Below are positions 1 to 64,000 of a stretch of 64,000 nt of DNA, piece by piece. Position 1 is the stretch's first letter. Each line of letters starts with the position of its first letter. Under the pieces are notes generated by a model. The model was not told the origin of the DNA, searched no databases, and was given only the letters and a program-made list of their open reading frames with translations. The position numbers and the translations under genes are program-made. Origin of the DNA: a bacterium. GTDB taxonomy: Bacteria > JAMCPX01. Location of the stretch: assembly GCA_021787665.1 (NCBI GenBank), contig JAJYLN010000002.1, positions 62,001 to 126,000 on the forward strand, read 5' to 3'.

Positions 1-109
1 TATGATCAAGCTGGGGTCGAGGCTCGACGTCTATGTCGGACCCGGGAGAGAGATACGGGTCAAGATAGGCGATACGGTGAAGGCTGGCGAGACCATACTG
101 ACTCAGTAG
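1..109 (+). CDS. psd: Phosphatidylserine decarboxylase, C-terminal end (partial)
   Basis: Only the last 35 codons are inside the window, read from base 2 to the TAG at 107-109. They contain L-G-S-R followed by a lipoyl-like hairpin ending V-K-A-G-E-T. In the short phosphatidylserine decarboxylase family the Gly-Ser bond near the C terminus is cut autocatalytically to give the pyruvoyl cofactor on the small alpha chain, so this would be the alpha chain (serine codon at about 17-19). The enzyme turns phosphatidylserine into phosphatidylethanolamine at the inner membrane. The next gene, 14 bases downstream, makes its substrate, which supports the call. The beta chain lies outside the window. Confidence 0.85.
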   Translation, partial: MIKLGSRLDVYVGPGREIRVKIGDTVKAGETILTQ

Positions 110-123
110 GATAGAAGACAGGT

Positions 124-996
124 ATGCCAGAAAAAAACATTGTAGATATAAACAGGGTAACGACGAAGGAGCCGAGGGCGGGAAGGAGGCCCGAAGGCAG
201 GGTCAGCAAGGGCATCTATATGCTGCCCAACCTGTTTACGTCGGCGAGTCTGTTCTCCGGGTTCTACTCGCTCATCGCGACCTTTAACGGGAGCTATTTT
301 TATGGGGCGGTCGCGATCATATTCGCCGCCTTTTTCGATGGAATCGACGGGCGGGTCGCGCGGCTCACCAATACGACGAGCGCGTTCGGCGTTGAGTACG
401 ACTCGCTCGCAGACCTCGTGAGCTTCGGTGTTGCGCCGGCGTTCCTGGCCTATGCGGTCGCGCTCAGCTCGTTCGGCAGGGTGGGCTGGGTCATCGCGTT
501 CATCTATGTGGCCTGTGCGGCGATACGCCTGGCGAGGTTCAACGTTCAGATCAACACCGTGGAGAAAAGCATGTTCAACGGTCTGCCGTCTCCGGCGGCG
601 GCCGGTCTCGTCACGACGACCATACTGCTCTATGTGACGCCGTCGGCCGGGCTCGACGAGGACAAGAAGGCGTTGTTCTCGTCGGTCATAAAGCACCCTA
701 TCGACATCATCTTGAACAAGCCCATCGACTTTATCCTGTCGCAGCATTTTACGATACTCCTGCTCGTACTCATTGCCGGCCTGCTCATGATAAGCACGGT
801 CAAATACAAGAGCTTTAAGAACGCGGAAATGATAAAGGCGAAGCCGGTCTCGTTCCTGATGTTCTCTATCCTCGTCATGTCGTTGATCGTGCTCGAGCCG
901 GTCAAGGCACTGTTTGCGATCTTCCTTGTCTACACGGCGTCCGGGCTCGTCGTCCTCCTACTCCCCAAAAGGGGAGAGAGAACTGCAAAATCATAA
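124..996 (+). CDS. pssA: CDP-diacylglycerol--serine O-phosphatidyltransferase
   Basis: This 290-residue integral membrane enzyme makes phosphatidylserine from CDP-diacylglycerol and serine. The CDP-alcohol phosphatidyltransferase signature D-G-x2-A-R-x8-G-x3-D-x3-D is present at roughly residues 76-100 (D-G-R-V-A-R ... F-G-V-E-Y-D-S-L-A-D), and its aspartates bind the metal and nucleotide. About 30 charged residues precede the first membrane segment, and several hydrophobic helices follow up to the C terminus. A charged loop near residues 175-205 interrupts the helices. It follows psd directly, so the two form a phosphatidylethanolamine pair. The last codons overlap a short perfect palindrome (961-976). 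Confidence 0.93.
   Translation: MPEKNIVDINRVTTKEPRAGRRPEGRVSKGIYMLPNLFTSASLFSGFYSLIATFNGSYFYGAVAIIFAAFFDGIDGRVARLTNTTSAFGVEYDSLADLVSFGVAPAFLAYAVALSSFGRVGWVIAFIYVACAAIRLARFNVQINTVEKSMFNGLPSPAAAGLVTTTILLYVTPSAGLDEDKKALFSSVIKHPIDIILNKPIDFILSQHFTILLLVLIAGLLMISTVKYKSFKNAEMIKAKPVSFLMFSILVMSLIVLEPVKALFAIFLVYTASGLVVLLLPKRGERTAKS
961..976. repeat. Short palindrome at the pssA 3' end
   Basis: A 6-bp perfect stem (CTCCCC / GGGGAG) closes a four-A loop inside the last codons of pssA. A T-rich run follows at about 1001-1018. The distance to the T-run is too long for a textbook intrinsic terminator, but the pair could slow or end transcription before leuA. The stem resembles the G/C-rich palindromes seen elsewhere in this window. 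Confidence 0.4.
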
Positions 997-1056
997 ACCT
1001 TATTTTTTTCTTTTTTTGATTCTCATCGTGGTTATTGAAAAAGGAGGATAAACAAC

Positions 1057-2586
1057 ATGAATAATAGAATCTTGATTTTTGATACGACCTTGAGGGACGG
1101 CGAGCAGTCTCCGGGATCGAGCATGAATATCCAGGAAAAGCTGGAAGTGGCCCAGCAGTTGAAGAGGTTGAATGCAGACATCATCGAGGCCGGCTTCCCC
1201 ATTGCCTCGGATGGCGATTTCGAGGCCGTGCGGGAGGTAGCGTCAACGGTGAAGGGGGTGACCATCGCCGGGCTCGCGAGGACGGGCAAGGCTGATGTGG
1301 AGAGGGCGTACGAGGCCCTGAAACCCGCGGACAGGCCCCGGATCCACGTCTTTGTTGCCACGTCGGACATTCACCTCAAGGCGAAACTGAAGAAGACCAG
1401 GGAAGAGGTCGTTCAGATGACCGGGGAGTCTGTCGCGCTTGCGCGGAAGCTCGTGGACGACGTGGAGTTTTCGGCAGAGGACGCGACGAGGAGCGATCCG
1501 GATTACCTCGTGAAGGTCTTTCAGACGGCCATCGACGCAGGCGCGACGACCATCAACATACCGGATACCGTGGGCTATACGATACCCGAAGAGTACACGA
1601 AGCTCATCGAGTATATCCGGTCACGCATCAGGGCACCCGGCCAGCTCGTGATAAGCGTCCACTGTCACAACGATCTCGGCCTCGCGGTAGCGAACTCTCT
1701 TGCCGCCATCAGGGCCGGCGCACGGCAGGTCGAATGCACGATCAACGGCATAGGGGAGCGGGCCGGCAATGCCTCGCTGGAGGAGATCGTGATGGCTTTA
1801 AGAGTGAGGAAGGACTTCTTCACCTACCAGTCGGACATCGTGACCGAGCAGATTTATCCGTCGAGCAGACTGCTCAGCCAAATCACCGGGATATCCGTCC
1901 AGCCAAACAAGGCCATCGTCGGGTCGAATGCATTCGCACACGAGGCCGGCATCCACCAGGACGGCGTCTTGAAGGAGAAGCTCACCTACGAGATTATGAC
2001 GCCGCAGTCGATCGGTCTGCCCTCGAACATGCTCGTCCTCGGCAAGCATTCCGGCAGGCACGCATTCCGGGAGAGGGTAAAGACACTCGGGTATGAGCTG
2101 ACAGACGCACAGATCGACACCGCGTTTATCGTGTTCAAGCAGATCGCCGATAAGAAGAAGGAGGTCTACGACGAGGACATCGAGGCGATCATCGCTGACC
2201 GGGTGCTGAAATGGGCCGAAAAGTACCGGCTCGAGTCCGTGAATATCTCGTCCGGTACCGATATTCTGCCTACCGCGACCGTGCGGATAAGCATGGAAGG
2301 GAATGCCGTTACCGAGAGCGGGAGCGGCGACGGACCGGTCGATGCGGTCTATAAGACCATCGCATCGATAACGAAGACCAAGAGCAGGCTCTCGCGGTAT
2401 CAGGTCAACGCCATAACCGGTGGTACGGACGCCCAAGGAGAGGTCATGGTTCGGATCGAGGAGGACGGGCACATGGTCAGCGGCACGGGCTCGGACACCG
2501 ACATCATCGTTGCGAGCGCGAAGGCCTATGTCAACGGACTCAACAAGCTGGAGCACAAGAAGACGAGCAGGATAAAGGGATTTTGA
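1057..2586 (+). CDS. leuA: 2-isopropylmalate synthase
   Basis: This 509-residue enzyme condenses acetyl-CoA with 2-oxoisovalerate, the first committed step of leucine synthesis. The N-terminal TIM barrel begins with the D-T-T-L-R-D-G-E-Q motif (residues about 9-17) and has the metal-binding H-C-H-N-D-L-G motif near residue 205. The C-terminal third, including T-A-T-V-R-I and an [12 protein letters not shown] stretch, matches the LeuA regulatory domain that binds leucine, so feedback inhibition is likely. The start is set by an AAAGGAGG site 8-9 bases upstream. It heads leuA-leuC-leuD-leuB-asd. Homocitrate or citramalate synthase are the alternatives, but the leu context and length favour LeuA. 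Confidence 0.95.
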
Positions 2587-2598
2587 ATGCGGAGTCTG

Positions 2599-2619
2599 CC
2601 CTCTCCGTCTCGGAGAGGG
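2599..2619. repeat. Perfect 9-bp inverted repeat between leuA and leuC
   Basis: CCCTCTCCG and CGGAGAGGG flank a three-base loop, 12 bases after the leuA stop. No T-run follows, so it is unlikely to be an intrinsic terminator; it may stabilise mRNA or be a copy of the short G/C-rich palindromes scattered through the window. Confidence 0.6.
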
Positions 2620-2648
2620 AGAGAAGAATACAGAGAAAGGACAAGATT

Positions 2649-3935
2649 ATGGGAATGACGATTACGGAAAAGATACTGGCGGTTCATGCCGGTGCGGTCC
2701 GCGCCGCGCCGGGGGATCTCATTATGGCGAGCGTTGACCTGGCACTGGGGAACGATGTCACCGCACCTATCGCCATCGATGAGTTTAGAAGGCATGGCGG
2801 GAAAGAGGTGTTCGATAAGGGCAGGGTCGTGCTCATGCCGGACCATTTTGCACCGAACAAGGACATCAAATCAGCGGTCCAATGCAAGATACTCAGGGAC
2901 TTCGCACGGGAAAAGGGCATTGAGAACTACTTCGAGGTCGGCCAGATGGGGATAGAGCATGCCCTGCTACCGGAGTCAGGACTCGTTGCGCCGGGCGATC
3001 TGGTCATAGGCGCCGACAGCCATACGTGCACCTACGGGGCCGTGGGGGCCTTTTCCACGGGCGTGGGAAGCACGGACCTTGCAGCGGCAATGATGACCGG
3101 GAAGGCGTGGTTCAAGGTTCCGCCGACGATAAAGTTCATTTATCATACTGACGCGAAGGGCAGACTGAAAGACTGGGTCTACGGGAAGGACGTGATACTC
3201 TACACGATTGGCGAGATCGGCGTGGACGGCGCCCTGTACAAGGCGATGGAGTTCACCGGAGATGTGATCGATGCCATGGGTATGAGCGAGCGGTTTACCA
3301 TGTGCAACATGGTGATCGAGGCTGGCGGAAAAAACGGCATCGTCATACCTGACAGGACGACCGTGGACTATATCAATCAGCGCGTGAAGAGGCCGTACAC
3401 CCTGTTCACCCCGGACCGGGACGCAGCATACGAGCGGGTCTATGAATACGACCTCTCGAACCTGAAGCCGCAGGTGGCGTTCCCGCACCTCCCGGAGAAT
3501 ACGAGGAGCATCGACGAGATCGGAAAGATCGAGATCGATCAGGCCTTCGTAGGCTCGTGTACGAACGGCTGGATAGAGGACATCAGGATAGCCGCAGACA
3601 TCATGAAGGGCAGGAAGGTGAGCCCCCAGGTGAGGATGATCGTCATCCCGGCGACGCGGAACATCTACCGGCAGGCCCTGAAAGAGGGCCTGATAGAGGT
3701 CTTTGTCGATGCAGGCGCCGTGTTCAGTACCCCGACGTGCGGGCCGTGCCTCGGTGGGCACATGGGCGTGCTTGCCCCGGGAGAGCGGGCCGTAGCGACG
3801 ACGAACCGCAACTTCAAGGGCAGGATGGGTGATCTGAGCAGCGAGGTGTATCTCGCGAACCCGGCGATCGTGGCCGCTTCCGCAATACTCGGAAGGATAG
3901 GATCACCGGAAGAACTGGGGATAAAAAAAGGATGA
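2649..3935 (+). CDS. leuC: 3-isopropylmalate dehydratase large subunit
   Basis: With LeuD this subunit isomerises 2-isopropylmalate to 3-isopropylmalate through an Fe-S aconitase-type mechanism. The [4Fe-4S] cysteines are visible in G-S-C-T-N-G (near residue 302) and in P-T-C-G-P-C-L-G-G (near residue 365). The substrate motif D-S-H-T-C-T-Y-G-A lies near residue 120. The frame is open upstream to 2583, but that extension reads through the palindrome at 2599. The ATG at 2649 has an AGAAAGG site 8 bases upstream and gives 428 residues, close to the short LeuC/HacA class. It is followed by leuD, its obligate partner. Confidence 0.94.
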
Positions 3936-3943
3936 TTGATCAG

Positions 3944-3972
3944 AGAGGCGGGGTCACCCCTGCCCCTCCTAA
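3944..3972. repeat. G/C-rich imperfect palindrome between leuC and leuD
   Basis: A GAGG-CGGGG half faces a CCCC-TGCCCCTC half around TCA. It lies between the leuC stop and the leuD ribosome site without a T-run, and looks like another member of the short C/G-tract palindromes in this window. The assignment to one family is by eye. Confidence 0.45.
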
Positions 3973-3995
3973 ACACGAGATTACAGGAGACACAA

Positions 3996-4487
3996 ATGAT
4001 CATACGAGGTAACGCACATGTGTTCGGGGACGACATCGATACGGATGTGATCATCCCGGCGCGGTATTTGAACACCTTCGACCATGACGAGCTTTCTCGG
4101 CATGCGATGGAAGGGGTGAGCCCCCATTTTTACAAACGGGTGACCAAGGGAGACATCATCGTTGCCGGGGCGAACTTCGGCAGTGGCTCTTCGAGGGAGC
4201 ATGCCCCGATAGCGATCATGGCCACCGGTATTGCCCTAGTAATAGCGAAGAGCTTTGCACGGATATTCTACAGGAACGCGTTCAATATAGGGTTGCCGCT
4301 GCTCGAGGTAGGCGAGGGTACCGACAGGATAAAACAGGATACACCTCTTGAAGTTGATCTTGACACAGGCCTGATAAAAGAGCTTTTAACAAATACGGTG
4401 TACAAGGGCTCGCCCATTCCTGAGTTTATGCAGGAGCTCCTGAAGGCCGGTGGGCTGATGAACTATATGGAAAAGAAGATACGGTAG
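3996..4487 (+). CDS. leuD: 3-isopropylmalate dehydratase small subunit
   Basis: This 163-residue swivel-domain partner of LeuC completes the isopropylmalate isomerase active site. It shows [10 protein letters not shown] near residue 13 and the G-S-S-R-E-H-A-P motif near residue 62, which are diagnostic for small subunits of the aconitase superfamily. The frame is open upstream to 3936 through palindromic DNA, but the ATG at 3996 has an AGGAGA site 5 bases upstream and gives the length expected for the stand-alone LeuD class. It is followed four bases later by leuB. Confidence 0.94.
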
Positions 4488-4491
4488 AGAA

Positions 4492-5598
4492 ATGAAGAAA
4501 CGCATTGTTGTTTTTCCCGGAGACGGGATAGGGCCGGAGGTCGTTGGACAAGCGAAGAAAGTGCTCGTCAGGGCCGCGGAGATGGGCAGCCTTGCGCTCG
4601 ACGTGCAGGAGTTCCCGATAGGCGGGGCCAGCATCGATATCTTCGGGGTACCGCTAAAAGAGGAGTACCTGAAGGTCGCCAAGAGGGCCGACGCCGTCCT
4701 GCTCGGCGCTGTCGGGGGGCCTAAGTGGGACGTCGTGGAGCCGTCGATACGGCCGGAGCAGGCACTGCTCGCGTTGAGAAAGGGACTCAAGACCTACGCG
4801 AACCTGAGGCCGGCAAGGCCGTATTCTGCTCTGCTGAAGGCGTCCACGTTGAAGGAAGAGGTAGTAAAGGACGTGGACATACTCGTCGTCAGGGAGCTTA
4901 CCGGCGGCATATACTTCGGCAGGCCGCGGGGCATAAAGGACGGGAAGAAGGGGTACAACACGCTCGTCTACGATCGTAAAGAGATAGAGAGGATTGCCCG
5001 GAAGGCGTTCGACCTAGCAATGCTGAGGAAGAAGCACGTCACGAGCGTCGACAAGGCGAACATACTCGAGACCTCGATGCTCTGGCGGGAAGTCGTCAAG
5101 GAGGTGGCTGCGGGTTACCCGGCGATACGACTCGACCATATGTATGTCGATAACTGTGCCATGCAGATCATCCGGTCCCCGGGACAGTTCGATGTGATTC
5201 TTACCGATAATATGTTCGGGGACATCCTGAGCGACGAGGCGTCCATGCTGACCGGCTCCCTCGGTATGCTCCCTTCGGCGAGCATAGGAGACAAGAAGGG
5301 CCTTTTCGAGCCCATCCACGGCTCCGCACCGGACATAGCTGGCAAGGGCATCGCCAATCCTATCGCAACGATTGCGTCGGTCGCTATGATGCTGGAGTAT
5401 TCGTTCAGCAGGGTAGACCTTTCCGCTCTGATCGAGGAGGCAATCCAGGAGGTACTGCAGGACGGGCTGCGAACGAAGGACATCGACGACGGCAGCGGAG
5501 ACGTTGTCTCGACCGAGCGTATGGGAGAGGAAATAGTGAAAAGATTCGAGCACAGAGCGTCTCAGCGCGGGATCGGGAACGTAGGAAAGACAAAATAA
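4492..5598 (+). CDS. leuB: 3-isopropylmalate dehydrogenase
   Basis: This 368-residue enzyme oxidatively decarboxylates 3-isopropylmalate to 2-oxoisocaproate with NAD. It opens with [13 protein letters not shown], the family N terminus. [10 protein letters not shown] near residue 137 and the [11 protein letters not shown] metal site near residue 241 follow, then H-G-S-A-P-D-I-A-G. The substrate-pocket spacing suits LeuB rather than isocitrate dehydrogenase, and the operon position settles it. The start lies four bases after leuD with only a weak purine-rich ribosome site, so translation is probably coupled. Confidence 0.95.
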
Positions 5599-5621
5599 AG
5601 AGAACATAAGGAGTTTGCAAG

Positions 5622-6647
5622 ATGGGAAATAAGAGCTATTCGGTCGCGATTGCAGGCGCGACCGGTGCTGTCGGAAATGTGATGCTGCAACTGCTCGAGG
5701 AGCGGAAATTTCCGATACGGGAGCTGAAGCTCCTCGCATCGAACAGATCGAAAGGAAAGACCCTCAGGTTCAAGGGAGAGCATATATCCATAGAGGAGCT
5801 CGGTGACCGCTCGTTTACGGGCACGGAAATCGCGCTCTTTTCCGCGGGCGCATCGAGGAGCAAAGAGTTCGCAAGACGCGCCGTCGAGGCGGGCGCTGTC
5901 GTTATCGATAATAGCTCTGCGTTCAGGATGGAGCCGGACATACCGCTCGTGGTCCCGGAGATAAACCCAGACGCGATTAAGCAGTACAGGAAGACGGGGA
6001 TTATCGCAAACCCCAACTGTACGACCATCGTCACCCTGATGGGGGCAGCGCCCCTGCACAGGTACGGCAGGATAAAGCGCATGGTTGCCACGAGCTATCA
6101 GGCCGTGTCAGGCGCCGGCGCGAAGGCCATGGCGGAGCTCGAGACACAGGTCAGGGCATGGGCGAAGGGCGAGCCGCTGAAGGTGGAGGTATTCCCCTAC
6201 CAGATCGCGTTCAATGTACTGCCGCATATTGATGTTTTTCTCGAAAATGGATATACAAAGGAAGAGATGAAGCTGATAAACGAGTCGAGAAAGATACTGA
6301 ATGACCAGACCATAAAAGTCTCTCCAACGACGGTACGGGTCCCGGTGTTCAGGGCACACTCGGTCGCCGTCAACATACAGACGGAGAAGAAGATCACGAG
6401 GGCGAAGGCGATAGAGCTGATCCATGCGTTCCCGGGGGTACAGGTCGAGGACGACCCGCTGAACAAGAAGTATCCCATGCCGCTCTTCGTTGCCGGGCAG
6501 GACGACTGCTTCGTGGGCAGGATACGCGAGGACGACTCCGTCGAGAACGGCCTGAACTTCTGGGTGGTGGGCGATCAACTCAAGAAGGGCGCGGCACTGA
6601 ACGCGATCCAGATTGCGGAGCAGATGATAAAAGACGGGATGCTGTGA
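5622..6647 (+). CDS. asd: Aspartate-semialdehyde dehydrogenase
   Basis: This 341-residue enzyme reduces aspartyl phosphate to aspartate semialdehyde, the branch point to lysine/diaminopimelate, threonine and methionine. The N terminus has the NADP Rossmann motif G-A-T-G-A-V-G. The catalytic cysteine is in N-P-N-C-T-T at residue 133, and the substrate-binding H-S motif is in F-R-A-H-S. An AAGGAG site lies 8 bases before the ATG. It closes the leucine cluster; leu-asd adjacency is common in Desulfobacterota and relatives. The next gene starts inside its last codons. Confidence 0.95.
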
Positions 6648-8587
6648 ACGGAACCAGGGGAAAAGTGATAGGGTTGCTCGTAGCCGTGACCTTCGTGGCC
6701 ATGGCTGTAGGTACAGCGTATGCTTTTCCGAGCACAAAAGTCGCCTCGATAGGGGTGCACGCCGGACCCTACGGTATTGCAGCGAATGGGAACTACGCCG
6801 TCGTGGCAGGAAGCCAGTCTGGCTATATCGACATCATCAACCTCTCCAACGATACCGTTAGCTCCCATTATATCGGTCTGAACCCCTCCATGGTGACCAT
6901 CAGCGCGGATGGCTCTACGGCCTATGTCACCAACTACGGGAACAACGAGGTCTATAGCTTCAATCTGAACAACAGCGTTTTTACCACTTCCACGGTCATG
7001 GTGGGCAATAAGCCTATCGGCATTGCCATAGCCAATAACAGGGTGTTCGTGACGAATTATCAGGACGATACGTTCTCCTTCTTCCAGGCCGGCTCCTCCT
7101 CCGTAACCAATGTGAATACATGGAATGGAGGGCCCATCAGCATAGCCGCGGACTCGAGCGCTACCAATGTCTACGTGGCCAACAGTACCTCGAACGCCGT
7201 GAATGTGTTCCAGTACAATTATCTTGCCTCCAATACCTACGGCGTAAAGGCCACCGTTACGGTCGGCGCAACCCCGTCCGCGGTCTTGCTGTCGCCGCAT
7301 GGAAGGAAGCTGTATGTTGCCAATGCAGGTGACAACACGGTCTCCGTCATAGACACCACCTCCAGCTCATATCCCGTGACGACGATATCCCTCTCGTCTC
7401 TGGGCGGGCATCCGAATGCGCTTGCGCTGACGCCGGACGGCTACCTGATGGTCATCAATTCGCCGGTAGGCGGCATCACTGTCGTACAGACATCCAACGA
7501 TCAGGTCATCAGTACGTTCAACCTTGGTTCGTACCTCGACCAGGTGTTCCTGACACCGAGCGGCTCGGACGCGTATATAACGGACTTTGCTGCGAACCAG
7601 GTCTATGATCTCTCGAGCATCATTACGATAGCTTCAACGATACCCTCGGCGATAAATGCAACCACCAACGACGTCTCCACGATCGCATGGACCTCGACCA
7701 TGTCGGGTACCTATGAGGTCGAGATCGGAGGCAACGGGACGAAGGGCAGCGGCACCGTGATACCCGGTCGGGGAGGCTCCGTGTCAGCAGGACAGACCAT
7801 CGATACGCCGATATACGCGTCCGACTTTACCGGGGACCCGGATGGCCCGTACACGATATACCTTTATCTGACCGTGACGAGCCCGAGCCTGACCGCCTAT
7901 GCGTCCACGAATATCGACCTGCTGACCCATCTACCCGCAGCACCGCAGGGCCTGACAGCGCTACCGGGGGATAGCACGGCGAGCCTCAACTGGACGACGA
8001 CCAGCGCTTCCCAATATATCAGCGGATACACGGTATATTATTCCACGACAACGTTCGATGTAAACAACCTGCCGTCCAGTTCTGCAAACGCAGGTAATTC
8101 CAGTTCGTATACCCTGAAGGGCCTCACCAATGGTACCCTGTACTATATAACCGTGCAGGCTGAAGACATCGCCACCAACCTGAGCGCCTTGAGCAATACG
8201 GTGACCGTAACCCCTGTTTACATACCGAGTCCCGCAGCCCTCGCCGGTCAGAAGGGCAACTGCTTTATTGCGACCGCCGCATACGGATCATACGACGATT
8301 TCGACGTTTGGGTGCTCAGGCAGTTCCGTGACCGTGTCCTTCTCGTGAGCGGCCCGGGAAGATGGTTCGTCAGGACCTATTACCGGTTGAGCCCGCCTCT
8401 GGCCCATTTCATTGCAGGGCATGGAGCGCTGCGGGCCGTTGTACGGGGAATGCTGAAGCCGTTTGTGTACATGAGCATGGTAGTGCTCTATGGGACGTCA
8501 GCACAAAAGCTGACCATGCTGTTTCTGTCGATAGGTACGATGCTACTGGCGATAATTTTTCTTATGAGGAGAAACAGGTATGCTTAA
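6644..8587 (+). CDS. Secreted YVTN beta-propeller/Fn3 protein with CFI-box C terminus
   Basis: This is a 647-residue exported protein. A signal peptide (residues 1 to about 27, cut after A-Y-A) leads into a beta-propeller of the YVTN type with units such as [10 protein letters not shown] and [10 protein letters not shown] (about 30-330). A beta-rich linker and a fibronectin type III domain follow (about 430-525). At residue 540 is the [10 protein letters not shown] box of the CFI-box-CTERM family, followed by its conserved L-R-Q-F-R-D and S-P-P-L-A-H-F-I segments, one hydrophobic helix and a basic tail. The family is recognised by sequence only; its role, perhaps C-terminal sorting, is not established. 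The GTG start overlaps the asd stop. It overlaps the next gene by 8 bases, which suggests that the two act together. Confidence 0.75.
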
Positions 8588-9218
8588 GAAGACGATCGTT
8601 CTTGTTCTTATTCTGCTGACCTATGGTTCGCCCGGCCGGGCATCCGAGGCCGTTCACTACGAGCTCACCCTCGGAGCTGGCGCCCTGCGCTTTACCAAGG
8701 ACCCTGTACTGCAGTCTTTCTATAAAGGCAGGTACGTCCCGGTATACAATCTCAACGTGGGCGTTCTTTTTTATCATGTCGTGGGCATCGATGGCTCGCT
8801 GGGTTTTATCTACGGCAAGAACACGATTACGGTCGCGCAGGGTATAGGGAACGACTATACCCTGATGGTATACCCGGCGCGGCTCGACGTGGTGGCGCAG
8901 TTGAGGATCACAGACGATCAACCTGTGTATCCTTACGTCGGTGCCGGGGGGACGGCAACGGGCTTCTATCAGATCAGGTCATCGGATAAGAAAACGGTGA
9001 GCGGCTATCGTTACGGGTATAACTGGATAGCAGGGGTCCATTTCCTGCTCGATCCTATCGACAAGATGCATGTGGGTTATCTGCGCACCGATTACGGCAT
9101 CGACCACGTCTATATCGACATCAGGATAGGGCAGGACATGGTCGATGATTTCGGCAAGGGCAGTGGCTTCAATTTTACGGACCAGTATATAGCCGGTGCT
9201 TTCGGCTTTGAGTTTTGA
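8580..9218 (+). CDS. Outer-membrane beta-barrel protein, function unknown
   Basis: This is a 212-residue protein with a signal peptide ending near residue 22 (G-R-A). The rest is alternating hydrophobic and polar strands broken by Gly/Tyr turns, for example L-G-A-G-A and [10 protein letters not shown], and it ends in F-G-F-E-F with a terminal Phe. That is the pattern of an 8- to 10-stranded outer-membrane barrel of the OmpA/OmpW-like size class. The ATG overlaps the end of the CFI-box gene, and its own stop overlaps the truA start. I do not recognise a specific family. Confidence 0.65.
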
Positions 9219-10096
9219 ATCTGTTGAAGAGCCGCAACATTAAGCTGGTCATCGAGTATGACGGAACGGGCTACAGAGGCTGGCAGGTTCAGCAATCAGG
9301 GGTGGGGAACAGGGGGGGAAAGGCCCGGAGCGGTACGGCTGTCCTCACCATACAGGGGACACTTCAGGAAGCGATTCGGGAAATAACAGGCGAGGATGTA
9401 GCGATCACAGGGGCAGGCAGAACGGATGCAGGCGTCCATGCACGGGGACAGGTGGCAAACTTTCACACAGCATCAGACATCACGGTCGAGAGGTTCCCGT
9501 TTGCCGTGAATGCCCATCTTCCCCCGGCGATTGCCATAAAGTCTGCCGAAGAAGTACCGACGGGCTTCAATGCGAGAAGGAACGCGAAGGCGAGAGAATA
9601 CATGTATGTGATCAACAACCACAGGTTCAGGAGCGCGCTTGCGAGGCTCTACAGCTTTCACGTCCCCTCGATGCTCGATGTAGGTGCCATGATGCAGGCG
9701 GCGCAGAACTTCAAGGGCGAGCACGATTTCTCCGGGTTTACCTGCACTGATTCCCATAAGAAATCCCTCGACGCCCCCCATCCTCCCTGGTCAAAGGCGG
9801 CGGGGGACCCGGGCGAGCATACGGTCGGAGAACCTCTCAATATCCAGAGACCTGGTGGGGTCAGAAACATCATGGATCTCGGCATAGAGAGGCGCATGGA
9901 GTTCATCTACGTCACCGTGAAAGCGAACAGTTTCCTTATGCATATGGTGCGCTATATAGTCGCGGCGTTGTTGGAGGTAGGCAGGGAGCACATGGGACCG
10001 GAAGACATCAAGCTCTACCTCGGTCCGTCACCACGGAAATGGACGCACTCGAGGGCACCCGCCAAGGGACTGTTCTTGATGAAAGTTGAATATTGA
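9215..10096 (+). CDS. truA: tRNA pseudouridine synthase A with two insertions
   Basis: TruA makes pseudouridine at positions 38-40 of the tRNA anticodon arm. The catalytic motif G-R-T-D-A-G-V-H is intact with Asp at residue 71, and the C-terminal [11 protein letters not shown] core is present. The 293-residue length exceeds the usual 245-270 because of two extra segments. About 15 residues (30-44, Gly/Arg-rich) replace the short loop after G-W-Q-x-Q-Q. About 30 residues (185-214, Pro/Gly-rich) come just before the V-R-N-I strand. The second segment is encoded by a G/C-rich palindrome like the intergenic repeats. The TTG start at 9215 overlaps the stop of the preceding gene; the first residues before [10 protein letters not shown] are not conserved, so the exact start is uncertain. 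Confidence 0.92.
9766..9812. repeat. G/C-rich palindromic element inside truA
   Basis: A C-run with CATCCTCCCT faces CAAAGG-C-GG-C-GGGGG-ACCCGGG around GGT. The order C-tract, CTCCCT, short loop, CAAAGG, G-tract, ACCC matches the intergenic block at 25289-25347, which has CCCCTTT-GA-CAAAGGGGG-AGGGG-TACCC. It is kept in frame and codes the Pro/Gly-rich insertion of TruA. Common origin is inferred by eye. Confidence 0.5.
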
Positions 10097-11892
10097 TGGA
10101 CACCTCGCATATCAGGAACTTCTCTATCATAGCGCACATCGACCACGGGAAGTCTACGCTCGCTGACAGGATACTCGAGCGTACCGGGGTTCTCTCGATC
10201 AGGGAGAGGAAGGACCAGTTTCTCGACCAGATGGACCTCGAGAGGGAGAGGGGCATCACCATAAAAGCCTCGCCGGTGAGGATAGACTACCGCGCCAAGA
10301 CAGGGGAGGACTTCGTCTTCAATCTCATCGACACTCCGGGGCATGTCGACTTTTCCTACGAGGTGTCGAGGAGCCTTGCCGCATGCGAGGGCGCGCTGCT
10401 CGTCGTCGATGCCACGCAGGGCGTCGAGGCCCAGACGCTCGCGAATGCGTACCTCGCCATAGACAACGACCTTGAGCTCATTCCGGTGATAAATAAGATC
10501 GATCTCCCGGGTGCCGACCCCGGCAAGGTCAGGAAAGAGATAGAGGATATTATCGGCATCGATGCGTCGGGCGCGATACTGGCGAGCGCTAAAGAGGGCA
10601 TCGGCATAGACGAAATACTCGGTTCCATCATGACCCATATACCGCCGCCCGGAGGAGATCCGGACAGGCCCTTGAGCGCGCTCCTGTTCGATAGCTGGTA
10701 CGACAGCTACCAGGGCGTCGTCATGGTCGTGAGGCTGTTCGACGGCCACGTCAGGATAGGCGACCGGATACGGCTGTTATCCACGGGCAGGAGTTACGAG
10801 GTCACGAACCTTGGCGTCGTCGCCCCCATGGTGCGGGAAGTGTCCGGCCTCTCTGCCGGCGAGGTCGGGGTCATCATCGCCGGCATAAAGGACCTCCATG
10901 AGACGACGATCGGCGATACCATTACCCTCGACCGTGACCCGGTATCAGTCCCGCTCCCGGGGTTCAAGCACATCAAACCCATGGTGTTCTCAGGACTCTA
11001 CCCGATCGAGAACAACCAATACGAGCCCCTGAAGTCCGCCATCGAGAAGCTGAGCCTGAACGACTCGTCGTTCACGTACGAGCCGGAGACCTCCACGGCG
11101 CTGGGGTTCGGGTTCCGCTGCGGCTTCCTCGGGCTGCTACATAAGGAGATCGTGCAGGAGAGACTTGAGAGGGAGTACGGTCTCGAGCTCGTGACGACCG
11201 CTCCCACCGTGGCGTACAACATCTTTATCCAGGGAGACCAGAGGATATCGGTGGACAACCCTGCCAAGTTCCCGGAGGACAGATCGATCGAGAGGATAGA
11301 GGAGCCTTACGTCATCCTGACGATCCATATACCGTCGGAGTACGTGGGTGCCGTCCTGAAGCTGTGTGAAGAGAAGCGGGGGTTCCAGAAGGAGATGAAG
11401 TACCTGACCCAGAGCAAGGTCATGATCGTCTACGAGCTCCCCCTCTCGGAGATGATAAGCGACTTCTACGACAAGCTGAAGTCCCTGTCGCGCGGCTATG
11501 CGTCGATGGAGTACGAGTTCCTGGAGTACAAGGTATCGGACCTCATCAAGCTCAATATACTCATCAACGGCGAGTCCGTGGACGCGCTGTCCATCATCGT
11601 CCACAGGGAAAGCGCGTACTACCGGGGCAGGGCGCTCACCGAGAAGCTCAGGAAGGTCATACCGAGGCAACTCTTCGAAGTGAACATTCAGGCTGCCATC
11701 GGGTCCCGGGTCATCGCCAAGGAGAGCGTCAAGGCGCTCAGGAAGGACGTCCTGGCGAAGTGCTACGGCGGTGACATCACGCGGAAGCGCAAGCTGCTCG
11801 AGAAGCAGAAAGAAGGCAAGAGGAGGATGAAGCAGGTCGGCGTCATCAACATTCCGCAGGAGGCGTTCCTGTCGGTGCTGAAGACGGAGTGA
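10096..11892 (+). CDS. lepA: Elongation factor 4 (LepA)
   Basis: This 598-residue ribosome-associated GTPase is thought to help back-translocation or subunit assembly during translation. The GTPase motifs are intact: A-H-I-D-H-G-K-S-T (G1, residues about 11-19), D-T-P-G-H (G3) and N-K-I-D (G4). The C-terminal LepA-specific domain with the K[18 protein letters not shown] run is clear. The ATG uses the last A of the truA stop (TGATG), so translation is coupled. A TTG one codon upstream is also possible but is less likely. It is followed by lepB, the classic lepA-lepB pair. Confidence 0.96.
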
Positions 11893-11931
11893 GGGCGGGC
11901 ATTATCGGTTGTATTGTTGGAAGGAGAGACT

Positions 11932-12552
11932 ATGGCTAAAGAGAAGAAGAAAAAAGGTATCGTGAGGGAGTATGCGGAGGCGTTCGCGACCGCGATCGTG
12001 CTCGCCCTGATCATACGGGCGTTCATCATACAGGCGTTCAAGATCCCGTCCGGCTCCATGGAGCCGACCCTGCTGGTAGGGGACCACATCCTTGTCAATA
12101 AGTTCATATACGGGATGCATGTGCCGTTTACCAACGATGTCGTCTTGCCGGTCAGGGCGCCGCAGCGGGGCAACGTGATCGTGTTCGAGTACCCGAAGGA
12201 CGAGAACATAGATTTCATCAAGCGGGTCATAGGACTGCCCGGGGACAAGCTGCAAATCATAAACAAGCAGGTCTATATAAACGGCAAGAAGCTCGATGAA
12301 CCGTATGCGTACCACGGCGACCCGGAAGTGTTGCCGGCATCCGAGTCGCCGAGGGACAACTTCGGACCGATCATCGTCCCGAAGGGAGAATACTTCATGA
12401 TGGGCGACAACAGGGACTTCTCGAACGACTCGAGGTTCTGGGGGTACGTCAAAAGGGACCTGATTCTAGGGCAGGCCGACATCATATACTTCTCGTGGAA
12501 CCCGAAGACGCTGCATATAAGGTTCGACAGGTTCGGGAAGATCATACGTTAG
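11932..12552 (+). CDS. lepB: Signal peptidase I
   Basis: This 206-residue inner-membrane peptidase removes signal peptides from exported proteins, of which this window has many. After a Lys-rich start, one membrane helix (about 17-36) leads to P-S-G-S-M-E-P-T-L with the nucleophile Ser42. The general base is in F-I-K-R-V-I-G-L-P-G-D at Lys97. Box E, G-D-N-R-D-F-S-N-D-S-R-F-W-G, is present. The frame is open to a TTG at 11914, but the GGAAGGAGAG site in between points to the ATG at 11932. It is co-directional with lepA, 39 bases away. Confidence 0.95.
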   Translation: MAKEKKKKGIVREYAEAFATAIVLALIIRAFIIQAFKIPSGSMEPTLLVGDHILVNKFIYGMHVPFTNDVVLPVRAPQRGNVIVFEYPKDENIDFIKRVIGLPGDKLQIINKQVYINGKKLDEPYAYHGDPEVLPASESPRDNFGPIIVPKGEYFMMGDNRDFSNDSRFWGYVKRDLILGQADIIYFSWNPKTLHIRFDRFGKIIR

Positions 12553-12576
12553 ATTCTTACTTTGTAAGATCTATGC

Positions 12577-12616
12577 AAAATGCAGAGAAGATTTTTCGGT
12601 TGCGGCTGAAAGCCGC
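12577..12616. repeat. Dispersed repeat copy A (AAAATGCAGAGAAGAT plus hairpin)
   Basis: A 16-base block AAAATGCAGAGAAGAT (12577-12592) is followed by the hairpin GCGGCTGAAAGCCGC (12602-12616). Both parts recur at 25255-25270 and 25364-25378. The preceding ATTCTTAC at 12553 also has a counterpart near 25231. This copy lies just after lepB and could end its transcript. Confidence 0.7.
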
Positions 12617-12664
12617 CTTTGATTCTTTTCTTGACGCATGATTATCGAGGTGATAAAAAAACAA

Positions 12665-12725
12665 TGTAGGAGCGACCCGACAGGATGCCCCAGCTCAAGA
12701 GGGCGAATAATCATTCGTCCCTACA
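12665..12725. repeat. MITE-like 61-bp element upstream of 12739 gene
   Basis: The block opens TGTAGGAGCGA and closes TCGTCCCTACA, a terminal inverted repeat with 9 of 11 positions matching. An internal near-palindrome GGGCGAAT-AAT-CATTCGTCC sits at its right end. Its right border abuts the AAAAGGAGGAAGG ribosome site of the next gene. It looks like the short non-coding G-T-A-G-G-G-G-C-G repeats found in many genomes. Confidence 0.55.
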
Positions 12726-12738
12726 AAAGGAGGAAGGT

Positions 12739-14061
12739 ATGGGAAAAGATATTCTCAAGATTCTCGGACTCTCGGCCCTTGCGGTCATTGTTGCCGTGTT
12801 CGCGTACGACTGTGGCAGCAGCAGCGGCGGAGGCGGAACTTCGGGCCCGACTGTCTCGCTGACCTTCTCGCCGACGTCCGGTACGATAGATGCAGTCAAT
12901 CAAAATTCGATGTTCTATGAGAACATAGCGACATCGATCGGCAAGACAGCAGGCACGATTGATCCGTCATCGATACAGATCAGCATATCGCCGGCTTTGA
13001 GCTTTACCACGACAGTGGGGATCGCCGGCGGCAAGTTTGCAGGCTATGTAGACATTGTCCCGACCGGCTTCCTGGCGGCAGGAACGGCCTACATCGTGAC
13101 TACCCAGTTCAAGACCACGATCAGCGGCAAGATTTATCCGTTGACCCAGTCCAGCTCGTTTACCACGGTCACCACTGTCGGCACACCAGCGACTCCCGGC
13201 AGCAGCTTTTTTATCAACATAACCGGTGTGTTGCAGCCCTCGACGCTTGCACAAGTGCTCGCCGGTGGCTTGCCGAACATTGCTATCAGCATCATTACAG
13301 AGACCACGGCGATCAACAATGCCGACGCGGACGGCAGTATGATCATGTACGGCGGAGCAGCAGCCAGCAATACGCTGCCCACGGACATCCAGCCTGCCGG
13401 CTTTACGCTCCCGCTCGTGACGCAGTACCGTGGCCAGTACTTCAAGTCAGCAGGCAGCGTGATACTCGATGTATCGAGCTTACACATCCCGCTCCAGACC
13501 TTCGATCTCAGCGGTACGTTCAACGCGGCCGGCGGGATCGACAACGGTACGCTCTATGCGGTGCTCCACTGTACGGACACCCAGTGCTCGAACCTGGGCA
13601 CGACCGCCGGGCCGATCGTGGCGAGCTATATCGACTCCAATATGAACATGGCGGTACTCGGGACCTTTACAGGGACTGCCAATGCGCTCCCGGCACAGGG
13701 CTGGATCGGCGCATCGGATGTAACCGACACCACGCTGGTCAACGGTGCCGGACCGATGTCGACGGCGACACTCGAGGTCACGACGACGGCGTCCGGACCG
13801 CTTACGACGACAGCAACGCTGTCGTTTATCATACTTGCACAGACAGACTCGAACAACATGCTGAGTATCGCTGCAGACGGACAAGGTAGTCTGGCCTTTA
13901 CCGGCACAGGTCCCGGAGGCTCTCCTTATACGGTGACCATAACGTACCCGCTCGTCACGCCGGACACGGGTGTCCCGTTTACGACCAGCGCGCGAACACC
14001 GTACACGGCCTATTACCTGTTCGGTCTGTCGCCGTCGCTGACGACGCAGTTTACGCCTTAA
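12739..14061 (+). CDS. Secreted Ser/Thr-rich protein, possible lipoprotein
   Basis: This is a 440-residue exported protein of unknown function. The ATG at 12739 follows an AAAAGGAGGAAGG site; the frame is open to 12685 through the repeat element, which is not credible coding. A signal peptide (residues about 7-24) ends at F-A-Y-D-C, then S-S-S-G-G-G-G. The Cys with a Gly/Ser tether looks like a lipoprotein start, but Asp before the Cys breaks the usual L-x-G/A-C lipobox. A first domain (about 35-140) begins S-L-T-F-S-P-T-S-G-T, an immunoglobulin-like or bacterial Ig-type opening. The rest is beta-rich, low in Lys and rich in Thr, Gly and Ala. It is co-directional with a second surface protein downstream. 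Confidence 0.65.
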   Translation: MGKDILKILGLSALAVIVAVFAYDCGSSSGGGGTSGPTVSLTFSPTSGTIDAVNQNSMFYENIATSIGKTAGTIDPSSIQISISPALSFTTTVGIAGGKFAGYVDIVPTGFLAAGTAYIVTTQFKTTISGKIYPLTQSSSFTTVTTVGTPATPGSSFFINITGVLQPSTLAQVLAGGLPNIAISIITETTAINNADADGSMIMYGGAAASNTLPTDIQPAGFTLPLVTQYRGQYFKSAGSVILDVSSLHIPLQTFDLSGTFNAAGGIDNGTLYAVLHCTDTQCSNLGTTAGPIVASYIDSNMNMAVLGTFTGTANALPAQGWIGASDVTDTTLVNGAGPMSTATLEVTTTASGPLTTTATLSFIILAQTDSNNMLSIAADGQGSLAFTGTGPGGSPYTVTITYPLVTPDTGVPFTTSARTPYTAYYLFGLSPSLTTQFTP

Positions 14062-14069
14062 AAAAATAT

Positions 14070-14145
14070 TTTAAGGCCGGGCCATCCGGCTCTTGGAAGC
14101 AGGAGAGGCAGGCGAAAGCCTGTCCCTTCCTTTATGCTTGACAGT
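14070..14145. other. Intergenic hairpins between two surface-protein genes
   Basis: Between the stop at 14061 and the ATG at 14189 are a small G/C palindrome (GCCGGG-CCAT-CCGGC, about 14074-14087) and a stem GGCAGGC-GAAA-GCCTGTC near 14107-14124. Neither has a strong adjoining T-run. They may be a weak terminator or an mRNA-stability structure. I see no promoter here. Confidence 0.35.
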
Positions 14146-14188
14146 ATTTTTATCGTGGTGTATGAATAAATAAAAAAGGGGAGGACCA

Positions 14189-15925
14189 ATGAAGTCGAAT
14201 AAAAGAACGGTGTTAGGGATAGCGGTGGCGATGGCAGCACTATCCGGGCTGGTAGTCGGTGGATGCGGAGGGAACAAGCCGAGTGGGCCAAATATACAGC
14301 AGTTGACAACGGATGGCTCGAATGCCCTGATAAATAAGAACCCGACGGCGGCGAAGACCAGTTTCCAGTCGGTGCTGAATGCGAAGGCCAATGATTGCAA
14401 CGGCGAGTGGGGCATGGTCCTTGCGGACATTCAGGACGCGACGGTAAACCAGATTCCGAACCTGCCTTCCAACCTTGTCAGCGGTGTCCTGGCGGACAAC
14501 CTTGCAAGCATTTTTACGGGGGTGAGCACGGACCTTGCCGATATACCGGCGAGGACTGCAGTGATAGAGTCGAAGGGCTGTGAGTTTACGCTGTCGAGCC
14601 TTCCCATCGACATCAAGCCGGACTTCAGCTCCCTGATCAACGAGTTGCAATCCCTGGGCATCAACCTCAGTATCAACCTGTCGATAAACTACTCCTTCAA
14701 CCTCGGGAACCAGTGGGGACCTGCCGAGGCGAGGATACTCGGTGCGGGGTCGAACGCGCTGCTCGCATTCATCAACATCCTCGGTGCGCACCAGCTCGAT
14801 GTTACGGACATCATGAGCAACCTCAGTACGCTGGAGGGCCTCCTCACGGGCGGTCTGAACCTCAGCGACCCGATCAAGCTCATAAGGTCGCTCGGTCCTG
14901 TATTTACCGCGTTGCCGAAGCTGCTTGCGTTCAACAACTCCGGCACCGGCCCGGCAGACATAACGACAGCGGGCGCGGAGATCAACGCGGCGCTGACCGA
15001 GATAAGCGGCATCAATGACAGCCTGCAGGCTGACAAGGGCATTGCCGCCAAGGTCATCTCGTACGATGACGCAAACAGCAACGGGGTTGTGGATGCCGGC
15101 GATACCTTTACCCTCGGCATCATGGACCTCACGCCGACGACCGGGCCGGTCAATGTGCTCGTGGAAGCGACCGGCAGCGAGACCTTTACGGTCCCTGCGT
15201 ACCCCGGCTATGCCGGCGAGTACGGAGACTTCAATGTATCGAGCAACACGATCCCGGCGGCCAAGGCCCTGCTCGATAAGTTCATCAACAACCTGACAAG
15301 CGGCTCGCCGAATATCGTTCCCACGGACGTCAACGCGCTTCTGGCGGCGATAGGCTTTACCGGCTACAGCTTCACGACCTCCGTTGTCGCCCTCAACCCA
15401 TCTTCGATATTTGCGAACCCGGAGCCTTTGAGGACCTTCTTCCCGACACTTTCAACACAGTCATGGACTACAACGACACCCATAGGTCAGTTCCAAGTCG
15501 AGGCAGAGGTAGCGAACGTGCTTACCACGACCGCGTGGTACTACGAAGCAGGGGATGACCCCCATTTTACGGACACGACAGTGAGCGGCATATCGATAAC
15601 TGCGGACGGTGTCTCCGTGCCTTCCTCGGCGGCGGACCTGTACAATGGCAGCCTCATGGGCACTCAATTGACCATACCGGCCATGCTGCCGTACATATCG
15701 TTCAATGACCCGACCTTCGACGGGGTGCTTTCCATCGACCTGAGCCAGTTGCTCGAGTTCTGCGAAGGTGGTCCGTCGTGCCCGGTGAGCAGTCCTACAG
15801 GGTTCAAGGCCGCGACAAGCTACAGTCTCAACAAGGTCATAGCGGCCGGCGTGTACGGGCTGTTCACGGATACAACAAGTAGCCCTGTTGGACAGCACTT
15901 CACCACGGAGGACCCGATCTGGTAA
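14189..15925 (+). CDS. Large lipoprotein with TPR-like start, function unknown
   Basis: This is a 578-residue lipoprotein. The signal peptide ends in a good lipobox, L-V-V-G-G-C, with Cys26, followed by G-G-N-K-P-S-G. The first mature segment (about 34-90: L-I-N-K-N-P-T-A-A-K-T-S-F-Q-S-V-L-N) resembles a single TPR-like helical pair. A Ca-binding-like loop D-D-A-N-S-N-G-V-V-D-A-G-D-T-F occurs near residue 296. The remainder is rich in Asn, Ser and Leu. The start is supported by GGGGAGG eight bases upstream. A strong intrinsic terminator follows, so this is the last gene of its unit. I do not recognise the family. Confidence 0.7.
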   Translation: MKSNKRTVLGIAVAMAALSGLVVGGCGGNKPSGPNIQQLTTDGSNALINKNPTAAKTSFQSVLNAKANDCNGEWGMVLADIQDATVNQIPNLPSNLVSGVLADNLASIFTGVSTDLADIPARTAVIESKGCEFTLSSLPIDIKPDFSSLINELQSLGINLSINLSINYSFNLGNQWGPAEARILGAGSNALLAFINILGAHQLDVTDIMSNLSTLEGLLTGGLNLSDPIKLIRSLGPVFTALPKLLAFNNSGTGPADITTAGAEINAALTEISGINDSLQADKGIAAKVISYDDANSNGVVDAGDTFTLGIMDLTPTTGPVNVLVEATGSETFTVPAYPGYAGEYGDFNVSSNTIPAAKALLDKFINNLTSGSPNIVPTDVNALLAAIGFTGYSFTTSVVALNPSSIFANPEPLRTFFPTLSTQSWTTTTPIGQFQVEAEVANVLTTTAWYYEAGDDPHFTDTTVSGISITADGVSVPSSAADLYNGSLMGTQLTIPAMLPYISFNDPTFDGVLSIDLSQLLEFCEGGPSCPVSSPTGFKAATSYSLNKVIAAGVYGLFTDTTSSPVGQHFTTEDPIW

Positions 15926-15953
15926 GAGTATAAAAAAGCCAAGTCCCTTTCGC

Positions 15954-15973
15954 CTTCCCCTCGATAGGGGAAG
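15954..15973. repeat. Perfect 8-bp palindrome before terminator
   Basis: CTTCCCCT and AGGGGAAG flank a CGAT loop. It belongs by eye to the same C-tract/G-tract palindrome type seen at 961, 2599, 9766, 25289 and 55319. Confidence 0.55.
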
Positions 15974-15984
15974 ACGGGGATCGA

Positions 15985-16022
15985 TAAAGGGGCGAGAAGG
16001 ACTCGCCCCTTTTTATTTCTTT
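15985..16022 (+). terminator. Rho-independent terminator
   Basis: An 11-bp stem AAAGGGGCGAG / CTCGCCCCTTT with a five-base loop (AAGGA) runs straight into a T-rich tract (TTTATTTCTTT). This is the clearest intrinsic terminator in the window and separates the lipoprotein unit from tamB. Confidence 0.9.
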
Positions 16023-16055
16023 AAATCTTCCTGATTTATTGATATATTGATCGTG

Positions 16056-19000
16056 ATGAAGGAAAGAAAGACCAAGGCCTACATATTCTATGGGATAATC
16101 TCGCTGATCGCGCTTGCGATTGTCGTCGTACTGAGAACGGATGTCATCGAGAACCTCTTCAAAGACAGGATAGCGCGGTTTATCTCGGAGAAGACCGGGA
16201 TCCAGATGTCCATCGGCAGGATAGACGTGTCCATCCTCTCGTCGAGCGTAACGCTTTCATCCCTTGCCCTCAAGAGCGACGGGACGACCGGTGCGGACAT
16301 ACGGAGGCTGACCTTCGTCCTGGAGCCACCGAGCATTTTTGCCCGCAAGCCGAGACTGAAGCTCCTGTCGATAGACGGGGCCGAGTTCTCGGCGACGATA
16401 AGCGCCGGCATGACCAGGGGGCTGACAAAGGGGATGCAGCGGAAGGGCCATGGCCTCGCTATGAGGGCGATAGCTGGCATACTCCCGGTGTCTCTGAACC
16501 ATGTCGTGGTGAAACATGCGTCCCTCTTGCTGAACGTGCCTGCTTACCGTACGAGCATCTGCGTGCGTGACGTATCGATGGACACTTATCCGGACCTGGA
16601 GGACAATACGATAAAGGGCTCGGTGGAGATGAAGGGGACGACGCTGACAAGGGCCGGTATCACGTTTACGGTGGCAGACCTCAAACTCGACGCCGGTCTG
16701 GACAACCGCGATATTTCGATACGCAGCCTGGACCTGCATGCTGATCACGTCAGACTCTCTGCGAGCGGCGTCATAAAGGACTACGAAAACCCCTGGCTCG
16801 CGCTGGACCTGAAGGCGTCGGTCGATCATATCGAGGGATTGGACCCTGTCCTGAAGGCCCTCCCTGTCTCGTTGCCGTACCTTGCGGGCAGCTATTCGCT
16901 CGACGGCAATATCAGGGGGAACCTTCTGGATCCGTCCTCGGCCGGCAGGATAGGCTTCGCCGATATGATGGTCGGCGGTATACGCGGCGGTTCCGGGACG
17001 ATCACCTATTCATTCAGGTCCGGCAGGATATTCATCAAAAACGGGGACGTCGACATTGCCGGGGGCAGGGTAAAGATGAAGGGGAAGGTCGACCTTTCGA
17101 ATAACAAAGTGCCGGCAGACCTTTCTCTCGACCTTGCCGGGATTAGCTTCGGCAGATTGCTCGATGCATTGACGGTATCCGGTCCCTATGTCGATGGCAA
17201 GATAACAGGACAGGTATCTGTACGGGGTACGTTCAATCCGGTGTTCCTATCGGGCAGCTCGAAAGTGCAGTTCAGAAGATTCTCGGTCTACGACGGTCCT
17301 TTCAACGGTAAGGGAAGACATACCATTATGGTCGTGAAGCCCGTCGATATCGCGACCGGTGTCATTTTTACGGACCGGTGCGCTTATATTACGGACACGA
17401 CGGTAACATCTGCACGGTCGCTCGTCCACGCCACCACTGCTTTATTCTTTACCGGCGCCATGCGCCTGAGCTTTGACTCTGACAAGGTGGATATGCAGGA
17501 CGTCAGTCCTATAGCGGACATCCCGTACACCGGCGTCGGCAGGGTGAAGGGGCTCATCGCGGGGCCGTTTACCGATATCGCTATCTACGGCGATACTGCA
17601 TTTCGCGATTTCAGCATGGAGCACATAAAGCTCGGCGCCGTGACCGGCGGTGTAGGCTTCAGAAAGGACACCCTGTCCCTGACATCGGTTCGGGCAGCGA
17701 CTGCCGCCGGGTCGCACCTGTATGTCGACGGCGGCATACGGTTTGCCAGCAGGGTCGGGCTCCGTTTCGGAGTAAAGTTCGCCCCCCTTGCTATGGTCGA
17801 TATCGCACGGAATGCAGGGATTACCCTGAGCACTGGCGGCTCCATAACCGGCAGCGCAACGCTCGACGGCCCTGCGCTTGCGATGAGCGGCGCTGCGGAC
17901 CTGCGCTTTTCGGAGCCAGATTTTTACTGGCAGTCATTCGATCGGGGAGACGTCAGGCTGCGTATAGATCGGGGGACGTTTCATATTGTCGGGGCGGAGT
18001 TCACACAAGGGCACAGTACGGTCCACGTCGGCGGCTCCCTGGCCGAGGACGGCACCGTCGACGTCGGCTTTTCCAGCGATGGGTTCGATGTCGCAGATAT
18101 CGATCCGGTGGTCAGGTCAGGCATGCCCCTGAAGGCGCGGGCGGCCTTCGATGGCCACATCAGCGGTACTACCTACGACCCGTTAGGAAGCGCCTCGGTA
18201 GAGATAAAGGACTTCTTTTATGACGGCAGCAGGATGCCGGACGCCTTGGCGCGCCTATCCCTTTCGCACGGCGTGCTCTCGATGATTTCCCGGCTTTTCG
18301 ACAGGTCCCTCGATGTTCGTGCAGGACTGGACCTGTCCCGGGGACACCCGTTCGAGCTGACGGCGTGGCTCCGCAGATTCAACGCGCTCCCCCTGACCTC
18401 TGTCCTCTTCGGGGCTGGGGTCACGTCCGACGTTACCGGCGAGCTGCGGTTTACCGGGAGGCTCAGCAGTATGCCGGACTCCCTGGTCGGCTCCGTCTAT
18501 CTGCCGACCATCGCTATCGGGGCTTCGTATGCGGTATTGCACAACAAGAGGCCGGTGTCCATAGACATTGCGAAAGACGACGTGCACGTCAGGGATTTTA
18601 CCATCGTCGGAAAGAACAGTGTTCTGAACATAAGCGGGTCCTATGGCCTGAAGGGGAGTGTCGATATGCTGGTCCATGCCGATATCGACCTCGACTATCT
18701 GCCGGTATTGACCAACGTCGTTGCCGGGGCGACCGGGAGCTTTAAGCTCGACACGCGGATCTCTGGACGGGGAAAGAACATCGCCCTGCATGGCGGTGCC
18801 GATCTGAACGGCGATGCGACTTTTGCAGATCTGCCGTTGACGCTGTCCGGCGTCCATCTGTCCGTGGTCATGGCCGGCAACACTATCATGGTGAAGACCC
18901 TGACCGGGAACATCAATGCCGGTACGATGTACGGGAGCGGGAGGATCATTACCGCGGGGTTCCTGCCGGGCATTTTCAGTCTCTCCCTTTCGTTCAAGGG

Positions 19001-20051
19001 CATGAATTATGTCTACGACAACACTATACCCCTCCTGCTCGACGGCGATCTCGGCATCAAGGGTACATATCCGTCGCCCGTACTCGAGGGCAATATCAAG
19101 GTCGTGAATGCGGTCTATACGGACTATATCAACTGGGAAGACCAGATGCTGAAGTTCCAGCACAGGAGGTATGAGCCCGAAGGTCTCGAGCACAAGGGCG
19201 GACATCCCCTGAGGCTGAATGTCGGCATAGAGGCCAACAACAGTATCGTCGTCGACAACAACATCATCGATACCGTGCTCAGTGCTGAGCTCAAAGTCCT
19301 CGGTAACGTCGATGACCCGGTCATCGTGGGCAACGTCTCCACGAACGAAGGCAGGATCTACTATCGGTCTACCACCTTTAAGGTCGACCAGGCACTGGTG
19401 ACCTACACCCGGGAACACCCCCGCAACCCGTTCGTGGATCTGAGGGCGTCCACGTCCCAGCGGTTCCTGGTAGACAGTCAGGCTGGAACCCCCGAATACT
19501 CGGACTACAGGATCTACCTTACCATCGCCGGAGAGCTCGACAAGCTGAATGTCAATCTGACCTCGAACCCTCCCAACCTCGGTGAGATGGACATCATCAG
19601 CGAGCTCACCTACGGCGTGACCACTGCAGACCTCATGAAGAGCGGCGTAAGCTCAGCCGCTGCCTACGAGGTCGGTACAGCGGTGGGGAGTAAGCTTGCG
19701 AAGGACATCTTCTCGAACATCATCGGCAGCGAAGGCCTGAATAAGCTAAAGAAAATATTCTGGTTCGACAACCTCCAGGTAGAACCCTACTATCCTCTCG
19801 GTGCCTTGGGCATGCCCACCACGAGCATACGACTCACCGTGACGAAGAGGATCTCCAACAAGTTCAATATACTCTATTCCAACGACCTGAGCGGCTACAA
19901 CCTGCAGCGCTTCCAGGGGGAGTATAAGCTGAGCAGGAGGCTTTATTTTATCGGGAGCTGGGACAACAGTTACCTCGATTCGCAGTCGAACACGAGCAAC
20001 AGCGGCATCGGCGATCTGGGCGGTGACATAAAGTATAAGTACGAGTTCTGA
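16056..20051 (+). CDS. tamB: TamB-like translocation/assembly protein (DUF490)
   Basis: This is a 1,331-residue AsmA/TamB-type protein. An N-terminal membrane anchor (about 8-28) is followed by a long periplasmic beta-rich region with repeated strand pairs, as in AsmA/DUF490 proteins thought to form a hydrophobic groove for lipid or protein transfer between membranes. The C-terminal 350 residues match the TamB domain: N-P-F-V-D-L-R-A-S, the G-E-L-D-K-L-N-V-N-L-T-S-N-P-P segment, and a terminal K-Y-E-F resembling an outer-membrane strand. The ATG at 16056 is preferred over TTG 16047 and GTG 16053, although no clear ribosome site is visible. The Omp85 gene follows two bases later, so the pair is a TamB-TamA unit. 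Confidence 0.85.
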   Translation: MKERKTKAYIFYGIISLIALAIVVVLRTDVIENLFKDRIARFISEKTGIQMSIGRIDVSILSSSVTLSSLALKSDGTTGADIRRLTFVLEPPSIFARKPRLKLLSIDGAEFSATISAGMTRGLTKGMQRKGHGLAMRAIAGILPVSLNHVVVKHASLLLNVPAYRTSICVRDVSMDTYPDLEDNTIKGSVEMKGTTLTRAGITFTVADLKLDAGLDNRDISIRSLDLHADHVRLSASGVIKDYENPWLALDLKASVDHIEGLDPVLKALPVSLPYLAGSYSLDGNIRGNLLDPSSAGRIGFADMMVGGIRGGSGTITYSFRSGRIFIKNGDVDIAGGRVKMKGKVDLSNNKVPADLSLDLAGISFGRLLDALTVSGPYVDGKITGQVSVRGTFNPVFLSGSSKVQFRRFSVYDGPFNGKGRHTIMVVKPVDIATGVIFTDRCAYITDTTVTSARSLVHATTALFFTGAMRLSFDSDKVDMQDVSPIADIPYTGVGRVKGLIAGPFTDIAIYGDTAFRDFSMEHIKLGAVTGGVGFRKDTLSLTSVRAATAAGSHLYVDGGIRFASRVGLRFGVKFAPLAMVDIARNAGITLSTGGSITGSATLDGPALAMSGAADLRFSEPDFYWQSFDRGDVRLRIDRGTFHIVGAEFTQGHSTVHVGGSLAEDGTVDVGFSSDGFDVADIDPVVRSGMPLKARAAFDGHISGTTYDPLGSASVEIKDFFYDGSRMPDALARLSLSHGVLSMISRLFDRSLDVRAGLDLSRGHPFELTAWLRRFNALPLTSVLFGAGVTSDVTGELRFTGRLSSMPDSLVGSVYLPTIAIGASYAVLHNKRPVSIDIAKDDVHVRDFTIVGKNSVLNISGSYGLKGSVDMLVHADIDLDYLPVLTNVVAGATGSFKLDTRISGRGKNIALHGGADLNGDATFADLPLTLSGVHLSVVMAGNTIMVKTLTGNINAGTMYGSGRIITAGFLPGIFSLSLSFKGMNYVYDNTIPLLLDGDLGIKGTYPSPVLEGNIKVVNAVYTDYINWEDQMLKFQHRRYEPEGLEHKGGHPLRLNVGIEANNSIVVDNNIIDTVLSAELKVLGNVDDPVIVGNVSTNEGRIYYRSTTFKVDQALVTYTREHPRNPFVDLRASTSQRFLVDSQAGTPEYSDYRIYLTIAGELDKLNVNLTSNPPNLGEMDIISELTYGVTTADLMKSGVSSAAAYEVGTAVGSKLAKDIFSNIIGSEGLNKLKKIFWFDNLQVEPYYPLGALGMPTTSIRLTVTKRISNKFNILYSNDLSGYNLQRFQGEYKLSRRLYFIGSWDNSYLDSQSNTSNSGIGDLGGDIKYKYEF

Positions 20052-20053
20052 AG

Positions 20054-22882
20054 GTGTCCCTCCCCAAGCCCATAATCGCTTTTTTCGTGTTGGCGGTCTC
20101 TCTGTCCTTTATTCCCCGTGTCTCTGTGGCGTCCGCTGTTCAGGACGTCGGCTCATATAACGGCATGCCCGTGTCCGGCACAACACTCGATTTTCCGCCG
20201 GGCGTGAGGACCAGGAGCATCAAGCAGCTCATCTTGACTCGGCCGGGCAAGCCCTTCAGCATGGACGATGCGGACGATACCCTGAGGCTCATCTATTCTA
20301 CCAACCAATGCTCGAACGTCGGCCTCGGCATAACGACTGCCGGCCGGGATGTATTCCTCACGTACACCTGCGTGCCCATCGTCTCGGTGTCCAGTATAGA
20401 GTTCCACGGCGTGGAGAGCGTGTCCATCAAGGCCCTCGATCATGCGGTCTCCTTGCCGCAGGGAACGGCCTTCTATGCCTTCCTGCTCGGCGTCATAAAG
20501 AAAAGGGTGATCAGGTTCTACCATGACAACGGATTTATGAAGCCGGTCGTAACGGTCTTCTTTACGCAGACATCGTACCGTACCGGTGATGTGACCGTGG
20601 ACGTCCGGGAGGGGAGACCGGTGCTCGTACGAGCCGTAACATTTACCGGTAACCCGGTACTGAGCAGTGTGGCGCTGGCCGGTGAGATACCCATAGCACC
20701 AGGCAAGCGGCTCGAAAAAAAAGGCCTGGACGGGGTGATTGGCGCGCTCGAGGCGTACTATCATTCCCGGGGCTACTGGCAGGCGTACATAGAGAAGCCC
20801 ACGGTCGTCTACTCGGAGGACCTCGGGGAGGCGTACGTCGACGTCCGTATCAATGCAGGGCCTGTGTATGTCTTCGAGTTCAGGGGCGCGAGGCACCTGT
20901 CCGAAGCCGGTCTCCTCGACATCATCGGTATCAGCAAGGGCGGAGGATACCTGAACTTCGAGATCTACAGGATTCGGTTGGAGGACTACTTCAAGGACCG
21001 GGGATACTATTTCTGTACCGTGAAATATGCCGTGGCGAGAAAGAAGCGGATACATGTCGTCTTTACCATAACCATGGGCAGGAAGATCTACATCGCGGGC
21101 ATATTCTTCAGCGGCAACAGCCATATCCGGACCTCTGCGCTGCAGGCGCAGATGTTGACACGGCCGTGGCGCATCTATGCCTATATCTACGATTACACGT
21201 ACAACGGTGTCCTTGCGCCCCGGCGGTTTGAGAACGACATCAAGGCAATCATCTACCTTTACAAGATACACGGCTTTCTCAACGTGAAGGTGCGCGACGT
21301 GAAGATAGCCTTCGTCGACCCGAGAAAGGAGTGGATCAACGTGACCATCGTCATCGACGAGGGCGCCCAGACGACCGTAAACAGCGTGCGGGTAGACGGC
21401 GTATCGCAGGCGATGAACAGTCAGGTCATGGACATCATCGGCCGAATCAAGACCAAGGTGCCGTTCAATGTATGGCAGGTGCAGGACGCGAAGCGGAAGA
21501 TAGAGCAGGTTTATTTCTCCCATGGCTATGTCAATGCAGGGGTAGGGTACGACTATATGATACGGAAAGACCGGGCGGACGTATCGTTCCTCATTCACGA
21601 GGGATCGCGGATTTCCATAGGGAAGGTCATCATCGCCGGGAATACGAAGACTGCGACGTGGGTTATTCGGAGGAACCTCGAATTCAGGACCGGCATGTAT
21701 TTCGTTCCGGACAGCATCATCCACAGCAGGATAAATCTCCTGAAGACCGGCTATTTTGAGAGCGTCGCTATCAAGCCCGTCCCGGACAAAAGGCTCAGGA
21801 ACACGGTGGACATAGACGTGATCGTGAGGGAGCGCAAGACCAAGGGCATTTCCGGATCCGTCGGCTATGGTACCGTGGAAGGATACCGTGCGGCTGTCGA
21901 TCTGTACGATAATAATATTTTCGGTACGGCACGGTCGCTGAATTTCCACGCGGGCGGGGCCGTGCAGCCCGCGGTATATGCGTTCAGGAAGATGTTTAAT
22001 TTCCATAACTACACCACGACCGAGAGGGACCTTGAGCTCGGGTACAGAGAAAACTATCTTCTGAATACCGGGGTGACCGGCAGCATAGACCTGATCGATT
22101 CCTATGTAAAAAATCTATGGGTAGGGTATGGCCTGAAGAGCGAGAGCGCCGTGGTGGGTCTGAACAGGAACATCGGCTCGGCATGGAAGCTCTCCCTGCA
22201 GTACGACTTCGAGATACGGGAGCCCACGGACGTGCAGTCGACAAAATATCTGAACCCTGCGGACTACGAGCAGAGACAGCTCGGCATCGTGTCCCCGATC
22301 ATACTGCTCGACGAGCGCAACGATCCGTTCAACCCTACCAATGGCTTCCTGCAGGTCCTGAGGGTGGACTGGGCCAAGCGCTGGCTTCTGTCGCAGGAAG
22401 AATACCTGAAGCTGTACTATGCCGCAACGAAGTACATACCGATAGCGAGCTGGGTGACGTACGTCCTGTCGATCAGGGGCGGGTACGCATGGCCGATGGG
22501 AACGACGGTAGATCTCCCCATTGAGAAGAGGTTCTATCTCGGTGGCGGTACCACCATACGGGGCTTCGCAGAAGATTCGGTGGGTCCCCGGACGGACGGC
22601 ACGTACCTCGGCGGGGACATCATGCTCAACTACCAGACGGAGTTCAGGATCAAGCTCATCGACAACTTCGACGGCGTCGTATTCACAGACGGCGGAAACG
22701 TCTGGTCGTCTCCGGCCACCTTCGAGTTGAAGGGCATGCACGATATAAGAAAGACCGCGGGTGTCGGCATACGGTATGTGACGCCGGCCGGGGCATTGAA
22801 CCTCGACGTGGGCTTCAAGCTGGACCGGAGGCCCGGGGAAGACCCCACGGCATGGAATTTCTACATCGGTACGGTGCTGTAG
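20054..22882 (+). CDS. Omp85/TamA-like outer-membrane protein with about seven POTRA domains
   Basis: This is a 942-residue Omp85 protein. A signal peptide ends near residue 27 (V-A-S-A). POTRA-type units end in short strands such as I-E-F-H-G, V-T-F-T-G, F-E-F-R-G, I-F-F-S-G, V-R-V-D-G and V-I-I-A-G. Counting them gives about seven domains over residues 35-600, against three in TamA and five in BamA. The C-terminal 340 residues are the barrel, with the conserved lid motif G-G-G-T-T-I-R-G-F near residue 830 and a family-like end. The GTG start lies two bases after tamB, so the two are co-translated and probably work together in inserting outer-membrane proteins or moving lipid. BamA is the alternative, but tamB adjacency favours TamA. 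Confidence 0.85.
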   Translation: MSLPKPIIAFFVLAVSLSFIPRVSVASAVQDVGSYNGMPVSGTTLDFPPGVRTRSIKQLILTRPGKPFSMDDADDTLRLIYSTNQCSNVGLGITTAGRDVFLTYTCVPIVSVSSIEFHGVESVSIKALDHAVSLPQGTAFYAFLLGVIKKRVIRFYHDNGFMKPVVTVFFTQTSYRTGDVTVDVREGRPVLVRAVTFTGNPVLSSVALAGEIPIAPGKRLEKKGLDGVIGALEAYYHSRGYWQAYIEKPTVVYSEDLGEAYVDVRINAGPVYVFEFRGARHLSEAGLLDIIGISKGGGYLNFEIYRIRLEDYFKDRGYYFCTVKYAVARKKRIHVVFTITMGRKIYIAGIFFSGNSHIRTSALQAQMLTRPWRIYAYIYDYTYNGVLAPRRFENDIKAIIYLYKIHGFLNVKVRDVKIAFVDPRKEWINVTIVIDEGAQTTVNSVRVDGVSQAMNSQVMDIIGRIKTKVPFNVWQVQDAKRKIEQVYFSHGYVNAGVGYDYMIRKDRADVSFLIHEGSRISIGKVIIAGNTKTATWVIRRNLEFRTGMYFVPDSIIHSRINLLKTGYFESVAIKPVPDKRLRNTVDIDVIVRERKTKGISGSVGYGTVEGYRAAVDLYDNNIFGTARSLNFHAGGAVQPAVYAFRKMFNFHNYTTTERDLELGYRENYLLNTGVTGSIDLIDSYVKNLWVGYGLKSESAVVGLNRNIGSAWKLSLQYDFEIREPTDVQSTKYLNPADYEQRQLGIVSPIILLDERNDPFNPTNGFLQVLRVDWAKRWLLSQEEYLKLYYAATKYIPIASWVTYVLSIRGGYAWPMGTTVDLPIEKRFYLGGGTTIRGFAEDSVGPRTDGTYLGGDIMLNYQTEFRIKLIDNFDGVVFTDGGNVWSSPATFELKGMHDIRKTAGVGIRYVTPAGALNLDVGFKLDRRPGEDPTAWNFYIGTVL

Positions 22883-22970
22883 TACACCGTCATCGTGGTA
22901 GGGAGGGTCTGCAATCTGCCCCTGCGGGAGTGCCTGGACCAATCTGACGATCGATTCCCCGGATTTCCGG

Positions 22971-25124
22971 TCAATGGCGTGTCCGGTATACGCACCGCAC
23001 ACCGACGAAGTCGAGCTGTCGTGAGGGAGAGCTGTTGTAGCGCAAGGATGCACGCAGGAGCGAAGGATAGCCGGCGTCCCATGATCCGCCCCGCAGTATG
23101 CGGTAAGCCCCCCTCGAGGGGCCGGCTGGGTTACGGACCGGCGCGCTGGTGTAGTCCATGCCGTACCAGTCAGCACACCAGTCCGCCACGTTACCTGCCA
23201 TGTCCATGACCCCGTAGGGGCTCCTGTCCAAAGGATAGCTTCCTATCCTGCAGGTATGGTCATGGCTGCACGGGCTCACCGAGTTACAGCTCCTGTTACA
23301 GTTCCCCTTGTTGCCCCAGGGGTATATCCTTCCGTCCGTACCCCGCGCTGCCTTTTCCCACTGTGCCTCCGTAGGTAATTGCTTGCCAGCCCATCGGCAG
23401 TAGGCATTCGCCTGGTCCCAGTCGACGCAATTTATAGGGTCGTCCCCTCTGCCCGGTACCCCGGCATTGCACCCGCTCCCGGTAGCGGCCGTGGTGCAAC
23501 CACCCGCGCGGACACACTTCGTGTATTCGTTCGTCGTTACATCGTCTTTGTCGATAAAGTACGCATCGAGATATACCAGATGATACGGCTTCTCGTTGTC
23601 CATACAAGTCGTGTCGTTCGGACTGCAGCCCATCCAGAACCAGCCCGCCGGGACGTAGGCCATGGGGCCACCTTTGGTCCCCGCAGGAACGGCTTCCCGT
23701 GCGGTGCGCGGTGCGTGCCGGCTTGCTCTCACCGGGACTTCCTGCATGTCTTCTGCTGCACGCTGGAGCGACTCGCCTCCGAGATAACCCATCCGGGACG
23801 TTGTGGCCTTCATACCCTCGATCCGCTTGAAGAAGTCGACACCGTTGGTCAGCCAGCGGCTCTGATCCACGGTGATGAGGCACATCGAAGTGGCTATCGT
23901 GAGCAGGAGCAGCCCGTAGATCGATTTGCCCGGATACCCCTGGATAATCTCGTACAGCTTCGCCAACAGGATCCCGGTTATCGCTGCGAGCCCGGCATAC
24001 GGCAGGGTCAGGTAGTGGTCTATCCCCTGGAAGATGAAGCCACTCGGAGTCAGGGTCGGAACATTGCCTATCCCGCTGCCGGGCAGGAAATTGGCACCGT
24101 ACCAGAGCAGCCAGAAGGTCACCGGAGGTGCGCTCGTCCTGTAGCGCCATGCTAGGGAGGCGATCAGCGCGAGGAAAAGTATGGAGAGAATCACGAACGG
24201 GCTTGACCATCTCAGCATGGGCCAGTGGGTGTAGTAGGAGTTTATGAACAGGGGAAGGATCTGGTTGTGGGGATAGGTAAACAGACCGGCCGTGTTGATA
24301 ATCGCCATCTGGAGATGATAGAGAAACGGGACGCTGTTCCCGCCTTCGACCGGGCGCAGCAGGAAAAGGTAGGAGAGGGCGAATCCGAAACCGATACCCA
24401 CGAGGACAATGTATCCTTTGTATGCCTTCTTGAGCTTCCCGCGGTAGAAGAGCAGATCGTATATGAAAAACATTACCGGCAGCATGAATGCCGTGCCCTT
24501 GCTCATCAGGGCCATACACCACAGGAACAGGCCGGCTACGAGACGCCTCCGGTCGTCCGTCTGCCGGTAGCGAATGTAGCAGAGAAACGAGGAGAATATG
24601 AAGAGGTCGGCGAGCGTGGTCTTCATCTCCGCCACGAACATGACGGTCTCGCTCTGTATCGGATTGATGATATAGAACAGGCCTGCCAGCACACCCGCGT
24701 ACTTGTTGCCGGTCATCCTCCACAGGATAAGGTACAGGAGAACGCCGTCGGAAACTTGCAGGAAGACGTTGGCCATATGGAACGCCGGGGAGTTGAGTCC
24801 GAAGAGCTGGTACAGGACCATGTAGGCCATGATGTGCAGGGGGGCCCATTTGTCCGTGAACGTATGGGTGAATGCGGCGACGATGTTGGTAAGGCTGACC
24901 CCGCGGATGTAGGGGTTGAATACGATATAGAACATATCGTCCACGTAGAATTGCGAGATAAACAGGGCCTGATAGAGGAACAGGCCGAGGGTCAGGAAGA
25001 CCATGGAAACCATGATGGTGAACGTGGCGTCCGGCCGGGTATTGGACAGGTACCTTTGTCTGAGTTCCTCCCCCTGCCGGTTTACCGTGGCCCTGGAAGA
25101 AATACTTGTTCCTTTATCTTTCAT
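22971..25124 (-). CDS. GT-C glycosyltransferase fused to SUMF1/FGE-like domain
   Basis: This is a 717-residue fusion. Residues about 36-450 form many membrane helices with a GT-C-type acidic motif (Y-V-D-D-M-F-Y) after the first helix and the segment P-L-H-I-M-A-Y ... G-L-N-S-P-A-F-H, then I-N-P-I-Q-S-E-T-V, as in TMTC-like lipid-linked glycosyltransferases. Residues 485-717 are a SUMF1-superfamily domain: P-A-G-W-F-W-M-G-C, L-P-T-E-A-Q-W-E-K-A-A-R, D-M-A-G-N-V-A-D-W, L-R-G-G-S-W and a G-V-R-C-V end. The paired active-site Cys of true formylglycine-generating enzymes are missing, but 13 other Cys suggest a disulfide-rich extracytoplasmic domain. The ATG at 25124 has AAGGA upstream; the open extension to 25331 crosses repeats. 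No sulfatase is nearby. Confidence 0.78.
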   Translation of the reverse strand: MKDKGTSISSRATVNRQGEELRQRYLSNTRPDATFTIMVSMVFLTLGLFLYQALFISQFYVDDMFYIVFNPYIRGVSLTNIVAAFTHTFTDKWAPLHIMAYMVLYQLFGLNSPAFHMANVFLQVSDGVLLYLILWRMTGNKYAGVLAGLFYIINPIQSETVMFVAEMKTTLADLFIFSSFLCYIRYRQTDDRRRLVAGLFLWCMALMSKGTAFMLPVMFFIYDLLFYRGKLKKAYKGYIVLVGIGFGFALSYLFLLRPVEGGNSVPFLYHLQMAIINTAGLFTYPHNQILPLFINSYYTHWPMLRWSSPFVILSILFLALIASLAWRYRTSAPPVTFWLLWYGANFLPGSGIGNVPTLTPSGFIFQGIDHYLTLPYAGLAAITGILLAKLYEIIQGYPGKSIYGLLLLTIATSMCLITVDQSRWLTNGVDFFKRIEGMKATTSRMGYLGGESLQRAAEDMQEVPVRASRHAPRTAREAVPAGTKGGPMAYVPAGWFWMGCSPNDTTCMDNEKPYHLVYLDAYFIDKDDVTTNEYTKCVRAGGCTTAATGSGCNAGVPGRGDDPINCVDWDQANAYCRWAGKQLPTEAQWEKAARGTDGRIYPWGNKGNCNRSCNSVSPCSHDHTCRIGSYPLDRSPYGVMDMAGNVADWCADWYGMDYTSAPVRNPAGPSRGAYRILRGGSWDAGYPSLLRASLRYNSSPSRQLDFVGVRCVYRTRH

Positions 25125-25447
25125 GAGAGGTCCTTCGTAGCATGTCTGATAGTCATACCAAGCGTTCCTCCTTGTCAACCTTACGCCGCACAAGGCGACG
25201 ATTGCAAGATTCCTGCCCTTACGATATGAGAATCTTACGTTGGCATATCTTTGTAAAATGCAGAGAAGATGTTGTACATCGTTGGAAAATTCCCCTTCCT
25301 CCCCCTTTGACAAAGGGGGAGGGGTACCCAAGTTCCTCTTGGGTCGGGGGGGGTAGTTTGGGTGCGGCTGAAAGCCGCGTTAGGAGAAGCCGTTATGAGA
25401 CCCGTGTGCCATGAGCCGGCATTAATAGGAGCGACAGGGGGAAGGGC
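25125..25447. other. Gene-free divergent region full of repeats
   Basis: This 323-base stretch lies between the minus-strand GT/SUMF1 gene and recG. It holds a possible minus-strand TTGACA about 50 bases before the GT start, but its -10 is poor. It also holds a second copy of the AAAATGCAGAGAAGAT block, a G/C-rich palindrome and a second GCGGCTGAAAGCCGC hairpin. I see no credible gene; the long minus-strand open frame here is an extension through repeats. Confidence 0.7.
25255..25378. repeat. Composite repeat: dispersed repeat copy B split by a G/C-rich palindrome
   Basis: AAAATGCAGAGAAGAT (25255-25270) and GCGGCTGAAAGCCGC (25364-25378) are the same two blocks that lie 9 bases apart at 12577-12616. 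Here they are 93 bases apart, and the gap contains the palindrome CCCCCTTTG-A-CAAAGGGGG (about 25297-25316) plus a TACCCAAG-TTCCT-CTTGGGT stem. The simplest reading is insertion of the palindrome into a pre-existing repeat. Confidence 0.6.
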
Positions 25448-27538
25448 GTGGATACCAACCCATCCATCCAATACATAAAGGGCGTGGGCCCCGGGAGGTC
25501 CCGCCTGTTCGAGAGGAAGGGCGTTACGGACCTCGTATCGCTCGTACACTTTTTCCCGGTCAGGTATGAGGACCGGAGGCGGATCATCGGGATAGGAAGC
25601 GTGAGGTACGGCAGGAAGGAGGTGGTCGTCGGTGAGGTGTACAGGGCCAGTATAAAGAAGGCCAGGGGCAGGAGCATCTTCGAGGTGATCATACGGGACG
25701 ACACAGGCTACCTTGCGCTGGTCTGGTTCCATTTCGAGTACGCATACATGGTCAAGAGGTTTAGGAGTGGATCCCGCATTCTTGCGTACGGGGACATCGG
25801 CTCTTTCGGGAACATGCCGCGTATGATACATCCGGACATCGAAGAGTTCGATCGTACCGGCGATGATACCCTCAGCTTTGGACGGATAGTCCCCGTGTAC
25901 CCCGCGTTAGAGGGTATGTCGCAGCGGATCGTGAGGAAGATCATGAAGGTTGCACTCGATACCCACGTAGGAACCCTGTCCGAATACCTGCCGGAGGCGG
26001 TCAGGAGGCTGTACACACTGCCCGGCTTCTCTGAATCGATCTACGGCCTCCATTTCCCCGGAGACGAAGTCTCGGTGGAGGCGCTGAACCAGCAAACGTC
26101 CCCGTTCCACCGGCGCATCAAGTTCGACGAGTTCTTCTTCTTCGAGATGGCGCTCGCCATAAAAAAGAGGCAGAGCAGGCACCGGGACGGCATCGTCTTT
26201 TCGCCGTCCGCTTCCGGCATGATGGACGCCTTCGAAAAGGGCCTCCCGTTCTCGCTTACCGACGATCAGAGGCGCGTCGTCGGGGAGATCTCGGGCGACC
26301 TCGCCTCCGGCTACCCCATGAACAGGCTTCTGCAGGGAGACGTGGGCAGCGGCAAGACAGTCGTAGCACTTTATGCAGCCGTGCTTGCCATCGGCAACCA
26401 CTACCAGGTGGCCTTCATGGCACCTACGGAGATCCTGGCCGAGCAGCACCTCAGAACCATCGGGTCACTGACGCGGGGCATGCAGGTCCGCTCTGCACTG
26501 CTGAAGAGCGATACGAAGCCTGCCGAGAGGAAGCGGATCCTCGGAGAGCTCTCCGACGGCACGCTCGGCCTCATCGTGGGTACCCATGCGCTCCTCCAGC
26601 CGGAGGTCAGATTCAGGAACTGTGGCCTGATTGTCATAGACGAGCAGCACCGGTTCGGCGTCGTTCAGCGGATGGAACTCAAGAAGAAGGGGAACAACCC
26701 GCATATGCTGATCATGACGGCGACCCCGATTCCCAGGACGCTTTCCATGACCGCATACGGGGACCTCGATATCTCCATCATACGACAGATGCCGCCCCAC
26801 CGGAAGCAGGTGCGGACCCTGCTCTTTTACCGGAAGGCACAGAGACAGGGGATCTATGATCTCCTGCGCCAGGAGATGCAGAAGGGCCGTCAGGTGTATG
26901 TGGTCTATCCGCTGATAGAGGAGTCCGATGCCATCGAGCTCTTGGCGGCCACGAAGATGTACGAGGAGCTCAAGAGGGAGTTTTACGGCTTCAGGGTGGA
27001 GCTCCTGCACGGTAAGGTCAGGGGCGAAGAGCGCGAACAGCGCATGGCTGATTTCAAGGAAGGCAGGATCAGCATGCTGGTCGCGACCACCGTCATAGAG
27101 GTGGGCGTCGACGTGCCCAACGCGACCGTCATGTTCATCGAGCATGCCGAGAGGTTCGGGCTCTCGCAGCTCCACCAGCTCAGGGGCAGGGTAGGGAGGG
27201 GTGCCGAGCAGTCGCTCTGCATCCTCTATGCGCACAGCCTTACCGCAGAGGCGCACAAGCGGCTCGATGCCATGGTCAGGACGAGCGACGGATTCAGGAT
27301 AGCCGAGATGGACCTCGAGATACGGGGGCCCGGGGAGATGCTCGGCATTAAACAGTCCGGCATGCCGGATTTCAGAATGGCGAGCATCGTCAGGGACATC
27401 GATATACTCAAGACGGCGCGGGACGCGGCGTTCGACGTGGTGAACGGCGTCGTCGCGCTCGATAGATCGGACAAGCTGATGCTGTACCACCACCTGCGTG
27501 GCTACGGCTCCAGGGCGGTCAGTCTGATAGGGGTGTAA
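25448..27538 (+). CDS. recG: ATP-dependent DNA helicase RecG
   Basis: This 696-residue helicase remodels stalled replication forks and branched recombination intermediates. It has the N-terminal wedge region (I-K-G-V-G-P near residue 10, Y-E-D-R-R-R near 38), Walker A G-D-V-G-S-G-K-T near residue 297, the RecG form of Walker B D-E-Q-H-R-F-G near 398 and motif III T-A-T-P-I-P-R-T. The C-terminal helicase half carries Q-L-R-G-R-V-G-R-G. The GTG start follows a GGGGGAAGG site closely. It stands alone between repeat-rich DNA and a convergent gene. Confidence 0.96.
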   Translation: MDTNPSIQYIKGVGPGRSRLFERKGVTDLVSLVHFFPVRYEDRRRIIGIGSVRYGRKEVVVGEVYRASIKKARGRSIFEVIIRDDTGYLALVWFHFEYAYMVKRFRSGSRILAYGDIGSFGNMPRMIHPDIEEFDRTGDDTLSFGRIVPVYPALEGMSQRIVRKIMKVALDTHVGTLSEYLPEAVRRLYTLPGFSESIYGLHFPGDEVSVEALNQQTSPFHRRIKFDEFFFFEMALAIKKRQSRHRDGIVFSPSASGMMDAFEKGLPFSLTDDQRRVVGEISGDLASGYPMNRLLQGDVGSGKTVVALYAAVLAIGNHYQVAFMAPTEILAEQHLRTIGSLTRGMQVRSALLKSDTKPAERKRILGELSDGTLGLIVGTHALLQPEVRFRNCGLIVIDEQHRFGVVQRMELKKKGNNPHMLIMTATPIPRTLSMTAYGDLDISIIRQMPPHRKQVRTLLFYRKAQRQGIYDLLRQEMQKGRQVYVVYPLIEESDAIELLAATKMYEELKREFYGFRVELLHGKVRGEEREQRMADFKEGRISMLVATTVIEVGVDVPNATVMFIEHAERFGLSQLHQLRGRVGRGAEQSLCILYAHSLTAEAHKRLDAMVRTSDGFRIAEMDLEIRGPGEMLGIKQSGMPDFRMASIVRDIDILKTARDAAFDVVNGVVALDRSDKLMLYHHLRGYGSRAVSLIGV

Positions 27539-27584
27539 AAACCCGATACCGTAGCCCTGGCCTAATGTTTGCCCCGCTTCAATC

Positions 27585-30236
27585 TCAGTTATTCCCGCCG
27601 CCCGCGAATTGCGGACCCGTGACCGGGAAGAACTGCGGACCCGTCGTCGCACTGACAAGCTCGGCCACAGTACCCGAGTATTGCCAATTGGTGACCCAGA
27701 CGTTTCCGGATGCATCAATGGCTATACCTTCGGGGGCAGCACCAGCGAGGAGATATGACCCTATGAGTTCGCCCGCAGGATTCAATTCTGTTACCGTGCC
27801 GTCACCGTCATTTGCAACCCAGACATTGCCCTTGTGATCGATCGCAATGCCTTCCGGCCCTGAACCTACAGGATACGTACCGATGGTTACACCCATCCCA
27901 CTCAATTCGGTTACGTTATTACCGCCATTATTCGCAACCCAGACATTGCCCTGCTGATCGATTGCAATGCCTTCAGGTCCGGAACCCACGCCATACGTGC
28001 CGATAGTTATACCGGTCGAGCTTAATTCGGTTACCGTCCCATCCCAAGAGTTTGTAACCCAGACATTGCCCGTGAAATCTATGGCAACGCCCCATGGATA
28101 GTTGCCAACGGTGTAGGTATAGGCAATGCCCGTTGTCGTGATGTATTCGACCACTGTGTTACGGCTTCCTCCTTCGTCCGAAGCCCAGACATTGCCCGAT
28201 GCGTCTATGGCAAGGTTACTCAGTCCTGAGCCTATGGGATAGGTCACGTTCGTGCCCGCGGTACCTATTTCGGTGGCCCCTCCATATTCCGAACCCGGGA
28301 CCCAGACATCGCCTGCGGCGTCTATGGCTATGCCCCAAGGATATGAGACAACGGTGTAGGTCAACGTGGTACCTGCAACAGTCAATTCATTTACCGTGCC
28401 GTCAGATTGGTTAACAATCCACACATCGCCGGATGCATCTATAGCAACGCCTGCCGGGTAGTTGCCGACCAGATAGGAATTGATAGTGACGGGTAGGGCG
28501 CTCGTTTGATTGGAATATCCGGACTCGCCCTTGCTGTAAGCGGCGGTAACGACGAAGTAGTACCGGGTGCCGTCGGTCAGCGGCGATACCGTGTAGCCTG
28601 TTGTCGTTGTAAAACCTACATAGTTGTAAGGCCCGCCTGATATTGTCGAATCATACACCTTGTAACCCGTAATACCGGCCTTCATCTCTGTTACCGTGTT
28701 ACTACCGTTATTCGCAATCCATATATTGTCGTTAGAATCTATCGCTATGCCCGCAGGACCACTGCCCACCGTATAGGTGCCTGCGGTGACATATCCGCTC
28801 GTCGTAGAGGTTATTTCGGTGACATTACCACTCCCATTATTGGTGACCCAAACATCTCCCGAGGCGTCTATTGCAATATCTTCTGGGGATGAACCTACAT
28901 TATAGGTGCCTGCAGTGACATATCCGCTCGTTGCAGCGGTTATTTCAGTGACATTTCCACTACCATTATTGGCGACCCAAACATTCCCCGAGGCATCTAT
29001 TGCAATACCTACTGGGTATGAACCTACATTATAGGTGCCTGCGGTGACATATCCGCTCGTCGTAGAGGTTATTTCAGTGACACTACTACTAAGATTATTG
29101 GTGACCAAAACATTCCCCGAGGCGTCTATCGCAATACCTTCTGGGTATGAACCTACATTATAGGTGCCTGCAGTGACATATCCGCTCGTCGTAGAGGTTA
29201 TTTCAGTGACCTGACCAACAGCATTATCATCGGTGACCCAAATATTGTTCGAAGAGTCTACCGCTATCCCCCATGGCTGTGTATTGAAACTATAGATACC
29301 TATGGTTGTGCCCGCAGGGCTTAACTCGGAAACATAGTTGCTCCTATAATTCGCAACCCAGATATTGCCTGAATGATCTATCGCTATGCCTGCAGGACCA
29401 TTACCCACCGTATAGGTGCCTATGGTCGTACCCGCCGGACTTAATTCACTTACGGTGTTACTATTATTATTGGTGACCCATGCATCCCCCGATGCGTCTA
29501 TTGCTATACCCCATGGCCCTGAACCCACGGAATACGTATTCCAGCTCAGTGATACCTGCGAATCACCCGCAACCGCTACAAGGTTATTTGGGCCCGGTAC
29601 AGCCGGCGTGGCGCTCACCTCATTCGAGTATCCGCTCTCCCCTATACTGTTCACCGCGGTAACCACGAAGTAGTATTTGGTATCGTTCGTAAGCCCCACT
29701 ACCGTATCATTAAGATTTATTGTTGAGGTTATTTTTACGTACCCGCTCCCAGAGGTCGTGGACTCATAGACATTGTAGCTCGTTGCTCCCACGGATGCGC
29801 TCCAGGTCAGGGTAACCTGTGTATTCCCTGCCACTGCAACAAGATTGGTTGGTGCTGCAGGTGTAGTCGTCGGGGACGCAGGTGTTGCACTCACCTCGTT
29901 GGAGTATCCGCTCTCGCCCGCGCCGTTGACTGCCGTGACCACGAAGTAATACTTCGTCCCGTTGGTCAGCCCGGTCACCACGACGTTGGTATTGGTGGTT
30001 GAACTGATCCTTTTGTAAGGGCCTCCCGTGGTCGTTGCATCATAGACGTTGTAGCTCGTTGCTCCCTTTGAAGCGCTCCACTGCAGGGTTACCTGCGAGT
30101 TTGCCGGCGTTGCCGTAAGACCAGCAGGCGCTAAAGGCTTTGAACCGGAACTCTTGGAACTTCCCGAACAACCTGCCATGACTATCATGGCAAGTATACC
30201 AATCGTTATAAACGTAAAAATGGTTTTTGCACGCAT
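27585..30236 (-). CDS. Lipoprotein with Fn3 domains and two beta-propeller blocks
   Basis: This is an 883-residue lipoprotein with lipobox V-M-A-G-C (Cys23). Two Fn3 domains (about 34-120 and 127-212) are followed by the first strands of a third (217-233, S-Q-V-S-L-S-W-N). A Vgb/NHL-type propeller of about seven blades comes next (234-521, units like G-I-A-I-D-A-S-G-N-V-W-V-A-N-N), then the rest of the third Fn3 (522-582, starting I-T-G-Y-K-V-Y-D-S-T). A second propeller of similar length fills 583-883. Four blades in the first block are near-identical 43-residue copies. An AAAGGAG site and a TTGACA promoter lie upstream. It probably binds ligands or partners at the cell surface; lyase activity is not implied. 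Confidence 0.8.
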   Translation of the reverse strand: MRAKTIFTFITIGILAMIVMAGCSGSSKSSGSKPLAPAGLTATPANSQVTLQWSASKGATSYNVYDATTTGGPYKRISSTTNTNVVVTGLTNGTKYYFVVTAVNGAGESGYSNEVSATPASPTTTPAAPTNLVAVAGNTQVTLTWSASVGATSYNVYESTTSGSGYVKITSTINLNDTVVGLTNDTKYYFVVTAVNSIGESGYSNEVSATPAVPGPNNLVAVAGDSQVSLSWNTYSVGSGPWGIAIDASGDAWVTNNNSNTVSELSPAGTTIGTYTVGNGPAGIAIDHSGNIWVANYRSNYVSELSPAGTTIGIYSFNTQPWGIAVDSSNNIWVTDDNAVGQVTEITSTTSGYVTAGTYNVGSYPEGIAIDASGNVLVTNNLSSSVTEITSTTSGYVTAGTYNVGSYPVGIAIDASGNVWVANNGSGNVTEITAATSGYVTAGTYNVGSSPEDIAIDASGDVWVTNNGSGNVTEITSTTSGYVTAGTYTVGSGPAGIAIDSNDNIWIANNGSNTVTEMKAGITGYKVYDSTISGGPYNYVGFTTTTGYTVSPLTDGTRYYFVVTAAYSKGESGYSNQTSALPVTINSYLVGNYPAGVAIDASGDVWIVNQSDGTVNELTVAGTTLTYTVVSYPWGIAIDAAGDVWVPGSEYGGATEIGTAGTNVTYPIGSGLSNLAIDASGNVWASDEGGSRNTVVEYITTTGIAYTYTVGNYPWGVAIDFTGNVWVTNSWDGTVTELSSTGITIGTYGVGSGPEGIAIDQQGNVWVANNGGNNVTELSGMGVTIGTYPVGSGPEGIAIDHKGNVWVANDGDGTVTELNPAGELIGSYLLAGAAPEGIAIDASGNVWVTNWQYSGTVAELVSATTGPQFFPVTGPQFAGGGNN
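28786..29177 (-). repeat. 129-bp tandem repeats coding propeller blades
   Basis: The block GTGACATATCCGCTCG starts at 28786, 28915, 29044 and 29173, exactly 129 bases apart. The three full intervals between them differ at few positions. Each unit codes one 43-residue blade, so copy number can change by in-frame recombination or slippage. Confidence 0.9.
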
Positions 30237-30277
30237 GGTATTCTCCTTTATTTACAGCTCTTGCCTGTATAGCTTTG

Positions 30278-30305
30278 TAAGGGCGGTTTGCGAATCGCCC
30301 CTTTA
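30278..30305. repeat. Palindrome in the leader of the Fn3/propeller gene
   Basis: GGGCGGTTTGCGAATCGCCC is a near-perfect inverted repeat flanked by AA/TT. It lies in the 5' untranslated region between the predicted promoter and the ribosome site, and resembles the G-G-G-C-G-A-A-T type element at 12665. Confidence 0.5.
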
Positions 30306-30314
30306 TTATGACAT

Positions 30315-30344
30315 AGTCTAGGACATAAGTGATCTGTATGTCAA
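30315..30344 (-). promoter_or_regulatory. Sigma-70-type promoter for the Fn3/propeller lipoprotein
   Basis: On the minus strand a consensus -35 TTGACA (30344-30339) and a -10 TAGACT (30320-30315) are 18 bases apart. They lie about 80 bases before the ATG at 30236. The -10 matches 4 of 6 positions. Confidence 0.6.
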
Positions 30345-30367
30345 ACATTTTAGATTAACGTAAAAAT

Positions 30368-30386
30368 CCACCGTCTTTGACGGTGG
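30368..30386. repeat. Perfect hairpin, possible insertion-sequence end
   Basis: CCACCGTC and GACGGTGG flank a TTT loop, followed by TAGTTCAC. Short perfect hairpins next to such a sequence resemble the ends of IS200/IS605-type elements, but there is no transposase gene, so this is only a suggestion. It abuts the gene remnant at 30390. Confidence 0.35.
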
Positions 30387-30389
30387 TAG

Positions 30390-30506
30390 TTCACAAAAGC
30401 ACGCCGGCGCATTGTGCTCAGGAAGCTCGTCGACTCCGGCATGATCGTGCGCGAGGGCAACGGCAAGAACGCGGTATACTCCGTGAGAGAAAGTAATCCC
30501 CGGTAG
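30390..30506 (+). pseudogene. Remnant of a winged-helix protein C terminus
   Basis: After the stop TAG at 30387 the same frame reads about 38 residues to TAG at 30504. These include R-K-L-V-D-S-G-M-I-V-R-E-G-N-G-K-N-A, followed by V-Y-S-V-R. This is the recognition-helix-to-wing pattern (L-x-x-L-V-x-x-G-x-I-x-R-E-G) of winged-helix domains found at the C termini of Fic-type and AAA-type proteins. There is no start or upstream domain, so it is a fragment left by a deletion or insertion. A G/C hairpin (30498-30520) overlaps its end and may be the old terminator. Family assignment is by pattern only. Confidence 0.5.
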
Positions 30507-30569
30507 AAAGTCTTCCGGGGCGGATCAGTCCTTTGGCTGAAAATGGGGTGAGCAAGTCTCACGTTGTCC

Positions 30570-30598
30570 TTGACATTATTATCAATCAAACATAAAAA
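30570..30598 (+). promoter_or_regulatory. Candidate promoter of coaE
   Basis: TTGACA (30570-30575) and TAAAAA (30593-30598) are 17 bases apart. The -10 matches 4 of 6 positions. The coaE ATG is only 6 bases after the -10 and has no ribosome site, which would imply a leaderless transcript if this promoter is used. Confidence 0.4.
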
Positions 30599-30604
30599 CC
30601 TATC

Positions 30605-31225
30605 ATGAAGTTTGCGGCGCTCACAGGCGGGATCGGGATGGGGAAGTCCACGGTCGCTGACATGTTCAGGTCGCTCGGTGCGCTGACTGTCGATTCGGAC
30701 GCAATCGCACGGTCTTACCTCGGGATCGGCACGCAAGGCTACGAACGGGTGGTGGCGCGCTACGGCAGCGACCTCTTGGACGACAGACGCGAGATCAGGA
30801 GGGACAGACTTGCAGAACGCATATTCAAGGATACGGCGGAAAGGAGATGGCTGGAGTCGGTCGTCCATCCCTATGTCTATGAACGGATCGGACAGGAGAT
30901 CGAGGCCGCACGGGAGAAGGAAGGTATCATGATCATAGAGGTCCCGCTGCTGTTCGAGACGAAGGCGGAAGCGTGGCTGAGGCCGGTCATCCTCGTCGTG
31001 TGCAACAGGGACGCACAGATAGAGCGTATACGGCGGAGGATGCCGGGGCTTTCCGAGGAGAACATCATCGAACGGATAAACGCACAGATGCCCATCGAGT
31101 TGAAGCAGAAGTCCGCGGACTTCATCGTGGACAACGCCGGGGACATCGCGCATACCGTCGGACAGGTAAAGGATATATGGAACATATTATTAAAGGATGG
31201 TGCGTATGAACCAGAAGGTAGATAG
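30605..31225 (+). CDS. coaE: Dephospho-CoA kinase
   Basis: This 206-residue kinase performs the last step of coenzyme A synthesis, phosphorylating the 3'-hydroxyl of dephospho-CoA. The P-loop G-G-I-G-M-G-K-S-T is at residues 8-16. The substrate segment V-D-S-D-A-I-A-R follows, as do V-P-L-L-F-E-T and the R-x-x-x-R-M lid region. Its end overlaps the next gene, a CoA-transferase, by 20 bases, a sensible functional neighbour. No Shine-Dalgarno sequence is visible before the ATG. Confidence 0.94.
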   Translation: MKFAALTGGIGMGKSTVADMFRSLGALTVDSDAIARSYLGIGTQGYERVVARYGSDLLDDRREIRRDRLAERIFKDTAERRWLESVVHPYVYERIGQEIEAAREKEGIMIIEVPLLFETKAEAWLRPVILVVCNRDAQIERIRRRMPGLSEENIIERINAQMPIELKQKSADFIVDNAGDIAHTVGQVKDIWNILLKDGAYEPEGR

Positions 31226-32975
31226 CGTGCTTCGGTCGCTTGCCGCCCTGCCGATCGGCGACGGGGAGAACAAGGTCATGAGCGCGGCAGACGCCGTGAA
31301 ACGGTTCGTGAGACCCGGCATGTCGATACACATCGGTATAACGAGCGGCATACCCTACGGCCTGTCGAACGAGCTGATACGGCAGTTCTGCCGATCGAAG
31401 CCCGGTTTCGACATCATCACCCTCGGTGCGATCAACCACGTCATAACCATGATGCATCTCGGCATGACCAGGAAGGTCGTTACGACGTACGCGGGCGACC
31501 CCTACCCGTCGCCCACCCCGAACATGGTAGTGCAGAACCTTTACCTCAACAAGCAGGTGGAGATAGAGAACTGGAGCATACTCGCGTTTACCCTGAGGCT
31601 CATGGCAGGCGCGATGGGCGTGGGCTTTCTCCCGATCAACTCCATCACGGGCAGCACCATGGAGCAGGAGAACGCCGACAGCTTCAAGAAGATACCCCTG
31701 CCGTTCGACGGGGCGGGCGACATCGGTGTACTGAAGGCGTTCAACCCCGATATATCCCTATACCATGCCTTTGCGGCGGACAGGTCCGGCCATGCGATAT
31801 TCACCCCGCCTTACGCGGAGGAGTTCTACGGCGCCTACGCGAGCAAGGGGGGCGTGATCCTTTCGGCCGAGCACATCGTGGACGAGGACACGATCCGCAG
31901 GTACTCCCACCTGTCGAAGCTGCCCTCGTACCTGGTGAAGGCGGTGGTCCCCATGGAGTTCGGGGCCCACCCGAGCGGGATGTCGGAGAGCGGGTTCTCA
32001 GAGTTCGACGGGTACAGCGAGGACTACGACTTCATTCTCGGGTTCAGGGAGGCCGCAAAGTCCGTGGACAAACTCGATGCGTGGATCGAGAAATGGGTAA
32101 CGGGTGTCAAGGACCACGATGGCTACCTCAAGGGGCTCGGGGGACAGAAGATGCTCTACCTGAAGGGCAAGGTGAAGCCCCTCTCCTGGGCAGACGAGAT
32201 CAAGGACGTCGTGGACGACATTTCCGTGTCGGACCAGCCCTCCAAGGGCGAGCTGATGACCGGCATCGCTTCGATGCTCCTTGAAGAGAGAATCAGGGCT
32301 GCCGGCTACAAGGCCATCCTCGCGGGCATCGGAAACTCCAACCTGGCGGCGTGGCTGACCGCGGTCAAGCTCAAGAAGGCGGGCGTGGATGTCGAGCTCA
32401 TCGCCGAGGTCGGATTTTACGGCTACTATCCGAGGCCGGGGAACCCTTTCATCTTCAACTTCGCGAACATACCGGCATGCAAGATGTTGACGAGTGCGTA
32501 CGAGGCGCTCGGGCTGATGGTGGGCGGCGCTTCGAACCGGACGATCGGCATCGTCGGCGCAGGGCAGGTTGACAGGTTCGGGAACATAAACTCGACGAGG
32601 GTGGGGGACGGCATATTCCTCGTCGGCTCCGGCGGAGGAAACGACGTCTCGGCCGGGGCCCGGGAGACCATAGTCGTCTGCCCGCTGAACCAGATGCGCT
32701 TCGTGGACAAGGTCACGTACATCACGGCACCGGGCAAGCGGGTGAGCACCGTCGTGAGTGACATGGGCGTGTTCGAGAAGGACGCGAGCGGGGAGCTCGT
32801 GTTCACGAGGTACCCCTCACGGAAAGGCATGGATCTCGATGCGCACATCAAGGTAGTCAAGGAGAAGACCGGATGGGACGTCAGAATAGCCGACAAGCTG
32901 GTGCCGATGGAGTACCCGTCTCTCGAGTCCCTTATCACCATGCGCCTCTTCGATCCGCGCAAGGCGTTCCTGTGA
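31206..32975 (+). CDS. CoA-transferase, fused alpha and beta subunits (family I)
   Basis: This is a 589-residue protein in which both halves of a family I CoA-transferase are joined. The N-terminal half (to about 290) has the alpha-type G-M-S-I-H-I-G and G-F-L-P-I-N-S segments, as in glutaconate or acetate CoA-transferase alpha chains. The C-terminal half begins with a beta-type segment and has A-E-V-G-F-Y-G, where the family has its catalytic Glu before a glycine. The acyl substrate cannot be read from sequence. ATG 31206 is chosen over 31197 because AAAGGA lies 8 bases before it. It overlaps coaE and, by four bases, the outer-membrane protein gene downstream. Confidence 0.8.
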   Translation: MNQKVDSVLRSLAALPIGDGENKVMSAADAVKRFVRPGMSIHIGITSGIPYGLSNELIRQFCRSKPGFDIITLGAINHVITMMHLGMTRKVVTTYAGDPYPSPTPNMVVQNLYLNKQVEIENWSILAFTLRLMAGAMGVGFLPINSITGSTMEQENADSFKKIPLPFDGAGDIGVLKAFNPDISLYHAFAADRSGHAIFTPPYAEEFYGAYASKGGVILSAEHIVDEDTIRRYSHLSKLPSYLVKAVVPMEFGAHPSGMSESGFSEFDGYSEDYDFILGFREAAKSVDKLDAWIEKWVTGVKDHDGYLKGLGGQKMLYLKGKVKPLSWADEIKDVVDDISVSDQPSKGELMTGIASMLLEERIRAAGYKAILAGIGNSNLAAWLTAVKLKKAGVDVELIAEVGFYGYYPRPGNPFIFNFANIPACKMLTSAYEALGLMVGGASNRTIGIVGAGQVDRFGNINSTRVGDGIFLVGSGGGNDVSAGARETIVVCPLNQMRFVDKVTYITAPGKRVSTVVSDMGVFEKDASGELVFTRYPSRKGMDLDAHIKVVKEKTGWDVRIADKLVPMEYPSLESLITMRLFDPRKAFL

Positions 32976-34360
32976 GGCATAGATCGAAATGTATCCCTCG
33001 TGCGATACGAGGGTTAACACAAAAGAAATTTCTTGTGTCATGCCTCCTTTTGTTTCTTTTGACCTTTTTCATCCCTCTCTGTATCCTACGGACTGCACGT
33101 GCCGACAGCCCGGTATCCGGCAGCATCCTCGTCGATACGAGGACGCAGACTTCCAACGGCGATCTGTCCCGGGAAGAATATCGGCTTACCCTGCAGGCAT
33201 CGAAAAAAATCCGGAGTTTTTATGCCTACGGGGAGGTCTGGTTCAGGGGGTTCGGCATAACGCAACCGACGTCGTATCTGCCACAGCTCCAGCAGTACAG
33301 CTCCAACCCACCCACGTACCTCGATGTACGACAGATATATGTCGAGTTCTACAGCTTTCTCCTCGACGACCTCGACGTCAAGATAGGAAAGCAGATCCTT
33401 ACCTGGGGTACCGCCGACGAGCTGAATGTGACGAACAATGTAAACCCCTATGACCTGGAAGACCCCTTCAGCTTCAACAACAAGCTGCCCGTGCCCCTGC
33501 TTGTCGCTGAGTACTACTTCCCCAAGGATATATCCCTGACCGGGGTACTGGAGCCCCTGTTCGTGCCTTCCGTCCTTCCTTCGGACAAATGGATCGCGGC
33601 ATTCATCCCGTCGGTGCCCATTCCCTCGGGGATACACATCAGCCAGATCAATATCAATGTGGACACGCCGAGGCAGTCCATGCCAAACGATCTGAGCTAC
33701 GGCTTCAGGATAGCGAAGAAGGCGCTGTTCAACTACGATGTGTCTCTGAGCTATTACGACGGCTGGTATACCCTGCCGGAACCGGTGTCCGCAAATGCCA
33801 CGCTCTCCGGGAGCAATATTATAGCGACGGCGAACGTCAAATTCCCGAGGCTATCCATTATAGGCGCCGATTTTGCCGGTTCCATCGGAGACCACGGTAT
33901 CTGGGGCGAGGTTGCCCTGAACATCCCCCACCAGCCCGTCAGGTTCGAGAGCACGGTCATGGGTATTCCGTATCCGGCGGCTTCGTTCAACATTGCGACA
34001 TCTCCGTTCGTGAAATATGTGCTGGGCACGGACTATACGTTCAACGACGGGACGTACGTGAACCTCCAGTTCCTTCACGGCGAGTTCTACGAGATAGGCA
34101 ACCAGCTCCAGAATTATATCGCGCTCATGTCGAACAGGAGCTTCCTGTACGGTCAGCTCATGGCACAGATCGCCGTGGTAGTCGAAGTGGCTCCCCACAA
34201 CAAGACCGGCTATATGTTCTACCCGGAGCTCGACTGGATGCCCTACGACAACGTGAAGATCGCCGTCGGCAGCTTCCTGTTTGCAGGGGACAGCACCTCG
34301 GATTTCGGCAGCGTCGCGTCGGACTCGGAGGTCTTCCTGAAGGCCAGCTATATGTTCTGA
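32972..34360 (+). CDS. Outer-membrane protein, DUF1302-like
   Basis: This is a 462-residue beta-barrel protein. The GTG at 32972 overlaps the CoA-transferase stop (GTGA) and gives a basic N terminus, a long hydrophobic helix and a cut after A-R-A, a signal peptide with an extended n-region. The motif I-G-K-Q-I-L-T-W-G-T-A-D-E, followed by N-P-Y-D-L-E-D-P, matches the DUF1302 outer-membrane family. A terminal S-Y-M-F gives the aromatic end of a barrel. A later GTG inside the signal peptide is an alternative start. Its position behind a CoA-transferase hints at uptake of an organic substrate, but that is only inference. The trpF start overlaps its stop. Confidence 0.7.
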   Translation: MRHRSKCIPRAIRGLTQKKFLVSCLLLFLLTFFIPLCILRTARADSPVSGSILVDTRTQTSNGDLSREEYRLTLQASKKIRSFYAYGEVWFRGFGITQPTSYLPQLQQYSSNPPTYLDVRQIYVEFYSFLLDDLDVKIGKQILTWGTADELNVTNNVNPYDLEDPFSFNNKLPVPLLVAEYYFPKDISLTGVLEPLFVPSVLPSDKWIAAFIPSVPIPSGIHISQININVDTPRQSMPNDLSYGFRIAKKALFNYDVSLSYYDGWYTLPEPVSANATLSGSNIIATANVKFPRLSIIGADFAGSIGDHGIWGEVALNIPHQPVRFESTVMGIPYPAASFNIATSPFVKYVLGTDYTFNDGTYVNLQFLHGEFYEIGNQLQNYIALMSNRSFLYGQLMAQIAVVVEVAPHNKTGYMFYPELDWMPYDNVKIAVGSFLFAGDSTSDFGSVASDSEVFLKASYMF

Positions 34361-34974
34361 TGAAGGTCAAGATATGCGGCATAACATCGATGGACGATGC
34401 CCTCATGGCATGCGAGTACCGGGCAGATGCGCTGGGGTTTGTTTTCTATAAAAAGAGCCCACGGTATATCGCACCCGAAGACGCGCAAGTCATCATAGAA
34501 AGAATACCTGCCTTTGTCTCGACCGTAGGCGTGTTCGTGGACGAAGACAGGAAGCGTCTGTATGCCGCCATGGACACGAGCGGGATCGACTACGCCCAGC
34601 TTCACGGCGACGAACCGATTGCTATGGTCCACCGGCTCGGAAGAAAAGCCATCAAGGCGTTCAGGGTCAGGGACGGCGGCTCCATTGAGCAGGTGAACCG
34701 CTCCGGTCTCCGCGTCGTGCTGCTCGATGGCTACACGGAAGCCTACGGCGGGTCGGGCAGGGGCTTCGATCTCGGGCTCCTCAAAGGCCTGTCCGAAGAC
34801 ATCAGGGTAGTCCTTGCGGGCGGAATTACGCCGGATAATGCCGTAGAGATAGCACGCACCTACCGTCCCTATGCCATCGATGTGTCGAGCGGCGTCGAGG
34901 AATCACCCGGAAAGAAATCCAGGGAGAAACTCCGACTGCTGTTCGAGAGACTCGCTGATGCCGGCATACGCTGA
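34360..34974 (+). CDS. trpF: Phosphoribosylanthranilate isomerase
   Basis: This is a 204-residue TIM-barrel enzyme for the third step of tryptophan synthesis. The opening K-I-C-G-I-T contains the catalytic Cys at residue 6. G-F-V-F-Y-K-K-S-P-R-Y, Q-L-H-G-D-E and the phosphate-binding A-G-G-I-T-P-D-N and D-V-S-S-G-V-E motifs are present. The ATG shares a base with the TGA of the DUF1302 gene. It faces the minus-strand trp operon, so the pathway is split over two convergent transcripts. Confidence 0.95.
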   Translation: MKVKICGITSMDDALMACEYRADALGFVFYKKSPRYIAPEDAQVIIERIPAFVSTVGVFVDEDRKRLYAAMDTSGIDYAQLHGDEPIAMVHRLGRKAIKAFRVRDGGSIEQVNRSGLRVVLLDGYTEAYGGSGRGFDLGLLKGLSEDIRVVLAGGITPDNAVEIARTYRPYAIDVSSGVEESPGKKSREKLRLLFERLADAGIR

Positions 34975-34977
34975 CAA

Positions 34978-35083
34978 CCGGGGGAATTTCCCTCCCGATA
35001 CTAAAAATAGGATGGGCCGGGTACCCAGGTTCTCAGTCAGAGACTGATAAGTCCTTTAGCTCAGCTGGGCGTCCGGCCCGTGG
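34978..35083. terminator. Structured convergent intergenic region, probable bidirectional terminator
   Basis: Between the convergent trpF and trpB2 genes lie a hairpin CGGGGGAA/TTTCCCTCCCG (about 34979-34998) and a larger structure. In the larger one GGGCCGG pairs with CCGGCCC, CCCAG pairs with CTGGG inside it, and an inner perfect TCAGTC-AGA-GACTGA hairpin sits at about 35034-35048. T-runs are weak. The sequence TTTAGCTCAGCTGG within it looks like a tRNA D-arm, but no full tRNA is present. Confidence 0.5.
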
Positions 35084-35089
35084 CAGTAC

Positions 35090-36439
35090 CTATACCACCG
35101 GCAGGTCTTTCAGCGATTTCTTTATTTCGGCCTCCGGATACTCGTAGTCCTGCAGCTTGCCCCTGAGGAAGCTGTCGTATGCAGAGAGATCGAAGTGTCC
35201 GTGTCCGCTGAGATTGAACAGTATCACCCGCTCCTTGCCTTCTTCTGTTGCCTGCTTTGCCTCGTTGATAGCTCCGAGTATGGCGTGCGCTGACTCCGGC
35301 GCCGGTATCAAGCCCTCGGTCCTTGCGAACACCATCGCTGCCTCGAACACCGGGAGCTGGTTATACGCTACCGCCTCTATGATGCCCTCGTTGTAGAACT
35401 GGCTCACGAGCGGCGAGTCACCGTGATACCGCAGACCGCCCGCGTGTATGCCGGGAGGCACGAAGTTATGTCCGAGCGTGTACATCTTGACGAGGGGCGT
35501 CAGCCCGGCCTCGTCACCGAAGTCGTAGGTGTAGGGGCCCTTGGTAAGGGTAGGGCACGATGCAGGCTCCACCGCGAGCGCCCTGACTGCTTTTCCTGCA
35601 AACTTATCCATGAGGAAGGGGAACGCGATGCCCCCGAAGTTGCTGCCCCCGCCGCACGATGCGATGACGACGTCCGGATAGTCGTTGACCTTCTTAAGCT
35701 GCTCCTTTGCCTCCAGGCCGATGATGCTCTGGTGGATCAGCACATGGTTAAGCACGCTGCCGAGCGCATAGTTCGTGTCGGCGTGCGATACCGCGTCTTC
35801 CACGGCCTCGCTGATGGCTATGCCGAGACTGCCCGGGGACGACGGATCTTCGGCAAGGACCTTTTTGCCGGCATTGGTGAGCTCCGTCGGGCTTGCATGG
35901 ACGTTTGCGCCCCACGTCTCCATGAGGATCCTCCGGTAGGGCTTCTGGTCGTAGCTCACGCGTACCATGTAGACCGTGACATCGATACCCATGAACCTGC
36001 CGGCCATCGCGAGGGCGCTGCCCCACTGCCCGGCGCCCGTCTCGGTCGCGAGCCTCTTGATGCCCTCCTTCTTGTTGTAGTAGGCCTGTGCAACGGCGGT
36101 GTTCGGCTTATGGCTGCCCGGGGGGCTGAAGCTCTCGTTTTTGTAGTATATTCTCGCCGGCGTCTTGAGGTACGCCTCGAGTCTGTGCGCCCTGAACAGG
36201 GGCGACGGCCTCCAGAGGGCGTAGATCTTGAGGACCTCTTCCGGTATGTCTATCCACCTCTTTGTAGAGACTTCCTGCTCGATGAGCCCCATGGGAAAAA
36301 TGGGCTTGAGGTCGTCCGGGGTAACGGGCTTCTTTGTGCCCGGGTGAAGCACCGGGGCAGGCGGCTTCGGCATGTCCGCCATGATGTTGTACCACCTTCT
36401 CGGTATCTCTGTCTCGTCAAGTACTATCTTCGTCTGCAT
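35090..36439 (-). CDS. trpB2: TrpB2-type tryptophan synthase beta-like enzyme
   Basis: This is a 449-residue PLP enzyme of the TrpB2 group, which carries longer N-terminal and loop segments than the classic TrpB1. The PLP lysine is Lys111 in [16 protein letters not shown] follows, and the glycine-rich phosphate loop is S-C-G-G-G-S-N-F. TrpB2 enzymes make tryptophan from indole and serine, and in many organisms work without, or only loosely with, TrpA. It is the last gene of trpEGDCB2, and no trpA is in the window. An AAAGGAG site precedes the ATG. Either this TrpB2 works with a distant TrpA, or a TrpB1/TrpA pair lies elsewhere. Confidence 0.92.
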
Positions 36440-36440
36440 G

Positions 36441-37268
36441 TTATCTCCTTTCTGTACTAAGACTTGTTTTGAATCCGCTTATAAGCTCTCGTAGTTTCTT
36501 CGCGGGCGAGTCGGCACACATGAGGGCCTCTCCTATCAGGAACCCGTCTATGCCGAGTCTGAGGAATTCCGCTATCGTGGTTGCCGATGCTATCCCGCTC
36601 TCTGCTATCGTGTATACGGTATCCGGTATGTGCCCGGCAAGCTTTTTGACGACATCGGTGTCAATCTCGAAGGTCTCGAGGTTCCTCGAGTTGATGCCGA
36701 CCATCCTCGCACCCGCATCCAGTGCTGTGGATAGCTCGTCCTCGCTGTGTACCTCCACCAAGGGCTCCATGCCAAGCTTCCTCGAGAGCCGGATATAGGC
36801 GCCGATACCGTTGCCGAGCAGCCTCACGATCAACAGAAGAGAATCGGCCCCCAGCGCCCTGGACTCGTATACCTGGAACTCATCTATGATAAATTCTTTT
36901 CTGAGAACGGGTATATCCCCGCTTCGCTTCGCTGCAGCAAGGTCTTCGGTGCTTCCCCCGAAATACGCGTTGTCAGTCAATACCGATAGTGCACAAGCCC
37001 CTGCAGACGCGTACTCTGCGGCGAGCCGTACGACATCGATGGGGCCGGCGAGCGTTCCCTTCGAAGGGGACCTCCTCTTGATCTCCGCGATGATGCGCGG
37101 TTGACCGGCCATGGTCAGGGCCTGCTCAAGAGAACGGGCAGGCGGAGCTTTATCGATGAGCTGCCGGAGTGCTTTGATGCCGCCGGCCTGCTTCATCAGC
37201 CCGACCTCCCTGCGCTTGTCGGCCACGATATCTCTGAGGAAGTTCCTGCTATCGGCTGGCCCCGCCAT
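36441..37268 (-). CDS. trpC: Indole-3-glycerol phosphate synthase
   Basis: This 275-residue TIM-barrel enzyme closes the indole ring to give indole-3-glycerol phosphate. The active-site [13 protein letters not shown] is at about residues 58-70. [20 protein letters not shown] and the C-terminal phosphate-binding F-L-I-G-E-A-L-M follow. Its ATG lies inside the end of trpD (20-base overlap), and trpB2 begins one base after its stop, so all three are tightly coupled. It is stand-alone, not fused to trpF. Confidence 0.95.
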
Positions 37269-38286
37269 GGTCCCGTGTCCTTGCGCTGTCGAGTTTAAGC
37301 TCCTCCAGTTTTCTGGCTGCTCGGCCAGAGTCTATGACGTCCCGTGCGAGAGCGATGCCGGCCTGAATGGTGTTCGTCTTGCCCGCTATATACAGAGCGA
37401 ATGCACTGTTTATCTCGGTCATGTCCCTCATGGGCCCCCGAACGCCGTTCAGGATGTCTTGCAGAATCGATGCGTTATAGCGAGCATCGCCCCCGTTGAG
37501 CGCCTCTGCCGGAGCGAGTTGGTAACCGAGTTCTTGCGGGTCGAACGTGTACGACCTGATTGTTCCGTGACTCAGCTCCGACACGTCCGTCGTGCCCGTC
37601 ATGGTCACCTCGTCTGCCCCGTCGCTGCCATGGACGACGCACGCGGACACACTGCCTAGGCTGTGCAGGACCTGTGCGATCGTAGCCGTGAGCCTGCGGT
37701 CGTAAACCCCGATCAACTGGTAGCGTACGCCGGCCGGGTTCGTGAGCGGGCCGATCATGTTAAAAATAGTCCGTATACCTATCTCCCTGCGCGGCCCTAT
37801 CGCGAACTTCATGGCCCTGTGATACAGGGGGGCGAAAAGGAAGCACATGCCGACCGTATTGAGGAGACGCTCCGCCCGATCGCTCTCTGTGTTTATATCG
37901 ATACCGAGTGCCTCGAGAACATCGGCGCTGCCGCTCTTCGAGGAAACGGAGCGGTTGCCGTGCTTTGCCACTCTGACGCCTGCACCTGCTGCGACGAACG
38001 CCACCGCTGTCGATACGTTGAACGTACCCTTCCCATCGCCGCCGGTGCCGCAGGTGTCGAGCACGACCTCGTGGCCCGTGTTGATCCGTACAGCCTTCTC
38101 CCGCATCGACTTCGCGGCCCCGGCGATCTCGTCCACCGTCTCTCCTTTTATTCTGAGTGCCGTGATGAGCGACGCTATCTGCGCGTCCGTCGCATTGCCG
38201 GACATGATCTCGTCCATGACGGTATGCATCTGCTGTTCAGACAGGGAAACGCCCTGCACCACCATGTCGATCGCGTCTTTTATCAT
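37249..38286 (-). CDS. trpD: Anthranilate phosphoribosyltransferase
   Basis: This 345-residue enzyme attaches phosphoribose to anthranilate. Its PRPP site C-G-T-G-G-D-G-K-G-T-F-N-V-S-T lies near residue 78, and K-H-G-N-R-S-V-S-S-K-S-G-S-A-D follows. The frame extends 12 codons upstream into trpG, but the ATG at 38286 matches the usual TrpD N terminus. The start lies four bases after the trpG stop. TrpG is a separate protein here, not fused as in enterics. Confidence 0.95.
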   Translation of the reverse strand: MIKDAIDMVVQGVSLSEQQMHTVMDEIMSGNATDAQIASLITALRIKGETVDEIAGAAKSMREKAVRINTGHEVVLDTCGTGGDGKGTFNVSTAVAFVAAGAGVRVAKHGNRSVSSKSGSADVLEALGIDINTESDRAERLLNTVGMCFLFAPLYHRAMKFAIGPRREIGIRTIFNMIGPLTNPAGVRYQLIGVYDRRLTATIAQVLHSLGSVSACVVHGSDGADEVTMTGTTDVSELSHGTIRSYTFDPQELGYQLAPAEALNGGDARYNASILQDILNGVRGPMRDMTEINSAFALYIAGKTNTIQAGIALARDVIDSGRAARKLEELKLDSARTRDHGGASR

Positions 38287-38290
38287 GCTG

Positions 38291-38881
38291 CTATTTTTGG
38301 ACCATGTGCAGGAAATTTGCAAGCATCTTTTTGCCGCCGGAGGTCAGTATGGATTCCGGATGAAACTGCACGCCTTCGATCATGAACCGTCGATGCCTGA
38401 TTCCCATAATCTCGTGGTCTTCCTGCGACTCGGCGGTAATGGTGAATTCGTCGGTAAACGATTCCGGCAGCGTCTTCCTGTCTATAACGAGCGAGTGGTA
38501 CCGTGTGGCGGTCAGGGGGTTTTCGAGCCCCGAGAAAATGGTGGCTCCGTCATGCTGTATCCTGGAGGTCTTGCCGTGGTATATCTTGCCGGCTTGTACG
38601 ATGCGCGCGCCGAACGCGTACCCGATAGCCTGGTGTCCAAGGCACACGCCAAGTATGGGGTATACCCCGGCGTACCGCTGTATCGTTTCTACGGTAATGC
38701 CCGCGTCAGCCGGCGTCGACGGTCCCGGAGAAACGACGATGGCATCGATGCCCAGGCCGCCGATCTCGCTTGGCCGCAGGGCATCGTTGCGATACACGAC
38801 TACCCCCGCACCGAGCTCCCCGAAATACTGTACGAGGTTGTACGTGAACGAGTCGTAGTTGTCGATGACGAGTATCTTCAT
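38291..38881 (-). CDS. trpG: Anthranilate synthase glutamine amidotransferase subunit
   Basis: This 196-residue class I glutamine amidotransferase supplies ammonia to TrpE. The catalytic Cys80 lies in G-V-C-L-G-H-Q, and the His-Glu pair is in Q-F-H-P-E-S near residue 172. The N terminus [10 protein letters not shown] is typical. The same subunit can serve 4-amino-4-deoxychorismate synthase, as in many bacteria with one copy, but the trpE neighbour makes tryptophan the main role. Nineteen bases separate it from trpE. Confidence 0.94.
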
Positions 38882-38900
38882 GGCATAGTTCTCATAACCT

Positions 38901-40391
38901 TCACCCTATTTCTGCCGCCTTCTTCAGGGCGTCCATCAGCGCCTGCGCCTTGGACCTTGTCTCCCGATACTCCTTCGCCGGCTCAGAATCGTAAACGATG
39001 CCTGCGCCGGACTGGACGTGTACGCCATCGTGGTCAACGAAGGCCGTACGTATCGTTATGCATGTGTCCATGCTGCCCGTATAGCTGATGTATCCGACGG
39101 CACCACCGTAGGGGCCCCTGCTGTCTTTTTCGAGCTGCTCTATGATCTCCATTGCCTTGACCTTGGGTGCGCCGGAGAGCGTACCTGCAGGGAAGACGGA
39201 CTTCAGGATGTCGATCGTGTCCCTGCCGTCGAGTACGCTGCCGCTGACTTCTGAGACGATGTGCATGACGTGGGAGTACCGCTCTACGGCCATGAGTTCG
39301 TCGACCCGGACACTGCCGATCTTCGAGACCCTGCCTGCGTCGTTTCTCGCGAGGTCAACGAGCATGACGTGCTCCGCGCGCTCCTTCTCGTCCGCGAGGA
39401 GGTCCATCTCGAGGGCACGGTCCTCCTCGGCGGTCCTCCCGCGCTTCCTGGTGCCCGCTATGGGGCGTATCACGATTTTCCCGCCCTCGAACCTCACGAG
39501 TACCTCGGGCGACGAGCCGATCAGGTGCCGGCCTCCCATGTCGAAATAGAACATGTAGGGAGAGGGATTGATGAGCCTGAGCGCCCGGTAGAACGATACC
39601 GGGTCGACCAGCGACCGTGAGGAGAACCGCTGCGACAGCACGACCTGGATGATGTCACCGTCGGCAATATGTCTTTTCCCTTTCCGGACTATGCCTTCAT
39701 ACTCCTGCGGGGTCATGTTCGATTTGAAAGGCCTGACTATGTGCCGCTTCTTCTTCGCAGGAGCGAGAGGCCTGTTCAGAATCGATACGACCTTTTTTAT
39801 CGAGGCTATCGCGCTGCGGTAAGCGTCTTTTGCGTTCCGTCCGTCCGTAAATGCGTTGGAAAGGATGATGATGGTGTGCCTGATGTTGTCAAAGATGACG
39901 AGTCTGTTCGTGAAGAGAAGAAATACATCGTCGAATCCGAGGGAAGGCTTACCGCGGTCCGGCACCTTTTCGAACGTCTTTACCATATCGTAGCCGAAGT
40001 ATCCTACGGCGCCGCCCACGAAGCCGGGCAGTCCCTCGATGACGGCCGGCCTGTATTTCCTGAGTTCGGCCCTCAGGATCTCGAGAGGGTCCGGGACAGC
40101 GCGGTATACCTGTGTAACGGCGTGCCCTCCGTTGTATCTCGTTATGGACACGTTCCTTTGCCTGACCCTGAACACCGAGGACGGGTCGAATCCGATAAAG
40201 CTGTACCTGGCCCACCTTTCTCCGCCTTCGACGCTCTCGAGAAGGAACGGGTACGAGAAGTATTTTAGCTTCAACAGGACGGAGACCGGCGTCTCCACAT
40301 CGGAGAGTATCTCCGTATACACGGGTATGACGTTGGAGTGCCTGGCAAGCTTTACAAACGCTTCATAGGATGGATGAAAGATACCGTCCAT
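38901..40391 (-). CDS. trpE: Anthranilate synthase component I
   Basis: This 496-residue subunit converts chorismate to anthranilate with ammonia from TrpG. The tryptophan feedback motif L-L-E-S is visible near residue 50, followed by R-Y-S-F-I-G. The chorismate-binding half carries [14 protein letters not shown], the [11 protein letters not shown] motif and a G-A-G-I-V end. The L-L-E-S motif implies end-product inhibition. The ATG begins one base after the stop of the TPR gene upstream, so its translation depends on that gene. No Trp-rich leader peptide is seen before the operon. Confidence 0.95.
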
Positions 40392-40392
40392 G

Positions 40393-41277
40393 TCACTGCA
40401 GCGGCACTTCCTGTAACCGCTGGGGACTGCTGCCCGTGTTGTTGTTCTGCGGCGGGGGGGCCGGCGCGTAGTACTGCGTTGCCGGCTGTTGTGTCTGACC
40501 TTGCGGCGTTTGCTGCTGGGGGGCCGGCGCGTAGTACTGCGTCGCCGGCTGTTGTGCCTGACCCTGCGGCGTTTGCTGTTGGGAAGCCTTTATGGCAGTT
40601 ACGAGCCATTCGATGATGTTGAGGATCTCTTTGCGTGTCTCCGGTGGGTCGTTCGTATATTCCATATAGGCGGTCAGTTCGGTCTGGGCGTCTGTGTAGT
40701 CCTTTCTGTGGTAGTACAGTAGTCCAAGGGCCATGTGCGCATCGGCAAATCCAGGGTAGAGGGCGAGTGCCTGCAGGTAGTACTGCATCTCCTCGTTGGA
40801 ATCGTTCCTCAGGGCGACGCCCTGATTGTAGAGCGCTACCGCTTTCTGTCTCAGGTCCGGACTCACCGTCTGTCCCGGCGTGCCCGATGATGTTCCACTC
40901 AGACTGGCTATCGCCTTCCTGACCTGGGCCTTCTTTGCCTCGTCGCTCGAGTACTGAAGGAATTTGTTGAAGCTGTCGATCGCTTCCGTATTCATGTTCC
41001 TCCTCATGTATATGATCCCCATGTTGTAGTAGGCCGGAGCGTACGTCGGATCGATCTGGACGGCCTTCTGATAGCACGCGAGCTCCTCGTTCGAGTTGTT
41101 GTTCATGGCAACGCCCCTGTTGTACCAGTCCAGTGCCGAAAGGGGCTTCGAAGACTGCTCCTTGATAAGCTGCTGCGTCGCCGAGTTTTCCGTTGCTCTG
41201 TTTATGGACTGGGCAGCAGCGTACCCGCTGACCATGATAAAGCAGGTCATCGAGAAAACGATCAATCGTCCGTTCAT
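40393..41277 (-). CDS. Exported TPR protein leading the trp operon
   Basis: This is a 294-residue protein with a signal peptide ending A-A-A-Q near residue 23. TPR units follow, such as A-L-D-W-Y-N-R-G-V-A-M-N with A-C-Y-Q-K-A-V-Q-I-D-P (about 47-80) and the matching pair near 145-180. The C-terminal 60 residues are Gln/Pro/Ala-rich, with two tandem copies of a 21-residue unit (Q-Q-Q-T-P-Q-G-Q ... Y-Y-A-P-A-P). It has a good AGGGAGG site and a near-consensus promoter. It ends one base before trpE. A periplasmic TPR protein has no obvious role in tryptophan synthesis, so the linkage may be accidental or reflect coupling for expression. Confidence 0.8.
   Translation of the reverse strand: MNGRLIVFSMTCFIMVSGYAAAQSINRATENSATQQLIKEQSSKPLSALDWYNRGVAMNNNSNEELACYQKAVQIDPTYAPAYYNMGIIYMRRNMNTEAIDSFNKFLQYSSDEAKKAQVRKAIASLSGTSSGTPGQTVSPDLRQKAVALYNQGVALRNDSNEEMQYYLQALALYPGFADAHMALGLLYYHRKDYTDAQTELTAYMEYTNDPPETRKEILNIIEWLVTAIKASQQQTPQGQAQQPATQYYAPAPQQQTPQGQTQQPATQYYAPAPPPQNNNTGSSPQRLQEVPLQ
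40456..40581 (-). repeat. 63-bp tandem duplication in the TPR gene
   Basis: Two adjacent copies of a 63-base unit code the repeated Gln/Pro/Tyr-rich tail. The DNA copies differ at only a few positions, so the duplication is recent. Confidence 0.75.
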
Positions 41278-41334
41278 ACGGCCTCCCTGTGCTTTTTACG
41301 TATCATACTGCTATCCTCTTGCGAGGCTGATTTC

Positions 41335-41363
41335 ATAATAGCAGACGCAGAAGGCCGTGTCAA
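41335..41363 (-). promoter_or_regulatory. Strong sigma-70 promoter of the TPR-trp operon
   Basis: On the minus strand TTGACA (41363-41358) and TATTAT (41340-41335) are 17 bases apart, close to the consensus. The leader to the ATG at 41277 is about 50 bases. It holds a small CCTC-GCAA-GAGG hairpin and a 10-codon open frame (ATG at 41306) whose TGA overlaps the TPR start. That frame has no Trp codon, so classical attenuation is not supported. Confidence 0.8.
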
Positions 41364-41380
41364 AATGGATCTTGCGGCGT

Positions 41381-42163
41381 CTATCTCTTTTTGTAAGCAG
41401 GTGATCTGCCCTCCTGCAGGGCGGCTTTCCCCTCGACGTAGTCTTCGGAGGACACAATCGTGGCATAGTCCTCGATGTCCTCCCGAACGACTGCCATGAA
41501 GTCTTTCAGAGTCGAGTCCACGATCGACCTCTTGGCCGCTGTCATGGCGAGCGGCGCATTCCTGGAGAGGCCCTTCAGCATCTTTATGCCCTCTTTGAGC
41601 AGGCTGTCCTCCTCTGCCAGGGCATCGATCAGCCCGCTATCCAGTGCAGACCGGGGAGTGAGCAGCTTCCCTTTGAGTACGAGCTCCCGTGCCCGCGTCT
41701 CGCCGATGAGCCTGACCAACCTATAGATACCACCGAAGGGCGGAAATGTGCCGAGCCTGACGTCCGGGAAGCCTATGTTTATCTCCTGGTCTACAGCTAT
41801 TCTGAAATCCGTAGCCAGGGCGAGCTCGAGTCCGAAGCCCACACAGTGGCCGTTTATGAGGGTCAGGGTGGGCAGGTGTAGCCGCTGTAGCGACAGAAGG
41901 GCCTCTGCTACCAGGCCGAGCGTCTTCCTGAGCTTCCGCTCGTTGTGTCCGTCTGCGATGTCCACGACTTCGTGCCCGGAGGTAAAGATTCCTTCGATGG
42001 CGCTGGTCATGATGACGCCATCATAGTCGTGATGGAGCGTAATACTATTGATCTCGTCGCGGAGCTGCTCCAGGACCGGCAGCTTTATGAAGTTGTCCGG
42101 GGGTCTGTTGATCTTCAGAACGAGAATGTTCTGGGTGTCCTCTTTCACGATAAACTCATTCAT
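41381..42163 (-). CDS. Enoyl-CoA hydratase/isomerase family protein
   Basis: This is a 260-residue crotonase-fold protein. The oxyanion-hole region and G-H-C-V-G-F-G-L-E-L-A-L-A-T-D are present, the latter giving the first catalytic-type Glu. The second catalytic Glu of hydratases (in P-E) is Asp here (F-P-D-V-R-L-G), as in some isomerases and other crotonase-superfamily members. It may therefore not be a standard hydratase. No other fatty-acid gene is adjacent. About 130 bases without a recognisable gene separate it from the heptose kinase upstream. The ribosome site before the ATG is weak. Confidence 0.8.
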   Translation of the reverse strand: MNEFIVKEDTQNILVLKINRPPDNFIKLPVLEQLRDEINSITLHHDYDGVIMTSAIEGIFTSGHEVVDIADGHNERKLRKTLGLVAEALLSLQRLHLPTLTLINGHCVGFGLELALATDFRIAVDQEINIGFPDVRLGTFPPFGGIYRLVRLIGETRARELVLKGKLLTPRSALDSGLIDALAEEDSLLKEGIKMLKGLSRNAPLAMTAAKRSIVDSTLKDFMAVVREDIEDYATIVSSEDYVEGKAALQEGRSPAYKKR

Positions 42164-42295
42164 GGGGTCAGTATAGTTTGAGCAGCGTCCGATTTCAATA
42201 AAAAAGTTGAAGATGAGGAATGTATCGTACCTGCGGTACTGAAAGCACCGTGTTGCTGCATGAGCTCTCGTATGAAGAAAAATACAGGTACAAGG

Positions 42296-43291
42296 TCAAG
42301 AAGATATACTCCCCAGACCTAGGGACGATTCCAGCTCATCCGCGGACGCCGTTGCCGTGCCGAGCTTGCCCACGACGATTCCTGCAGCGTGGTTCGATAT
42401 GACGCATGCATCCATCCACGTGGCCTTCACGGCGAGTGCGAGTGTGAGTGCCGAGATGACGGTATCGCCGGCACCGGTAACATCGTATACCTCTTTTGCA
42501 ATGGTGGGTATGTGCTGCACGGTACCGTCTGACTGGAACAGGCTCATGCCGTATTCGCCCCGGGTTATGAGAATCGCATCGGTGTGGTACGCCTTCAACA
42601 GGTACGTCCCTGCCTTTGCCAGCGCCTTTGCCGAGTCGATTTTGAACCCGCAGGCCTCCTCGGCTTCTTTCTGGTTCGGGGTGATGACCGTCACGCCCCG
42701 GTAGGACCTGAAATTGCGTATCTTGGGGTCCACGGCGACGACCGTACCGTTCCTGTCTTTTGACCCGAGGATGTGGGAGATGATGCCCCTGTTGATCAAG
42801 CCTTTCCCGTAGTCGGAGACGATCACGGCGTCGAACCTATGCAGCTCTGTATCAAGAAACGCGACCATGCCGCTGTACGCTTTTCTCGAAAGCTCCTCCT
42901 TCGACTCCCGGTCGAACCGTACCACCTGCTGGTGCTGCGCGACGACCCTTGTCTTTATCGACGTGGGCCTGGGCTCATCCACGATGATACCGTCAGTCCT
43001 GTAGCCGTCTTCCTTGAGCATCTCCAGCATCCTCTCGCCGTTGTAGTCGTTGCCTATCACACCGACCAACACTGCCTCGCCACCCAGCGCCCTGATGTTC
43101 TGGAGGACGTTCGCGGCGCCGCCGAACATGATGCTCTCCTTTGTTACCTCCACGACCGGGACGGGCGCCTCCGGGGATATGCGGGAGACCTTTCCCCACA
43201 CGAACTCATCGAGAATGATGTCTCCGATCACAAGGACCCGTGCCTTCCTGAAATTCCTGATAATCTTGAGTAGCCTCTTTGTGTTCTCCAT
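42296..43291 (-). CDS. rfaE1: D-glycero-beta-D-manno-heptose-7-phosphate kinase (stand-alone)
   Basis: This 331-residue PfkB/ribokinase-type enzyme has the RfaE N-terminal kinase pattern: V-I-G-D-I-I-L-D-E-F-V-W-G, I-S-P-E-A-P-V-P-V-V-E-V and G-G-A-A-N-V. The ribokinase end motif D-V-T-G-A-G-D-T-V-I is near residue 268. In many bacteria it is fused to the adenylyltransferase as HldE; here only the kinase half is present, so the adenylyltransferase must lie elsewhere. It supplies ADP-heptose for the LPS core. The gene follows the GT9 glycosyltransferase stop directly, with GGAGGG before its ATG. Confidence 0.9.
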   Translation of the reverse strand: MENTKRLLKIIRNFRKARVLVIGDIILDEFVWGKVSRISPEAPVPVVEVTKESIMFGGAANVLQNIRALGGEAVLVGVIGNDYNGERMLEMLKEDGYRTDGIIVDEPRPTSIKTRVVAQHQQVVRFDRESKEELSRKAYSGMVAFLDTELHRFDAVIVSDYGKGLINRGIISHILGSKDRNGTVVAVDPKIRNFRSYRGVTVITPNQKEAEEACGFKIDSAKALAKAGTYLLKAYHTDAILITRGEYGMSLFQSDGTVQHIPTIAKEVYDVTGAGDTVISALTLALAVKATWMDACVISNHAAGIVVGKLGTATASADELESSLGLGSISS

Positions 43292-44335
43292 TCAACCCTC
43301 CGTAGGTGCATTGAGAATCTGTACTGCGTGCCGCAGGACGAGATCGCTGTCGATAGCCCTGGCGCATGCGGTCCGCGCATCGTCGCTGCACGGATAGTCG
43401 GGGCACACGTCACAGTGCCTGGGCGCGGTAATCGCGACATAACGGTCTCCGGCCGGCTTCCATTTCCTGATGTGCTCCTCGAGACCGCGCATCGGAGGAT
43501 AGACGATGACACCCGGAGTGCCTACCGCATCGGCTATATGACACGGGCCGCTGTCGTTGCCTATAAACAGTGAGGCACGTCGAATCAGGCAGCTTACCTG
43601 TCTGAGCGGCAGCCCCACGGCTGCCGATGCAGCGCCGGGCCCCACGGTGTTCAGTATCCTTTGTATCGTGCCCGCTTCCGCCGCATCACCGATTACCACG
43701 GACCTGACGTGGTGGACCTGTGCGAGCCTGTCTATCACGGACGCATAGCCCTCCGAAGTCATGCCCTGGCCGCCTACCGTCTTGCCGCCCGGGTGTATGA
43801 CTGCATACCGCCGGTCATCCCCGGGCCCGGTCCCCCTTACGGCGGACATAATTGGATAGGTGGTGCATTCATCGGTGCCAAGCTCGAGGGACAGGTCGTT
43901 ACTGAATATGCCGAGGGGGCCAACGAGCTTCATCGTAAGCTCCACGATATTCTCGCCCTCCGTGTATTCCACACGGTCTGTCAGGAAGCGCGATCTGCCT
44001 TCCGTCTGGAACCCTATCCTCCTCTTTGCGCCGGAGAGCATGCCGATCAGCTCGCTCCTGAGAAACCGCTTGAACAGTATCGCTACGGCGAAGCGTCTCT
44101 TCCTCAATTCTCTGATGAATCCGACGTAGCCCTTCAGGGACCTGTGTGCGCCGTACATGTCGTAGACCATGACCTCGTCTATCCACGGTATGCCGTTGAC
44201 GAGGTCATCGATGCCGGGAGAGACGATCATGGTTATGGAGGAGTCCGGGTACTGTTTCTTTATCGCCCGTACTGCCGGGATACTCACCAGCGTATTGCCT
44301 ATCGAGCCGAATCTGACGATGAGTATCCGCTGCAT
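43292..44335 (-). CDS. Glycosyltransferase family 9, probable LPS heptosyltransferase
   Basis: This 347-residue GT9 enzyme starts I-L-I-V-R-F-G-S-I-G-N-T, the WaaC/WaaF-type opening. The ADP-heptose binding region I-G-N-D-S-G-P-C-H-I-A-D-A near residue 250 and the V-I-H-P-G-G segment near residue 187 are present. A Cys-rich tail, C-D-V-C-P-D-Y-P-C, is common in this family. It most likely adds heptose to the inner LPS core. The neighbouring heptose kinase supports this, but which heptose it adds is unclear. It follows the giant TPR gene by one base. Confidence 0.88.
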   Translation of the reverse strand: MQRILIVRFGSIGNTLVSIPAVRAIKKQYPDSSITMIVSPGIDDLVNGIPWIDEVMVYDMYGAHRSLKGYVGFIRELRKRRFAVAILFKRFLRSELIGMLSGAKRRIGFQTEGRSRFLTDRVEYTEGENIVELTMKLVGPLGIFSNDLSLELGTDECTTYPIMSAVRGTGPGDDRRYAVIHPGGKTVGGQGMTSEGYASVIDRLAQVHHVRSVVIGDAAEAGTIQRILNTVGPGAASAAVGLPLRQVSCLIRRASLFIGNDSGPCHIADAVGTPGVIVYPPMRGLEEHIRKWKPAGDRYVAITAPRHCDVCPDYPCSDDARTACARAIDSDLVLRHAVQILNAPTEG

Positions 44336-44336
44336 G

Positions 44337-47300
44337 CTATACCGACAGTATCGACATACCGAGCCTGCTCCTCAGCAGGAAGTGGCTGTCCGAGAGGTAG
44401 AACTGGAGCATGTCCTTCATCATCTCCGAGGACGAGAAGACGCCTCTCCTTTTCTCCTTGTTCGAGAGGAGCGAGGCATCCCCGATGTGCCATTTGACCA
44501 GCGATGAGAAGACCGGCTCTATATCGCCTACCATGAACAAGGCGGTACGAACGCCCGTCATCTCGATGCCGGTAAACCAGTCTTCCATGTAATGATTTGT
44601 CACCTTGAGGTATTTTTTGACCGGCTCATCGAGTGCGCCCCTTTGTTTTTTCGAGAGTGTGTCATCGAGGACGTTTTTGATGGTACCGGCACCAGGGTCC
44701 TTGTCGTACGGTGCAGCAGCAGAGGGGTTCAGTATCAATATCAGGGCGCCCAGGAGTTGCGAGAACCTCTGCCTGCCCAGTTTCATGGGAAGGGTGAAGC
44801 CGGCCTTGACGTACGTGAGGTACTCCGTCAGTACAAAAGCCTTCTCCGCGGCAGACATACCGGTGAGCGCCGAGGTGTTCACGATGAGCGACGGCGGGTC
44901 GGTGTTTTCGATAGCGATCCTGAAACTGCCCTGCGATGTCTGATAGACATCCATGTCCCTGATGCCGAGGGTTTGCAGAAGTCCCTCGTACTCCTGCCAC
45001 GCGGCGGACTTCGATGTTACTCGCTCCTGCCTGCCAACGCCGTAAAACTTCAAGTCCGGCCTGAATATGCTCTCCGCGTTGTCCGGGAATGCATTCACGA
45101 TATCCTTGAGCGGGCCCCGGGCCTTCATGTGGAGCAGGTGTGCGGTAAAGAGATCGTCGGTAACCGGGGACTTCGGATGACGGGGCTGTTTGCCTCTGTT
45201 GGCGTCCACGAATATGCGCTCCATGTCTTTCTCCTGCCCCAGCAGCTTCAGTGCGCTATAGTACGAGAACACACGGTCGTAGTCCTTCTTCTGCTCGTAG
45301 AATTTCGCAAGGAACCGTACCGCCTGGGTGCTGTCAGGTCGTTGCTTCAGCACGACGCCGTATTCGCGCACTGCCTCCGCAGTGCCGGATTTGCTCTTCG
45401 ACAGTAGCTCTGCGAGTGCGCTATGTGCATCGGTGTCGGAAGGCTCGATGTTCACTATCGTCTGGTACTGCTGAACGGCGAGATCCGGGTCGTTGAGCTT
45501 CGTGGTGTAGAGCGCTCCCAGCTCTTTTATGAGAGGGAGTATCCCCTTCGGTTCCTTGGGCAGCAGTACCTTGATGAATTTCTGGTACATCTCAGCCATG
45601 CCCTGGAAATTGCCCTGCTGCTCAAATATGCTGCCGAGCCCCTTCAGAGCGGGTATTGAAGACGGCTCCTTCTTCAGTGCCTCGAGGTAGTACCTCTTTG
45701 CAGCATCCGGGTCGTTCTTGAGCTTGAGGTAGATCTCTCCGAGCCTCATCGAGGCATTGACGAGACCCTCCGTGGACTTCTCTGTCAGGAGCAGTCTCGT
45801 CAGGATGTCTATTTCGTTGTCGGTGTCGGACTGCTCGCGGTATATGCTAAGGAGCTCATCGTATATCTGGACGTTATCGGGTACGATCGCCATGGCTTCC
45901 CTGAGGAAAGGGATAGCGCCGTTGAGATCATAGAGCTTGTCGTGCCTCAGTTTCGCGATCTTTATCAGTACCTGGGCCCTATCCTGTGGCTTGGACGCGA
46001 CCTTCGAGAGCTTGATCAACACTTCTATCTCGAGCTCGAAGTTGCCGAGGTTTGCAGTCAGCTCGTCGAGGGCTCTCAGACTTTCGGCATCCCGGTCGTT
46101 TATATCGACTGCCCTCAGCAAATACTCGACTGCCTGCTGGATGTTGCCGAGCTTCCTCGCTATGTCCGACAGGAGCTTGTAGAGAGGGAGCAGCCTTGCA
46201 GGATCCAGCTCCTGCTCATGTGCGTAGGTAATGTTTTTCAGGGCATCGTACGCGTCCTTGTAGAGTCCGGTTGCGTATGCGGACTCCCCGAACGCTATCC
46301 TGTAATCGATGTTCGAGGGCGATCGATTGTACGCGTTCTTGTAGGCGGTGCACGCTTCCGCGGCCTTGCCGCCTTCTTTGAGGAGACCGCCGTATTCGTA
46401 GTTCAACGCTGCTATGGTCTCGTCGGGCACGGACTTCGATTGGATCGCCTCTCTGTAGTAGTTCAGAGCGCTGTCCTTCGAGTGTTGCGAAGCACTCAAT
46501 CGTGCAAGCCTGATGAGCACGTCGCTGTTCGTCCTGTCAAGGGCGAAGGCCGACTCGTAGGCCCGGATCGCCTCAGGCTCGTCGTGCATGCGGGACGAGA
46601 GCAGTTCTGCGGACTTGATGAAGTAGCCGATCTTTGTTTCTTGCTGCGATGCGTTGGCCGCCGCAGACCGGTAGAACCGGTCAAGCAGCGCATCGTCGCC
46701 CTTCTTCACGAGCAGGGCCTCGAGCAGGGCGTATACCGAGATGTCCGAAGGCCTTTCTTTCACGATATCCTGATAGATGGCTATCCCTCCGTCCGGGTCG
46801 TGCAGCTTGTCCACCCGTACGGCGGCGAGCTTCTTCTGCATGTCCGTACGCTCGTCGCCGGTCTTCATGCTCTGGAGCCGCTCCTCGAACAGCGCGGCCA
46901 GGGCCTTAAAGTCTCCGGACAACTCGTAGATGCCGGCGAGCGCGGAAAAAGCCGCAGCGTTGTCAGGCTGAAGGTCAAGGACATCATGGTAGATGCCCGC
47001 TGCGGCCCTGACGTCGTCATGCCGGGCAGTGGCAAGGCCGAGCAGCAGGTCCACTCTTTGCCCCGCAGGTATCTGGAACTTCAATATCTCTTCGGCCGTG
47101 GAGATCAAGCCATCCCGGTTGTTCATTTTTTTGTACAGAGCGTTCAACCTTTCATAGACGGCGAGCTCCTTCTTCCCGGTCTTGATGAAGTCCTCGAGGG
47201 TCGTTACCGCAGAGGGACAGTCGTTGAGGTTATCGTCCAGTATCGATGCCCGTCTGAGCACGATTTCCGCTCTCCGGGCTTCGTCCCCGGTCAGCTCGGC

Positions 47301-49823
47301 CTCTTTTTTGAGGGCGTTTGCCAGCAGGGAATAGTCTCCGGTGTTCGTGGCCAGTCTCGCGAGCCATTGGTACTGTTCCGGGGTCGGGGGTTCCTTATCG
47401 ATCAGCTTCATCAGGTAGACGGACGCTGTCCTGAGGTCGCCGGCACCTTCGTATGCGACCGCGAGTTTCCGGTAGATCTCATTGGTACTGTCGACCTGCC
47501 CGTTGCCGGACGCCGGGAGTTTCAGGAGCGCCTCGAACGCTACGATCACGGCAGCGTTGTCTCCGCTCTTGTATGCGGAGTTGCCATAGGATTCGGCGAA
47601 CTTCCTCTCGGTCTCCTTGAGCTCAAAGGCCATCCTGTAGTGCTGCAGTGCCTGCTCCTGTCTGCCGAGCTTGTCCAGGATGTAGGCACACTCGAACGTA
47701 AATTCCGGCAGTGCCTGTTCCTCTACGATATGGTGGCCAAGGGCGAAGTCATAACGCGGGGCAGCTTTTTCCCATGCGCCCGCATTGAAGTACAGCTTCG
47801 CGAGCGAGAGGTCCGCGTCGCCGTTGGTCGGGTCTATGGCGAGCGCACGCTCGAACGCGGAAATCGCCTTCTGCGGATCTGCGAGCTTCTCGTGCCTTAG
47901 ATGCCCGAGCTTTACGAGCAGCTCCACACCCGTTTGGTCTGTGTGGGGAGCGCTGTCTATCAGGAACGAATAGAGCCTGTCGAAGCCGTTAAAGTCCCCG
48001 GTCGTCTCAAAAAGTCGCTTCAGGACATCGATCGCGGACGAGGACGATGGCCTGAGTTCAAGCGCCTGCCACAGGTAGTCCTGCGCCCTCACGACGTCGA
48101 TGCTTCTATCGAAGAGGATCGAGCCGAGCTCGATGAGTACGTCGTACCGGTCGTCGGTCACGGACAGCTTCTTCTCGAGCACTGTAACAAGCGCCGGATA
48201 GTCGCTGTTCTCTCGGTAGATCCTCTCGAGCGCTGCCAGGGCGGGCTCGCTGTCCGGGTGCCGGGCTACCAGTTCGCTGTACAAGGCAATGGCCTTGTCG
48301 TATTCCATGGTGTGTTTCAGGTAGATGTCCCCCAGCATGAGCTGGAGCCTGGTTCTCTCTCCGTCATCGTCCCCGCGCAGGTGGATGAGCCTGACGATGG
48401 TCTGCTCGGCCTCCTGCCACTTCTCCGAGGAAGCGTACAGGCCCTCCAGCGCCTCCAGGTAGCCGGCGTTGTCCTCGTCGAGCGCGAGAGCCCGGTTGTA
48501 GCTGTCCAGGGCGTACTCGTAGTGGGAAAAGCCCCTGAGATAGGCTTCGCCCAGGGATGCCCAGAGGACTGCGGAATCCCTGTCGTCCTCCTTCCCGTTG
48601 AGTCTTTCAAGGTAGAATGACACCAGGCTGTTGTAGTCTCCGCTGTCCTTGTATATCTGCTCGAGGAGGGCGTAGTGCGACTGATCGCCGGTGAGCGACA
48701 CCAGCGCAACGATGAGACGTTTTGCCGTGTCATAGTCCTTTCTTTCGATGAGAACCGGCAGGGCCTTTCGATACAGTTCTTCTTCACGGGGTGCGTCGTG
48801 CTCGAGGTCAATGAGTCTGCGGAGCGCTTCGTAGGCGCCATCTGCGTCGTGCGTTGAAGTACACGTGTCCATCTGCGCATAAAGAAGGTCCTTGTCGTCC
48901 GGCACTGCAGACAAGGCGGCCTTCAGGAAGGGTAGGGCTTTCTGGGGCTCGCCGAGTTCCCGGTAACTCATACCTATTCTTTTGTCGATGTCCGGTGCGC
49001 TCTCTGTGGACTGGTGATCCTTCATCCGCAACAGGATCGGCAGGGACAGGAGTGGTTCGTCGCCCAATCCGTATTCAGGAGATGTGTATATGCGGTACAA
49101 CTGCGGCACTGCCTGTTCCTCGCTGCCTGCTCCCAGTCCGAGGGCGGTCTCGTAGCTGCAGGCGCTCTCATAGAGGTCGCCCCGTACGCTCTCGTACATG
49201 CCCGCGAGCAGGCAGTAGAGGCCGGCCAGCTCCACACTCACGGCTTGCCCTCCGGACTCCAGGGCGTTTATAAAGAGCTCCCGGTACTCGAATATCGTAG
49301 AAAATGTGCCGCTCTTGTTCAGGTCCTCGTATGCGGTCCTGATGGCATCGTACGGAGGGGCCGTCGCAGCGGAGAGCATCGGGAGGGCCTCGTCGTACAT
49401 CTTCAGGGAGATGTAGTTGTTGATGATCCGTTTCCTGAGATCCGCTGCCTCTGCTTCGTCCTGCGAGAGCAGGACCTTGCCCTCAAGCAGGATGGTGAGC
49501 TCCGGCAGCATGTTCAGGGTTTCGAAAATCTTAAGGAGGGCATCGATGACAGACTGCTCGCGCGGCTGGAGCTCCAGGGCGTCTATATAGAGCTCCACCG
49601 CCTTACCGCTGTCGTTCAGGTTATCGTAGTATATGCTCGCTGTCTCGGTGAGGTATGAGAGACGATCGCCGTTTTCCTCGGAAAGGCTGAATAGCCTCCC
49701 GTAAGTCTCTATGAGTTCGTCCCACTGCTTGTTCGCTCTGTATAACTCTGTCACGCCTTTCAGAGCAGGGACATTCTCCGGTTCGCTCTTGAGTATATCG
49801 AGATAATAAGTAAGGTTGTCCAC
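44337..49823 (-). CDS. Giant cytoplasmic TPR-repeat protein with a non-TPR C-terminal domain
   Basis: This is an 1,828-residue protein built of many TPR pairs over residues 1 to about 1500, such as A-L-E-L-Q-P-R-E, A-L-A-I-D-P-T-N-G-D-A-D-L and A-L-K-K-E-P-S-S-I-P-A-L-K-G. No signal peptide or membrane helix is seen. The last 300 or so residues are different: N-T-S-A-L-T-G-M, L-T-E-Y-L-T-Y-V-K-A-G, then the end segment F-Y-L-S-D-S-H-F-L-L-R-S-R-L-G. Large TPR proteins with such a tail occur in Myxococcota and relatives; function is not established to my knowledge. The GTG start lacks a strong ribosome site. It sits in a unit with lipoprotein, small membrane protein, heptosyltransferase and heptose kinase, which suggests a scaffold for envelope assembly or motility. 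Confidence 0.75.
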   Translation of the reverse strand: MDNLTYYLDILKSEPENVPALKGVTELYRANKQWDELIETYGRLFSLSEENGDRLSYLTETASIYYDNLNDSGKAVELYIDALELQPREQSVIDALLKIFETLNMLPELTILLEGKVLLSQDEAEAADLRKRIINNYISLKMYDEALPMLSAATAPPYDAIRTAYEDLNKSGTFSTIFEYRELFINALESGGQAVSVELAGLYCLLAGMYESVRGDLYESACSYETALGLGAGSEEQAVPQLYRIYTSPEYGLGDEPLLSLPILLRMKDHQSTESAPDIDKRIGMSYRELGEPQKALPFLKAALSAVPDDKDLLYAQMDTCTSTHDADGAYEALRRLIDLEHDAPREEELYRKALPVLIERKDYDTAKRLIVALVSLTGDQSHYALLEQIYKDSGDYNSLVSFYLERLNGKEDDRDSAVLWASLGEAYLRGFSHYEYALDSYNRALALDEDNAGYLEALEGLYASSEKWQEAEQTIVRLIHLRGDDDGERTRLQLMLGDIYLKHTMEYDKAIALYSELVARHPDSEPALAALERIYRENSDYPALVTVLEKKLSVTDDRYDVLIELGSILFDRSIDVVRAQDYLWQALELRPSSSSAIDVLKRLFETTGDFNGFDRLYSFLIDSAPHTDQTGVELLVKLGHLRHEKLADPQKAISAFERALAIDPTNGDADLSLAKLYFNAGAWEKAAPRYDFALGHHIVEEQALPEFTFECAYILDKLGRQEQALQHYRMAFELKETERKFAESYGNSAYKSGDNAAVIVAFEALLKLPASGNGQVDSTNEIYRKLAVAYEGAGDLRTASVYLMKLIDKEPPTPEQYQWLARLATNTGDYSLLANALKKEAELTGDEARRAEIVLRRASILDDNLNDCPSAVTTLEDFIKTGKKELAVYERLNALYKKMNNRDGLISTAEEILKFQIPAGQRVDLLLGLATARHDDVRAAAGIYHDVLDLQPDNAAAFSALAGIYELSGDFKALAALFEERLQSMKTGDERTDMQKKLAAVRVDKLHDPDGGIAIYQDIVKERPSDISVYALLEALLVKKGDDALLDRFYRSAAANASQQETKIGYFIKSAELLSSRMHDEPEAIRAYESAFALDRTNSDVLIRLARLSASQHSKDSALNYYREAIQSKSVPDETIAALNYEYGGLLKEGGKAAEACTAYKNAYNRSPSNIDYRIAFGESAYATGLYKDAYDALKNITYAHEQELDPARLLPLYKLLSDIARKLGNIQQAVEYLLRAVDINDRDAESLRALDELTANLGNFELEIEVLIKLSKVASKPQDRAQVLIKIAKLRHDKLYDLNGAIPFLREAMAIVPDNVQIYDELLSIYREQSDTDNEIDILTRLLLTEKSTEGLVNASMRLGEIYLKLKNDPDAAKRYYLEALKKEPSSIPALKGLGSIFEQQGNFQGMAEMYQKFIKVLLPKEPKGILPLIKELGALYTTKLNDPDLAVQQYQTIVNIEPSDTDAHSALAELLSKSKSGTAEAVREYGVVLKQRPDSTQAVRFLAKFYEQKKDYDRVFSYYSALKLLGQEKDMERIFVDANRGKQPRHPKSPVTDDLFTAHLLHMKARGPLKDIVNAFPDNAESIFRPDLKFYGVGRQERVTSKSAAWQEYEGLLQTLGIRDMDVYQTSQGSFRIAIENTDPPSLIVNTSALTGMSAAEKAFVLTEYLTYVKAGFTLPMKLGRQRFSQLLGALILILNPSAAAPYDKDPGAGTIKNVLDDTLSKKQRGALDEPVKKYLKVTNHYMEDWFTGIEMTGVRTALFMVGDIEPVFSSLVKWHIGDASLLSNKEKRRGVFSSSEMMKDMLQFYLSDSHFLLRSRLGMSILSV

Positions 49824-49866
49824 CCTATACGCACCAGGCTGAATGGGATCGTATCGTGATCGTCCT

Positions 49867-50106
49867 TCAGGCGAAGATATTGTAGAACAGTGCTATGAGC
49901 CATCCCACGATGTATCCGGTGACGAACCCGTAGATCAGTCCCAGGAGCGAACCACCGAAGGTTATAGAATAGCCCCTGTACACCTGATCGATCTTTACCA
50001 GAGTTCCCCCGCCATGATGGAGCAAGATGATGTAGTTTGTGAAGAGGAACAGTCCGATACCTGTCAGCAGCCCCCAGGCCAAGCCATAAGCGTTCTTCTT
50101 TAGCAT
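49867..50106 (-). CDS. Small membrane protein, 'holin-like' family
   Basis: This is a 79-residue protein with two or three hydrophobic segments (about 6-28 and 48-74) joined by a short loop with Y-R-G-Y-S-I-T-F-G-G. Proteins of this type are often called bacteriophage holins in databases because of their size and topology, but no lysis or phage gene is near. Here it lies between a lipoprotein and the giant TPR gene, so an envelope role is more likely. A strong AAAGGAGGT site precedes the ATG. Confidence 0.7.
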   Translation of the reverse strand: MLKKNAYGLAWGLLTGIGLFLFTNYIILLHHGGGTLVKIDQVYRGYSITFGGSLLGLIYGFVTGYIVGWLIALFYNIFA

Positions 50107-50107
50107 A

Positions 50108-50830
50108 TTACTTTACCTCCTTTATTTTCCCTTTGATCACGAATTGAGGGTACACCCATCCGTCTATAGTGAGTTTATTGCTCCGTATATGGAAATAGGA
50201 GAAGCTCTCGTTGAGAAAGAATTGGCCCACGAAATCTACCCTTACCGGCCCTTTGATGCTCCGGATCTGCTTGTGTAGCCTGAAGTCGTTTCCGAGGAAC
50301 GAGAATACCGGGATGGAGCTGCCGAATCTGTACTTCAGGTTGTCCGGGACCTTGAGTGTCACGGACTTGGTGAAGGCCGTCTGTGCGTCTATGGCGAGCT
50401 TTCCGGATGCCTCATCCAGCAGGTTCTCTGCGCGCCGGTATTCGTTGCTTTTGTACGCATCCAGTGCGGCGAAGTACTGATGGACTGCGTACTGGCTCGG
50501 TACGAGCAGGTTGTCCATTTTCGCCCTTGTCGTTTCAAGGTGGTTCTTAATGGTATCCTTGAGTCGCTTCAGGACCGTGTAAGCCCTCTTCGCCTGATCG
50601 CGGGCCTCTCCGGCAAAGTTTTCAGCGGACGTGTAGCTGCCTCTTTTGCGGGCGGACCGGGCCTTTGCCATGTATATCCTGTATCCCTGTGTGTCCACGG
50701 CCTCCGGGTGGAGTGTCAAAAGCCTTTCGTACGACGTCTGTGCCTGCTCGAAGGAAGTCCGTACGTCTATCGCCGCCGGACCGCATCCCATCACAGAGAT
50801 GATTGCCAAAAATATCAGTGTTCTCTTCAT
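50108..50830 (-). CDS. Lipoprotein with helical and beta regions, function unknown
   Basis: This is a 240-residue lipoprotein. The start at 50830 gives a signal peptide with the lipobox S-V-M-G-C (Cys16). Residues 25-140 are helical, with heptad-like Ala/Lys/Glu patterns (A-R-D-Q-A-K-R-A-Y-T-V-L-K-R-L-K-D) reminiscent of a coiled coil or TPR. Residues 150-240 are beta-rich. The frame is open 13 codons further upstream, but that would bury the signal peptide. It overlaps nothing and starts a minus-strand unit that runs to the heptose kinase. It is divergent from the epimerase gene. Confidence 0.7.
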   Translation of the reverse strand: MKRTLIFLAIISVMGCGPAAIDVRTSFEQAQTSYERLLTLHPEAVDTQGYRIYMAKARSARKRGSYTSAENFAGEARDQAKRAYTVLKRLKDTIKNHLETTRAKMDNLLVPSQYAVHQYFAALDAYKSNEYRRAENLLDEASGKLAIDAQTAFTKSVTLKVPDNLKYRFGSSIPVFSFLGNDFRLHKQIRSIKGPVRVDFVGQFFLNESFSYFHIRSNKLTIDGWVYPQFVIKGKIKEVK

Positions 50831-50890
50831 AAAGTACACCCTATATGAATATTTGTTTTTTTTCAACATATTTTATGGTAGAGCGGTGTC

Positions 50891-51862
50891 ATGTCGAAAT
50901 CGTTGGTAACGGGCGGAGCTGGGTTTATAGGCTCGCATCTGTGTGAAGAGCTCTTAGCACGGGATGAAGAGGTTTTCGCCCTGGACGACCTTTCGACAGG
51001 AAGCCTCGTGAACATAGAACACCTGAATACCCATAAGCGCTTCCATCTGGTCATCGGCTCTGTGCTGGATGAAAAGGTTCTCGATGGCCTCATCGGCGAA
51101 GTCGACCGGGTGTTTCATCTCGCTGCGGCTGTAGGCGTGAAGCTCATTATGGAGAGACCCGTCGATACCATCGAGACGAACGTCCTCGGTACCGAGAGGG
51201 TATTAAGCCTCGCGAGCAGGTACCGGAAGAAGGTGCTAATCGCCTCGACTTCCGAGGTCTATGGGAAGCACAGGGACCATATATTGACCGAGACGAACAA
51301 TATGGTACTCGGGCCCACGAAGAAGAGGAGGTGGGCATACGCGTGCACGAAGGCAGTGGATGAGTTCCTCGCGTTTGCGTACCATGAGGAAAGGGGACTA
51401 CCGGTCGTGGTCGTGCGGTTCTTTAATACGATCGGCCCTCGGCAGACCGGGCAGTACGGTATGGTCGTGCCGAAGTTCGTCAGGAGCGCCCTGCTCGGCG
51501 AGCCGATAACCGTGTTCGGGGACGGCACGCAGTCGCGCAGCTTCACCTACGTGAAGGACGTGGTGAGGGCCGTACTCGTGCTCATGGAAAAGCCTGCAGC
51601 CGAGGGGGACGTTTTTAATATAGGGGACGGGCGCGAGATAACGATCCTCGACCTCGCCCGCAAGGTCAAGTTCCTCACGGGCAGCCCGTCTGAGATCGTT
51701 TTCGTTCCGTACGACAGGGCCTACGGCACGGGGTTCGAGGACATGGAGCGGAGGGTGCCGGACATAGCGAAGATACGGGAGCTTACGGATTATGGCCCCT
51801 CGATCGACCTCGACGAGGTCCTCGGGATGATCATACGGCACATGAGAAAGTTGAAGAGTTAA
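50891..51862 (+). CDS. NAD-dependent sugar-nucleotide epimerase/dehydratase
   Basis: This is a 323-residue extended short-chain dehydrogenase. The NAD motif T-G-G-A-G-F-I-G-S-H is at residues 7-16. The catalytic triad is visible as Ser/Thr in S-T-S-E-V-Y-G and the Y-A-C-T-K pair near residues 150-154 (Y-x3-K). It resembles UDP-glucuronate decarboxylases and UDP-glucose 4-epimerases; the segment G-P-R-Q-T-G-Q-Y-G-M-V-V-P-K-F is shared with the UDP-sugar decarboxylase group. The substrate cannot be fixed. It may supply sugars for LPS, as the adjacent divergent unit contains heptose genes. Confidence 0.82.
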   Translation: MSKSLVTGGAGFIGSHLCEELLARDEEVFALDDLSTGSLVNIEHLNTHKRFHLVIGSVLDEKVLDGLIGEVDRVFHLAAAVGVKLIMERPVDTIETNVLGTERVLSLASRYRKKVLIASTSEVYGKHRDHILTETNNMVLGPTKKRRWAYACTKAVDEFLAFAYHEERGLPVVVVRFFNTIGPRQTGQYGMVVPKFVRSALLGEPITVFGDGTQSRSFTYVKDVVRAVLVLMEKPAAEGDVFNIGDGREITILDLARKVKFLTGSPSEIVFVPYDRAYGTGFEDMERRVPDIAKIRELTDYGPSIDLDEVLGMIIRHMRKLKS

Positions 51863-52116
51863 GGGATTGAAGCGTCGGAACTCCGGAGCACGACACTCGG
51901 GGATTCCGCATTTCGCAACTTCATAACTCTATCGCTCGTTCGGCAAAAAAATGTTACTTTTTCTTGACAATCAAAAATGTGAGTTTGTATACAATATTCA
52001 AGTTTAAAACGTGCTGACGAGCTGAAGTGCTACAGGACTGTAGTTTCCTTTCTGCCCGGGTCAGGAGGACAGAGTGAGCTGCGAAGCATGACGACGTATA
52101 CAAGTGAGGAGGCACT
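51863..52116. other. Leader region of the TCA operon
   Basis: This 254-base gap contains the promoter at 51964 and a leader of about 115 bases before acn. I see no gene and no clear riboswitch. No strong terminator for the epimerase gene is evident either. Confidence 0.6.
51964..51995 (+). promoter_or_regulatory. Sigma-70 promoter of the TCA operon
   Basis: TTGACA (51964-51969) and TATACA (51988-51993), within TGTATACAAT, are 18 bases apart in A/T-rich DNA that contrasts with the rest of the window. It is the only good promoter before acn and probably drives the whole acn-kor operon. Confidence 0.8.
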
Positions 52117-54042
52117 ATGGGTCAGAACATGGTACAAAAGGTAATCTCGTCCCATCTCGTTTCCGGCAGGATGAATGCCGGAGAAGAGATCGCGATAAAA
52201 ATAGATCAAACGCTTACGCAGGATGCGACGGGCACTATGGCGTACCTTCAATTCGAGGCGATGGGTATCCCCAGAGTAAAGACGGAGTTGTCCGTCAGCT
52301 ATGTGGATCACAACACCCTGCAGACGGGCTTTGAGAACGCGGATGACCACAGGTTCCTTCAGACCATAGCTTCCAAACATGGGATCTTTTTCTCAAAGCC
52401 CGGCAACGGCATCTGTCATCAGATACACCTCGAGAGGTTCGGGGTACCCGGAAAGATTCTTCTCGGCTCAGACAGCCACACGCCGACCGGCGGCGGCATC
52501 GGCATGATAGCCATCGGGGCCGGAGGGCTCGATGTCGCGGTCGCGATGGGCGGTGGACCGTTTTATTTGAACATGCCGAGAGTCGTGCTGGTCCGATTGA
52601 CGGGCAGATTGAGGCCGTGGGTCAGTGCGAAGGACATTATCCTCGAGTTGCTGAGGAGGCTGACCGTCAAGGGCGGCGTCGGAAAGATATTCGAGTACGG
52701 TGGCGATGGAGTAGGGACCCTTACGGTCCCGGAGCGTGCGACCATAACCAATATGGGGGCAGAGCTCGGTGCAACCACCTCCGTGTTCCCTTCGGACGCC
52801 ATGACAAGGACGTTTATGTCGGCGCAGGGCAGGGCAAAGCAGTGGAAGAGGCTCGGGGCAGACGTGGACGCGGCGTACGACGAGACTATAGACATCGACC
52901 TGTCGAAGCTCGTGCCTCTCGTGGCACAGCCGCATAGCCCGGACAATGTGGTAGAGATTAAGTCTATAGAGGGACTGAAGGTCAATCAGGTCGCGATCGG
53001 AAGCTGTACGAACTCTTCTTATAAGGACATGACGACGGTTGCGAAGATCCTGAAAGGCAGGAAGGTACATCCGGAGACAAGCCTTGCCATATCTCCGGGC
53101 TCGAAGCAGGTCCTGAACATGATTGCCCGGTCCGGCGCACTGTCCGACATGCTGACCGCCGGTGTGCGGGTCCTGGAGACCGCGTGCGGGCCGTGCATCG
53201 GCATGGGGCAGGCGCCTGCGAGTGCTGCGGTGACCATACGGACCTACAACAGAAACTTCGAGGGTCGCAGTGGCACACCCGATGCAAAGGTGTATCTGCT
53301 CAGTCCTGAGGCAGCAGCGTTCTCCGCGATAAAGGGCGTGATTACGGACCCGCGGAAAATAGGCAAACCCCTCAGGGTTGCGATGCCGAAGAGGTTCGTC
53401 ATCGACGACAGCATGATCATCCCTCCCTCGAGACACCCGGAAAAGGTCGAGGTCGTAAGGGGACCGAATATACAGCCGCTCCCGAGAAAGGAGCCGCTCG
53501 GCGACCAAATCGCCGGCACCGTCATCTTGAAGGTAGGAGACAATATCACGACGGACCACATCATGCCCGCCGGTGCAAAGATTCTGCCGTTGCGTTCCAA
53601 CATACCTGCAATAGCAGAGCACGTGTTCGAGAGGGTTGATCCGGAATTCGCAAAGAGGGCAAAGGAAAACAACGGCGGGTTTATCGTGGGCGGATCGAAT
53701 TATGGCCAGGGCTCGAGCAGGGAGCATGCGGCCCTTGCGCCCATGTACCTGGGCATCAGAGCCGTCATCACCAAATCGTTCGCACGGATACACTATGCCA
53801 ACCTGGTCAACTTCGGTATCTTGCCGCTGGTATTTGCCGATGAAGCGGACTACGGGCAGATAACGGAAGGAGACAACATAACGATCAAGGACATACGGGC
53901 GCAGATCAGGAGCGGAGCTGCGATCAAGGCGTCGACCGCCTCCGGCAAGGGACTTGTATTAAAGCATAGCTTGACACCCCGTCAGGTAGAAATCATACTT
54001 GCCGGCGGCCTGCTGAACTATACGGTCCAAAACAATGCGTAA
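52117..54042 (+). CDS. acn: Aconitate hydratase, Aquifex type
   Basis: This 641-residue aconitase interconverts citrate and isocitrate. The [4Fe-4S] cysteines are in G-S-C-T-N-S (near residue 291) and C-G-P-C-I-G-M-G near residue 355. D-S-H-T-P-T-G-G near residue 118 and the small-domain motif G-S-S-R-E-H-A-A near residue 530 are present. The length, well below 850-900-residue AcnA/AcnB, fits the short form described from Aquifex and several anaerobes. A GAGGAGG site precedes the ATG. It heads the TCA operon and is followed by icd. Confidence 0.94.
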   Translation: MGQNMVQKVISSHLVSGRMNAGEEIAIKIDQTLTQDATGTMAYLQFEAMGIPRVKTELSVSYVDHNTLQTGFENADDHRFLQTIASKHGIFFSKPGNGICHQIHLERFGVPGKILLGSDSHTPTGGGIGMIAIGAGGLDVAVAMGGGPFYLNMPRVVLVRLTGRLRPWVSAKDIILELLRRLTVKGGVGKIFEYGGDGVGTLTVPERATITNMGAELGATTSVFPSDAMTRTFMSAQGRAKQWKRLGADVDAAYDETIDIDLSKLVPLVAQPHSPDNVVEIKSIEGLKVNQVAIGSCTNSSYKDMTTVAKILKGRKVHPETSLAISPGSKQVLNMIARSGALSDMLTAGVRVLETACGPCIGMGQAPASAAVTIRTYNRNFEGRSGTPDAKVYLLSPEAAAFSAIKGVITDPRKIGKPLRVAMPKRFVIDDSMIIPPSRHPEKVEVVRGPNIQPLPRKEPLGDQIAGTVILKVGDNITTDHIMPAGAKILPLRSNIPAIAEHVFERVDPEFAKRAKENNGGFIVGGSNYGQGSSREHAALAPMYLGIRAVITKSFARIHYANLVNFGILPLVFADEADYGQITEGDNITIKDIRAQIRSGAAIKASTASGKGLVLKHSLTPRQVEIILAGGLLNYTVQNNA

Positions 54043-54055
54043 AGGAGAGATATAG

Positions 54056-55309
54056 ATGGCAATGCAAGGAACAAAGATAGGCTTTAAGAACGGTAAGCTG
54101 GAAGTAGCTGATGATCCCATCATTCCGTTTATAGAAGGCGACGGTACCGGGGCTGACATTTGGCGGGCTTCTGTGATGGTCTTTGACGCCGCTGTCCAGA
54201 AGGTCTACCGGGGCAAGAAGAAGATCTTCTGGAAAGAGATTTACGCCGGCGAAAAGGCATTCAAAAAGTTCGGCACATGGCTCCCGGATGAGACCTTGAA
54301 AGCGGTGGAGGAGTACATCGTCGGCATCAAGGGCCCCCTGACGACGCCGGTCGGGGGCGGTATCAGGAGCCTGAACGTTACCCTAAGACAGAAGCTCAAT
54401 CTGTTCGCCTGCGTACGGCCCGTGAAGTACATCCCGGCAGTACCGAGTCCGGTAAAGCATCCCGAAAAGATGGACATCATCATATTCAGGGAGAACACCG
54501 AGGACGTCTATTCCGGCATTGAATGGGCACAGGGTACGCCTGAGGCAACGAAGGTAATAAGATTCCTCAAGGAAGAGATGGGCGCGAAGTTCAGGGACGA
54601 CGCAGGCGTGGGCATAAAGCCCATCAGTATAACCGGGACGAAGCAACTCGTGCGCATGGCAATACAGTATGCGCTCGATAAGAGGCGCAGGAACGTTACG
54701 ATAGACCATAAAGGCAACATCATGAAGTACACGGAGGGCGCGTTCAGGGAATGGGCGTACCAGGTCGCAAAAGAAGAGTTCAGAGACAGGATTGTGACCG
54801 AGGAGGAGATCGAGAAGCAGTTCGGCGGTAAGCCCCCGGTAGACAAGCTGATCGTGAAAGACCGAATAGCCGACAATATGTTCCAGCAGATACTGACGCG
54901 GGCCGACGAATATGACATCATCGTGACCCCGAACCTGAACGGCGATTTTCTTTCCGATGCATGTGCCGCGCAGGTCGGGGGGCTCGGCATGGCGCCGGGC
55001 GGGAACATCGGCATACCATACGCCATGTTCGAGGCCACGCACGGCACGGCACCCAAGTACGCAGGCCAGGATAAGGTCAACCCGGGCTCCGTGATCCTTT
55101 CCGGCGCCATGATGTTCGAGTACCTCGGGTGGGACCCGGTAAGCGCGGTCATCAAGGAGTCGCTCGGAGAGACCATAAAGCAGAAGAGGGTCACCTACGA
55201 CCTCGAGCGACAGATGGAAGGCGCGAAGCTCCTGAAATCATCGGAGTTCGGGAAGGCGATCGTCGAGAACATGGACGGGGCAATAAAGAAACTCAAGATA
55301 GAGAGGTAA
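54056..55309 (+). CDS. icd: Isocitrate dehydrogenase (NADP-type)
   Basis: This 417-residue enzyme oxidatively decarboxylates isocitrate to 2-oxoglutarate. It shows [12 protein letters not shown] at the N terminus. The substrate loop [14 protein letters not shown] is near residue 100-113, [12 protein letters not shown] near 145-156, and the metal-binding D-x4-D region near residue 290-300. The length and N-terminal form match the NADP-dependent homodimer class. An AAAGGAGAG site lies before the ATG, 14 bases after acn. A repeat element separates it from mdh. Confidence 0.94.
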
Positions 55310-55318
55310 CATTAACAA

Positions 55319-55361
55319 TGACCTCCTCACCCCTCCTTCAGGGAAAGAGGGAGGGCGAGGG
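55319..55361. repeat. G/C-rich palindromic element between icd and mdh
   Basis: CTCCTCACCCCTCC faces GGAGGGCGAGGGAG around a loop, 10 bases after the icd stop. The pattern matches the C-tract/G-tract palindromes elsewhere. It ends next to the AAAGGAGG ribosome site of mdh, so it could alter the mdh to icd ratio without ending the transcript. Confidence 0.65.
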
Positions 55362-55383
55362 AGATTAAAAAAAGGAGGTTTTT

Positions 55384-56322
55384 ATGGCACGAAAGAAGAT
55401 AACAGTAGTTGGCGCAGGACGCGTCGGTGAGTCGACTGCAGCGCTGCTTACGGAGAAAGAAATAGGCGACGTTGTAGTCGTCGATGTCGTTCCGAACATG
55501 CCGCAGGGCAAGACTCTCGACCTTATGGAAGCGAGGCCGGTCTATGGGACCGATATAAACGTCGTTGGCTCGAACGGATACGACGAAACTAAGAATTCCG
55601 ATGTCATCGTCATCACCTCGGGTATGCCGAGGAAGCCGGGCATGAGCAGGGAGGACCTGCTTTCGACGAACGTCAAGATCGTCCAGAACGTTACGGACAA
55701 TATCGCGGCCAGATCTCCCAACGCCATCATCATCGTAGTGGCAAATCCAGTCGATGGTATGACCTATGTCTCCTATAAGATCAGCAAGTTCCCGAGAGAG
55801 CGGGTCATGGGTATGGCGGGTGTGCTCGACGCTGCGCGGTTCAGGACTTTCATAGCGATGGAGCTGAACGTGTCGGTCGAGGACGTCAGTGCGTTCGTTA
55901 TCGGTGTCCACGGTGACGAGATGGTACCCTCCGTCAGGTACACGAGTGTAGCAGGTATACCGGTTTCGGAGCTCATATCCAAGGAGAGGCTCGACGGGAT
56001 CGTGGCAAGGACCAGAACGGCGGGCGGCGAGATAGTGAAGCTGCTGGGATTCAGCGCCTACTATGCACCTGCGGCCTCTGCCGTACAGATGGTTGAGTCG
56101 ATACTCAAGGACAAGAAAAAGATCCTTCCCGCCATCACGCTGTGCAATGGCGAGTACGGGCTCAAGGACGTGTTCATGGGCGTGCCGGTCAAGCTCGGTG
56201 AGCATGGCATCGAGAAGATATTCGAGATAAAGATGACCGCAGAAGAGGCGGCGGCGCTGAAGAAATCCGAGGAGGCCGTTACCAGGCAGAAGAACGAGAT
56301 CGACAAGTTAAAGCTGTTTTAA
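55384..56322 (+). CDS. mdh: Malate dehydrogenase
   Basis: This 312-residue enzyme of the LDH-like MDH class interconverts malate and oxaloacetate. The NAD motif G-A-G-R-V-G is at residues 10-15. The catalytic D-A-A-R-F-R segment and the histidine motif G-V-H-G-D-E-M are near residues 150-180. The substrate-discriminating arginine in M-P-R-K-P-G-M-S-R favours malate over lactate. A strong AAAGGAGG site precedes the ATG. In a reductive direction it would feed fumarate via the next genes. Confidence 0.94.
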
Positions 56323-56340
56323 GAAGAATAGATGAGCAAT

Positions 56341-56395
56341 CGGGGCGCGGCACCGGGGGCGCCACGCCCTTAACTCCCCTTGCCCCACTTATCGT
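56341..56395. repeat. GC-rich stem between mdh and fumA
   Basis: GGGCGCGGCACC faces GGCGCCACGCCC with 10 of 12 paired positions, followed by CTCCCC and other G/C tracts. No T-run follows. It looks like another short palindrome placed between operon genes. Confidence 0.5.
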
Positions 56396-56430
56396 AAGAG
56401 GGAGATACAGAAAAGTGTTAAAGGTGAAAA

Positions 56431-57273
56431 ATGATGCGAGAGGTAAAGGTTAAGCAGATCACGGACGCCGTGAGCAGGCTCTGCATGGAGGCCAATTTCG
56501 ATATCCCGGCCGATATTATGGATGCAGTCAGCAAGGCGTACCGTGAAGAGGCCTCGCCCCAGGGCAGGGACGTGCTCAAGCAGATCATAGACAACGACGA
56601 GATAGCCCACAACGAGCGGGTACCCATGTGTCAGGACACCGGACTCGCCGTGTTTTTTGTCGAGCTCGGACAGGACGTGCACATAACAGGCGGACTGCTG
56701 AACGATGCTATCAACGACGGGGTACGGAAGGGCTATAAGGAAGGCTACCTTCGGAAATCGACCTGCAACCCATTCACGAGAAAAAACGTCGGGGACAATA
56801 CGCCGTCCGTTATCCATGTCGAGGTCGTGGCCGGTGACAGAATAAAGATCACGATGGCCGCGAAGGGTGGTGGCAGCGAGAACATGAGCAGGGTTATGAT
56901 GCTGAAGCCGTCTGACGGTCTGGAGGGCATCAAGAAATACATCATCGACAGGGTCGGGGAGTCGGGCTCCAACCCGTGCCCGCCCGTTATAGTCGGCGTG
57001 GGTATCGGAGGCACGTTCGAGCGATCAGCGCTGATCGCGAAGAAGTCGTTACTCCGTCCCCTCGATGTGCCGAACCCGGATCCGGAGCTTGACAAGCTGG
57101 AGAGGGAACTGCTTACATCTATAAACAAGCTCGGCATAGGTCCCATGGGACTTGGCGGCAGGACTACGGCGCTTGGTGTCCACGTGATCGTTGAGCCATG
57201 TCATATCGCAAGTCTACCGCTTGCCGTCAATATACAGTGCCATTCTGCGCGGCACAAGGAAACGACGTTATGA
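56431..57273 (+). CDS. fumA: Class I fumarate hydratase, alpha subunit
   Basis: This 280-residue subunit of the Fe-S fumarase carries the cluster. Three Cys in family motifs are visible: M-C-Q-D-T-G at Cys67, N-P-C-P-P-V-I-V-G-V-G near residue 186 and V-N-I-Q-C-H-S-A-R-H near the end. It interconverts fumarate and malate together with the beta subunit encoded next. The two-chain form is common in anaerobes and is oxygen-labile. ATG 56431 is chosen because AAGGTG lies 4 bases upstream; the second ATG, three bases on, is equally possible. L-tartrate dehydratase is the close relative, but the operon favours fumarase. Confidence 0.9.
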   Translation: MMREVKVKQITDAVSRLCMEANFDIPADIMDAVSKAYREEASPQGRDVLKQIIDNDEIAHNERVPMCQDTGLAVFFVELGQDVHITGGLLNDAINDGVRKGYKEGYLRKSTCNPFTRKNVGDNTPSVIHVEVVAGDRIKITMAAKGGGSENMSRVMMLKPSDGLEGIKKYIIDRVGESGSNPCPPVIVGVGIGGTFERSALIAKKSLLRPLDVPNPDPELDKLERELLTSINKLGIGPMGLGGRTTALGVHVIVEPCHIASLPLAVNIQCHSARHKETTL

Positions 57274-57280
57274 GGCGAAT

Positions 57281-57853
57281 ATGGCTGAGGTACTAAGGAT
57301 AAAGACACCGTTAACGGATGCTGTGGTCTCGTCGCTGAAGAGCGGCAATAGCGTGCTGATAACCGGCGTCATGTATACGGGCAGGGACGCTGCACACAAG
57401 AGGATGATAGATGCTCTGAACAGGGGCGAGAAGCTCCCGTTCGATATCCAGGGGCAGATCATCTATTATGTGGGACCTTCCCCGGCAAAGCCTGACAGGC
57501 CGATAGGGTCAGCAGGACCAACCACGAGCTACAGAATGGACGCCTATGCACCGACGTTGATAAAGCTCGGGCTGAAGGGCATGATTGGCAAGGGATGGAG
57601 GGCAAAGGAAGTCATCGACGCCTGCATGAAGTACAAGGCGATATACTTCGGGGCAACGGGCGGTGCGGGGGCCCTGATAGCGAGATCGATCAGGAAGGCC
57701 GATGTGATCGCATACGACGACCTTGGCCCGGAAGCGGTACGGAAGATCGAGGTGGTGGATTTCCCCGCGATCGTCATAAACGATGCTTACGGGAACGACC
57801 TTTATGTGAAAGGCGTTGAAGAATACAAACAATCAGAGGAGGCACATACATGA
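57281..57853 (+). CDS. fumB: Class I fumarate hydratase, beta subunit
   Basis: This 190-residue swivel-domain partner of the alpha subunit has the family features G-R-D-A-A-H-K-R near residue 36 and G-P-T-T-S-Y-R-M near residue 79. G-K-G and Y-F-G-A-T-G-G-A-G-A-L follow near residue 130. The frame is open to 57191 through the end of fumA, but ATG 57281 lies 7 bases after the fumA stop and gives the normal length. It overlaps sdhC by four bases (ATGA), so translation is coupled. Confidence 0.92.
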   Translation: MAEVLRIKTPLTDAVVSSLKSGNSVLITGVMYTGRDAAHKRMIDALNRGEKLPFDIQGQIIYYVGPSPAKPDRPIGSAGPTTSYRMDAYAPTLIKLGLKGMIGKGWRAKEVIDACMKYKAIYFGATGGAGALIARSIRKADVIAYDDLGPEAVRKIEVVDFPAIVINDAYGNDLYVKGVEEYKQSEEAHT

Positions 57854-58224
57854 AAAAAAACGTTTACGAACCGCGCTACAGGTATCACGCGGGTACGGTT
57901 GCCTGGATACTGCACAGGCTGTCCGGGCTTGCGTTGATACTATACCTGGCCATGCACATCTGGGTCATACACCACCTGAACAGGCCGCTGGACTTCAACA
58001 ACATCATGGCTTTCCTGAACGAGCCTGTTTTCAAGATACTGGAGCTTGGTCTGTGGGGAGTCATTGTCTACCATGCACTCAACGGACTGCGGATAATCAT
58101 GATTGACTTCTTTACCAGAAAGGGTGCCGCCGTACAGAAGCAGATGTTCTGGGGCGCCGTCGTGCTCGGCGTGGTCGTTTTTGCAGCCGGTGCGATCCCA
58201 TTCGTGGGCACTATGATAAAATAG
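57850..58224 (+). CDS. sdhC: Succinate dehydrogenase/fumarate reductase cytochrome b subunit
   Basis: This 124-residue membrane anchor has three helices. The conserved H-R-L-S-G near residue 22 and histidines in A-M-H-I-W-V-I-H-H and V-Y-H-A-L-N-G-L-R are candidate heme ligands. It receives electrons from SdhB and passes them to quinone, or in the fumarate reductase direction from quinol. The ATG overlaps the fumB stop, with GAGGAGG upstream. Confidence 0.9.
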   Translation: MKKNVYEPRYRYHAGTVAWILHRLSGLALILYLAMHIWVIHHLNRPLDFNNIMAFLNEPVFKILELGLWGVIVYHALNGLRIIMIDFFTRKGAAVQKQMFWGAVVLGVVVFAAGAIPFVGTMIK

Positions 58225-58236
58225 GAGGTATAGTAC

Positions 58237-58620
58237 ATGAATACAAAGCTTGTTACGGGCGATTCCGGGGTGAAGAGGTGGTTCTATCAGAGGCTCACGG
58301 GGATATTCCTCGCCGTACTTCTGATAGTACATTTTGCGGTGATGCATTTTACCGGCACGGGAGAGACGAACTATCAGATAGTCGAGGCGAGGCTCGCTTC
58401 GCCGCTGTGGAAGACGTTTGATCTGGCGTTCCTGGCCTTTGCCCTGTATCACGGTATGGCAGGACTCTGGGTGGTCATCGACGATTATGTACACCGGGAC
58501 GGATGGCGGTTACTCATCTATTCTGCTGCGGTGCTCGCTGCTGTACTGTTTTTCACACTCGGCGCGGTCACGATCATAACGTTCAGGCCGCACATCGTGT
58601 GGTTCCCACCAAAGGTGTAA
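58237..58620 (+). CDS. sdhD: Succinate dehydrogenase/fumarate reductase membrane anchor
   Basis: This 127-residue second anchor has three membrane helices. F-Y-Q-R-L-T-G is the SdhD counterpart of the SdhC motif. Histidines in V-H-F-A-V-M-H-F and L-Y-H-G-M-A-G-L-W could bind heme. It pairs with SdhC to anchor the SdhAB head. The AGGAGGT site precedes the ATG, 12 bases after sdhC. Confidence 0.85.
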
Positions 58621-58630
58621 GGAGAACATA

Positions 58631-60364
58631 ATGGCTATAAACATCGAAACACATTACCACGACGTCTTGGTTATCGGGGCCGGACTTGCCGGCTCGATGG
58701 CCGCTCTGAAGGTAGCGCCCGTAGCGGACGTTGCCGTGCTTACCAAGGTCTTCCCTACGAGGTCCCATTCGACGACAGCGCAGGGTGGCATGGCAGCGGC
58801 ACTCAACAACAACAAGTCGAAGGGCGAAGACTCATGGGAGCTCCACATGTTCGACACCGTCAAAGGTAGCGACTACCTGGGCGATCAGGACGCGATAGAG
58901 ACCCTGACGAAGGACGCCATCGAGGTGGTGTACGAGCTCGAGCATATGGGTACGCCCTTTTCCAGAACGCCGGAGGGCAAGATAGCCCAGAGGCCGTTCG
59001 GTGGCCATTCCAGGCCACGGATCGCGTACGCAGCGGACAGGACCGGTCATGTGGCACTGCACACGCTGTACGAGCAGAGCCTCAAAGAGAAGGTGAACTA
59101 CTATTCAGAGTTCTTCGTGACGAAGCTGATTATCGAGGACAATACGGCCAAGGGCGCGGTGGCCGTAGACCTGAGGACCGGCACCATCCATGTTTTTAGC
59201 TCAAAGGCGGTCATGATTGCGACCGGGGGAGGGGGACGGATTTACAAGGTCACGTCCAATGCGCACGAGTCTACCGGCGACGGTCTCTCGCTCGTGTACA
59301 GGGAGGGCCTCCCACTTATGGACCTTGAGTTTACTCAGTTCCACCCCACCGGTATCTATCCGCTGGGTATCCTCATAACCGAAGGTGTCAGGGGAGAGGG
59401 TGGGTATTTGGTGAACAGCAAGGGAGAGCGGTTCATGGAGAAGTATGCGCCGGACATGAAGGACCTTGCGCCCCGGGACATTACGTCCAGGGCTATATAC
59501 ACCGAGATCAATGAGGGCCGGGGTGTCGGTCCGAATAAGGACCACGTGCTTCTTCAGATACATCACATCGGCAGGGAGAAGATCCTCGAAAGGCTGCCGG
59601 AGATATATAAGTTTGCGATCACCTACGCGGGCGTCGACTGCACCAAGGAGCCCATACCTGTGGCACCGACGATGCACTACTTCATGGGAGGCATACCGAC
59701 GAACGCACACAGTAACGTGATACGGGACGAGAAGGGTACGCCGGTCGCCGGGCTGTATGCAGGCGGAGAGGCCGCGTGCGAATCCGTTCACGGTGCCAAC
59801 AGGCTTGGTGCCAATTCGCTCGTGGATACTACGGTTTTCGGCAGGCGGGCCGGGAAACACATGTACGACTTTGTGCAGCAGGTCGGTAGACCGGTACTCC
59901 CCAAGGACATCGCCGAGAGTACCGTGAAGATGCTCGAGTGGCTTCTGAGCGGGAGCGGGAAGGAGAATGTTTCGAAGCTGCGGGAGGACATGCAACAGCT
60001 TCTCTGGGATACCTGTCCGGGGTTCCGCGACGAGAAGGCGATGCAGAAGGGGCTCAAGGAAATAAAGGTGCTCCAGGAGAGGTACAAGAACGTCGGTATA
60101 AGCGACAGGGGCCGGAACTTCAACATGCAACTCAAGGATGCGATCGAGCTCGGCAACATGCTCGAGTACGCCGAGGTTGTCCTTGCATCGGCCGATTTCA
60201 GGAAGGAGAGCAGGGGGGCCCATTCCAGAACGGACTATCCCAAGAGGGACGATACGAAGTTCCTGAAGCATACACTTGCGTTCAAAGGCAAAGACGGTAC
60301 GCCGGTGATGAGGCAGAAGGAAGTCTCCATTACCCGATACCAGCCTCAGGAAAGAAAGTACTAA
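58631..60364 (+). CDS. sdhA: Succinate dehydrogenase/fumarate reductase flavoprotein subunit
   Basis: This 577-residue FAD enzyme interconverts succinate and fumarate. The FAD Rossmann motif G-A-G-L-A-G is at residues 16-21. His46 in [11 protein letters not shown] is the covalent FAD site. H-P-T-G-I-Y-P near residue 240, H-Y-F-M-G-G-I near residue 355 and the R-L-G-A-N-S-L segment are typical of the family. Sequence alone does not settle which direction is physiological. The gene follows sdhD by 10 bases with an AAGGAGA site. Confidence 0.95.
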
Positions 60365-60376
60365 GGAGGAAGCAAA

Positions 60377-61078
60377 GTGAAGGTGACGTTTAAGATACAG
60401 AAATTTAACCCGGAGAATGATACAAAGCCGTATATGAAGGAGTACACGGTTGCGACACACCCCAACGCAGCGGTGCTCGACTGTCTCAACGATATACGCT
60501 GGCACCAGGACGAGACGCTCTCATTCAGAAGATCGTGCGGCCATGCAATATGCGGATCGTGCGCTATGAACGTCAACGGGAAAAACGGGCTCGCGTGCCA
60601 GACGCTCATCAAGGACCTGAAGCAGGGGGTCATTACGGTGAGGCCACTGCCATCGTTCCCCATCATCAAAGACCTCGTGGTCGACCTCGACAAGTTCTAC
60701 GCAAAGTTCAGCAAGGTGATACCTTACCTCAATAATGACGGTCCAGTACCGGAGAAGGAAAGAATCCAGTTGCCGGAGCAGCAGAAGATCATAGAAGAAT
60801 CCACGACCTGTATCCTGTGTGCGTCATGCACCTCGTCGTGCCCTTCGTTCTGGGCAGATGACGATTACCTGGGTCCTGCCGCGCTCGTCAAGGCGTTCCG
60901 CTATGTGTTCGATACGAGGGACACGACGGCGGAGAAGAGGCTGAAAATGGTGAACGACAAGAACGGCGTGTTCAGGTGTCATACGATATTCAACTGCAAC
61001 GAGGCGTGCCCCAAGGACATAAACATCACAGGCCATATAGCCGAGCTGAAGCTGGCACTCGTCACCACGAAGATGTGA
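60377..61078 (+). CDS. sdhB: Succinate dehydrogenase/fumarate reductase iron-sulfur subunit
   Basis: This 233-residue subunit carries three clusters. The [2Fe-2S] ligands lie in [11 protein letters not shown] with a later Cys. The [4Fe-4S] ligands are in [12 protein letters not shown] near residue 145, and the [3Fe-4S] ligands are in F-N-C-N-E-A-C-P-K near residue 208. It wires SdhA to the membrane anchors. The start is GTG, supported by an AAGGAGGA site at 60363-60370. sucC starts 11 bases after the stop. Confidence 0.95.
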
Positions 61079-61089
61079 GAGCGTGCGAG

Positions 61090-62259
61090 ATGAATATACA
61101 CGAATATCAGGCAAAAGAGTTGATGATGAGGTTTGGTGTGGCGGTACCCAAGGGGAGGCCCGCGTTTACGCCGGATGAGGCCCTTGCTGCAGCGCAGCAG
61201 CTCGGGGTCGGCAGGTTCGTTGTCAAGGCGCAGATCCATGCGGGCGGGAGGGGCAAGGGTGGCGGAGTCAAGCTTGCGAACTCCCCGGAAGAGGTAAAAG
61301 ATATCGCCGCGAAAATGCTCGGCATGACGCTGATCACCCATCAAACAGGTCCGGAAGGCAAGGTGGTGAAGAAGGTTTATATCGAGGAAGCAGGCGCGAT
61401 AGCCAAAGAGCTTTACCTCGGTATGATCATAGACAGGACGTCCAGGCAGATAGTCGTGATGGCGAGCACCGAGGGCGGCATGGAAATAGAGGAGGTCGCA
61501 GCGAAGACGCCCGAGAAGATCATCAAGGAATTCATCGATCCCGTGGCTGGCATGCAGGATTTCTATGCAAAGAAAGTCGCCTATCGGCTCGGACTGAGCG
61601 GTGACCTCGTCGGAAAACTCGTGAAGTTCCTCAAGTCGCTTTACAGAATGTTTCTCGAGCTCGACTGCAGCCTCGTGGAGATCAATCCTCTCGTCCTTAC
61701 CAAGGACAACAACCTCTTTGCGCTCGACGCAAAGATCAATTTCGACGACAATGCGCTGTTCAGGCACAAAGACATCGAGGCGCTCCGCGACGTCAATGAG
61801 GAAGATGCAAAAGAGCTCGATGCCAAGGCGCACGGACTCAGCTATATCAGCCTTACCGGCAACATCGGCTGTATGGTGAACGGTGCCGGGCTTGCCATGT
61901 CGACCATGGACATTATCAAGCTCTACGGCGGCGAGCCGGCAAATTTCCTCGATGTGGGCGGAGGGGCGAACAAAGAACAGGTCACGCACGCGTTCAAGAT
62001 CATCCTGGCTGACGAAAAGGTGCAGGGCATCCTCGTCAATATATTCGGCGGCATCATGAAGTGCGACGTCATAGCGGACGGTATCATCGCCGCGGCAAAA
62101 GAGGTCAACATCCGTGTTCCCCTTGTCGTACGGCTCGAAGGTACGAACGTGGAGCTCGGACAGGAGAAGCTCGCGAGGTCCGGGCTGAACATCATAACTG
62201 CCAAGGGCATGGCGGAGGCAGCACAGAAAGTTGTCAGGGCAGTGAGAGGTGAGCTATGA
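61090..62259 (+). CDS. sucC: Succinyl-CoA synthetase beta subunit
   Basis: This 389-residue ATP-grasp subunit joins succinate and CoA, or makes ATP in the reverse direction. The N terminus I-H-E-Y-Q-A-K-E-L, the nucleotide-binding [13 protein letters not shown] near residue 47 and V-G-G-G-A-N-K-E near residue 294 are present. The frame is open into sdhB, but the ATG at 61090 gives the family N terminus. It overlaps sucD by four bases. Confidence 0.95.
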
Positions 62260-63203
62260 GTATTTTCGTAGACAGGAATACACGGGTAATAGTGCAGGGC
62301 ATAACCGGGAAAGACGGCATGTTCCATACGAAGCAGTGCCGCGATTACGGAACGAAGATCGTCGGCGGCGTGACCCCTGGAAAAGGCGGCACCGACGTGG
62401 AAGGCATTCCGGTCTTTAACACGGTGGTTGATGCGGTTGTCGCCACGAGGCCGAATGCATCGATGATCTTTGTACCGCCCCCGTTTGCAGCGGACTCCAT
62501 CATGGAGGCAGTTGACGCAGGCATCGAGCTCGTGGTGTGCATTACCGAGGGTATCCCCACGCTTGATATGCTGAAGGTCTCGTCCTATCTTAAGGGTAAG
62601 AGGACACGGCTTATCGGTCCAAACTGTCCCGGTATCATCACCCCCGGGGAGGCGAAGCTGGGCATCATGCCAGCCAAGATCCATAGCCCCGGGAAGGTGG
62701 GTATCATTTCGAGGAGTGGGACCCTGACATATGAGGCCGTTTACCAGATCACCGTACTTGGACTGGGCCAGTCTACCGCCCTCGGCATCGGCGGCGATCC
62801 AATCATTGGGACCAGCTTCATCGATGCGCTAGAAGCGTTCAACGATGATCCAAAGACGGAAGCAATCATTATGATAGGGGAGATCGGAGGGACCGCGGAA
62901 GACGATGCCGCTCGGTATATCAAGAAGTATGTTGAGAAGCCCGTGGTAGCATTCATAGCAGGTCAGACGGCACCAAAAGGCAAGAGGATGGGACATGCCG
63001 GGGCCATCATAACGGGCGGTAAGACAACGGCACAGGACAAGATCGAGGTGCTCGAGTCCGTGGGTATCAAGGTCTCGAGGAGCCCGGCTGAGATTGGACA
63101 AACCATGTACGATCTGCTAAAAAAAGTGAAGGCGAAAACAATGACGAAGAGAAAGACAGGTAAGGCTGCCAGGAAGTCAAAACCATCTGCCAAAAAAAGA
63201 TGA
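62256..63203 (+). CDS. sucD: Succinyl-CoA synthetase alpha subunit, Lys-rich tail
   Basis: This 315-residue subunit carries the phosphohistidine. The CoA-binding T-G-K-D-G-M-F-H and G-G-V-T-P-G-K-G-G are in the N-terminal domain. The active His is in G-H-A-G-A-I near residue 250. The family usually ends near residue 290; here about 24 residues rich in Lys and Ala follow ([13 protein letters not shown]), probably disordered. The tail has in-frame codons and an ordinary stop, so it is not an assembly fault. Confidence 0.94.
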
Positions 63204-63223
63204 TCCGAAAGGGGAAAAAGTAA

Positions 63224-63457
63224 ATGGCTGAGGCGCAAACAGTGGAGAAAAAACCACAACAAAAACACAACATAAAAATTATAGAAGAACGCTGTAAGAC
63301 ATGTGAATTGTGTGTAGTTTACTGTCCAGAGGACGTTCTTGCCATGAAAGAGCTGGTCGTTACGGTTAAAAATCTAGACAAGTGTACCGGTTGTATGAGG
63401 TGCGAGCTGTTCTGTCCGGATTTTGCTATCTACGTCGACTTGCCGGAAAAACCTTAA
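63224..63457 (+). CDS. korD: 4Fe-4S ferredoxin subunit of 2-oxoacid:ferredoxin oxidoreductase
   Basis: This 77-residue protein has two [4Fe-4S] sites, C-K-T-C-E-L-C-V-V-Y-C-P and C-T-G-C-M-R-C-E-L-F-C-P. It is the delta-type chain that carries electrons from KorAB to ferredoxin. It precedes korA by about 50 bases. The GGGGAAA-type ribosome site is moderate. It matches the small ferredoxin of multi-chain 2-oxoglutarate oxidoreductases rather than a free ferredoxin. Confidence 0.9.
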   Translation: MAEAQTVEKKPQQKHNIKIIEERCKTCELCVVYCPEDVLAMKELVVTVKNLDKCTGCMRCELFCPDFAIYVDLPEKP

Positions 63458-63506
63458 GACAGTCGATTCTCACCTGAAAAACGATGAAAATTCTCGAGGA
63501 GGAATG

Positions 63507-64000
63507 ATGGAGAAAAAGGCTTTACTCATATCGGGCAATGAGTCATGTGTTGAGGGCGCCCTGTATGCCGGTGTGCAGTTTTATGCGGGCTATCCTATAA
63601 CACCTTCGTCCGAGATAGCAGAAGGGCTCGCCAAGAAATTACCGAAGTACGGCGGCGTTATGATACAGATGGAGGATGAGATTGCATCGATGGGTGCCAT
63701 TATCGGAGCTTCCCTTACAGGCAAGAAGTCCATGACCGCGACGAGCGGTCCGGGGTTTTCCCTCAAGCAGGAAAACCTCGGCTTCGCTTCTTTCAATGAG
63801 ATACCGTGTGTGATCGTCAATGTCATGAGAGGAGGACCGAGCACGGGTGCCCCGACCGGCCCCTCCCAAGGAGACGTGATGCAGGCACGGTGGGGTACGC
63901 ATGGGGATCACCCCATCGTGGCCCTTGCACCGAACTCTATCCCCGAGATATTTACAGAAACGGTCCGGGCGTTCAATATCTCGGAGAAGTACAGGATCCC
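63507..64000 (+). CDS. korA: 2-oxoglutarate:ferredoxin oxidoreductase alpha subunit, 5' part
   Basis: This gene runs off the window; about 164 codons are present. The N terminus has N-E-S-C-V-E-G-A-L-Y-A-G-V-Q-F, then Y-A-G-Y-P-I-T-P-S-S-E, G-P-G-F-S-L, M-R-G-G-P-S-T-G-A-P-T and G-T-H-G-D-H. These are the KorA/VorB-type motifs of 2-oxoacid:ferredoxin oxidoreductases; the pyruvate enzyme is an alternative, but TCA context favours 2-oxoglutarate. ATG 63507 is preferred over 63504 because GAGGAGG lies 4-5 bases upstream of it. The TPP-binding beta chain should follow outside. Confidence 0.9.
   Translation, partial: MEKKALLISGNESCVEGALYAGVQFYAGYPITPSSEIAEGLAKKLPKYGGVMIQMEDEIASMGAIIGASLTGKKSMTATSGPGFSLKQENLGFASFNEIPCVIVNVMRGGPSTGAPTGPSQGDVMQARWGTHGDHPIVALAPNSIPEIFTETVRAFNISEKYRI

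Follow-up and report, generated by a model that had tools for sequence, protein, structure and literature searches.

Why would a polytopic membrane glycosyltransferase end in a domain of the formylglycine-generating enzyme (FGE, SUMF1) fold that lacks the cysteines of that enzyme? The question is raised by a 717-codon gene of an uncultivated bacterium in the window, by which we mean the whole 64,000-nucleotide stretch of DNA that was analysed (contig JAJYLN010000002.1, positions 62,001 to 126,000). An earlier note, made from the sequence alone, had described a GT-C glycosyltransferase joined to a SUMF1-type domain. That description held at 22971-25124, where the frame of 717 codons is open, the C-terminal half matches PF03781 and the N-terminal half is modelled with a GT-C fold.

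The fusion gene and its locus

The gene, its parts and its neighbours are arranged as follows.

22971..25124, minus strand: whole fusion gene, 717 aa; ATG at 25124, stop at 22971, frame open throughout
23787..25124, minus strand: GT-C glycosyltransferase part, residues 1-446, as assigned from an AF2 model (VIA Z up to 19.8) and the orthologue L009
23664..23804, minus strand: linker, residues 441-487, the second half of which resembles juxtamembrane linkers of membrane-anchored SUMF1 paralogues (BLASTP)
22974..23663, minus strand: FGE/SUMF1 (C-type-lectin-fold) domain, residues 488-717, PF03781, with the FGE Cys pair missing
25448..27538, plus strand: recG, divergent neighbour, which also adjoins the GT-C gene in the congener G008
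20054..22882, plus strand: Omp85/POTRA outer-membrane protein, convergent neighbour, absent from the equivalent place in G008

Two separate genes joined by a sequencing error, an outcome that the earlier note had named as fatal to its reading, were not seen. Nor do we think it at all likely that a GT-C gene was wrongly joined to an unrelated SUMF1 gene during assembly. Such a chimera would fit the fact that the fusion is known from one draft assembly only, and that the orthologue in G008 has no SUMF1 part and different genes downstream. However, the gene sits on a 253-kb contig without a frame break across the linker, the GC3 of the GT-C half (0.79) and of the SUMF1 half (0.72) fits that of three neighbouring genes (0.74-0.81), and the junction DNA is present in a single copy in the genome, so that a repeat, the usual cause of chimeric assembly, is absent.

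The glycosyltransferase half

The GT-C part matches no Pfam family significantly. Residues 1-446 were modelled with AlphaFold at moderate confidence (pLDDT 63, pTM 0.69). The model aligns to yeast STT3, Pmt4 and ALG12, ArnT and PglB over ~310-340 residues with VIA Z of 14-20, and the rows for GT-C enzymes stand well above unrelated rows; Foldseek alone places the same GT-C families on top with weak E-values. On this model, residues 1-446 have a GT-C fold of the oligosaccharyltransferase/PMT/ArnT-like kind. Its putative active site is marked by one short motif:

24936..24941, minus strand: Asp62-Asp63, acidic DD motif of the first extracytoplasmic loop, putatively catalytic and invariant in relatives

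Both aspartates are invariant in all six aligned GT-C sequences, and their place in the first outer loop is that of the DD in TMTC and of the D/E in ArnT and PMT (PMC7801869). K209 is also invariant and, by eye, falls at the position of the lysine of the TMTC KET motif. The conserved DD, together with purifying selection on the orthologue pair (dN 0.19, dS 0.83), favours a working enzyme over a mere anchor, and suggests that this half acts as a membrane glycosyltransferase. The model has ~11 TM helices, counted by eye, and the N-terminus is positively charged; with the N-terminus inside, this count would probably put the C-terminus, and with it the SUMF1 domain, outside the cytoplasm, as the earlier note had supposed.

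Among the relatives of this half within the phylum, the GT-C part is mostly followed by TPR repeats (e.g. L018, L014, L083), and two close paralogues carry a C-terminal SLBB (L002:1492-3711, plus strand) or SLBB-like domain (L017:141-2537, plus strand). The C-terminal extension of the GT-C part is thus exchangeable. A scan of a collection of genome contigs with the single fusion protein found no relatives; the same scan with an alignment found six loci, two from the congener and the rest distant GT-C proteins, with TPR present in those followed to the gene end. The label "TMTC-like", which had been given to this half, is apt in a broad sense, since relatives in the phylum join GT-C to TPR. Like the TMTC O-mannosyltransferases and bacterial GT-C + TPR proteins, the fusion protein has an N-terminal GT-C part of ~450 aa with DD in the first outer loop and a C-terminal accessory domain that is expected to lie outside. 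Unlike them, it has SUMF1 in place of TPR repeats, which are absent (PF03781 is the only Pfam match above threshold), TMTC_DUF1736 has no match in it or in any GT-C family member scanned, and the Arg before TM10 of TMTC is not evident by eye. As a separate observation, the SLBB-bearing GT-C gene L002 adjoins a gene for a separate SLBB-like protein; SLBB is another unusual C-terminal partner for this GT-C family.

The SUMF1 half

The domain matches the Pfam FGE-sulfatase model PF03781 at residues 488-712 (E=1.1e-49, 169.9 bits against a gathering threshold of 23.3). In a phmmer alignment to the FGE of S. coelicolor (2q17), one gap and one Pro stand opposite the FGE Cys pair, and no pair equivalent to the two active-site cysteines of the human enzyme (C336/C341) occurs in the RGGSW-to-GFRC loop of any of ten aligned local domains. 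Judged from these alignments, a copper FGE site is excluded, and we rejected an active copper FGE because the pair is missing both here and in the local family. The absence of the pair and the 13 other cysteines (all within residues 500-711) are as the earlier note had reported. They are not peculiar to the fusion; the missing pair and most of the 13 cysteines are common to the whole local SUMF1 family, in which eight cysteines are conserved without exception across the ten aligned copies and further ones are nearly invariant. We infer that the family cysteines are structural disulfides. In the full-length AF2 model, most of the SUMF1 part has pLDDT of about 30-45.

The domain could instead be a catalytic pseudo-relative that converts the product of the glycosyltransferase by some other redox reaction of the EgtB or PvdO type, an idea to which the many conserved cysteines and the matches to the NCBIfam EgtB, SenA and PvdO models lend something. 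We consider it highly improbable. The scores are just 13-27% of the cut-offs, with the full-length EgtB and SenA equivalog models reaching 96.5 bits where 360 are required and 89.6 where 420 are required, and in the case of EgtB just the C-terminal portion of the model is matched. Moreover, the hypervariable region described below is the equivalent of the FGE active-site loop, which is hard to square with one conserved reaction. An EgtB-type enzyme as such was rejected on the same scores. The protein thus shares a homologous PF03781 domain with FGE but differs from it in the absent Cys pair, the membrane tether to a GT-C part and the hypervariability of the active-site-equivalent loop. With FGE catalysis absent, we hold a binding domain to be more likely, in line with the earlier proposal that the domain recognises rather than oxidises.

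Related SUMF1 domains (52-64% identity) are encoded elsewhere in this genome and in G008, G001 and G003, attached to a Hanks-type Ser/Thr kinase (L034), to a zinc ribbon and TM segment (L003, L044), or to TM or other N-termini (L004, L039, L046). By these architectures the domain is a promiscuous module in the local genomes. Two SUMF1 loci deserve separate mention. In G008 (contig C134), L034:1489-3591, on the minus strand, combines a zinc ribbon, a Ser/Thr kinase and the same variable SUMF1 domain, an architecture that has been reported for cyanobacterial targets of diversity-generating retroelements (DGRs). The genome of the fusion itself also contains, at L005 / L007 (G000:C21:28804-29124), the relics of another SUMF1 gene, interrupted by in-frame stops.

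A hypervariable loop with DGR-type codons

The informative feature of the domain was missed by the earlier reading.

23004..23078, minus strand: hypervariable C-terminal loop, residues 683-707 (DAGYPSLLRASLRYNSSPSRQLDFV), defined by entropy and DGR-type codons

Between RGGSW and G(F/V)RC nearly every residue varies among the aligned domains, apart from conserved Leu, Arg and Pro residues that form a scaffold; mean entropy is 1.8 bits in the loop against 0.9 elsewhere. In DGR systems, the AAY codons of a template are mutated at adenines, so that variable codons retain their third base (PMC6328139). A region-based test covered 11 loops, involved no choice of columns and disregarded codons for Arg, Pro, Leu, Met and Trp; its expectation came from how the same amino acids are encoded further upstream in each gene. 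C is the last base of 116 codons, where 62.6 are expected (z=8.6), and all 11 loops lie above expectation. When 16 columns are picked by entropy only, the count is 96 against 66 (z 5.3), whereas these proteins vary at 42 other columns as well, and there the count falls below expectation (101 vs 144, z -5.0). When the test is run in sliding form against a same-genus background, the signal appears at the C-terminus only, and more weakly (z about 3.5). The models behind these expected values ignore relatedness among the sequences, so all z values are indicative. The signal of the window's own loop, taken alone, is modest: 10 codons against 5.3 in the region-based test, and 10 of the 16 columns (P about 0.05). 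Phe in the variable columns is almost always encoded by TTC, while TTT prevails at a conserved Phe that follows a few codons later.

As a positive control we used L105, a viral contig (IMGVR_UViG_3300029624_000205) bearing a DGR target with reverse transcriptase and template repeat. It encodes large FGE-type variable proteins (2148-5522, plus strand) and a DGR-type reverse transcriptase (5613-6761, minus strand), and over the best-aligned 90 bases of template and loop, 13 of 13 mismatches fall at template adenines. Its loops have the same excess of C-ending codons (12 vs 7.3 and 12 vs 6.7), and five viral relatives with another loop type (L096, L099, L107, L109 and L113) have no such excess. 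Judged by its codons, the loop carries the pattern that DGR adenine mutagenesis leaves. Features of DGR variable proteins are present here: a CLec/FGE-type domain with its variable region at the extreme C-terminus and, across the family, AAY-type variation. The domain looks, and probably works, like that of a DGR target. The same codon test flags DGR-type variable domains in genomes without the retroelement. Independently of the window, SUMF1 proteins on the viral contigs L092 (4845-5831), L100 (4629-10208) and L101 show a strong C-ending excess (16 vs 6.6; 13 vs 6.1); no DGR reverse transcriptase was found by motif scan of the stretch examined, and we regard them as candidate DGR targets.

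Search for DGR machinery

No DGR-type reverse transcriptase was found in nine genomes of the phylum, which are 80-99% complete (92.7% for the genome of the fusion). The only two reverse transcriptases seen, in G003 and G006, were rejected by eye as DGR type, one being group II intron-like and the other unrelated. Nor was a template repeat found in the nine genomes: queries with the variable region itself, the AAY pattern and a consensus template returned just known coding copies or chance matches. For these reasons we refrain from classing the gene among DGR targets. Synonymous sites are saturated between the SUMF1 paralogues, and in the scaffold codons the third positions differ from copy to copy, which argues against recent rewriting from one shared template. 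Each paralogue may have had its own template, or the machinery may lie in unassembled DNA or have been lost.

These results bear on the possibility that the protein is an ordinary fusion with a non-DGR SUMF1 binding domain, whose loop reflects the usual divergence of paralogues and whose C-ending codons reflect local codon selection. The missing reverse transcriptase and template repeat, the saturated synonymous sites and the widespread occurrence of SUMF1-like domains would all be expected if this were so. However, codon selection does not readily explain an excess that is confined to the C-terminal loop and absent or reversed at other variable columns, that is common to the DGR control target and absent from the five relatives of another loop type, and that separates Phe codons in variable columns from those of a conserved Phe nearby. 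We consider an ordinary fusion possible but rather unlikely.

Origin of the fusion

In G008 (contig JAMCVD010000126.1), the one congener examined, the orthologue L009 is 71-72% identical and lies beside the same divergent recG. It stops right after the GT-C part, at ...KPPTVRLKLPDQ, and is followed by a TolC-like gene. Because this orthologue lies beside the same recG and has no SUMF1 domain, we infer that the SUMF1 part was probably a recent graft, gained after the split from the G008 species; the alternative is loss in G008. A search for the same architecture, which the earlier note had proposed as a check, found the combination of GT-C and SUMF1 in one genome only among the nine of the phylum.

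Homology to membrane-anchored SUMF1 paralogues begins inside the linker, at residue 463 for L074 and 451 for L003 (BLASTP), although the linker portion of both alignments is weak. This pattern fits, and suggests, an origin in which the GT-C gene acquired the end of a gene for a membrane-anchored SUMF1 protein without that protein's own anchor. No donor paralogue could be named from the branching of a SUMF1-domain tree.

A grafted binding head

Taken together, these observations make it reasonably probable that the protein is a GT-C membrane glycosyltransferase with a grafted C-terminal FGE-type C-type-lectin-fold domain of the DGR-variable-protein kind. The GT-C part would hold the SUMF1 domain outside the membrane, where the latter would act as a binding head and bind a ligand through its variable loop. 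The SUMF1 domain might bring an acceptor or target to the GT-C active site, probably the role of the TPR repeats in relatives that carry them; alternatively, it might use the GT-C part chiefly as an anchor. The loop would have been diversified by a DGR whose machinery has since been lost or lies in unassembled DNA. A bolder extension, which we think unlikely, is that the bacterium, through mutations in one loop of the hypervariable domain, can turn its periplasmic or surface glycosylation towards new targets, the source of these mutations being lost or unassembled.

An FGE-type CLec domain with a C-terminal variable region is a structurally established DGR scaffold (PMC6328139), and in cyanobacteria CLec domains are grafted to kinases and other N-termini within one genome, with ligand sensing or substrate choice proposed by the authors for the kinase grafts (PMC7517822). 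Like TvpA of Treponema (2y3c) and TaqVP of Thermus, the fusion has an FGE-type domain at the extreme C-terminus, a hypervariable loop after RGGSW, no FGE triad and codons consistent with AAY-derived variation; unlike them, it comes with no reverse transcriptase or template repeat that could be found, its N-terminal partner is a polytopic GT-C enzyme, and its domain is distant in sequence from that of TvpA (phmmer E=3e-16). As with the cyanobacterial CLec paralogues (kinases, caspases), one C-terminal module is shared by unrelated N-termini, including the Ser/Thr kinase L034 in G008, but glycosyltransferases are not among the listed cyanobacterial partners (PMC7517822) and no resident DGR was found here. 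We found no glycosyltransferase-SUMF1 protein and no glycosyltransferase-DGR variable protein in the open-access literature, which agrees with the earlier remark that no standard pathway is known for this fusion. Grafted CLec variable domains are thus already known; the glycosyltransferase partner appears to be new and is represented by one occurrence. So far, DGR-type CLec domains have mostly been known from receptors, adhesins, kinases and conflict proteins. If the reading is true, their joining to a polytopic glycosyltransferase would extend targeted diversification to the modification of glycans or glycoproteins.

Other genes in the window

The Omp85/POTRA gene that converges on the fusion forms a pair with a TamB-like gene (16047-22882, plus strand); the pair is also present in G003 and G007, and in G008 just a distant Omp85 relative (27%) was found. 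Beyond recG, 27585-30236 on the minus strand encodes a probable lipoprotein with fibronectin III and NHL/virginiamycin-lyase-like propeller repeats in near-identical units, and 44337-49823, also on the minus strand, encodes a protein of 1828 aa that consists largely of TPR repeats.
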